Shown here one piece after another: positions 1 to 64,000 of a DNA stretch of 64,000 bases. The notes below the pieces were generated by a model. The model saw only the letters and a program-made list of their open reading frames with translations, was not told the DNA's origin and did no database searches. The stretch spans positions 15,957,030 to 16,021,029 of the forward strand of contig JAJEKV010000024.1 of NCBI GenBank assembly GCA_021234155.1, given 5' to 3'. The position numbers were made by a program, and so were the translations under genes. This stretch comes from Isoetes taiwanensis (Eukaryota; Streptophyta; Lycopodiopsida; Isoetales; Isoetaceae). Position 1 is the first letter of the stretch, and every line of letters starts with the position of its first letter.

Positions 1-1257
1 CAATGAAGAGTTCCTTATCTAGCTTTTTCCATGCTTTACTTTCAGGGGCTTTGTTCTTCCATTCCATGGTAATTTTACCATTACTTTGAATTTGGTACCA
101 GATATCACATCTAGAATGACTTTTCCTTTGGAAACTCCAGGCCATTAAACTAACCTTTTCCATCACATTGCAGATCCCATACTCCCCATAAAGAGGGATA
201 TTTTCATAGCATTTGGTAATGTCTGCCACAAAGACATCATTAATTTTTGCAGGGATGTTACATGCAACATCATATATAGAATTAACTACCCATGCAGCTT
301 TAATATTATTTTTTTGGAAAATATTGGCTTTACTACACCTTTCAAAGCAAATAGAAGGCCATATATCAAGTATCAGGTTCAAACCAGCTGCCACAATAGA
401 TGCAGTGATGGAAAAAATTGTATCATGCGCATTTGTTATCCATCTATATTCAAACTTATGTGCTTTAAAGATCCCAAGGAGGTATGGGAGTTCCAAGCTA
501 CCAATGTGACCATCCCCCAATAGATTACCAATCTCTTTGGACCTCAAAATGAGTTGATCTTTACCGATTGTCTTGCTGCAAAAAATCATTACTATTAAGT
601 CCGATACTAGCTTCCATTCGATATGCAATGGGCGGATAAAAGCTGGATTGTTGGTCGCCTTATCAACTCTGAAATATACTGGGTTATTAACTAACCATTC
701 CATATTTTTCATAACCCTTTCATCCTCAATCGAATTTTTTCCTGATCCCGTGCATTGCTTTCCACAAATAACTTAGCTAACCATTTTATTTCATTCATCA
801 GATCCAATTTGCATTGCTGTATAGTAAGTTCATCAAAAATCATGAATGAGAATCTGTGCACATGAAAAAACTGCTCAATTGTAATCTCAATTTCCTCCAT
901 ATACTTTGCAATAGTAAAAGGACAGTCAGGGATGAAATTTAGCCCAAGTGCAAACCAATTTCTCAAGCCCTTGCAATGTATAATATTGATATCCGTAGTA
1001 CGGATATGTCCAATTCTTGGATCAACAAATTTCTGCAACCTTGGTATAGAGCATACACAAGCTGGCTGACCATCATTAGTAAAGACCACTTTGGGTTTAT
1101 AGAACATATCTTTAAGATTACTAATATATCTCCACCCGAAAGTTGTGTTTTCCCATGCATCATAACCAATACTACCAAGATGTCTGCTAATAACACTTTT
1201 GAAAGCACTAGTATAGCTGATTTTATCCACAACTTTGGAAAAATAGGTAAGATGCAC
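1..1257 (-). pseudogene. Reverse transcriptase fragment (Penelope-like or rvt-like), cut by window edge
   Basis: Two open frames on the minus strand (1257-709, then about 740-1) join through one apparent 1-nt shift at a T6/A6 run (735-740), giving about 415 codons open to the window edge. The part at about 210-182 reads FVADITKCYENIPL, matching the hydrophobic-x-D-x(4)-Y-x-x-IP form of RT motif A in Penelope-like and rvt reverse transcriptases. Upstream, RWITNAHDTIFSITASIV fits the preceding R-x-I...A motif. The N-terminal block has a C-x-C...FVDP-x-GH pattern. The catalytic YxDD box would lie beyond the window. This is probably a decayed retroelement, or an rvt-type domesticated RT gene with a sequencing error in the homopolymer. 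The class is inferred from motif A only; family assignment is tentative. Confidence 0.55.
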
Positions 1258-3779
1258 ATACTTTTTATCTATTTTTTCCTTTAATACTTGTAGTTTAATC
1301 CTTCCATCAATCCTGTTGCAAAGAACTCTTCTTTTCTGTTTAAAACAATATCAATGCTTTAGCAACATAAAATATTTTATTGAATAGTAGCAAAATTTGG
1401 GAATAAATCCCATAAAAGAAAAATTTGGGGAATAACTCCCATATAAAAATTGGGAAAGATCCCATATAGATTGGCACTAAGGCCTGAACAACATGCAATG
1501 CATGCACAGTCAAGCATTCAGAACTATATAAGCCGTATATAGTATGAAAACCATACTATATTCATGAATAGGTCTATATATGTTAGTCAATCTCGGCCGT
1601 TTGTTTAATAAAAGACGAGGTGGCGATGTTATGGTCGTGCGATTTTTTATGGGGGCATGCATGGGCATGCATGTGGGCCTGCTCCACATCTCGGCACTGC
1701 ATGATTAAAAGGGAAATTTAATCTTGGCCGTCAAAGAGTAGGATGGAATGTGCTAGGAAGGTGTGCAACCATTTAGCAATTAATGCCCCCTAATGATGTG
1801 GCAATCGTAATTTAATGTTTCGTTAATGTGTGTTTAAATGACATCGAAAATTTTGCAGCCGCGCATTACTCCTCTCTCTCCAGCAACAACCAGCCGCCAT
1901 GCCAAAAGGATTTGCAATCGAATTCTTCTTCAGCTTTTAGTCTAATTGTCGGATCTGCCGCTTTGGCATTCTGCTCCAAGGCCACCTCGACTGTCCATTT
2001 CAAGGCTGCCATAGCGAGCTGGGTCGGGTTATTCTTTTCAGTTCGATTTATCCTCAGCATTGCGATTCAAGTAAAGAAATGCCCGTAGGTGCGTCTTCCC
2101 CTGTTATTGAGCTGGCGACTCTTTGCAGAGTTTAAATTCGCCCAAAGTGTACTGGTCTGTTGGAGTGCAAATGGAAGGTAAATTTGCTGGAGTACAAATT
2201 TGCTGGATACGCCGCCCTTCCGGGAGCAAAGCTAGAGTGATGAAGATAACTAGAACCGTCCGAACCTGGCGTTCCCTGCCTAAACAAGGTAAGAGTTATG
2301 CTGAGCTTGATTTTAAACCCTCAATTTAGAGCTTAATTTGGTCGCACGTGCCAATAGCCCAGTCCGGCAAACCCAGCTATTTGCCATAGCTCCAGGCTTT
2401 GCTATCTACAAGCTCGGTCTGTGTTTTCCAGAATATGGGAAAAGAATCTATCGATTATGCTCAATAGTTTGTAGTTCCTAGTTTTTTTTTGCTGATTCGC
2501 CTATTTTGAATCTATCTTAAAGCTTCAACTTCGGAAATGTGAATCTAGTCTCTGCCGCTGATTTCTAAATAACCCAACTCAGAAAAACTGGTTTCTTTGA
2601 ACGTTTAGAGCAGACACAGAGGCAAAAGAAGGTGTCAACGTCGCAAAATTATCAAGTTGAGGCTTGAATGATCATCAGAACAGAGTTATCGAAAAGATTT
2701 TTGCATCGGCAAAGTTTGGGGAGATTTCGCAAGCAAGCAGAGTTCGCCATCTGGATCATAATATACAGCACCAGCACAATTGTACTTCAAACCTGTATTC
2801 AAAGGCATTCACGGAAGCACCGCCATCTGCATTAAGCAAATAGCTTGGGTTGGAATTGCAGGCCAGGCCCTTGGCGTTGGGTTCAAACGCACATTGAATT
2901 ATTAGGTTAAAATCATAGGCCAGGCTTTGAAATCACTCCATAATAGAGCCAGTTGGGTTAAGCCAGTTGGGTGATTCACCGAGGGGCTTTAAAGCTCACA
3001 GCAAGAACCGAATGATATGTATGGCTATGGCCTCTTCGAAACTGGCTTTTCTGTACTAATCGGTTCATACCTAAGCAAAGAAAGAGAATATTATGAGCAC
3101 CCATTTGAGAAAAGGGATAAGTACACGGATTTAGCCATGCATCACCATTGTGCTCTTTGTTTCAGAGATAATGGTAAATTTTCCTCCTTTTTGTTTCAGA
3201 TGCAAGATCAGAAAATAGATATAAAGCTGCATAAGCCATGGTATTTATGATGATGGGCATGCAATATCCTGCTTTTGTGTTCAAGTAAGCAAGCATTTTG
3301 CATTTCATTTTCAAAGTCCTGCTTTGTTTTGCAGATTCTCGGGCATGTCAAGCTTTGTTGGAGTTCGTTATTAGACTGAACCTAGGACCTAGTGGGTAAG
3401 AGAGATGATTTTGTCTTCTTTATTTTTTTTTAACTCACTTCCTTTGTTGCCTAAGATAATATTTCTTCGCTCTAAAGTGATCTTCTGCATCAAAATCTAC
3501 CTATTTGGCATTAAGCATGACCATATTATGGTTTCTTTTTCGCAGGTTTCCATTGAAACGTGGATTCAGAGACGAAGACAGTAGAAACTGCTTCAGCTCC
3601 TCGCCAAATATCGAATAAGGTTGTCCCGACTTATAGCAGTAGCTTGGATACTTCTGTTTTCGCAGTTCTTTATGTCATTTTTACTCATTTCTACAACGTT
3701 TGAGGTTAGTAGCTGATGAAACATGGCATATATGTTGGATCTCTATACCGATAAAAAATTGGATTTGTCTTGACTTGAG
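1258..3779. other. Region without a confident gene; possible upstream part of the gene at 3.8-4.3 kb
   Basis: At 1390-1470 there is a short run of imperfect GGGAATAA/TCCCATA repeats. An open frame at 1828-2085 (86 codons) has no recognisable domain. It lies in a GC-richer stretch (1850-2300) with several good GT donors (for example after 2178 and 2288), so it may be the first exon of the gene whose last exons are at 3780-4340. I could not join a continuous reading frame through it. Pyrimidine-rich acceptors also occur near 3336 and 3545. No RNA gene was recognised. Confidence 0.3.
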
Positions 3780-4340
3780 AAGCATGAACAATGGCTTTTT
3801 CCAGCAGAAAAACGTTCTTCAGATGTCCTATCTGTTACTAAATGGCCTTTGGGACCACATGATCCTCCTCCTGGAATCAAGGATAGGGTATTTTACTTGG
3901 AAGGTGAGAATGTGCATACATGCATTAGAAAGGTGTGTATGGATATACATGTTTTTCTACAGGTTTACATTATGATGGAGTTTTCTACAGGTTTACATTA
4001 TGCAAGAACAATGAAGCTAAGGCCGAGTGAGTAATAACGTTTGTCTGTATAACAATAAAAAACATGTAAAGCATAGGATCCTCCGTAGACTTTGCCAATT
4101 CTAATTTGCTTATTATGCTACAGATATACAAGACAGGTGGCAGAATTTTTTGAATATGTGAAACGAACAAAAGAAACTGAGTTGCTCAGCAGCAATGGCA
4201 CCATGGATCGTCTGCTCAGGCCACGACCAAGGGGTTTGGTTGGACCTGATGGGTCTCCTGTGGATACTGAAATGAACAGGCGTTTTGTTTCAACGGGACT
4301 TTGTGCCATGTTCCTTATAGTCTTAAGTTTCTGTTTTTAA
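3780..4340 (+). CDS. Unidentified plant gene, last three exons
   Basis: Three exons join in one frame: about 3780-3903 (start uncertain), 3991-4030 and 4124-4340 (TAA). The donors are GTGAGA and GTAATA and both acceptors end in CAG. The joined protein contains KWPLGPHDPPPGIKDRVFYLEG (split at 3903), then LHYARTMKLRPSE, then YTRQVAEFFEYVKRTKETE and RPRPRGLVGPDGSPVDTEMNRR, ending in a hydrophobic tail of about 18 residues that could be a membrane anchor or read-through of an unrecognised intron. Phase is kept across both introns, which supports real coding sequence. I do not recognise the family. The upstream exons were not resolved; they may reach back to about 1.85 kb. No in-frame ATG was found for the first exon listed here. 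Confidence 0.45.
3961..3998 (+). repeat. Tandem duplication spanning a 3' splice site
   Basis: The segment TTTTCTACAGGTTTACATTA occurs twice, 28 nt apart (the first copy from about 3952, the second from 3981). It carries an intron end and the start of the next exon, so two identical acceptors compete for the exon at 3991. Using the first acceptor would add 28 nt and shift the frame. Confidence 0.7.
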
Positions 4341-5899
4341 TGAATTTGCTATGGAGCTGTGTCTTTTGATGTGCCTTTTGTTGCTTTTGGCATGATAAAG
4401 ATGTGCTTGCCTAACATACAGGAGGGACAGGAGGGAAGATGATATTTGTCCTGTATATTTGAATAATTTGAGCATTGCAGACAACTGTTAACCGGCATGG
4501 CTGTTGAAAATCAATTTGGTACAGTAGAGATGAGTGACTAGCATTGTGCCATCTGACATGGCTCAATATAAAAAGATATGCGGAGCATATTTTCTGTGAC
4601 TATATTAGTTGCCTAGGTGCCTATCTTCTAAATTTATTTTACAGTGATTCTTCGAGCTATTTAGAGGTTTCCTGGATGAAGATTCACTCATGCCAATTTC
4701 TTTGCCAAGTAGTTAGATTAGTCCAGACACCAGATCCAACATAATTTTGCATCAGGGAGAGAGTAGTCAAGATCTGCCACTTCTTGAGAAATTTATAATT
4801 GGCTATGATTCAGCTAATCATGGGCCATGGAAATTGTTGGACTCCACTTTACATGTTGCTTGAACTTGAAAAGTTTTTTTGAAATTGATATAGGTCCTCG
4901 AGCAGAACTGGGTGGCTTTGCTTGGAGCAACCTTATGTTGCAATAATTTGCCTACAAAAGTGGTACAAATAGGATGTGGAAAATATTCTTGTGACAATTT
5001 TAGGTAACTTTGGTCCTTACCCTATGCTTGTGATTAAAAAAAAGGATATGTGATATGCACAATATGAAAGAGGCCATAAATATAATATTTTTGAGTAAAT
5101 TCAATTGCTGGAGCAATTAACCGGATTTGGTGGTTTACTCATAACTTCAAGCCATGTGATAGACATTTTCCTTGAACCTATGGCTATATAACAAGGCACC
5201 CAATCCCTATAATAGTTTGTGAAGCAATTTTCCCTGTTGTGTTAATGAGAGCTCATAACAATGGACTTCAAATATTTGTGGGTGTAAGCTCGGATGGTTA
5301 AACCCCTTGTGGATTATTAAGCTGTGGCCCTGAACCCATGGCTTTCCCTAACCAGTTTATGCTTGGTGATTAAATTTATACAGTTTGGAAATACATGTCT
5401 ATGTAAATGAATTATTGAGTGAGCAATTTAAACTAACTACTATATCCAGGGGAACTTGACGAATAAGGCACCTAAACTTTATGTTGTACTAAACTTAATA
5501 TGTATGCTTTTTGAGATCTATGCTCTCAGCCACGAATAATAGACCATTGCCATAATTGCATCCACATACATGTATTGCAAAATATGCCTACACAGCTAGG
5601 CCTTTAGTGGTAACTCACCCATTTTTTACAATGGGTTAACAATTTTTTTCGTGACCATATTGTTGCCAAACTTTCGTGACCATGTTGACCTGAAATGATC
5701 ATGAAGCAAAGACTAGCTACCAAGTGAGCTTCCCAATTGCACATGCACTAGCAAAAATGATTAGGCTTTTGATCCAGTAGAGTTGTACTACAAACAAATA
5801 TGGGTGATGGGACTAGATGCCAGCTCCGGTTTGGTGGTAATAGGCAGATAACCGCAAATAACCACATCAGTTGTAGCCAATGAGTTCAATACCAGGAGT
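4341..5899. other. Intergenic, no gene recognised
   Basis: AT-rich sequence without open frames above about 65 codons and without recognisable repeats. It presumably holds the 3' UTR of the preceding gene at its start. A short frame at 4544-4741 has no coding features. Confidence 0.4.
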
Positions 5900-7080
5900 C
5901 TTCTTAGAACCATCGAGCCTCGCAAAGTCTATGGTAATCTATGAGAACCTAGAGAAATTGCAGGTGAATCTTCGCAAAAAATGAATGAATCTAGGACTAG
6001 ATAAACGAGTTGTTGGAGCCAATGTGATCATATTCTATGAGGCTTCTTAGAATCTTAGAATCTTATAAAACCTATAGTGATTCAAGAGAATCTAGGGGAA
6101 TCTGCATGGCATGTTTACGAATCTAGAGGAATCTCAATAGAACCTAGGAGAATTCTGGGGAATCCCAAGAGGACCTTAGACACTTTCAAAGTCTCAGTAT
6201 GATCTATGGCAATCTATGGGAATCTTCATAAAATATTGGAGGATCTAAGAGAATCTTGATAAAATCTAACAGAATTTACATAGAATCTCGGGTAACATAC
6301 GTGAACCTTCAAAGAATCTTTGGGAATCTAGACGATCTTTATGGGATCTTCGAGAATCTAGGAGAATGTTGGTGGAATCTTAGATAATATAGGAGAATCT
6401 TTGTAGGATCTAAGTGAATCTAAGAGAATGTTTATAAAAAACTTTGAGGATCTTGATGGAATGTTTTAGAATGTAGAGGAATCTTCATGAAGTCTAAGGA
6501 GATCCAATATAATGTACATAGAATCGTGGGAATCTGGATGGATCTAGATCAATTTTTGGGAATCTAGAAAAATCTCGAGAGAATTTATAGGAACTCATGG
6601 AACCTTCATAGGATATTTGAGAATCTAAAGGAGAATTTTTGTGTAACATGACAAATCTTGATGGAATCTTTGAGAATCTAGGGGAGTCTTGATGTAAACC
6701 TTGGAGAATCTAAGGGGATCCTCAAAAAATCTAACAAAATTTAAAGGAATTTTTATAAAACCTTTCGAAATCTAAGTTTTTTGCTGGGACCTATATGAAT
6801 CTTGGAATAATCTTTGGGAATCCAAAGGAATCTGAAGAAAATCTTAGTTAATCTATAGAACCTTTACAGAATATCTAAGAATCTACGGGAATCTTAATAG
6901 GATCTTAAACAATCTAGGAAAATTTACATATCGTCTTGGAAAATCTATCTGAATCGTGAGAGAATTTTTGAGAATCTAGGAGAATCTCGGAGGAATCTAT
7001 GATAACCTAAAGGAGTCTTCGTTTAATCTAAGGGAAATCTTTAGACGAATGTTGGGACAATGTAGGGAAATCTTCCACAC
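5900..7080. repeat. Degenerate GAATCT-rich minisatellite
   Basis: About 1.2 kb is built almost entirely from diverged units containing GAATCTNGGAGAATCTT-like words, spaced roughly 12-20 bases (for example around 6040, 6330, 6410, 6660 and 6960). The unit is too diverged for a single clean period. No open frame crosses it. The pattern suggests an old tandem array that expanded by slippage and then mutated. Confidence 0.8.
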
Positions 7081-7646
7081 TGGTGTATTTTGCAGGGTCG
7101 ACATCATGCAGTCCATATAAGTAAGATTTTGGTGCTTATTGGAAAAAGGGGTTTTCTTCAAGAGCTTTTACTTAGATGAGGAGCAATTCTTTTACAAAGT
7201 GGGAAGGCAGAAGAGGATTCCATTGGAGGCAAGAGTTTAGAGATCGCATAAAGAACTCCATCAAATCTATTTTCTTATCAGGTGGTGTTGATATGGGTCC
7301 TCGCATGCTACGGTGGCATAAATGACGCCATTTTTAGCCCTAAAATCAAACGCTAATTAACGGGGTGTAACTGAATTTTTAATTTTTATTTTAGCACTAA
7401 ATCCCGCCCATGGGATCCTAAATTGTCAAACCTTTCTTCCTTTCCCTCTTTCTTGGAGTTTCTTAGATCGGATTCGGAAACATAGCTACTCCCCATCGAG
7501 ATCCTCGTACCCTCCTTGGTCCATTCCTTGCAATATTGTAACACCTAAAGGAATATAGTCAATAACCTGCAACCTCTTCTACAACCTGATCTGTAAAGGG
7601 TAGGGGAAAGTTCACCCTTTGTGACAAAAATGGATAATCTGTAGTC
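7081..7646. other. Intergenic, no gene recognised
   Basis: Unique-looking sequence between the minisatellite and the LINE insertion. Nothing recognised. Confidence 0.4.
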
Positions 7647-7663
7647 AACTTTAGCTTTGCCAT

Positions 7664-9713
7664 GACATGACTATATGACGACACTGTGATGGGTGCCATG
7701 TAAGGCCCTGCCACAGTTTTGCTCATAACTTCTAGCTCGAGTGTCGAATTTGGGTGTTTTTTAATGCTTTCAAAAGTCTGGAGATGTGAGCTTTCCATCG
7801 GTGTATAATTCATATAGTTTTATTGAGTCCAGCTTTGCCGAATTTGGGGTTTTCCGATTTTGGTTGTCATGACAAACCCGAGTTTGCCAGTTTTTGGAAC
7901 GCGTCCTTCAGCCATGGGTGCCCCCAAAGTGGTAGGTGGTGCCTCAATCTCTTCTTCTGTACATGATGTGAACTCTTCCCTGCCGCTTCTTAATTGACCA
8001 AATAATTCTCGCTTTAATCCTCTTGCTTTTGACTCTACTCATGCTTTTGACTCTTCCCTCCTCTTTTCAAATCTGTCCCTCTGCCTACTTCTCAAGTAGA
8101 AGCCACCATATCTACTCCTAGTGTTACCTCTGTCTCTTTTCCATCTGCTTGTGCTGGGCCTCTACTTGCCTCTTCTGCTCCTTGGAGTTCATCTGATACA
8201 GTGGCTAGGACATCCTCTACACGATCCAGTGATTGGATCAAACATGATATGGCATCTGATGGGCAATTTGCTCGTGTCTCTGTTGCATTGAATATCAGAT
8301 TGCAGAATAATAAAAAGGAATTAAGCTCATATCTTAACGAATTGCAAGCGCAAAGTGATCGTATAGATGTTCAATTGCCTTTTGAGGGTGTTTTCTATGA
8401 GGCACATGAATGTTCAAATGCTTTTATATAGACTGGTCTACCAGTTGTTGAGATTGATCACATTGTGCATTTCCAGTGTGTTCAGAATCTTGTGTTCCAT
8501 GCACTTGTGTGCCATTTCACTGGGCGATTCCTTGATCTCAAGAGAATTGGATTTTGGCTAAAGCATCATCTTCAGAGGTTGGGTCTCCCTATCATATATC
8601 TTTGAAGGTGTTGGATAAAGATAATAATTTTTTTCTAGTCATGTTTGACTCATCAGTTGCAGTTGATAAGCTTGTGGAATGTGTCGTTGATCCTTTTTGG
8701 GGACATTATCTTCTGTACCAAATTCATTCTCCTAAATTTCTGCCAAAGTAAGTCTGGTGCATTGCGCATGCCTTATTGGTTTGCATTGGAAGGTTTTCCA
8801 TTTGAATTGCAAATTCCTGATTTCATGACTGTTATTGCAAATGGATTGGATATGCATCTTGCCCATTCTATTGTTAATGGTCCTCGAATCTGTGTGTCCC
8901 TTTCCAATTGTGTTTCTATTCCACAGTCGGTGGTTAAGAGCGGTCCTCTTTTCTTCAAGTGCAAACTACATCCGCTTAAAGGACTAGAGCTTGACAAGAT
9001 GTTTCCTAGTATTGAAATTTTTGCTACTTATAGATCTAGGCAGACTCATGTATCTACCTCCCCAATTGCTTCTACACCATATCAGATAGCATCTGATTTA
9101 GCTGCATGTCTTGTTGTATCATCTTCTGATGTGTCTTCTTTTGCACCAATCTACCAGTATTACCATCTCTCGTGTCTTCTCCTCAATCTGCTTCTGCACC
9201 ATCACTTCCTTCTAGTGGATCTGTCGCTCAGATTATATCGAGCTCTGTTAGTGAGGAGCAACATTCTCGCCTTCAAGATATTGCTCACAAACAAGAACTT
9301 CTGGAAGCAGAATGGTCTTCCCCATATATAAAGAAGGCTGCATGCCAGAAGAATAGTTCAGCTCCTCCGATCCACCCAGTAGCTCTAGTATGTACTACTA
9401 TCATTATTGTGGATGTCCCTCCACATGATCCCGTGGCATTCAGACACCAGAAGACAAATGCACTTGCTCTTAATAATTCTATGGATGTGCGACTTCGGCA
9501 TGGTTAAGTTTAATTGTATTGAAGATATATGTGTATTATTCTTTTCTCTATCTTAAGAAGAAATTAGTTTTTCTTCCATTATGTTATCATGCTTAGACAT
9601 GTGTCTTTGCTCAGTTGGGTCTGTTTATGCACTGGGTTTTTATTCCTGTCTCTGCATTATATCATGTATTGTTTGCGAGTGATTAATAAAGTCTGACGTC
9701 CTTTAAAAAAAAA
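7664..9713 (+). mobile_element. LINE (L1-type) insertion with ORF1 remnants and poly-A tail
   Basis: The insertion is bounded by a perfect 17-bp duplication, AACTTTAGCTTTGCCAT, at 7647-7663 and 9714-9730. The 3' end has an AATAAA-containing stretch (about 9685) followed by an A tail (about 9704-9713). This is the signature of LINE target-primed reverse transcription. The interior is ORF1-like only; no RT or endonuclease was found. It is therefore an internally deleted, non-autonomous or ORF1-only copy, about 2.05 kb long. Confidence 0.85.
7915..9507 (+). pseudogene. LINE ORF1-like protein remnant (DUF4283-like)
   Basis: The coding sense is spread over several frames: 7915-7998, 8201-8428, 8554-8748, about 8752-9140 and 9172-9504. 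The stretch at about 8770-8900 (MPYWFALEGFPFELQIPDFM, then MHLAHSIVNGPRIC) resembles the W-x-R-L-x-G-L-P-x-E-L-W core of DUF4283-type RNA-binding domains in plant LINE ORF1 and gag-like proteins. Ser/Pro-rich linkers flank it. At least three frame changes and stops show it is not functional. The assignment rests on domain resemblance plus its place inside an insertion with LINE hallmarks. Confidence 0.6.
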
Positions 9714-9730
9714 AACTTTAGCTTTGCCAT

Positions 9731-10970
9731 TATGCTTTATTACTATGATGATCAAGCTCGTCTATTTCAAATGTAGAACTTATAAATCAAGCCAATTTCA
9801 AGTAGTTTTTGAGTTTAACTTTTATTCAAACACATAATTAGAATTAAGACAATATTATTGTTGGTAGAACATGCATGTCTTAGGATTATGGGAATGGTGA
9901 GTTTCTCCAAGTCCTTGTTGATCCCTTTTGATCTTTTTAGCTCCATGTAAAGACATATTTGTACTTTTTGAATAATGCCAATGCAACTGCTTCGAACTTC
10001 TAATGAAGTCTTATAGCAAATTTGATAGTTTTGTGTGCTATTCAAGTCCACTATGTCAACTACAATTGTCTAAATACCAAAGGCAATATTTATATGTGTA
10101 CTTTTAATGCACATAATTTGCATGTAAGTTGATTGCACATAATTTGTTAATGCATAAAGATGGCTAGTGTGTTTTGGGTAATGGGAACTTAGGATCAAAC
10201 TACTCATAAAGTACTCTTATGCACATATTTGATAATTTTGATGCATATAATTTGCTAGCACATTCTTCTAATGTGGTCAAAGAGATTAAATTGCTTAAGC
10301 CTTTTGGAGTTTGGAGCTTTTTTAAACTAGAAAATCATGAATACATATGTCTTTCAAATGGACAATATTCTATTCAACAAGAAGGAATTTGGAAGACATT
10401 CAATGGTTATAAACACTGAAGAATGATCTTGAAGGGGAAAATGAATGGGAGATATCTATTTATGCAAGTGAGTAAGAAATACAAAATGGAGTAGAGTACA
10501 TCTTTACTTCCATTTGACTTGACTGAGTTATAGATTTTGGGCTATCTACCTGTTGCTCATTAGAGGCAAATAATTTAAAGGTGGAAGTGAAGTTCAAAAG
10601 CTAAATGATGCTAATATTTTGTAAAAGCTACTTAATGCAATGACAATTGCAAGATAATTGATGATTACGACAAGGTCTTGCGATGCCCTAATTGCAATGG
10701 AAGTGAGCTCAAGCTATGTACGCTCTGTCTTTAGCACCAACTTGATCAAACCATTTATTTGACGCACATGATTGGTTAACAGACACTTCAATCATAAAGT
10801 GTTGATATGAATAGAGGGTCCAATATTTATGAAGGGCAAACAACAAGAACCCTAATCCTTTTTCATTTAGGAAAAGGAGTTTTGACAATTGTACCCAACC
10901 TATTGTATGTGCTTAAGATATTAATCTTCGACCATGTGACAAACCACCTATCCTATAGGCACTAGAGTGT
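9731..10970. other. Intergenic, no gene recognised
   Basis: AT-rich. A short frame at 10219-10416 has no recognisable features. The repeated word GCACATAATTTG occurs at about 10109 and 10135, and a variant at about 10240, but there is no clear array. Confidence 0.4.
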
Positions 10971-10982
10971 GAATACCATTTG

Positions 10983-11252
10983 TTTTGTTTTTTTTTTTTT
11001 TGAAGGACGACAAGTTTTATTCACCAATCAAAACTATAGGAATATAAAATGCAAAGATGGAATTATAACTCCAGCGGGCAAATTGATCCAACTGAGCACA
11101 ACCACTTGTCTATACATAAGAATAAATCTGAAGGTAAGTGTGCCAAACCAGTACTTTCTTCTCTTGATTAAGAGAAGAAAATTATAAGCCACAACAATCT
11201 TGCTCTGCATCCACTGAAGAAGAATCTCATCTGCAGTATCCATGCCCTTAAA
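10983..11252 (-). mobile_element. Short poly-A retroelement (SINE or 5'-truncated LINE), minus orientation
   Basis: A 12-bp duplication GAATACCATTTG at 10971-10982 and 11253-11264 encloses about 270 bp. The insert begins on the plus strand with a run of about 13 T (from about 10988), that is, an A tail on the minus strand. No A/B-box pol III promoter was confidently seen, so SINE and truncated LINE cannot be separated. Confidence 0.8.
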
Positions 11253-11264
11253 GAATACCATTTG

Positions 11265-11700
11265 AGTTGACGTTTTAAGGACATACAACCCAAAGGCATC
11301 AAAAGGCGCCACACAATTTGTCTATATATTAGGAAAACCGTAAGTGTAAATAGGGATTGATATCCTTCAAAACAAAAAGCATGTCTAGGACACTTGGTTG
11401 CTTAGAGGAATCACAAATAATATCGAAACATAGTGGACTTAAAAGGGTAAAGGAACACTTCTATGATAGACGAGTTTTTCTCTCTCTTTTCCAGTCTAAG
11501 TGTGGGTATGCTAGAATTTTCTTCATGTTCTTCATCTTCAAAGGCATTGGGGAAACAACAAATCTTAAACTGGACATTTTGGATCAGACGGACAGTTTAG
11601 AGATGGGTGCTGTGGTGCATGGGGTCATTCAAGGGCCATGGTCATGGCCATGCCCTCATTCATCGTTCCCCCTCATAGCCCCTGTTGTTTTACCCTTTAC
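11265..11700. other. Intergenic, likely promoter-proximal to the SRRM2-like gene
   Basis: No gene recognised. The open frame at 11357-11704 has no domain. Base composition becomes GC-richer from about 11600 into the presumed first non-coding exon. Confidence 0.35.
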
Positions 11701-11837
11701 CCCTTAACTTCGTACCCTTGCCGTAATCGAGCTCCGATCGCGGCCTCCTTCGCACCCATTCGCTTATGCTAGGTCTTTATGCGTCCATGGCGTTCAACAG
11801 GATTTTGGGTCACACCGTTCTGCTCGATTTCGAACAG
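11700..11837 (+). other. Probable 5' leader exon of the SRRM2-like gene
   Basis: A GC-richer stretch ends at a good donor (CAG|GTAGCA at 11837/11838). A short frame starting MAFNRILGH at 11793 does not continue into the next exon, so it would be a leader uORF if transcribed. The transcription start is not defined. Inferred from splice sites and position only. Confidence 0.35.
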
Positions 11838-12354
11838 GTAGCATCTTCGTTCTCGGATTTTCACTCATTGCACCTATATTTTGAGGTCCGTGTAATAATC
11901 CCGAATTGTTCTCAATTCAATCCATTATAAGAGTTGCTTAGCTGCCATTAAGATGCCGATCAGCTAGTGCTCAGCATTAGGGATGTAACAGAGGGTTTAA
12001 TTGCTGCTATGCCGAGGAAATATCCTCCAATTTGAGCATTTAGGGACTGCTCGAACTGGCTGAAACTGAGAATTGTTTCTAGGGATAGGCCCAAGTATCT
12101 CTGCCGTGATTATAAATTCCTAACAAACTGGTATTACATCTGAAATTGAGCTCGATGGAGTATGCCCCACTCGTCGTGGGCACATTTTTTCCACTTGTAG
12201 AGATGCAGGAGTAGGAGTAAGAGACACTTTCTTAGATATAATGTGTTAACGAGAGACCATTGTGCCTGCCAAGATTCTAAGATCTCGTAGTAAATTCGTT
12301 CAATGGGCTGTCATTAAATGTCATTGTTTACTTGCATCTTGTTATTTAAAGCAG

Positions 12355-12413
12355 GAATGTGCCTAGAAATAGATATTAGGATCACCCATGTCAATGCCAC
12401 AATGAAAAAGCAG
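12355..12413 (+). other. Probable 5' UTR exon of the SRRM2-like gene
   Basis: A 59-nt segment sits between an AAAGCAG acceptor (ends 12354) and a consensus CAG|GTAAGT donor (12413/12414). It has no frame that joins to the main ATG and would be a non-coding leader exon. Confidence 0.45.
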
Positions 12414-13195
12414 GTAAGTACCATAGCAATTCTCTAGGTAGCGATTTAATGAATATGTATTATAATGAAGTACCTTAGAATTCATCATAGAGACTGTTAA
12501 AAAATGAGATCATCTAGAAGCTACAGATGGCCATCGGACAAGAGTACATTGTGATGCACATTAGCAGGAAGCTGTATGTTAGCTTATGAAGTAGCTAACA
12601 TAGTAAAAAAATAGTGAGTCAAATATGGCTTTGTCATCTTCCAGAGTCTCTTTTTGTGAAAAGGATGTGGCATGTTGAAGTTCATTGTTAAGTAGTAACT
12701 TCTGTTGGTTTTGTCCACCAGTGTACAATGTGCTTTCTCTTGGCTGTGCACTTCTCAGGCAATTGGTAGATTTTTTTTGCCGCCTGCTATGGTTCTTATT
12801 TGTTACCGGATTAGATCATAAGAACCTTCTATGCAATTGTGTTCCATTCCAGTGTATGTCAGTATGGTGTCTCCATTATATTATCTATATAGTGTGGTAA
12901 ATTTACGTTTTTATACTGCAGTCTCTCTGCTGGTCGTTTTATAACCAATTATGACAAGCCTGGCTTTCCAAGTTGCAGTCTTAATCTGGACCCCATAAAG
13001 AAAGAATAGGTTCTGGCACTACATTAGAGATCATGAAACTATGGGAAGAAGAAAACGGGGAAAAACGGTGTAACATGCTATCTTAAAAAAGCTGAAAGTG
13101 CATGATATTTGTAAGTAACAATATTTAGACAGCTTTGACTTATTGAGATTATGTATTAGCTTTAGTTTAACTCTCCTTATTATATTCCCAGGTCA

Positions 13196-13288
13196 ATGAG
13201 TGCAAGATAAAGTTACTTGTTGCTAGAAGTTTCCATTGGCAGAAAAGTTAATAAACCAACAACAAAAATGCTGGTTACAATGAGCTGA
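13196..13288 (+). promoter_or_regulatory. Two upstream ORFs in the 5' UTR
   Basis: The exon with the main ATG begins at 13192 after a TATTCCCAG acceptor. Its 136-nt leader holds two mini-ORFs: ATG AGT GCA AGA TAA (13196-13210) and a six-codon ATG...TGA (13268-13288). Both close before the main start at 13328, so they could damp translation by requiring reinitiation. Confidence 0.55.
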
Positions 13289-13327
13289 AAATCACCACGG
13301 GCACCAACGGGGTGCCTTCTATAAGAG

Positions 13328-16300
13328 ATGGCCGGAAATTTCAGATTTGAAGTGACTTCAAGCAGTCCCGAGGGTTCACAGTACATTTCAAGCGTTTCAA
13401 ATGGTCATCGTGGTCATGCGCCTGGTGGTTCTATAGTTGACAGATCTGTTAATTTTCGGGAACCTCACGAAGGACGAACACAACCATTATGTGCAGGGAG
13501 CTTCACCCCATCTGGGGGTGCAGGCTCTGTTAGTTGTAGTGGTGCTTCACATGGGGACCTTCTCCCACTTTCACAAGTACTATCGCTGGATTCTATACCT
13601 CTTGTGGAGCAACGGCTTTCTCGTCAGATTGATCTTAGGAGAGCAATAAATGCAGCCATAGGATCCACTCTCGATGACCCATTGCTGGGAGGAGTGCCAA
13701 TGAAGTCATTGGATTCACTTGGTTCGGAAGAGTTAAAACGTGTGAAAGCAAGTATCCATGAAAACTCTGCAAAGGCAAAGTAAGTTAATTTACTGTAGTG
13801 GGATTTTACAACATTGCAGTTCCTTGGAGGGATGCTAAGCTCTATTCCCCCAATTGTTTTGTGATTTCAGAGAACGGTCACGGTCTCTTGGAGAAGCTAT
13901 GTCAAAGCTCGAGAGATTCCGTAACTCCATGCAATCTCGAAAACGTTCGAGGTCGGAATCCAGTGTTCATGAACGGCAAGTTGTCATGGCAAGTGAACGC
14001 CCTCCAACTGCGTCAAATACTGCAAAGGGTGCAGGCCTTCCACTTGTTACAGATACAATGGGAAAACCAGCAGATAAGAACAAAGGTGTTGTAAATAAGC
14101 GGTTACGTACGTCTATGGCTGATGCAAGGGTAAGCACATATCTTTTTGTGCATCCTTTTTCTTCACTTAAACCATTTCTTGTGGAGCTGGATTCTTCGTT
14201 AGAAAACAACAAATGTATGAATGCAAATGTTTATTTCCTGCATAAACATTATTTTGTTATGTTACATTATGAGGCTTGTGTATTTCCCTGTGGGGTTTTA
14301 AAAGCAACCGTGATAGCTTAACCTTTCATTAAAGATGTTGACAAGGCAGCTGCGTACGAATTTTACCTAAAACTGTGAATCAAGAAATAGTCTGTAACCT
14401 GACATGTTTTGTGCTATTGCTGTACTCAGATGGAGGGACGTATAGGTAATATAGTAGTAAAAAAGACATCGGCTTTTCCAGATAGAGAGAAAGAATCTCC
14501 AAGGCAAGCTAGTTTTCCTGTGCCCATAGTGGAAGATAAAGGGAGGCCTATGCCAATCATGAATAATGAGTTGGATAAGACAAAATTGAAGGGTCGAAGG
14601 TCAGCAATAAAGGCAGATGCCACAATGTCAATAGTTTCAAACGGAACTTCAGAAGCAGACCGAGAGCCCAAATGGAGTGGCCATGTTAGGGATAATCGGA
14701 ATCGTCCAAGTGAAGGGCATGGCTTGAGGTATAGCATTCTTTATTCATTCATGCATTTGAAGTGTTAAGTATGCGCATCTCTTACTATGTTATATTGTTT
14801 CTGCAGATCTGGTCCAGTGCATGGTATCACATCACAGATGAATGGTTTAGTATCACGTGGAATGAACAAAGTTGAGATTGAAGGTCCTGCTTTGAATTCT
14901 GAAAAGGGAGATCGTATTTTGACTGATAAAGAACGGAAGAATGTTGTCAAGTATGGATAATCTATTTGATTTTTCTGATTGCTTAATTTGTTGGTAGCAT
15001 TAAAATTAAACTGCTTTTACAGGCCAATATCTCAGGATGAATCTCTTCCCTTAAATACTGCAACTGCTTCGAAACAGAAAGTTGCACGTGCTCCCCGTTC
15101 AGGACCAGTTGGAACATCACATACAGCTCGGATGCCATCTGTTGATGCTAAAGAAAAGGCATTTTTAGCTGGAAAAATACAAGCCACCGCACCAGCTAAC
15201 CGGAAAAGGCCAGCTCCTTCTGGGTCATCATCACCTCCTGTTGCACAATGGGTAGGGCAACAAAAACCTACAAAAATGGCACGGATAGCAAGGCGTGTTA
15301 ACCTGCCACCGCCTGTACCAGCAGCCGCTGGCCATGAAGAAACAAGCATTACACCTGAAGTATTACCTGAACGTGATGTTACCACAAGCATTCCAGCAAA
15401 ACCAAGTACTGTGGGTGGTGTTTCAGGATTAGCAAGAAGAGTACCAGCACCAGGCATGAGTTCACCAATGCAAAGCAAGCCAAGGAGTGAAAGGGTCTCT
15501 CCCGCGCCATTAGTATCTGAAAGTGAAGAATCAGAGGAAGCTGGAGAAAGTAAAGTAAAGGAGAAGTTAAAAATACCTGCTCAGAAAATGGCGGCTCCCT
15601 CTATGCCCCTAAAGAATCCCCCAATCATAGCAAAGGAGGAGGTGGCAGATGGTATACGGAGGCAAGGAAGAACACGGGTGCTTAACATGCCAAAGGCTGC
15701 TGCAGCAACAGTGCCTATGGAGAAGGCTGATGTTTGTGCAAATGCTAAACAACTTCGAAGTGCTAGGGTTTCTGCTGAGAAGCCAGAGAGGTCTGAGATA
15801 TTGTATAGCTGGATAGTGCACAGTGTGTCTGCCATGGTATAAACCTTTTTCTTGTTTAACAGGCCTGGACGTCCAAACCTAAAGAAAGCAGCGGTGGAGC
15901 GTAAACCTCTTACAAGGTTTAGGAAACCAGTTGGAAACAACAATGCAGAACTTTCAGGTTTCTATTGTGTTGGATCAGTTATCTATCTCCAGCTTACATT
16001 CATGCTTATTTGATGTTAGTGTTGAAATTTATACATGGCTATGCTTGTAGGAGAATCAGATGATGATCATGAAGAGCTCGGAAATGCAGTTCGTGCGGCA
16101 GTTGATGCAAATGGTAATGTTTGCTTTTAAGAAATGAACCCAAACCGTCCAGAGAATTATTAGAACTCACTTGTATTCACTTGGCAGCCACCTCTTGTTC
16201 AAGCGATTTTTGGAAGCAAATAGAACCATATTTTGCATACGTGACCCCTGAGGATCTTGCTTTTCTGCGAGACCTGGTGAGATTTTTTCCTTATGGGTCT

Positions 16301-18707
16301 ACGTTTGTCTTTTGGTTAGCTTTCAAGCCCGTTTTTGAATTTATTGTGGGCTTTCATCAAGTTCTGAAATACGTTTTTTGCTTTTGTTCTTCTTCTTCCA
16401 GATGGATCTGAAGTGGGTAAATGAACTTGCTTCAACACCCATGCTTGAAGGAGCTGAAAAATCAACAATTCATCATATTAATGGCAATACGGAGAGTGAT
16501 GGGGCAGTTGAGAGGAATGAAGTCCGCAGTGGAGGCAAAGTTGGCAGCAGTGGTGGGTGGTTTGATAAAGTTTTTCCACTTTCACAAAGGCTGCTTGCGG
16601 CATTGATAAATGAAGGAGAAATTGATGAAGGAGAAGTATTTCGGGAAGGCAGCAGTTTCAACGGAACAGAATCTGCTAACTCCAGGAATAAGGATTGCGA
16701 TGCAGATCTTGAAGGGAGAAGAGTCGTTGACAGATTTAATGACGGGGTTCTTTCAAATGGCTATGTAAACCATAGTATGATGGCAAATGAAGATATGAAT
16801 GAGGTGGATGACATAGTTGTATCATCAAAGGCTTCATCTGGAATATGTGATGATAGCTATCTTGGATGTGTCAGCAATACTGGTAGTAGGGCAGGAGGCC
16901 TGGTAACCAACCAGACAACATGGGAGTTCCAATATGAGCAAATGACATTAGATGAAAGGATATTGTTGGAGCTTCAAAGTATTGGTTTGACAGTAGAACG
17001 TGTGGTATGTACCTGCTTTTGAAGGCTTTACCTTACTAACGATGCCACCATAGACACAAAAGACGATCTGTATAACTTATTTCTTTTGCTACTGCAGCCC
17101 GATCTTGCTCACAAAGACGAGGATGAGATATCTTCTGAAATTTGCAAACTCCAAGATGACCTTAATATGCAGGTAAGCTCATTTATCATTGCCAAAGGTC
17201 AAAAGATTTACAATCTTGAAAGATTTTAGGTTGAGTATGCTATTCGGTTTGCAAATTTATATTTAGCTAATGAAATTTTTGCAGGTTTCTTGGAACCGGC
17301 AGAGGGTATGTACATTAGAAAAGGCCGTTATTTCGAGAAGGGAAGACGAAGAAAGGTAATACTTGTCTTCTCAACATTTACAATATTTGCATCGATGCGA
17401 TAAATTTTGTCTTTTCAATGTACAAGGTTTTCATCCTTAGTGCGTTGTGTTTCAGGGAACGCGAGCGAGGTGCTGTGGCTAAGCTGGTTGAGATTGCTTA
17501 CAAGAAGAGGGTAATTTTGCTCTCAATATTATAGTGCAAGAACATACATTATGGCCTAAGTTAACAAAATAAACTTCCATAATTATTGAAGCGGGTATTT
17601 ATATTTGGTGGAACATTCTATTACAGGGATACCGAAGTGGAAATTCAAGTTGTGGTGGTAAAGGCGCTGGAGCTAAGGGTTCACGTGTGGCAGCCCTGGC
17701 ATTTGCAAAAAGGACACTTATCAGAGCCCATAAGTTTGAGGCTGGCGAAAGTTGTTTTTCAGATTCATGTTTGAGGGATCTGCTCTTTTGTATCACTCCC
17801 AAGGTTCTTGACGACAATACGCAGCCAAATGCACTAGTTGATGTAGAAGTCTCTACACAACCTGCCAGTGAAGCAGTTGCCCTGGCTCCAAAGGCTTCTG
17901 GTAAGTAAAGCTCACTTAGACTCAACGGATGTTAAAAATAGGGTGTTTTATTTATAAATCTTCTGATTTTTACCACTTTTAATGCATACAGCAGCTTGTG
18001 GACAAGAAGTCCCTACAAAGCTTGTACTAAGGCGTGGTGCTGATGGGAAGGAAAAGGTAGAGAAAGGATCTCCTGAAGTTTTACAGAATGGACCGACTAC
18101 TGAAAGAATCAAAGCTAAAGAGGCAACATGGCCTTGGGCCAAGGAAAAGGAAATTGTATCAGACGAAGCACCCTGTTCTGCAAGTATGCGGGATGTCAGC
18201 TGTATTGGAAATGCTGGTTTTGGTGGAGTAAAGGGGAAAAGAAGTGAACGGGAGCGTGAGTGTAAGGCACAAATCAAGGAAAGTACAAAGAAGAATGAGG
18301 GTGATCGAGGTCCTCGACAGGGAGTAGGGACCATCAAGGGTGAAAGGAAGAATAAAACAAAGCCTAGACAGAAGACTGCACCATTGTTTAAGGACGTAAA
18401 TGGAATTATTGATAAGACGGCGGAAATGCCAAGAGGGAAACCTTTTGCCCTAAAAACTCCAGATGCAATTGAAATTCCGAGTATTAGAGATGAGGAAACT
18501 GCTGCGCATACGCCCATTAGTAATCAGCTGACGGTACCAACTGAAGGAGCGCTTGATCTACTTCCGCTTCCTGATGATCTTGTGCCTGGAGAGCACCTAG
18601 GGTGGCTGGACTTGCATGACGAAACTTTGCAAGATCCACAAGGGGAATATCTGATGGGTCTTGATATTCCAATGGATGATCTATCTGAACTTGGCATGAT
18701 GATGTGA
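13328..18707 (+). CDS. Plant-specific SRRM2-like nuclear protein (AT4G29790/AT2G19390 family)
   Basis: Fourteen coding exons join in one frame: 13328-13779, 13871-14129, 14430-14728, 14807-14950, 15023-15790, 15863-15957, 16051-16113, 16188-16276, 16402-17004, 17098-17172, 17285-17355, 17456-17510, 17627-17900 and 17992-18707. All introns are GT-AG. The product is about 1320 aa; I recall Arabidopsis relatives near 1200 aa. The start MAGNFRFE is followed by the conserved stretch LSLDSIPLVEQRLSRQIDLR. Later come SLGEAMSKLERFRNSMQSRK and a basic, Ser/Pro-rich middle. After these are FWKQIEPYFAYVTPEDLAFL, a charged segment REDEERERERGAVAKLVEIA, and a Gly-rich KGAGAKGSRVAALAFAKRT block. The C-terminus is acidic (MDDLSELGMMM). 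No catalytic domain is visible. Family members are annotated as serine/arginine repetitive matrix-like; nuclear location is inferred from basic clusters. No frameshift or stop interrupts it, so it looks functional. Confidence 0.88.
17989..17994 (+). promoter_or_regulatory. NAGNAG tandem acceptor before the last exon
   Basis: The acceptor of the last coding intron reads ACAGCAG. Splicing after the first AG (17990-17991) keeps an alanine codon. Splicing after the second AG (17993-17994) would remove three bases and one residue without a frameshift. Confidence 0.5.
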
Positions 18708-19925
18708 TCTGCTCAGCAGAGTGTGAAGTAAGGAATCAAGAGAAGCCCTTATTTGTGGCTCTGTTCCCAAATCTTATGATGAAACCCCAATTGTACCAGC
18801 ATTGTAACCCCATCGGCCCAAGCGAGGCTGAATTATTTGTAATACCACGACTGTATCTTAGTAGGAGTTAGACAGATTCATTCGAAGAATGGTTACCCAT
18901 GGCATGCAGAGAGCTGCCATAGCAGTATCACATGTAACAAATTGAGCCACACATGTTCCATACGCCACCAGTAACACATGTACAATTGAGGCTTCTTCAG
19001 TGTCCCACTTTGCAGCATCACCCTATGGAATGGGTTTCTACCCAAATTGGGTAGCAAGAGGGAAAATGGTCTTTTCAATCATCTAATAAGTGCTGCTTGT
19101 ACATTTATCATATTCATTGAGGTCAACTTTTGTTTTCAGCCATTGTGCAAGTAAATTTTGACAGAGCAAAAATGGGTTGTACTTTGTTTTACTGCCTTTC
19201 CATGAGGGGAACATTGATGGTTTGTACCAGCTTATCTCCAGGTAGAATTGTAAGCTGGCTGTTTGTAAAGTATTATTAAGAAGCTTCAACTAGGTTCTGG
19301 CAAACCATGCTTTGTATATTTTATTTAACATGACAGTACTTTCACGCAGTAGTTTCTTTTCGCAAGTTTCATGGATTGCAATGAAAAACGTATTGCTGCC
19401 ATTTGGTATGCAAAAACGGACTGGCAAGGCCCTTGTTTAAAGTCAAACGTGTGGTACCAAAAGGATGTTGAAGACAATACCATGCCCTCTATATAGTCTA
19501 TTATTAAGACAAACACAAGCAACGGAACACCGTCGAAGAAGAAAATGACACGTTCTACTTTGTCTAAATGACGCTGGAAGACGTGCTCTTAGACTTAGGA
19601 TTGAAGTTGTCCATGTTAATTAGTACAGCAAGATTTTGATTAGGTTTGAAGTTGTCCATGTTAATTCTGTTGCATGACATTTCAAGCATCACAATGGTAT
19701 AAATTTCCTTTATGAACTAAGCGTATTATTACGAAGTTCGCAAATTTCCACATGCTATTATAATTTACACGTCAGCATTATACAAGCATGGCCATTCAAT
19801 GGACCACTTCCAAAACTTGAGATTTGGACCATGTCGGTTGTATAAGTATATTTAGGCAAGGTGCTGGAATAACCTTTGCGGAATTGTTCCGCAAAAAATT
19901 GGTGAAGGCAATACATTCGTTGCAC
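18708..19925. other. Convergent intergenic region with both 3' UTRs
   Basis: The stop codons of the SRRM2-like gene (plus) and the mannosidase gene (minus) are 1.2 kb apart, tail to tail. The spacer must hold both 3' UTRs and polyadenylation sites. A near-perfect direct repeat (GAAGTTGTCCATGTTAATT) occurs at about 19602 and 19649. No gene was recognised. Confidence 0.6.
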
Positions 19926-33949
<14,024 letters not shown>

Positions 33950-34245
33950 TGCCACTGTCCGATGCTGCTCTTCCGGATACTTGTGGCAGATCAGCGGCGC
34001 AACCCCCTGGCTTCGGCGGCGCCGCTACTGGGGTGGCAGACACGGCGTTGACTAACACCTTTTTTCCAAGAAGGAAATCCCTAAGTTATTTCGAGCAGGA
34101 TGATCTTATTAACTCTATATCTTGTAACAATGGGCGCCCATAAGCCTTGCGGGGTAAGGGCCTGGCGAGCCTGTTCTGCACCCCGTGTAAGGGCCTGCGG
34201 GCGCCCATTCGCCTACGTGAAGTTAGGGGTGAGACAGATTTCAAC

Positions 34246-34375
34246 GGAACGCAATAAAGTTACCCTGGTCATGCTGATATGGCGCAATCCCAACGGTGGG
34301 TGATTCCATCCCGTAGAATAACCCACGGTGATGATCGTGCCACGACCCATAACCAGGGTAACTTTATTGCGTTCC
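34246..34375. mobile_element. MITE with 9-bp target duplications (Mutator-type)
   Basis: A 130-bp element has perfect 24-bp terminal inverted repeats beginning GGAACGCAATAAAG. It is flanked on both sides by GATTTCAAC (34237-34245 and 34376-34384). Nine-base duplications are typical of Mutator-like elements. It has no coding capacity. It sits about 300 bp upstream of the mannosidase start codon, so it may lie in that gene's promoter or 5' UTR. Confidence 0.9.
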
Positions 34376-34384
34376 GATTTCAAC

Positions 34385-34868
34385 CGTTTGATGCAAGAAG
34401 GTGACACGTGCACTCCAGTTTGGCACGCCGCACGCGCGATGAAGTGCAAGCTATTATTGAATGTTGTAGTTGGCAAAATTTGGGGAAATCTGGCTCCTCC
34501 CTAACCTTACGTGGAAAAAAAACTAGCGGTAATGCAAGCTTGAGGAAGGGGATGGGGGAGCAAAAGAAGGGTTGTGGGTAGATGATGAAGCTGAATAGAT
34601 ATGATTCAGGGTTTAGTGAAAGTGATGATTTGTCAAAGTGACACGAGGAAGTGTTGTAATATTGATTTGGAAATAAGGGGGATGGCCAAATGGCTCATTC
34701 ATTCATTATGGTTATTTGGTTGTGTTGGTTTCTCTTGAGTGCAACTAGGCTCTAGAAGTAACCAGTACTTCCATGAGCCGTAAATTACTATTGCAAATGC
34801 TACGAAAAAGCTCCTTTTTCACTTATAAATGCGAGATGCTAAATTTTTGCATGTAATTCAAAAGTGAT
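34385..34868. other. Spacer between MITE and LTR element
   Basis: Nothing recognised. It could contain promoter sequence of the mannosidase gene. Confidence 0.35.
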
Positions 34869-35789
34869 GTTTCTGATATGGAGCAAGCACGGGGGAGTGG
34901 TCCACGGCGAATGGGTTATTGGAATTATGGCAAATACTATGTAAATGTTATTCCTAAGGCCACCAAATAATATAAAGGGGCATAGGATAACATAACATTT
35001 GGATGTGAAGAACCATTGATATTTATGGAAGGGGTCGAGGAGATATTTTGAGAAAAAAAAGCAACTGCCTGCGAAAAAAGGCTAAAGTCGCAGAGAGATC
35101 TATAAATAGAACCTCAACTTCAGTTGGACATATTAGCGACACCACAAATCTGCAATTGTTTTTATGATGTGTGGCTACTTGGAGTAGCTAGATTAGTCTG
35201 GAAGGCCAATAAGCCAAATGCTAGAGCTTTGTATTTGCCATAGCACTTGTGTTTTGCCATAACCCAGTGGATCCGGTTGGGCGGTTAATGGTGCTGCCAT
35301 ATCAATTGTGCATGAATAAAGTTTCTGTAGTCCGGTGTTCTATTATTTTGTTATGGTTCTATGATTTTTGTGTTGCCACAACTTCCCAAATATATATGAA
35401 TTGTATTAAGTGGTATCAGAGCGGAGGTTTGCGATTCTTTTGGGAACCAAAGGGCAATGGGATCACTAGTGGAATTTGGACTCTCTAATCTGTGAGAGGA
35501 GATTATCATTTTGGGGTTCACAAGAACAGATTATCTTAATGGAGTAAAAGCCCTTATGCATGAAGGGAAATCACATGATTAGAGCAGTTAATGGAACTGA
35601 GGTGGATTTGGTGACGACTGCTACAAGTGAATCTGGAGCATCAGTAGTAGAGAAAACTTAGTGCTTTCGTGGAGAATGCTCGAAGTATATGGACCGACTT
35701 GTTGTGAACGAGTTCGGACTATTGGGGAAACTTCTATGATCCTTTGGGGATTATGGAATAATAAGGGTGACTACTGGGTTATCGTGGAA

Positions 35790-35870
35790 AAGCTTGTCAT
35801 GGAGACAAGTAGTTTATCGTGGAGACGAGTTGTCATGGAGACAAATAGCTGGTCATGGAGACAAGTAAAT
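35790..35870 (+). repeat. Short tandem repeat inside the LTR element
   Basis: Repeats of about 15-30 bases containing GGAGACAAGTAG/GTCATGGAGACAA (35798-35866) lie in the non-coding interior. Confidence 0.55.
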
Positions 35871-36679
35871 CACTGCTGCAAAACTTGGAGCTCTGCTTTA
35901 TCATAATAGCCAAACTACCCGCCATAACCTCTTGCCATCTCTATAAGTTCATCTTGGTCGTTTGAGCCTGTGTAAATTCCAACCTTTAAGCCTGAGTATG
36001 GAGAACCGCAAAAGCATCATGCTTAGGATTGCAGAGTAAGATCGTGGTGATCTGAGAGAATTGGTCGTGGGGGTCATTTATATAAATATTTGACTTGGGA
36101 AGTCATCTATATTAACACTTGACGTTATTTGCAGGTTTGCTTAGTGTTAAGCATTGGGGAGGACACTTTACGTAGAAGCTGTCAAGGATGTGGACGTAAA
36201 ATTTGGATGCGGAATCTCAGATTGTTTCCTATGGGACAGGCTTATGGGTAAAGTTCCTAAGTTGAATTTCTTTATTTGGAATAAAGGATAGATACTTTTG
36301 TTGTGTATACCCATGGTAGATTAGTGACTACAATTGCAACGTAGCCGACTTGAACATGGTATACTAGCTTCTTGGTAGACTAGTGATTGTGTCTGCAGCA
36401 CAATCGGCTTGAACAAGAGAGCATAAGATGTATACTTTTGAAGACTAGTAGTTGTGATTGCAACACAATTGGCTTGACAAAAGTTGCATATGTATCTTGG
36501 AGATACACTGTATCGTGGTGGCGATACAATCAAGTAGTACCGCGGAGGTACGAAAGATAATAATATACCACGGAGGTACAAGGGATATATCGCACTGTGG
36601 AAGTACGCGGATATCCGTAACAACTTCTGGAGTTTTGCATGGATTATAAAACTTTCAGACTGGTGATGACCATGGAAGA

Positions 36680-36830
36680 TCCATTGAGAAGGGATGGATT
36701 GAAATGGAGCGTATCTTGGATGATCGCGGGGTGAACCTTCTTGAGAAGGGATGGACTGAAATTGAGCGTATATTGGACGATCGCGGACGATCTATCTTGA
36801 GAAGGGATGGATTGATATGGAGCAAGCACG
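36680..36830 (+). repeat. Tandem repeat running into the 3' LTR
   Basis: About 60-bp units beginning GAGAAGGGATGGA...TGA occur three times (about 36690, 36743 and 36799). The last merges with the first bases of the 3' LTR and includes its purine-rich primer tract. Confidence 0.7.
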
Positions 36831-38049
36831 GGGAAGTGGTCCACGGTGAATGGGTTATTGGAATTATGGCAAATACTATGTAAATGTTATTCCTAAGGCC
36901 ACCTAATAATATAAAGGGGCATAGGATAATATAACATTTGGATGTGAAGAATCATTGATATTTATGGAAGGGGTCGAGGCACTATCATGGAAAAGATCAT
37001 AGATAATGTCCATATGATAGGTCATATAATTTAATTAAAGGCAAGGAGATATTTTGAGAAAAAAGGCAACTGCCGGCTAAAAAAGGCTAAAGTCGCAGAG
37101 AGATCTATAAATAGAACCTCAACTTCAGTTGGACATATCTCCGCAACCAGAGCTCCGATTGAAGCTATCTTTAGCTCTTTGGAACCGGCTCAGAGTCTAG
37201 TTTCCGAATTGGGTAGCACATTCTGTAGTTCATCCATATGAGAGAGTAATGGCCGAAAATGTGACAAGGTGTCACAGATCACTGCCATAGCAACACCACA
37301 GATCTGCAATTGTTTTTATGATGTGTGGCTACTTGGAGTAGCTAGATTAGTTTGGAAGGCCAATAAGCCAAATGCTAGAGCTTTGTATTTGCCAGAGCAC
37401 TTGTGTTTTGCCATAACCCAGTGGATCCGATTGGGCGGTTAATGGTGCTGCCATATCAATTGTGCATGAATAAAGTTTATGTAGTCCGGTGTTCTATTAT
37501 TTCGTTATAGTTCTATGATTTTTGTGTTGCCACAACTTCCCAAATATACATGAATTGTATCAGTTTCAGGTGGTAACTACAGCTGTCAGTTTTGCCAAAG
37601 TGGATTAATTAGAGGTACATGCAGTTTAAATACTGCTGGTTAAGGAAATTGCTTGTCTGTTGGAGTAGTAGTGCCTAAAGTACACAATGTCATTACAGAT
37701 TGTATTCATTACTAATTCCTCACTATGTGCAGAAATAAAAAAGGACTATTTGATAATGTTGTTACCTCACCTTAAATGGCATCTGCAATTAGTGACCTGC
37801 GATTAGTGATCTGCTGGACAATCCTGCTGAATTCAAGAAACAAGTTGATTCTGGAGACTTAAGTGTGATAGCAAATGTATACAACAATTCTTTACAAAGG
37901 TGGAAAGAAGCTCCCTTCTAATGTATCACCAGCATCTAGTTTTTATCCCAAGCTTAAAGTGATGTGAGCTAAAAGTGCAATTATCTTCTTATTGTGATAC
38001 GAAGATAAATTCAATTCTCAAAACTAGTAAGCAAGAAGAAGAAACTGAA

Positions 38050-38275
38050 AGAGAAGCCCCATCTAGGTGTCTCCACTAAACAAACACTGTACAATATGCT
38101 AAAGAAAAGCCCATCTGAGTGTCTCCATTAAAACAACACAATGTACAATATGCTAAAGAAAAGCCCCATTTGGGTGTCTCCACTAAAAAACACAATGTAC
38201 AATATGCTTTTGAAAGAAAAACCCCATCTGGATGTCTCCACTAAAACAACACAATTTACAATATATTGCGTCTTT
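38050..38275. repeat. Tandem array of about 52-bp units
   Basis: Four to five imperfect copies of a unit containing CCCATCTGGGTGTCTCCACT followed by AACACAATGTACAATATGCT. Spacing is about 50-58 bp. No coding function. Confidence 0.8.
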
Positions 38276-38639
38276 GAAAGTGTAACCATTATAGTCGGGA
38301 TTAAAAAATCTCGCCCTTTCGGGTTTTCGAGGAAAAACCCTACTATAATAGAAACACTAAACAAAGATCTGTAGCTGAACATATCTTAGCTGAACATATA
38401 ACGCTTAAATGAGTTGATAATCATGCTTGAAAAAAGCTGATAGTCATGATTCTCCGATCCTTGAATATATATACCGATACTTGTTTCTTCTACACAAGGC
38501 TGATAGAGTTGGAACGACACTTGATTCTCCCACAACACAGCTGATAGAGCAAGCCTGCAACCACAAATCACGAAGCCATACCAGAAGCTCACAAACTATC
38601 AACTGCACATGAAGTGAGACTATTACATCAACCACGATG

Positions 38640-38860
38640 CTTAGCACAGAGCTCACAATCTGCAACCCTCCACTGACTCGAGAGCTACAATCTCACAACC
38701 AACTAACGTAGGCACGAGGGCCTTCAATCTCACAACCAATCACTGGCACGAGGGCCACAAACTCACAACCCTCCACTGGCACAAGGGCCACCATACACAA
38801 ACCATCTATACGCAAAAAGGTCACAAGATCATAACCAATACTTGGCACAAGAGACTTGAA
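38640..38860. repeat. Imperfect tandem array of about 36-bp units
   Basis: Units of the form CTCACAACC...CACTGGCACGAGGGCCAC recur at about 38695, 38735, 38772 and 38833. Nothing else was recognised around it. Confidence 0.7.
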
Positions 38861-40402
38861 GGCCTTTTATAAATAAGCATATTAGTGTGGGCAGTAGCTG
38901 GGAAGATCAAAGTTTGCAGCAAATAGATGAATCGGAAGACGCAGATGTGTTGATGAAGCGGAAGAATGGAAAAGGGGTATATGGAGGGAGAAAACCTAAG
39001 TAACTAGAAATCATGAAGAAACACCATAAGCTCATGAATCATCAACCTGCTGTTAAGGGTCTCTCACTCCCTTACCATACATAAAACAGAAGCACTAACA
39101 AATCAACCGGGCCAAAGAAATAGCTGACACTCACCAGAGGATCTGCAAAGAGGGCATCCACATCTTCCATAGTCAAATTATCCATCATAGCTTAGGTTCT
39201 GGAAATTGTATCAATGCATCATAAATGGATGTAAGGATTTGGGTTCCAACGAAACAGCCTACAACCATTTCATTCTAGCTTGTGATTGTGATGTGCAACA
39301 TGCTTACAAATGCCATCCTAATTTCAAGAACTAATGGAAACAAACACAATTGGGCAAATGGGCATGATTTCCATTAAGCAATAAGTCACAAGAATACAAC
39401 AACATAAAATCCTCTCTCGCAAGCATCCTTTCCTCTTACAAATCAGACCTTAAATAGGTCGAATTCCTGCTTCAATCCGCTCCCAACTGCTTCCCATAAA
39501 CTGCTACAGAACCTTCTAGAAGTATCCCGCCACGGGAGACAACTCCCCATGCTTGCAATTGCCTCCATGTAGGCTAAGTATTTCTAAAACCATTGCCTTA
39601 CGTACATCAATTTCCATTTGCCACTTTTTTTGTATTTTCATTTTTATTTTATTTTTTTGGATTTTCTAATACAAGTACATAAAATGTTTAAACAAGTCCT
39701 TGACATTTTAATTTATCTTCGAACTTCAACTTAATTCACCTTTCCCTGTAGAGCTTCTACATGGTCGTTTATAATGACTATCATATTCTGATGGCTCATC
39801 TTTGGAGTCGTCTTTGAAGTCCTCTTTTTGATCCATACCTGTGTCAACAGCTTTATCATATTCTGCTCCCCTTTTTTTTTTAAATCATATCCTCGTAGAC
39901 TTTCGGCATTGAAAAGAAGATCCACAAGTAGGACCCGAAAAAAGAAGCCGGAATGTAGAGGATGCAGGTGTTGAATTTAGGAGTTTTTCTAATTTCAAAG
40001 GCCGTTGATCTAAGGGATCAAGGGGCCAAGTTAGCCCATGTTGGTCTTTGGATGATGTATTAGACAGGTGGATAGCTTAAAAATCCAGGGATTATTGCAC
40101 GCAGCCTGCTAACAAGAATGCATCAATCTAAAAGGCAAAAATAAGTATGTGGGGGGGAACTTAGATGTGGTTTTTTTACCGAAGTGTTTTGGGTGTTTTT
40201 TTCAAAAACTTGAGATATTCCTTTCACCTACATGCTTTCAAATAGTTACAACCATTGACACATGTAGATTAAACATGCATATAGCAAATCGAATAGTTCA
40301 TTGTAAAGGCAGGAAAACATAGTAGCCAAAGAGGAAAGAATAGAGCGATCCCACAGCAAACATGGTAACCACGAGGCTCCAACAGGAGAAAATGGGCTAC
40401 CC
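38861..40402. other. Intergenic, no gene recognised
   Basis: AT-rich, without recognisable domains or terminal repeats. A 64-codon minus frame (39925-39731) is unremarkable. Confidence 0.4.
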
Positions 40403-40885
40403 ATGCAGCGGTCACTATCTGAATCGCTTCTGGATAGAATGAATAGGTTACAGATGGAGATCCTAAGAAATTTCAAGAAAAGACACAGCACCGAGTTCCA
40501 ATGCTGTGTTAGTCGACTTGTGAAGGTAGGGGCTCATACAGGAGGAGTAGACAAAGAGGCAGACGCAATGAGGAAGCAAGAATAAGTATATTACATTCTA
40601 CAGCTGAAAAGGGAAGTAATCAGATGCAAGGCCCTGGAAATAATGCTGAAAATGATGGAGCTATGGCTGAACAATGATCTCAGGTGCCATTTCGAGAGAA
40701 ACTACCACCTCTTCCAACAGAAAAGGGAAGCACATGTGCTATTATTGCTGGACAGGATGCAGCACAATGCAGAAGAACACGACAATCTCTTGGCGATCTT
40801 CGGCAACAAACTGGACTACTCAGTCACACTGGAAGACATGATATGCGAAAATGAAAGCGGAACATTGCCGCAAGGATCAATATAA
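40403..40885 (+). pseudogene. Small unidentified ORF of the composite transposon, copy 1
   Basis: The frame continues from MQRSLSESLLDRMNRLQ into KVGAHTGGVDKEADAMRKQE, then a TAA (40583-40585) where copy 2 has CAA. It resumes in the same frame to 40885, ending ENESGTLPQGSI. The C-terminal 80 codons are rich in Leu, Lys and Glu and look helical. No domain recognised. It converges with the methyltransferase-like gene. The upstream 36 codons differ from those in copy 2, because the shared sequence starts at 40516. Confidence 0.4.
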
Positions 40886-41049
40886 ATATATCGTATGCTT
40901 GTAGACCAATGTTCTTGTGAAACCAAGCTTGTAATTTTTTTGTTGATACTATATTTTAATAGTTCATAAACTACAAAGTTCAAAAGTATTTGCAATCATA
41001 ACTTGCATGCGTAACAAATATCGACTTATGATGGCAATTATCAATCCAT

Positions 41050-42312
41050 GTCATTCCTCATCTGCCTCATCATCTACATAAATACACCGTCTTATCCTCT
41101 TTTTTGCTGGTAACAAAATTGGTGATTCAACCAGCTCAATGGCTGCATAAGGTGGCATCATACTGTTGGCAATGGCAGATCAGTTAGTTAAATATCTGCA
41201 AAAAGAATGAAAGGACATAAAATAGTTAAAAATCAAATACCAACTAGTCATCTGGTTCATCCACATCCTCGGCCATAATGTCTGCCTCATCAACATTTGC
41301 AGAAATGTCTTCAATGGCATGTTCTTTAACAATTTTATCATCAATGTTTGCGTGTTTGTAAGACAGTCGATTGTCTTTAACATCTTCATACATGTCTCGG
41401 TCTTGCTCTAGGCCATAATAATGTCTACCATGAATTGCACATGCCTCCATAAGTGAACCAACACCCGGCATTAGATCCAACACCAATGAATTTGTCGGGG
41501 AAAAGCTAGATACAATGAACTCCATGAAACGGACTGATTTCTCAAGATTGGACCTGTCATTTTTTTTCTTGGACATAAATAACTTTTCTTCATCTGGCAA
41601 GTAATGCACAATTGTCGATGCATGCTGATTAAGGTCTGCACTGCTGAAGACATTTAGAGATCCTTGGTGTTTTCAGCCCTGCACTAGAATACACTGATAA
41701 GCAAAGGTGATTATTGTTAATTGTACCAAGCTCATCTATAGTAACGCCGAAGGGTGTGGAACTGTATATATGGTACAGTCTCCTCTTTTGCAAATTTCTT
41801 TTCTTTGCATTGAAATCGATATTAGATAGTTGACCATCTGTGCATATGACTATGAAAAAGCGATTGTCATCCATACATAAATTTGCAATGGCAGTGATGT
41901 TCTCAATGAAGGTGGAGTCGCATGAATTCCATTGTGGATTTGTAGAATGACCACATGTTAGGTATTGATTTGTAGGAAGATCACAGAAAACGATGTGGCA
42001 ACCCCAATCCCTGTTCTTCCCATTCCTTTTATAACCATGATCAGCTAGCTTATTCTGTTTTCCAAATTCTCGAAGTACTTTGAAAATGGATGTCTCTGAT
42101 TCTGAAGTGAAACTTGCAGTCAAAGCAAATGCACTTGCCCATACATAACGTATAGAGCAACTACCATATTTCTTTAGATCATTCTCAGCACGATCACGAT
42201 GTCCTGATATTTGAGAATCCTTACTAAACCTATTGAGGATGACATCTTGGCTATCATGCATATGTGCCAAGTTTTCATCATTCTCTTCATCTGATATGAC
42301 AATATCACGTCT
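41050..42312 (-). pseudogene. DNA N4/N6-methyltransferase-like C-terminal fragment, copy 1
   Basis: The frame from 42312 to 41629 carries WGCHIVFCDLPTNQYLTCG (about 41970-42005). The frame from about 41650 to 41244 carries NSLVLDLMPGVGSLMEAC (about 41437-41490) and RHYYGLEQDRDMYEDV. Order DPPY-like first, then the glycine-rich SAM-binding motif I, is that of beta-class (permuted) aminomethyltransferases. The usual (D/N/S)PP(Y/F/W) is replaced by DLPT and FxGxG by MPGVG, so activity is doubtful. The two parts are out of frame around 41630-41660. A likely last exon at 41155-41045 encodes MLPPYAAIELVESP...DDEADEE. Its 5' exons are deleted. Confidence 0.65.
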
Positions 42313-43212
42313 ATGCGGCCTGTGTACAAGATCCCACCGAGCTGTGGAATCTATGGCATCATTGAAGCACCAGATAAGGGGCCGTAGTGATGAAGTGTGG
42401 AGTGGGATCTCGCCTGAGCATAAAAGGCTACGGGGACTCTTGTAGTGAGCTAAGCCTAATAGTCGGTCATGTAGAGGGCCGGGTATGGGTCTGACACTCC
42501 CTGGGTACGAGGTGTGACCCGTATGGGGCATCTTGTACTTTGATGATAAAGTTAGGGGAGTAAGTCGGGTACGGAAGGAGATGCTGATTGATCTCCTCTA
42601 GCTCACCCATGGATTCACTGCGACTCTGGAAGGAGACACTTCTCTGACCTGCCTCATCGGACTGGGGAGATGTAACCTGGAGTAGTCCCGAAGGGTGATT
42701 CCTTGGGACTGCGTCTTCGGAAGGCTACAATGGCGCCATAGCTTGATTCAGCTCGTCTGCAAAGTGTGCACAGGAGGGGCGGATGGAGTGGACAACCCTA
42801 GCCACTGTTCTATGCCAGCCAACGCCATGTTATACCTCTGTCTGCTGATCTCTTGAGACCGAGCCGTCAGTCCATCCTCACAGGAGTCTGAGCCGGGATA
42901 GAACCTGGGGTTTGGGGTGTTTTCCTTAGGACTAGATGCATATTCTTTGTCGTTAGTACTTGGATGGATGTGCCACCCTTCGTGGTGGTTATTTATGTAT
43001 GATTTATGTTGTATGCTAACATGTATTCACGCTTCCGCGACTTAGGAGTCCCATTGAAGGCGTGGGCCGAATGACATCTCCGTGTCCTTCACCCGGGCAT
43101 CTTTCTATGGATGGTTACGGAGGGCCTGCTCATGGTGAGCTGATTGCCATGGGAGGGGGAAGTCCCTGTCTGTATACGTCCGGAGCGCCGTATATATTTA
43201 GGGAGCGTCACA
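42313..43212 (+). repeat. 5'-truncated solo LTR, copy 1
   Basis: Matches the last about 820 bp of the intact solo LTR at 59859-61372 and has the same TCACA end followed by TTCACTGTGAGG. It contains about 75 bp (43054-43130) that copy 2 has lost. Confidence 0.85.
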
Positions 43213-43389
43213 TTCACTGTGAGGTAAGATGCCATATGGCATGGTAAAATTTGTATTCCCCCTTAAACACATTTTAATAGAATAGACTCAACGGTTAACT
43301 AGAAATTATGATTGTGTAATTCACGGGTACTTGCAATGTGTCTTGTGATCATTTATTGACTAAAGGCAACCATAATGAGTTGCACTGGA

Positions 43390-45777
43390 GAGGTGCATTG
43401 CAGAGAAGACATGAGATTGGTGAACTAACTTCATTCCATGGATCTATAAGCTGTGAATATTGTCATCTGGCACCAACTTGTGTGGCATGATGTTTGGTGT
43501 CCATGTACTATTGTTTGCCTAACAGAATTACAGAAACAAGACTAGCTATCCATACTGGGGAGCACGCACATCCAATTAAAAAAGCAGAATGCAGAAGTCA
43601 AGTGAAGTGGATGAGGGACTTAGTTAATTCAGACACAACCTTACGTCTTGGTGGGCCAAGACATAAACAGAATGAATTAGCTATGGATGAAATTGTTCGT
43701 TCAATTATGGGGTCATCGGAGGGAGATAGTGTTGAAAAGATGGATGCAAATCAAATAAACGAGTTATTGACAAGGTTGAAACCATTATGCAATCAAAGAA
43801 GATATGATATTGATACTATGTGAGAAACTATATTAACAAGTTAATTGACATGAAGAATCTTGTGTGTCTAGGTTAAAGAGATGGATTGATGATGCGAGGA
43901 GAAGAAATAGGCAGTGTTCAGATGATATTTCAGGATTATTGGAGTTAAAGAAAAGAAGCAAATATGAATATTTCCATGGATCTAAGTTCCCTTACCAGCT
44001 TCATGATCCGCTTAATGAACGTTGTTACATTTTCAAAATGTCTACAACTGGTCCTGGATCAGGAGTTGATTTGGTCAATAGGATGAGACCTAGTGGTGAT
44101 CTTAAGAACAGTTGGGTACATTTTGATCATGTCAAACGGATTCAAGGGCGGACAACCTTAGCTTGTCATGTGTATGATTATAAGTAAGCGGATTGTGAAA
44201 ATCAAATGATATAAGATCATTATTAAGTTTCTAACATGTTTGATTTAAGTGCAGAATTAAAGCCCTATTGACAATTGCAGTTTGTGACATGAAGACAGAA
44301 GATGCCGAGGCACAGAAAAAGTTTTGGAGGAAGCTTAATAAGGTTATGATATCAAAAGGGTTTTCCAAAGCTGAGTTTTTTGGGTTTATGGCAGACGAAG
44401 CTCAACCAAATTGGATTGCAGTTCGGGAAGTTTTCTTCAATGGGGAGATTAGACCTGAGAAAGAGCGTTCTTGTTACTTCCATTTCGAGCAGTGCATGCA
44501 TGGACATACAGAAAGACACTTGCCAAAGGAATATTGGGATGCCCATAAAGATTTGTGTAGAAAATGGCATCAATCTGCAACTGAGGAGGAAGCAGATAAA
44601 ATATACCACTCAATCATGGATTGGTGGGTAGGCAAGACTTCGGATAACCATATCAAAGTTTTGAGTTCTTGGCTATCATGGTGGCATCATAGGGTTAGCA
44701 GATGGGGTAGGTTTATGGTCAATAAACAGAACTGGCAGACAACAATACATATTCCACAAACAAACTTATCAGAGGCAAAGCATGGGAGTTGGTTAGCAGC
44801 ATCAGGAAACACAAACAATTTTTCCTTGTATGATGCCTCCCTCTTTGATCTCACAGAAGCTGTTCTTCAAAGTACCAAATACAAATCATTTCTGGACTGT
44901 AACTACTTAGGGACTGGTCCATTGTGTGTCAGACCTCTTTAACATATTGCAAAATCGTCAAAGCAGTGGTGCTAAGGCTAAGGAGGTAACCAATGTTATA
45001 AATTTGGAGACTAAAATGGCAGGCTTTGAAGAGCATGATAGCGGTGCAGGAGGTACCTTGAAGACTATATACAAAAGGCAACATTCCATAGACACAGTTT
45101 AGAAGAGAATTCAGTGCACATGTCTCTTTGGGCCATTCGAAGAACAGATGCAGAGGTCCGGTGCAAAAGGCGGAAGTCAGAAAATGGAAAAAAATGTAAC
45201 AATCCAATCAATGTATATATACAACCTACAGCTGCTCCTTGCTTTTATGGGTTAAGGGAATTTCGGGGACAACGGGTATCACAAATGATGTGGTTTTGTC
45301 CTAGTACTGTTGAATGCACATGGTTTCCAGATAAGTCTTTGGTGTGTCCTCCACAAAGACCACCGTTATGGCCTGTTGATAAAGATACTGATTTAACCAA
45401 TGAAGAGATTGAAAAACTTGGAGCAGCGGGCTTCTTATTGGGTGGTAGATCTCAATCTAGCTTAACAGTAGCCAACGCAGCATCTAGTATGCAAGCACGT
45501 AGATCCATAATGGCAGGGTCTGCTAGCTCCGTAAAAAGCAGAACAAAAATGACAAGGAAGGGGAAGGTTGTTAATTACAGGAAGAAAATGAATGAAGAGA
45601 CGAAGGTGAGATTTGAGCAGTCAAAGAGAATGAAGGTGGATTATGTGCAAGAAATGACTTACTTGAAAAATAAGCATGTGGACTATGTAGTGAAACGTGA
45701 AGATAATACATACATTGTATCCATTAAGGAAGAGCCATAATGCAGTTGTCCAGACTTCATCCACATGGCAAGGATTA
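43390..45777 (+). pseudogene. Mutator-like (MULE) transposase, copy 1, broken
   Basis: Visible parts are about 43390-43819, 43872-44183 and 44255-44939, with two GT-AG introns (43820-43871 and 44184-44254) that keep frame. A last block lies at 45114-45740. The N-terminus has CEYC...YYC and HTGEHAHPI, a zinc-finger-like pattern (FLYWCH/WRKY-GCM type). The core carries WVHFDHVKR, GFMADEAQPNW, CYFHFEQCMHGH and NLSEAKHGSW, as in MULE DDE transposases. Frame breaks occur near 44920 and 45100. A GAA-to-TAA change (45738-45740) truncates it just before the SWIM finger retained in copy 2. This copy cannot make full transposase. Confidence 0.75.
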
Positions 45778-47266
45778 ACTCCAACATAGCTAGTATAGGC
45801 AACTCCCTAGGTTCACGCAACCAAGAATTAGATTGTTCGAAATTTTGTGTGGGGCGGGGATGATGAAGGGGCGGTTGTTAAAGTGGCTTGGTGGAAGTGT
45901 CTCCGCCCCCGGGAGGATGGGGGCTTGGCCATTCTGGATTTGGCACTGCATAGTAAGGTGTTGGTCTCCAAGTTTGTTTGGAGCATTCTGCAGGATGGAG
46001 CATCTTCTCCTGGTGCGGCACTGTTATTGCAGTCTCTTCGCCATTGTGTGGCATTTGGGAAGCCATCTGTGCATGTGGAGTTGCCCTGGGCACTGTTGTA
46101 TGGTCTCCGACCTTTCCCACATGCATCCCCTTTTCTCACATGGGTGTTGCGGGCTTGGGATCATGTGTGTGTGCTCTTCCACCTAGATTATGCCTCTGTT
46201 TATCACCACTCTTCTCCTTTCTTGTGGGTTCCTCTACCCCCTGCGCACTTGCCCTTGGCTGCCACCGTGCATGCTCTCGACGCAGTTCGCTGGAGGCGAG
46301 CTCTTTGGCTCACTTTGGAGGATTGGTATTGGGATGGTCCAGCTAGCCGTGGGAGTTCTTTCGAGCTCGCTTTTGCACGAGGGGCAAAGTGGCCTGCTAT
46401 CACGGGAACAAGTGGCGAGGAGTATTCCGCTGCACATACCTATAGTCCCTCGGGATGATGTGGTGGTGCAGGTTTGGAAGATTCATCCGGATGTTGTGTC
46501 TTCTTGTTTTGTGCGGTCTTGTTACCGGGTGCTGGCTATTCATGACACACTGCCCCCGAGAGAGCAAGTGGTCTCTGCGGCTTCCGGGTTCTCGATGGCG
46601 CTCGACTTGGGCGTAGACATGGAGCTCACTTCCCCACCGAAGGTTAGGGTGCTTCGTGGCGGTGGTGCACCGCATGTCCCGGTGAATGCCCTTGTGAGTC
46701 GGGCTTAGGCGGGTGTGAGCCCTCTCTCCCCCTTGTTGTGGCCTTCATCGTGAGACTCCGTGGAGCATTGTGCGGTTTTATGCCCTCACTTGCGTGGCTG
46801 CCTGGGATTGGGTTAGGGTTCGGTTTGGTGAGATTGACTAGCCGCCAGACTTCTTTGCTTCATGTGTATCCCCGGTGCTTGGCATTCTTGCGGAAGCAAG
46901 CCTTGCATCTGTCGCGTGGCTTGGTTGGTGTGGCTGATTTAGAAGCGGCGGCGGTTGTGGATCTTTCGGGGGATTCGGCGACTGCGGCCTCTCGATTCCT
47001 CGACTTCGGTACAAGCTATTTCAAAGCTTTCTGGTGTTCCCAGGATTGGTAGAGCGGAAGTTTGCCATTTGGCAGGACTTCTTGGGTGTTGTAGATGGTG
47101 ATGGTCGGTTTGTACAGCAGTAGAGTTGCAGTTTTTCTGTGAGTTTGTTATGGAGTGTCGAGGTATCGCTGTCTCTTTGAGGCAGTTCTCCTTCCTCCTC
47201 ACTTGCTTTGTAACATTACCATTCTTTTAATATATTGACGACACAGTTCTTCAAAAAAAAAAAAAA
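45778..47266 (+). mobile_element. L1-type LINE 3' fragment with poly-A tail
   Basis: A GC-rich block (far above its surroundings) with a frame at 45847-46458. It begins FVWGGDD(E) and continues W-W-K-C-L-R-P-R-E-D-G-G-L-A-I-L-D-L...L-V-S-K-F-V-W, the C-terminal L1 ORF2 signature (WGG...W...C-x-P-x-x-x-G-G-L-G-I-x-D-L). Further frames continue to about 47050. It ends in 14 A at 47253-47266. It is 5'-truncated and interrupts homology of transposon copy 1 at 45777. Confidence 0.8.
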
Positions 47267-48321
47267 TCAGAGATTCTGCAATATTAAAGGTTAAGTGACC
47301 ATACCTCTGCCCCTTGAACTTTGAGTTTGCCCAATGAACAGGATCGGCTGCAGCAAGAATCCAAATGGTAGCTTGAGCATTAGCGGCCCGCATTTCACTG
47401 GTCACCTCATCATATTCCTCTACAGTATTGGCACGTGCTGCATTCCATAGCAAATGAACAAGTGTTGTACTCTTGAAGACCCTCCTAAAATTGTCAGCTA
47501 GATGATGCATGCAATAAGCATGGGGAACTTGTCGCCCAAAAATAAGCTCAACGTCCTTCATCAAACCTTTCTGCCTATCTGAAATGAAGGTAACTTGTTG
47601 CATATGATGCATACAGTGAAGGTAACTTGTTGTATATGATGCATACAGTTCTTTAAGTTTTGAAGGAACCATATCCAATTATCATCGTTTTCATCATTGA
47701 CTACGGCAAAAGCAATTGGAAATAATCCATCATTTTCATCTATTGTGGCTGTCAGAAGTATACCATACCGTCCCTTCAAATGTGTGTCATCCAAACCTAC
47801 GACTGGTCTGCAAGAAGCGCAGCCCTTCAAACTAGCATTATAAGCAACAAAAATTCGAAGAAAACGATCCTCACAAGACTTCTGAACAAATGCTATGCTT
47901 CCTGGATTTTCCTTCAAGATTTCTTCACACTATCCTTCCAATTTCTTATAGGCCTCTTCGTGGTCACCATGAATCTGAGAATGCGCAGTTTCTTTTGCCT
48001 TCCATGCAAGACCATAAGAAATTGTTATACCTTTTTCTCTTCTAATATCACCAATGAGATCTTTGGGCCGCAAATCAGGTTGTTCTCGAAATCTTTCAAT
48101 AGTGTGATTATCACCAACGAGATCTTTGGGCTGCAAACCAGGTTGTTCTCGAAATCTTTCAATAGTGTGATTAGCCACTCTGTGCTAACTTCTTTGTTGC
48201 CTAAATGAGCTGCTCCAGCACAATTATGCATAGCTTGAAATTTTTTAATTGCGTAGTGGGGGCCATCGTCTATGACAGATGCATGGAGACGCCAATTGCA
48301 ATTCTCAGCACCGCAAGTCAC
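47267..48321 (-). pseudogene. MuDR-type transposase remnant
   Basis: In order: a MuDR N-terminal zinc-finger-like segment (CGAENCNWRLHASVI...FQAMHNCAG), ISYGLAWKAKETA, then FLRIFVAYNASLKG. These lead into the DDE region: CRPVVGLDDTHLKGRYG (first Asp), FISDRQKGLMKDVE (second Asp) and HAYCMHHLADNFRR (the C/H motif). The end reads KFKGQRYGHLTFNIAES. Two internal tandem duplications break it: about 54 bp at 48065-48180 and about 33 bp at 47585-47655. It is clearly different from the transposase of the composite element. Confidence 0.8.
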
Positions 48322-48469
48322 GGTGTATCTACAATTGCAAAGAGTTCATTGACAAAACAGAATTTCTTCAAATAAAATCCAAAAATCAGGCATTGCCCAA
48401 TGAATCGTGGTCTCAAAAGAAAACAGAACTAACCTCAAATCCGCTGTAGAAATTGCAAACTAGAACTAT

Positions 48470-48670
48470 TTTGAAATGAATCGCTGCCCAAAGAATCGTT
48501 GAATCGCTGTCCAAGAATTTCCAATGATGACAACCTGAGATTCCCGAGAACAACCTAGTTTTTTCCTTCCAACCCTTCCAAGAATCGTTGAATCGCTGCC
48601 CAAGAATCGCTGAATCGCTGCCCAAATATCGCTGCCCAAGAATCCCAAGAATCGCTGCCCAAGTATGCAA
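48470..48670. repeat. AATCGCTGCCCAA direct repeats
   Basis: The words AATCGCTG(C/T)CCAA and CAAGAATC recur at about 48480, 48500, 48590, 48613, 48628 and 48650, in an untranslated part of the decayed MULE. Confidence 0.7.
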
Positions 48671-48924
48671 CAAAAGCGACCTGTTTTTCAGAGCATGGAT
48701 TAGGATGATGCTTTTAGAAGATTCGTTGAAGCAAAAGGCATGGATTCGTTGAAGCAACCTAAAGCCCTGCAGCAATTTTGGAGCAATTCCGATGCCTTCA
48801 AGGCAATTTCGATGCCTTACAATTGGATTTCGATGCTTGCAACTGGGATTTCGGTGCTTTCAATGCTTTTTAATCCCGCATGTAAAATAGGCGATGATCC
48901 AAAAAGGGCGCCAAAAAATCCGTT

Positions 48925-49085
48925 GAAGAAGGGCATTATGTTGAATACTAAAAACAGAAGGGCATTGTGTAAAAGTTCAAATTATAGAGCAACATGTACG
49001 TTGACCAAGGGCATTTGGTGAAATGATAAAAACTTAAGGCATCTGGTGAAATTCAGCAAAACATAAGGGCATTTTGTAGTTTTTC
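48925..49085 (-). repeat. Subterminal repeats of the decayed MULE
   Basis: GGGCATT(N)NGTGAAA-like words occur five times on the plus strand (about 48932, 48961, 49009, 49036 and 49068), ending in GGGCATTTTGTAGTTTTT. Multiple subterminal motifs next to an element end often bind transposase. This marks the likely 5' terminus of the MULE. Confidence 0.55.
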
Positions 49086-49089
49086 CCTT

Positions 49090-51640
49090 TTTTGTTTCCG
49101 TTGCAAAATTTTCTGGCACTACGTCCATGGTGATCCCAAATGCCATAAGTTTTTCTCTTGCTCTTCCTTTTGCGTTTGCTCCCTTCTCCTACACTGCCTA
49201 TTCATATGTTCCTGGTGGTAATGGCATCCCTTAGAAGCCCTAATCCATTTCTTCTGCCGGCTGCAGCTATGGTGTCTTTGTCTTCTATGTTTCTTTTGGC
49301 TATCACAAGCATCAAGCGGCTGCTTATGGGTGCATGATTTGCTAGGATTGGACCGTAAGTGTTAAGGTAAGAATTGATTAACATATTGAGATCTCTTATG
49401 TCTTGCATTGATTGATTATCTCAAAGCTTATCATTTAAATTGGTTTATTTATGGCAGATATTCAGAGGTTTGCATGAGATATTTGGAAGTTTGTATTCAT
49501 ATGTGAGCAAAGCGACTCCATTGTTTCTCAAATCGTCGAAAGAGCCGCATAGATAAACGCAAACAGAATGCTTGATGACATCAAAGGATGGATGCAAGGT
49601 ACCGTTGCATTTAAGTTTGCATCATGGAGCTTGACATCATCGATTTTTAGGTCTTCCCCTTACCTAAAATGCATGTTCATGTGTACAGAATTGTTCAATA
49701 TCCTCTGTTTCGATGGAATGCGTTTTAAAGCGTGAATTTTAGTTGTAGTAAGATCTAATTTAAAGTAAAATATTTAGCATTATAGTCTTGCAGAATTTCA
49801 GTGAGAGCTTTTGCACACTTTTATAGCTATGGAGAGTCAAGTGGCTTTAAAATTATCTACAACATATGAACGTTAGAAGATAGGATATTAGGAGGAACAT
49901 GTGCTGAAACAGCAGATTCTAAAATTCTGGATTCCGCTGAAGTTCGTCCCCATATACACAATTATAGGTGCAATGATGCAAGGGACGTTTTGATATGCTT
50001 AACTTGACATGAAGTCACAGTTCAACCCTTCTACAAAGCTATAGAAATCAGCTTAAGGATCACAGGTAAAAAGAAAACCATCTACATCAAGTACATCAAA
50101 AATTGACACAATATAGCCCTTGATCTGACACAGAAGTATTATGTATGTCTTGAGTTGCTGCGAGGTACTAACTTGACAAGAAATGACAACTGTGATTTAG
50201 CATCAAAATAAGAACAGGTGGGCTACACCTATAGATCTAGCTTTTGTGTGTTGGCAAATTGGGATCAACTGCCACCCTAGCTATTAAGCAGTAATGAAGT
50301 TCATTTTCATATGCATCTCATATCTTCGCAGTAAATAGATAATAAAAAGAATGATCGGCCAGTTTGAACAATTGGCCGATGTTAAATGGAATGATGATGG
50401 AGCTTGGCATCATTGATTTTTAGCTTTTCTGCTTGATTTTTGCCACAAAAAAGGTATGAGACAAGCTGTTGTAAGTACTTGATAGGCATATATACAAGAT
50501 GCAATAATGCTAAAACATGCACACAAAATTTGGAAGCATGGACGATAAGTATGTTTCCTATGTCATTTGCTACCATTTTATATTGTAACTTTTATAATTA
50601 TTTTGTGATTCATTTTTCATATTGTAGCATTTGCAAGGATGGTAACGGCATTATGTTTTCCACCATTTACCAATGAACCTGTTGAACAAAGGCATGCAGC
50701 TTTCGCATGTGTCTTGCTAGAGATTCATGAATCTAATTGTGGGTCGGTTGTTTTGCATAACATGAGCCTTCTTTGCAATTATGGTTGTTTCTGCTTTCTC
50801 TTTGCTTCCTGCTTGGATCTTCAAGAAGGCAAAGTTCTTATTTTGGTGTTAGCAGATCATCATGGAGTCTCACCTAGATGCTAAACTTTGGAAGAAAAAA
50901 ATTGAAAAGAAGGTTTGTAGTTCCTTTTCTCATTCTTGGACTATCATAGTTCTTAGTTCCTCATAATGTTTTACCTAGCAGAAGCAAGTTCTATAAAAGC
51001 CCTTAGTTCGAACTACTCTCAAGATGATTTGGACTATTTTTTGACTGCTCATTCCTATGCGACAATATTAGACAATGTGATAATGTTTGTTATGACAATC
51101 TTAAAACAAAAAGAAAAAAAAAGACACCAGAGGATATATTAGATCCTTACAATAGCAATAGACCATGTGAGATTGTTTAGGATAGCATAGATGATTCAAC
51201 CTTCAAACTTGAAAAGGTTGAACGACTCTGCCATAAGAGCAGAAAAAGCCACAATCTAATCTGGAAAGTTATCAAATGATCGCTACAATGCATCAATAGC
51301 TTCTTTCAACTTCTTTAATGCAAGGGGAAATGTGAGATGTAAAAAACACAATAGCATTCTATAGTTCTAATATGCAATTCATATGCTAAAATATAAACGT
51401 GTACAATTGAAAACGTGCATATAGTTCTCAAAAATCTAAAGCACAATGTACATAAAATTCCAGTTACAAGTTTCCAAGGCTAACTACATCAAGTTATCCG
51501 GCCATTTAGGTTTTTTTGCTAGACACCATTGCTATAAGTACATAAAATACACCTACTTATGCTCTTTCTGCTTTAGCATGCATTTGGTCATATTATGTGT
51601 GAGAAAAGACCTCATCTCAATAAAGACCACCCCCCGTAAC
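49090..51640. other. Intergenic, no gene recognised
   Basis: AT-rich with no domain. A minus frame at 49408-49202 and a plus frame at 50639-50881 are short and unremarkable. They could be exons of an unknown gene, but I could not link them by splicing. Confidence 0.35.
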
Positions 51641-52538
51641 CCCCCGCGTGAATATGTAGCATAATAACAGGGGGTTTTCTTTGTGTTTTTGTACGTTTTT
51701 CACTAACGTTTCCCTATGATTTCATGATGTATTCAAATGGATGTACTAATGCGTACATCTAGAGTGAACAATTTCTGAGCCATTGATTTTAAAAAAACCC
51801 TTTTTTTGTGCGTGTGGTGCATAATGGGCACATGAAGGGCCATTGATTTTAGCCTTTTTTTTCAATGGTCAACAACCAATGGCTCACAACAAAAGCCCTC
51901 TTCTTGTGTGTGTGGTGCATAATGGGCACATGAAGGGCTTGAAGGGCGCATGTAGTGCAGTTTCCCCGCCGGCAACACATTTCTTATCATAACTTTTGAT
52001 CCAGAGCTCTGTTTGAGATGATTTTTATTGCTTTGGAAAGCTCTCTCTGAGATCTTTTTGATAGTGTATGATATGGATATGTTTGTTTAAGTTATCTATG
52101 CTAAAACAGCAATTTTTCTTTCACATCCTACCAGTTGATTAATACAGGATTGCGCTATTGGATATTGTTTTATGGCTCATTCCGAATGAGGCTTGCAAAA
52201 AATTACCATGCATTTTTAGATTTTGAGGCAGTTATTAAGCAAATTCCAAGGCTTCTAGATCCTTGTGCTAACAAGCAGAAAAGTTTCCCACTTTGGTTTC
52301 TCACCACAAGAATCCATGGAGGCCAAAGGCTGCTGTTAAATTCCAGTTGAAAAATGTTTGTGTATGGATGTTGCAAAATGACTTTCAGAATAATGGGATC
52401 AATATGCTCTATCTTTATGGTAACTTTTACTTATGTTCTATTTGTTTTATTGTGATCAAATTCAAAAGCTACAGGTGATGAAAGCCTCAAATGAATTCTA
52501 GTTTTTTTCTGGTTTGAATTCTAAAATTTTTGTCACAC

Positions 52539-52603
52539 CGGGGGAGGGGGAGGGGGGGGGATGACGTCCCTAAGGCCCCGAAGGGGCCATTTTTTTTTTT
52601 TTT
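52539..52603 (+). other. G-run, GC hairpin and T-run cluster
   Basis: A G-rich tract (52540-52560, G5-A-G5-A-G9) is followed by a perfect hairpin GGCCCC-GAA-GGGGCC (52574-52588) and 14 T (52590-52603). It looks like a G-quadruplex-capable run followed by a terminator-like hairpin. It could be a retroelement end; the cause is unknown. Confidence 0.6.
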
Positions 52604-53159
52604 GCAACACAAACCATTAACATCCAACATATAAAAATTAAATCCCCCAACACATAACAACCATTGACATTAACAACCAACACATAACTACCATTGACAT
52701 TAATATGTGAAGCAACAAGAATTGAGATTTGGAATCATCGTATTCTAGTTTGAAGATGTAATCTTGAATCGACTTTGGATTTAAATGTGCACAGAGGATC
52801 TGGAATACATTAAACAAATCTGGAATAGAGGACAAAATATTAGAGGCTTGAGCTAGAGCAGTGGAAATGTAAGGAAAGATAATTTAATCGAACTACAACA
52901 GGCTGAATGAGCTTATTAAATATGAGCCATGCATTAATAGGAGCCATGCATTATCTGGGTCCCCAAATTATCTACAAATAGAAAAATGCAGTTCACATTA
53001 ACATTTTAGTCTCTGAGCCACTTTCCAAGGCAAAATCCTGACACGGTTTGATGCTTTTGTGCATCACCTTTAAGAAGAACATCAGAGTTTCCCTTTCTTT
53101 GCTATGTTGAACATAAGCCGCGATAACTGTTATCCAAGAGAATATATTTTGTGCTTCCA

Positions 53160-53545
53160 CGTAATGTCAATCAGTCAGAAATGTGCCGCAAAAGTGTAGA
53201 TGACTCTTGCTGCCACAATTCAGAATTGCTTCTAGACGTTTCTTATACAAACATGGGACCTTTATAGACAAAAAAACCACCATGAATATGGTTCTTCTGC
53301 ACATTTGTTAATCACAAGCTCGAATGTCAACCTGCAAACATGGAGTTAAATATTAGAGAGCTTAATCACACCAAGCACATCAAGCAGGTTGGCAACAATG
53401 ATAGAGCCAAGCAGGATCAAGAACCAACAATGTTATTCCTTTTGTGCAATGGGACAAAATGAACCACGTAATATCAATCAGTCAGAAATGTGCTCTAAAA
53501 GTGTAGACGACTCTTGCTGCCACAACTCAGAATTGCTTCTATCCT
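53160..53545 (+). repeat. Direct duplication of about 78 bp
   Basis: CGTAAT(G/A)TCAATCAGTCAG and the following about 60 bases occur at 53160-53238 and 53465-53543 with about 8 differences. It lies inside the Helitron-like region. Confidence 0.75.
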
Positions 53546-53924
53546 TTGCCTTATTACATGTGCCTCTTTGCTTCAAACAGATAACTTGGCACATTACGAA
53601 TCCAGCATTTTCTCATTCAAAGCCTGTTTTAGCCAGATTAGAGCTTTTTGCAGATTGATGCAGACATATGGCAACTATAAAACTTCCAGCTATAAATCGA
53701 GTTCACAAAGGAAAAGAAGAGGATATTTGCTTTAATTCACACCTGATGCAATTCCGTAGCTTTTCCAGAAATGCTCTACACGATTTTGTCTTGCATAGCG
53801 GGCAACCTGACATCAGATTATGGGATGCCTTCTTCAACTTTCAATACAAAGGCACAAATAAGAAATGACATTTCCGGCCACTCTATTGGAGGCTCCTCTG
53901 TCTATGAACCACGAACGCCTTCAC

Positions 53925-54366
53925 TTTGTTTAAAACCATCCAACTCTACCAATAGTTGATTGAGAGTCATTTTCATGTACTGCTGGTCTTTGGGATTACG
54001 ACTCCCACCAATTGCAACAATATCCATGAAAATAATACAAGGAGATCGCTTTTTTATAGCTGCAAAGAGATCATGAACACGCCTTCAAATTCACTCCCAC
54101 TGCAGTAAAAAAATGGCACTCCTGCTTCACCAGCAATAGCCCGTGCTAGCTAGCATTGTTTTCCCTGTCCCTGGAGGACCAACAAGCAAGACACCCTTGG
54201 GAAGCTTTCCTCTAAGGCGAGTGAAACGCTGAAGTTGCAAACAGTTAGACCAAACGAGGAGAAAAAAAAGAAGCAAACTAAAGAAACATCTGCACCATGC
54301 ATCCTTTACCTTGGGATCCCGCAGTGATCCAGACCCGTGAACTATTTCCTCCAGCTCAGCCTTTGC
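53925..54366 (-). pseudogene. FtsH AAA+ protease fragment (FTSH4/FTSH11-like), captured
   Basis: Three blocks read on the minus strand. [19 protein letters not shown] lies at 54366-54312. A splice-like junction leads to [26 protein letters not shown] (Walker A, about 54230-54155). Last is [23 protein letters not shown] (Walker B region), running into [19 protein letters not shown]. Plant mitochondrial or plastid FtsH proteases have the same order. Damage: a GCTA duplication after TML (about 54151) shifts frame, the EMFVGVGARRVR segment is missing, and the FIDEIDAIGG acids are reduced to MDIVAIGG. No protease zinc motif is present. It is a dead fragment with an intron, so it was captured at DNA level rather than by retroposition. 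Confidence 0.8.
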
Positions 54367-54964
54367 CTATCGTTTGTCTGATACCTCTCTCAGATCCAAG
54401 AAGCTCCTATGTTTCCACCTATTGCCAGAAGAATTAAAGCAGAAGAGAGCTCTGGTAGAGATAGAGTCGGCTGCAGAAGGGTCGCTATGGTTAGTCGAAT
54501 CATGTTGAATTTGAAAGGAAAAGCAAGCAAACAAAGGACGCTTACAACCACATGATTTCTCCTCTTCAACAAAACCAATGGCCGCTCCAAGCCTCACCAA
54601 GACTTGAAAGGACGCTGCAAGATCCTGCTCTCGAGGCTGCTCCAAGCCCTTGCCTCACCAAGACCATCAAAACCACCAAAACTCAATAACCCTAAAACAA
54701 CCTTGTTCGATGCTTGCATGCTCGATTTGAGATATTTAGTGAAATCATAGTTGTAACCATTGGAAAATGCCACTAAAAATAACTTGATAGTATATGCACT
54801 CTAGATGTACCGATTAGTATGTCTCATCAAATACCATCATCAAATCATATAAAAACTATAGGAAAAAACGTATAAAAAAAAAAAAAAAAACCTCTGTTAT
54901 TATGCTAGATATTCGTTGACAGGTTCCCAATGTTTGCCCAGCAACGCTGGGCACTATTACTAGT

Positions 54965-55554
54965 AGTTATAATATTGTGAACAGTGAAGGGAGTCTAGGA
55001 GGAGGATGCGCGCTCATGACTATGGCGCTTAGGACTGCTGGTGTTTTTTCCTTGTGGCTTGAGCATATGGGCTCCGTTTTTTTGTATGATCTTTAGCTCG
55101 TTGGAAAGTTTGTTTCGAAATCTCTCCACGATATCAATTTTGTTAGGGTTTGCTAACAGATCTAAGACTGGATTTGGGCAAGCTTGATTTCGGCCACTTT
55201 CGGCAAAGATGGGGAAGACTGCCTTATCCAAGGTGGTGGCAGAACATTGTGCTTCATAACAAATCTCTATCTGTCTGTCTGTCCGTCTGTGTTTTTTTCT
55301 TTCTTTCTTTCCTTAAAACATATAAGTTGTAAATAATGTCCATGTCATTTTTCTCTTGTTTCCCATACATTTTGTATTCAAACATCAAAGTGGCGATCTT
55401 TCTGAACAAAAATAATGTACTTATTTACTTTTCGATGCTTGCAACTATCAAAATATTATAGCATTTTTTTTTAGGTTTTGTCCCGCTTCCTTCTCGTGAA
55501 CAGGATATGTGTTATATTCACATGCCCTCTAGCTTTGGTGGAATCTAGGCCAAA
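54965..55554. other. Spacer between Helitron-like end and transposon copy 2
   Basis: Contains short (TCTG)n and (TTTC)n runs at about 55269-55310. No gene recognised. Confidence 0.4.
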
Positions 55555-55992
55555 TTGAAAACATGCTTCAAAATGCACATTCGAAGGTATTTAGAGCGAA
55601 TGAGCATACAAAAGAGCAAATTACTTGTGAAGGTAGGGGCTCATACAGGAGGAGTAGACAAAGAGGCAGACGCAATGAGGAAGCAAGAACAAGTATATTA
55701 CATTCTACAGCTGAAAAGGGAAGTAATCAGATGCAAGGCCCTGGAAATAATGCTGAAAATGATGGAGCTATGGCTGAACAATGATCTCAGGTGCCATTTC
55801 AAGAGAAACTACCACCTCTTCCAACAAAAAAGGGAAGCACATGTGTTATTATTGCTGGACAGGATTCAGCACAATGCAGAAGAACACGACAATCTCTTGG
55901 CGACCTTCGGCAACAAACTGGGCTACTCAGTCACACTGGAAGACATGACATGCGAAAATGAAAGAGGAACATTGCCGCAAGGATCAATATAA
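55555..55992 (+). CDS. Small unidentified ORF of the composite transposon, copy 2
   Basis: An open frame of 145 codons (ATG at 55555, TAA at 55990). The last about 123 codons are shared with copy 1, here without the premature stop. The sequence is Leu/Lys/Glu-rich and probably helical, ending in CENERGTLPQGSI. Its first 22 codons lie left of the shared segment (starts 55623), so the start may be fortuitous and the true 5' part of the gene missing. It converges on the methyltransferase-like gene. No function can be assigned. Confidence 0.4.
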   Translation: MKTCFKMHIRRYLERMSIQKSKLLVKVGAHTGGVDKEADAMRKQEQVYYILQLKREVIRCKALEIMLKMMELWLNNDLRCHFKRNYHLFQQKREAHVLLLLDRIQHNAEEHDNLLATFGNKLGYSVTLEDMTCENERGTLPQGSI

Positions 55993-56149
55993 ATAAATCG
56001 TATGCTTGTAGACCAATGTTCTTGTGAAACCAAGCTTGTAATTTTTTTGTTGATACTATATTTTAACAGTTCATAAACTACAAAGTTCAAAAGTATTTGC
56101 AATCATAACTTGCATGCGTAACAAATATCGACTTATGATGGCAATTATC

Positions 56150-59100
56150 AATCCATGTCATTCCTCATCTGCCTCATCATCTACATAAATACACCGTCTT
56201 ATCCTCTTTTTTGCTGGTAACAAAATTGGTGACTCAACCAGCTCAATGGCTGCATAAGGTGGCAGCATACTGTTGGCAATGGCAGATCAGTTAGTTAAAT
56301 ATCTGCAAAAAGAATGAAAGGACATAAAATAGTTAAAAATCAAATACCAACTAGTCATCTGGTTCATCCACATCCTCGGCCATAATGTCTGCCTCATCAA
56401 CATTTGCAGAAATGTCTTCAATGGCATGTTCTTTAACAATTTTATCATCAATGTTTGCGTGTTTGTAAGACAGTCGATTGTCTTTAACATCTTCATACAT
56501 GTCTCGGTCTTGCTCTAGGCCATAATAATGTCTACCATGAATTGCACATGCCTCCATAAGTGAACCAACACCCGGCATTAGATCCAACACCAATGAATTT
56601 GTCGGGGAAAAGCTAGATACAATGAACTCCATGAAACAGACTGATTTCTCAAGATTGGACCTGTCATTTTTTTTCTTGGATACAAATAACTTTTCTTCAT
56701 CTGGCAAGTAATGCACAATTGTCGATGCATGCTGATTAAGGTCTGCACTGCTGAAGACATTTAGAGATCCTTGGTGTTTTCAGCCCTGCACTAGAATACA
56801 CTAATAAGCAAAGGTGATTATTGTTAATTGTACCAAGCTCATCTATAGTAACGCCGAAGGGTGTGGAACCCAGATATATGGTACTCCTCCTCTTTGCAAA
56901 TTTCTTTTCTTTGCATTGAAATCGATATTAGATAGTTGACCATCTGTGCATATGACTATGAAAAAGCGATTGTCATCCATACATAAATTTGCAATGGCAG
57001 TGATGTTCTCAATGAAGGTGGAGTCGCATGAATTCCATTGTGGATTTGTAGAATGACCACATGTTAGGTATTGATTTGTAGGAAGATCACAGAAAACGAT
57101 GTGGCAACCCCAATCCCTGTTCTTCCCATTCCTTTTATAACCATGATCAGCTAGCTTATTCTGTTTTCCAAATTCTCGAAGTACTTTGAAAATGGATATC
57201 TCTGATTCTGAAGTGAAACTTGCAGTCAAAGCAAATGCACTTGTCCATACATAACCTATAGAGCAACTACCATATTTCTTTAGATCATTCTTAGCGCGAT
57301 CACGATGTCCTGATATTTGAGAATCCTTACTAAACCTATTGAGGATGACATCTTCGCTATCATGCATATGTGCCAAGTTTTCATCATTCTCTTCATCTGA
57401 TATGACAATATCACGTCTACTTTTTTTGTTTTTGTTTTAACTTCTCCTTGCGTTTTCTTTTGGTTTTTTTCATCTCTGGACTTGACACATCCTGCGAATT
57501 TGATGGATTAATTGAGTCTATATCTGTTTGCGGACATGCTGCCCATGTATCATTCTCTTCCTTTGGATACTCACTGTCTGGAAAATCTAACCACCAAGGA
57601 CACTCTTCAATTTCAAATTCTACTAACCTTGAATTGAATCTCTTATTCAGATTGTCCGAGTACATCCATCCTTATCATCTGTTTGCTTCCATGGTAGGAC
57701 AGAACTTGGTACTTTGTCCACGTACTTCTTATGAATAGCATGCTTGATGTACCTGGAAATGGCATGAAAGAATAATTTTTAGTGACGCATTAAGTATTGA
57801 ATTTAGATCAATAAGATTCAATGTTCGAGTACCTGAAGACTGTTCTTTTGGCACAATTGAGAAGATCATGTGCTTTATCGTAAGAAACGGTGTGGGACAT
57901 GTGTTTCTCATTGTTGACGAATATCTTCTTCCTGTACTCCATTTTCATGTAATGGAACCAAGTATGTACTGTTTCTGTAGTGTTCTCTAAATGAACAAAT
58001 TCAGGCTCATCCTCTTGTATGGCATTTAGAAGCTCCTTGCTTTTTTTTAGTACATGCTCCAACCAAGTTTCCTTTTTGATCCATTCATGAAAATCCCTAT
58101 CATTACCTGGCATTCTGTAGCTATTCATGAGGTTTGACTCAGTAGTGATAAGCAATATCCAATTGTTTCTAACATCATTGTCTACTGTTGCCTTGGCCAT
58201 ATCATATAACTTTTCTAGTGTCAATTTAAATCTTTTGTGCTCACATCTTTGGAGGTCACTGCCTTAAGCCATGTTGGTCCCAAGCTGGGGCAAACAATTG
58301 CTAAGTATTTATGTAGCTTATCTTCTTCTAACTTCTTTCTCGAATTTTTCTCGTGCTTTTAACGCTGGCATTTTTTGTGTGTGGACCTTCATCAACAATT
58401 CAATGTCATTATCAATATTGGCCTGCACATACTTGTTGTTAGTTCACACAACAAGTAAAATATTATTTGCTTGCCACATTTAACGTACCTTGTATAAGAT
58501 CTGAGCTAGCACTTTCACTCTCCAAGCACTTTCACTTCTTTAGCTCTAGCTTTTGCTATCTCTTCTTCTGTCACTTCTTTGGTAAACATTCTTAACTCTC
58601 TGGTTGCCACTTTGTGCACTGCATACAAAATGTCCTTGAGTGTCTCTCTTACAAATCCTTTCTCGTTCAGTCTACACGGAAAAAGCATTGAATTAGTACA
58701 AATACTGGCAAACAATTTATGACAAGCTCAAATTCTGATCTCACTCATTAATTCTTCTCATTGCAGCTATGAGTTCAGCTTCTCTTTTTCTATCAACCTC
58801 CACAAAGGTTGCTTGAACTCTGATGTGCATGTTCGGGGCATATGTGTATCTTTCAGAGATTTCCTCCATCTATGCATTGGTACAATGGTTCCCGTCCTAG
58901 CACAAAAACATCTTACCTGATAGATCATACCAATGTGGATAAGTGGACAGTTCTTGCTCAAAGTTTTCGTTCTCCACTTGCCAATTATCATCCCAAGAAC
59001 TGATCAATTCCTCAGTAACTGGAGTTTCTTTACCCTTGGGTCCCTTTATGGACAATATGAATTGTCCTTTTTGCATAATATAACCATCTCTTCTTAAAGT

Positions 59101-59760
59101 ATCACGCAACTGTTGGCAGTTTGGTGTAATCATTCTCACAGCCTCGTGTATTTGTATTCTGCATAATGGAATGAGGGGTGGAGGAGATTCCCTGTTTATC
59201 TCTAACTCCTTTAATGTCTGTGATACTTGATTCACAATGAATGAAGCTGGCAGCTCGTCATTATCTCCCTTACATTGTTGTGTGGCCCCAACACTATCTC
59301 CTCCTTGTTGTTGCATGACATCTATGGTTTCTCCTTTCCCTTCATCCGAGTTTACTACATTATCATCCTCCTGATTTCCACAATTATGGGGAGTAGCCAC
59401 ATCATGATGAGGTTCATTAGCATCTAATATAATGCATCATAGTTAGTACTATGCCATGTCTGTGCCAACATCAATAGCCTCTGAGATCATCTTTCGGTCA
59501 GTAATGATAGATTTTGACTGGGCAATAATCAGAGATTGAGAACTGTCTCCTGAGTTTGTTGTTGTTGTCTTATGTTTTCGAGGCTTTCTTGGTGGAGTTC
59601 TCATGCGCTCAAAGACTGGACCTTTATAATCAAGATTCTTGCGGGTGAAGTACATCTTGAAAATTCCTAGTCTAGAAGCACTAACAGATTCAACAACCAC
59701 AGTGCTAGCTACATTGGATTCCACATCTGTCGAACTTTGAACATACATAAATTGCTAGGA
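56150..59760 (-). pseudogene. Multi-exon gene with beta-class DNA methyltransferase-like C-terminus
   Basis: Exon-like blocks on the minus strand, 5' to 3': 59748-59449 (basic: MRTPPRKPRKHK), 59400-58897 (acidic start, then NWQVENENFEQELSTYPHWY), about 58870-58748 (MEEISERYTYAPNMHIRV), about 58676-58520 (NEKGFVRETLKDILYAVHKV), about 58421-57810 (helical), and about 57755-56843. The last block holds a Lys/Arg tail, DIVISDEENDEN and WGCHIVFCDLPTNQYL at about 57110-57076. Then 56716-56351 holds VLDLMPGVGSL and YYGLEQD. IV-before-I order is beta-class; DLPT replaces the catalytic DPPY. Breaks: near 58350, about 58225, 57670, an A7 run at about 57425, and 56750. It may modify or recognise DNA for the transposon, or be inert; the function is inferred from the fold only. 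Confidence 0.6.
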
Positions 59761-59858
59761 AGTACATTGAAAGTTCTAGACAAATCTGCTGTACTAACCT
59801 CACATACTCCATTTTGGAAAGGAAGCAACAATATTTGTTGTAGACCAGAGGCTTTCAC

Positions 59859-61372
59859 TGTGATGTTCCACGTATTTATATGGTATACGTATAAATATAC
59901 TGGCACATCACGTAGTAGGGATACGCCACCATGGGGTATGTTAACCTAGGGGGTTGACCTAAAAGGGATTAATTTAGCTAAATTAATCAAACCTATTTTT
60001 GTCTTCCTTCCTTCCTTCCTTCCTTAATTAACCTAATTAAATTAATGACATGCCACCTGGCCCAAATCAATTGGGCAAGGCAGGGTTTCCAATTGGGGCA
60101 CCCAAATTAGGGCTTTTGGGCCCCAATTTGAATTAGGAGCAGTTGGAGATGGAGGAGGAGAAGCAGCAGCCAGGCACCCTTCAGCTAGTCGAGATGGAGC
60201 AGCCGAAGACCAATTTGACGATTAGTCAGTAGGTTACCTTGTTGATTTATAGCATAGCGCCTCTCTGTGGTGTGTTCTCTCTCTGTTTTCTCTGTGGTTT
60301 ACCTGTTAGGCTCTCTATAGTCTCTGTATATTAGAAATAGGTAGAAATGTTAGCCTCTCTGTGGTGTGTTCTCTCTTTGTTTTCTCTGTGGTTTACCTGT
60401 TATCTCTAGTCTCTGTATGTGCTTTGGTTGATGGTTTAGTAGTTCTTTGCTTAGTTAGCACTCCGGAGATGGGGGATTACGGGGGGTAGAGACCTCTGAG
60501 CCCATGTATTGTAGTATGCTCCTAGATAGAGCCCTGTATTATTCCCATTAGATGCGGTCTGTGTACAAGATCCCACCGAGCTGTGGAATCTATGGCATCA
60601 TTGAAGCACCAGATAAGGGGCCGTAGTGATGAAGTGTGGAGTGGGGTCTCGCCTGAGCATAAAAGGCTACGGGGACTCTTGTAGTGAGCTAAGCCTAATA
60701 GTCGGTCATGTAGAGGGCTGGGTATGGGTCTGACACTCCCTGGGTACAGAGGTGTGACCCGTATGGGGCATCTTGTACTTTGATGATAAAGTTAGGGGAG
60801 TAAGTCGGGTACGGAAGAAGATGCTGATGGATCTCCTCCTCTAGCTCACCCATGGATTCACTGCGACTCTGGAAGGGGACACTTCTCTGACCTGCCTCAT
60901 CGGACCGGGGAGATGTAACTCGGAGTAGTTCCGAAGGGTGATTCCTTGGGAATGCGTCTCCGGAAGGCTATAGTGGCGCCATAGCTTGATTCAGCTCGTC
61001 TGCAAAGTGTGCACAAGAGGGGCGGATGGAATGGACAACCCTAGCCACTGTTCTATGCCAGCCAACGCCAGGTTATACCTCTGTTTGCTGATCTCTTGAG
61101 ACCGAGCCGTCAGTCCATCCTCACAGGAGTCTGAGCCGGGATAGAACCTGGGGTTTGGGGTGTTTTCCTTAGGACTAGATGCATCTTCTTTGTCGTTAGT
61201 ACTTGGATGGATGTGCCACCCTTCGTGGTGGTTATTTATGTATGATTTATGATGTATGCTAACATGTATTCACGCTTCCGCGACTTAGGAGTCCCATGAG
61301 CTGATTGCCATGGAGGGGGAATTCCCTGTATGTATACGTCCGGAGCGCCGTATATATTTAGGGAGCGTCACA
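59859..61372 (+). repeat. Solo LTR (1.5 kb) between the two transposon genes
   Basis: Begins TGTGATGTTCCACG and ends GGGAGCGTCACA; TGTGA/TCACA form the inverted ends. A 5-bp duplication TTCAC flanks it (59854-59858 and 61373-61377). Without the insert the site would read CTTTCACTGTGAGG. No internal region remains, so it formed by LTR-LTR recombination. It contains (CTTC)n at 60004 and a roughly 93-bp-spaced duplication with CTCTCTGTGGTGTGTTCTCT (60260 and 60355). Confidence 0.92.
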
Positions 61373-61499
61373 TTCACTGTGAGGTAAGATGCCATATGGC
61401 ATGGTAAAATTTGTATTCCCCCTTAAACGCATTTTAATAGAATAGACTCAACGGTTAATTAGAAATTATGATTGCGTAATTCACGGGTACTTGCAATGT

Positions 61500-64000
61500 G
61501 TCTTGTGATCATTTATTGACTAAAGGCAACCACAATGAGTTGCACTGGAGAGGTGTATTGTAGAGAAGACATGAGATTGGTGAACTAACTTCATTCCATG
61601 GATCTATAAGCTGTGAATATTGTCATCTGGCACCAACTTGTGTGGCATGATGTTTGGTGTCCATGTACTATTGTTTGCCTAACAGAATTACAGAAACAAG
61701 ACTAGCTATCCATACTGGGGAGCACACACATCCAATTAAAAAAGCAGAATGCAGAAGTCAAGTGAAGTGGATGAGGGATTTAGTTAATTCAGACACAACC
61801 TTACATCTTGGTGGGCCAAGACATAAACAGAAAATGAATTAGCTATAGATGAAATTGTTCGTTCAATTATGGGGTCATCGGAGGGAGATAGTATTGAAAA
61901 GATGGATACGGATCAAATAAACGAGTTATTGACAAGGTTGAAACCATTATGCAATCAAAGAAGATATGATATTGATACTATGTGAGAAATTATATTAACA
62001 AGTTAATTGACATGAAGAATCTTGCTGTCTAGGTTGAAGAGATGGATTGATGATGCGAGGAGAAGAAATAGGCAGTGTTCAGGTGATATTTCAAGATTAT
62101 TGGAGTTAAAGAAAAGAAGCAAATATGAATATTTCCATGGATCTAAGTTCCCTTACCAGCTTCATGATCCGCTTAATGAACGCTGTTACATTTTCAAAAT
62201 GTCTACAACTGGTCCTGGATCAGGAGTTGATTTGGTCAATAGGATGAGACCTAGTGGTGATCTTAAGAACAGTTGGGTACATTTTGATCATGTCAAACGG
62301 ATTCAAGGGTGGACAACCTTAGCTTGTCATGTGTATGATCATAAGTAAGCGGATTGTGAAAATCAAATGATATAAGATCATTATTAAGTTTCTAACATGT
62401 TTGATTTAAGTGCAGAATTAAAGCCCTATTGACAATTGCAGTTTGTGACATGAAGACAGAAGATGCCGAGGCACAAAAAAAGTTTTGGAGGAAGCTTAAT
62501 AAGGTTATGATATCAAAAGGGTTTTCCAAAGCTGAGTTTTTTGGGTTTATGGCAGACGAAGATCAACCAAATTGGATTGCAGTTCGGGAAGTTTTCTTCA
62601 ATGGGGAGATTAGACCTAAGAAAGAGCGTTCTTGTTACTTCCATTTCGAGCAGTGCATGCATGGACATACAGAAAGACACTTGCCAAAGGAATATTGGGA
62701 TGCCCATAAAGATTTGTGTAGAAAATGGCATCAATCTACAACTGAAGAGGAAGCAGATAAAATATACCACTCAATCATGGATTGGTGGGTAGGCAAGACT
62801 TCGGATAACCATATCAAAGTTTTGAGTTCTTGGATATCATGGTGGCATCATAGGGTTAGCAGATGGGGTAGGTTTATAGACAATAAACAGAACTGGCAGA
62901 CAACAATACATATTCCACAAACAAACTTATCAGAGGCAAAGCATGGGAGTTGGTTAGCAGCATCAGGAAACAAGAACAATTTTTCCTTGTATGATGCCTC
63001 CCTCTTTGATCTCACAGAAGCTGTTCTTTCAAAGTACCAAATACAAATCATTTCTGGACTGTAACTACTTAGGGACTGGTCCATTGTGTGTCAGACCTCT
63101 TTAACAGATTGCAAAATCGTCAAAGCAGTGGTGCTAAGGCTAAGGAGGTAACCAATGTTATAAATTTGGAGACTAAAATGGCAGGCTTTGAAGAGCATGA
63201 TAGCGGTGCAGGAGGTACCTTGAAGACTATATACAAAAGGCAATATTCCATAGACACAGTTTAGAAGAGAATTCAGTGCACAGGTCTCTTTGGGCCATTC
63301 GAAGAACAGATGCAGGCAGTAAGGTCCGGTGCCAAAGGCGAAAGTCAGAAAATGGAAAAAAATGTAATAATCCAATCAATGTATGTATACAACCTACAGT
63401 TGCTCCTTGCTTTTATGGGTTAAGGGAATTTCGGGGACAACTGGTATCACAAATGATGTGGTTTTGTCCTAGTACTGTTGAATGCACATGGTTTCCGGAT
63501 AAGTCTTTGGTGTGTCCTCCACAAAGACCACCGTTATGGCCTGTTGATAAATATACTGATTTAACCAATGAAGAGATTGAAAAACTTGGAGCAGCGGGCT
63601 TCTTATTGGGTGGTAGATCTCAATCTAGCTTACCAGTAGCCAACGCAACATCTAGTATGCAAGCACGTAGATCCATAATGGCAGGGTATGCTAGCTCCGT
63701 AAAAAGCAGAACAAAAATGACAAGGAAGGGGAAGGTTGTTAATTACAGGAAGGAAATGAATGGAGAGACGAAGGTGAGATTTGAGCAGTCAAAGAGAATG
63801 AAGGTGGATTCTGTGCAAGAAATGACTTACTTGAAAAATAAGCATGTGGACTATTTAGTGAAACGTGAAGATAATGCATACATTGTATCCATTAAGGAAG
63901 AGCCAGAATGCAGTTGTCCAGACTTCATCCACATGGCAAGGATTAGAGGATTATTCATACCTTGCAAGCACTTGTTGTACGTATACAATCAAGTGTTTGG
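61500..64000 (+). pseudogene. MULE transposase with SWIM zinc finger, copy 2 (cut by window end)
   Basis: Same architecture as copy 1: zinc-finger-like N-terminus (CEYC, YYC, HTGEHTHPI), then a coding block up to about 61980. A 52-nt intron is followed by 62033-62345, another intron, and 62417-63064. The core motifs are FDHVKR, GFMADEDQPNW, CYFHFEQCMHGH and NLSEAKHGSW. The C-terminal block from about 63270 ends in a SWIM finger C-x-C-x15-C-x-H (Cys 63909 and 63915, Cys 63963, His 63969). A 2-nt insertion at about 61830 gives a private frameshift; breaks near 63050 and 63250 are also present in copy 1. SWIM fingers are common at the C-terminus of MULE transposases. The gene continues past the window. 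Confidence 0.78.

Follow-up and report, generated by a model that had tools for sequence, protein, structure and literature searches.

A Mutator-type transposon family of Isoetes taiwanensis with a divergent methylase-like gene and subfamily-specific promoter palindromes

The genome of Isoetes taiwanensis harbors a two-gene family of Mutator-type transposons in which a transposase gene is arranged head to head with a gene resembling bacterial-type DNA methylases, and the gap between the two genes carries repeated palindromes that differ among subfamilies. Together, the palindromes and the methylase gene suggest that the transposon encodes a means of marking its own copies or of releasing them from silencing. 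By analogy with the VANC proteins of VANDAL elements, we consider, with about even confidence, that the methylase-gene product is a trans-acting, sequence-specific self-regulatory or anti-silencing module that binds promoter motifs. Retroelements that carry methylases and MULEs that carry anti-silencing genes are already known; what is described here is the amplification of methylase genes on two kinds of DNA transposon in a vascular plant, under selection where tested. The earlier note on this DNA knew of no described MULE with such a methyltransferase, and among the titles and abstract openings listed in the literature searches, which covered few subscription journals, none named a Mutator-type element carrying a PF01555 gene. 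A term search for "methyltransferase" in a review from 2026 on how plant transposons capture genes (PMC13317346) gave zero hits.

Copies in the window

The window, a 64-kb stretch of I. taiwanensis DNA, contains two copies of the element that are 97-98% identical (Table 1), in agreement with the two copies counted in the earlier note. In the copy on the right, the transposase exons face a minus-strand methylase gene of about 56351-59754, which reads CDLPTNQY, then LVLDLMPGVGSL and finally YYGLEQD; both the head-to-head pairing and the methylase-like motifs had been recognized before and are borne out. The same gene had been described as multi-exon. It is indeed long, but part of the exon split does not stand: its two halves are separated by a frameshift in the window copies and are continuous in the sister copy L021, so that the multi-exon appearance is partly a frameshift. 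The N-terminal exon of the copy at 55623-63945 also has two in-frame TAG stops. The introns elsewhere in the gene, as well as the number of exons, are those suggested by open frames only. Both window copies are decayed.

The proposed span of 55623-64000 holds for the gene pair and not for its limits. Position 55623 is a truncation rather than an element end, as sister copies extend further left, and the transposase gene continues beyond the right end of the window. The best left end is 40152, where similarity begins in nine of ten distinct sister loci (the exception is L006).

The copy at 40152-45777 is without an equivalent of 57420-60551 and is an internal-deletion derivative of the other copy's arrangement (42313 in the one, 57420-60551 in the other). 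Close to it lies a fragment of an ordinary MULE transposase (47199-47929; PF10551, 4e-10). By eye, the window also holds pieces resembling an FtsH-type AAA protease (53902-54366, minus strand) and frames resembling the end of a non-LTR reverse transcriptase (27678-29282, plus strand).

Table 1. Parts of the two element copies in the window, and of the second transposon type in locus L024 (coordinates of that locus).
Feature	Position	Strand	Remarks
Element copy, part common to both copies	55623-63945		Left end truncated
Methylase gene, AdoMet-binding half, motif I LVLDLMPGVGSL	56351-56779	-	Pfam PF01555 1.1e-6; PHROG DNA methyltransferase 3.2e-11
Methylase gene, catalytic half, RDWG...CDLPTNQY at motif IV position	56843-57436	-	
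Methylase gene, middle exon	57808-58263	-	KKETW block conserved across subfamilies; no significant Pfam match
Methylase gene, N-terminal exon region, PPLIPLCRI...DGNH	58744-59436	-	Two in-frame TAG stops; no significant match in Pfam or PDB
Methylase gene, probable start-proximal exon	59449-59754	-	Open frame; no Pfam match
Transposase exon, first proposed catalytic Asp (HFDHVKRI)	62016-62348	+	Motif level only
Transposase core, FMADEDQPNW, CYFHF, TNLSEAKHG	62405-63061	+	
Transposase C-terminal part, SWIM finger	63204-63998	+	PF04434 9.9e-5; gene runs on past the window
Other copy	40152-45777		Left end approximate; right end cut at 45777
Other copy, AdoMet half of methylase gene	41244-41672	-	99% identity to 56351-56779 over 142 residues
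Other copy, open frame holding catalytic half	41629-42597	-	
Other copy, transposase frames	43849-45740	+	
L024, methylase gene	about 4391-7796		
L024, DUF7869 partner	from 8537		Continued in L059

Transposase and element ends

The assignment to Mutator rests on the length of the target duplication, the terminal repeats, the SWIM finger and the motif order, because the MULE domain model PF10551 is unmatched by the family transposase (0 of 8 at E values up to 10). A different MULE elsewhere in the window is recognized by PF10551. The MULE identity put forward in the earlier note is thus upheld by these four characters and not by the domain profile. The SWIM model PF04434 reaches 22.2 bits in the window copy (cut-off 19.6) and 16.1 bits, below the cut-off, in L013; it is matched in two of the eight aligned transposases, some of which end before the finger. 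The transposase motifs follow the order D, D, CxFH, E and align with FAR1-like MULEs at an E value of 0.042, against 0.028 for an unrelated control, and with MuDR-like MULEs at 0.31. The comparison of the transposase core with canonical MULEs was not significant, and in one case only the SWIM part aligned sensibly.

Ten loci (L013-L022), chosen for long frames and the presence of both genes, were searched for 9-bp repeats beside the GGG.../...CTC ends. Exact target duplications (9/9) flank elements of 7913 bp in L013 (CGAATGGCA), 8654 bp in L015 (TGGCATAAG, plus one spurious pairing), 8975 bp in L016 (CTTCTGCTT) and 8423 bp in L018 (CAAGGGTTA), while the 8093-bp element of L019 is flanked by a duplication with one mismatch (8/9); none was found in L014, L017, L020, L021 and L022. 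Terminal inverted repeats of 34-59 bp with 80-91% identity enclose both genes in L013, L015, L018 and L019 and were undetected by BLAST in the other six loci. The bounded elements measure about 7.9-9.0 kb, have the ends GGG(GG)AA.../GAGTG... and hold both divergent genes. In five of the ten loci, both genes are thus contained in one unit bounded by 9-bp target duplications. Neither of the outcomes that the earlier note had named as refuting, a lack of methyltransferase matches or the two genes in separate, independently bounded elements, was observed. Over the longer aligned blocks, subfamily I copies share about 92-98% identity with L013, which points to fairly recent movement.

Genome-wide linkage of the two genes

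The searched assembly comprises 1,658,258,908 bases in 1110 contigs. The AdoMet-half exon has at least 152 matches on many contigs (150 of 369 candidates scored) and the transposase core at least 151 (150 of 752 candidates scored), and these counts are lower bounds because only about 150 candidates were scored per search. Linkage was counted between 149 transposase places and 205 hand-picked methylase loci, with a single entry for each locus. The 149 places were drawn from the 151 matches listed, and one match was dropped as a further piece of a place already counted. Among the matches listed, 62 of the 149 transposase places have a methylase locus no more than 12 kb away, and all 62 pairs are divergent, with 0.44 expected; within 20 kb, 70 of these listed places are divergent, one is on the same strand and 78 are without a methylase locus.

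For a test on places not selected for linkage, 5 kb were fetched about 3-8 kb upstream of the ten transposase places with frames of at least 580 aa that were listed as unlinked over 20 kb. Parts of the methylase gene were present on the expected strand in five of these, and the fetched 5 kb of the other five contained nothing of the gene. With the ten already linked, 15 of 20 long-frame transposase places are linked to the methylase gene. The gene pair is present in at least six diverged subfamilies, and a comparison of methylase and transposase distances over six subfamilies gave a correlation (r 0.49, reached by 47 of 720 permutations) that is no more than suggestive of congruence.

The methylase-like gene

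The profile search proposed in the earlier note supports the methylase assignment, as PF01555 (N6_N4_Mtase) matches above its cut-off of 26.7 bits in three of the scanned subfamilies (window 29.2, L013 36.8 and L020 39.2 bits), with L015 (16.6) and L016 (13.5) below it. The AdoMet half also matches phage DNA methyltransferases (PHROG; Table 1) and the PDB entries 5hek and 5hfj, listed as DpnA adenine methylase (E 4e-5 and 5.6e-5). The family alignment has the permuted order, with the catalytic half before the AdoMet half. Against phage methylases the profile alignment covers mainly the AdoMet half, and the match of the catalytic half to known enzymes is weaker; at the family level, the profile alignment with the sister family described below pairs DFPTN with DLPYG (pairwise E 3e-8).

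The catalytic half reads RDWG....D[LF]P[TN]N. Wherever it is readable, motif IV is D[LF]P[TNI][NS], replacing (D/N/S)PP(Y/F/W), and DPP[YFW] occurs in none of 27 rows (from 33 sequences representing about 23 distinct copies). Nine rows fall outside the reading pattern: five are D[LF]PTN by eye, two are mutated and two belong to one broken copy. The AdoMet motif, DLFAGTGS or close forms, is retained in several subfamilies. In every subfamily seen, motif IV is thus without the aromatic residue of known active enzymes. With D[LF]P[TN]N in place of DPPY as the catalytic motif, methylase activity is uncertain.

In the two subfamilies tested, purifying selection acts on both genes. By the Nei-Gojobori method, four pairs of subfamily I gave dN/dS values of 0.29, 0.31, 0.35 and 0.37 for the methylase exon and the pair L015/L018 gave 0.12; the ratios are 0.26-0.42 for the N-terminal exon and 0.20-0.39 for the transposase. 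Fisher tests of four methylase pairs, which share sequences, gave p values from 1.4e-4 to 1.5e-16. The identity of other subfamilies to L013 is 30-44% over the methylase part, 34-54% over the N-terminal exon and 45-61% over the transposase; dN/dS between subfamilies was left out, the synonymous sites being saturated, as was the MID ratio for L015 and L018, which had been computed in a wrong frame.

No relative was retrieved as a close prokaryotic or viral source by pattern searches of IMG/VR and of one genome each from 84,980 prokaryote species. Searches of phages by tblastn returned remote methylases at about 30% identity; the N-terminal exon of the second family had no phage match. A ParB-like N-terminus, considered for its GNHR look, was dropped, being without support from Pfam, a PDB profile search and the comparison with the second family. 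PF02195 gave one weak place genome-wide (E 1.49), outside the element places; profile comparison of the N-terminal part with phage ParB gave a probability of 8% for the MULE-like family and 0.3% for the second family; and the single-sequence fold (pLDDT 38) is too low to inform.

Palindromes between the genes

Repeated palindromes in the gap between the genes, first seen by word counts, share the core CGG[CT][AG]CCG, which occurs 32 times in the 13,491 gap bases of the ten loci versus once in the 86,509 bases elsewhere (position 9329 of the reversed L020). The cores are found in the gaps of seven of the ten loci, covering five subfamilies, and for these seven gaps a Markov-1 model expects 0.07 cores, with a maximum of one in 200 runs. 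The exact core is absent from the gaps of L013, L014 and L017; the first two have short gaps, and L017 carries the related TGGCGCCG in a 137-base tandem array. The core is extended to CAGTCGGCGCCGACC in subfamily I, to about GGCAACGGYGCCGTCCCCT in subfamily II, to AAACGGYRCCGTTT in subfamily III, to AAACGGCGCCGTTC at two of three sites in subfamily V and to CGAACGGCACCGTTCAAG in subfamily VI, to which the window copies belong. In the window there is one exact core, at 34017 and outside both copies, and the gaps of both copies are without it.

Exact genome-wide counts are 68 for CAGTCGGCGCCGACCAG (motif I) and 46 for the subfamily VI extension (motif VI), with zero for each reversed control. 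For motif VI, 19 of 20 clusters have a methylase or transposase place from the lists no more than 12 kb away (chance 0.005), 12 of 12 lie between the genes where both are listed, and 19 of 19 have the expected orientation; the corresponding values for motif I are 19 of 36 (chance 0.005), 8 of 8 and 18 of 19. The 17 motif-I clusters (of 36) with no listed gene nearby may be unlisted copies or derivatives. When both motifs are pooled, 38 of 56 clusters are near a listed gene, 20 of 20 lie between both genes and 37 of the 38 assignable ones have the expected orientation; the motif orientation follows the transposase.

The observed/expected ratio of CpG is 0.66-0.96 in the seven motif-bearing gaps versus 0.43-0.55 over the 10-kb loci. 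It falls to 0.47-0.86 once the cores are removed, with L019 and L020 at about the whole-locus level, so the motif accounts for part of the excess. Lower germ-line methylation of the promoter would be expected to give an excess of this kind.

A second transposon type

A genome-wide search with PF01555 gave 1444 candidates, 150 of which were scored, and among 70 of these 150 rows compared none lies within 3 kb of first-family loci, of which a part of the listed rows was used. Four fetched loci (L024-L027) read AD[LI]PYGFK and VLDAFSGSGTT. In L024 the methylase gene is head to head with the gene of a DUF7869 protein (1.5e-51), and a relative of this partner has the same head-to-head layout in L026. 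Among the matches listed, 36 of the 150 PF01555 places have a DUF7869 partner no more than 12 kb away (137 partner places were used, out of 150 matches), all 36 divergent and with 0.30 expected, and 0 of 150 are within 12 kb of the 149 MULE-like transposase places.

The palindrome TGTATTC[CT][GA]GAATACA occurs 9, 2, 10 and 2 times in these four loci, and in L024 it is mostly found in a 42-base tandem array between the genes. A 33-bp inverted repeat pair encloses both genes in L024, and no target duplication was found beside it. This second, larger transposon type has its own palindrome, TGTATTCCGGAATACA. By eye, the L024 element is apparently located inside a pentatricopeptide-repeat gene.

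Possible role and alternative explanations

A shared promoter with subfamily-specific palindromes, together with a gene resembling palindrome-acting enzymes, suggests that the product recognizes the promoter of its own subfamily, and anti-silencing or self-regulation is taken as the most likely role because of the analogy with VANDAL VANC. The methylase-gene product would recognize the palindromic motif on copies of its own subfamily and would keep that subfamily's promoter open, either by methylating the promoter motif (N4C or N6A) and so blocking host cytosine methylation, or by AdoMet-dependent binding without catalysis. Such a module would work like VANC and yet be built from a bacterial-type methylase. 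Instead of this product, the transposase or a factor of the host could be what binds the palindromes.

A wider reading, which we hold tentatively and regard as possible rather than probable, is that each subfamily applies a private code to itself, with its own methylase specificity and matching palindromes. Methylation of the shared promoter (N4C or N6A) would then block host silencing and tell self copies from those of other subfamilies, on two unrelated DNA transposon types, the MULE-like and the DUF7869 one, in a manner that resembles the modification half of a bacterial restriction-modification system. With the promoter motifs, the match between the protein of each subfamily and its target motif can be tested directly, as can the presence of 4mC or 6mA in plant nuclear DNA as a transposon product.

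It is nearly an even prospect that the methylase-like domain is without catalysis, serving to bind AdoMet or to read DNA, and that the gene acts by binding only, for which METTL14 beside METTL3 offers a parallel. This explanation overlaps with the non-catalytic form of the self-regulatory module, and the two probabilities are not exclusive. It agrees with the replacement of motif IV in every readable copy and with the AdoMet motif being kept in several subfamilies, but the second transposon-borne family has D[LI]PY and a Leptospira phage methylase has DLPY, so position 2 of this motif varies naturally, and the change from an aromatic residue to Thr alone need not abolish activity.

We regard it as rather unlikely that the palindromes serve as binding sites of the transposase, or as promoter elements of the ordinary kind, and that the methylase gene is a mudrB-like accessory transposition factor with no silencing role. 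The location of the motif in the promoter of both genes, its orientation with the transposase and the similar constraint on the two genes would all fit, but the terminal regions, where the transposase must bind, are without the exact core (the 86.5 kb outside the gaps contain a single match), and recognition of palindromes is common among type II methylases.

MULEs often capture gene fragments (PMC8903248), yet a Pack-MULE-like chance capture of a functionless fragment is highly improbable here. It is contradicted by the gene and its orientation, which are kept across subfamilies 38-56% apart in their transposases, and by the purifying selection on its exons where tested. The methylase family is mainly bacterial, but contamination by bacterial DNA, or a host gene that merely neighbors independent transposons, has a negligible probability and is contradicted by at least 150 matches on many contigs, by apparent introns, by target-duplication-bounded units holding both genes and by the lack of any relative in the IMG/VR and prokaryote pattern searches.

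Comparison with known systems

MuDR is a two-gene Mutator element with mudrB, 9-bp target duplications and a SWIM-type transposase. The family described here shares these two-gene, duplication and transposase features, whereas mudrB does not encode a methylase and the two genes of MuDR are convergent rather than divergent. With the DpnA-listed adenine methylase (5hek, 5hfj) the AdoMet half alone aligns; unlike that enzyme, the family has not kept the catalytic motif, and the long N-terminal part is present only here.

The proposed role is modeled on the VANDAL elements of Arabidopsis. Their VANC protein binds to short motifs within repeats of the non-coding DNA and lifts silencing in a sequence-specific manner (PMC10398659). 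VANDAL elements are likewise MULEs with an accessory gene and repeated non-coding motifs (here in seven of ten loci) whose targets differ by family, but VANC is not described as a methylase in that source and VANDAL terminal inverted repeats are degenerate. DIRS and Ty3/Gypsy elements with DAM or DCM are also eukaryotic transposons carrying a DNA methylase; unlike the family here, they are retroelements with the methylase within the polyprotein, and the source on them states that methylase-encoding transposons are absent from land plants (PMC6338049). Fungal DNA transposons with a TET/JBP dioxygenase similarly carry an enzyme of DNA-base modification, which, in contrast, oxidizes 5mC and belongs to fungi and to other transposon lineages (PMC12730594). 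The N4CMT of bdelloid rotifers is, like the present gene product, a permuted amino-methylase of PF01555 in a eukaryote, but it is a host gene with SPPY and a chromodomain that marks transposons for silencing (PMC8885841), whereas the gene here is transposon-borne. In a red seaweed, 66 genes with the N6_N4_Mtase domain have been reported versus 4-6 in its relatives (PMC12115072), and these genes might be transposon-borne as well.
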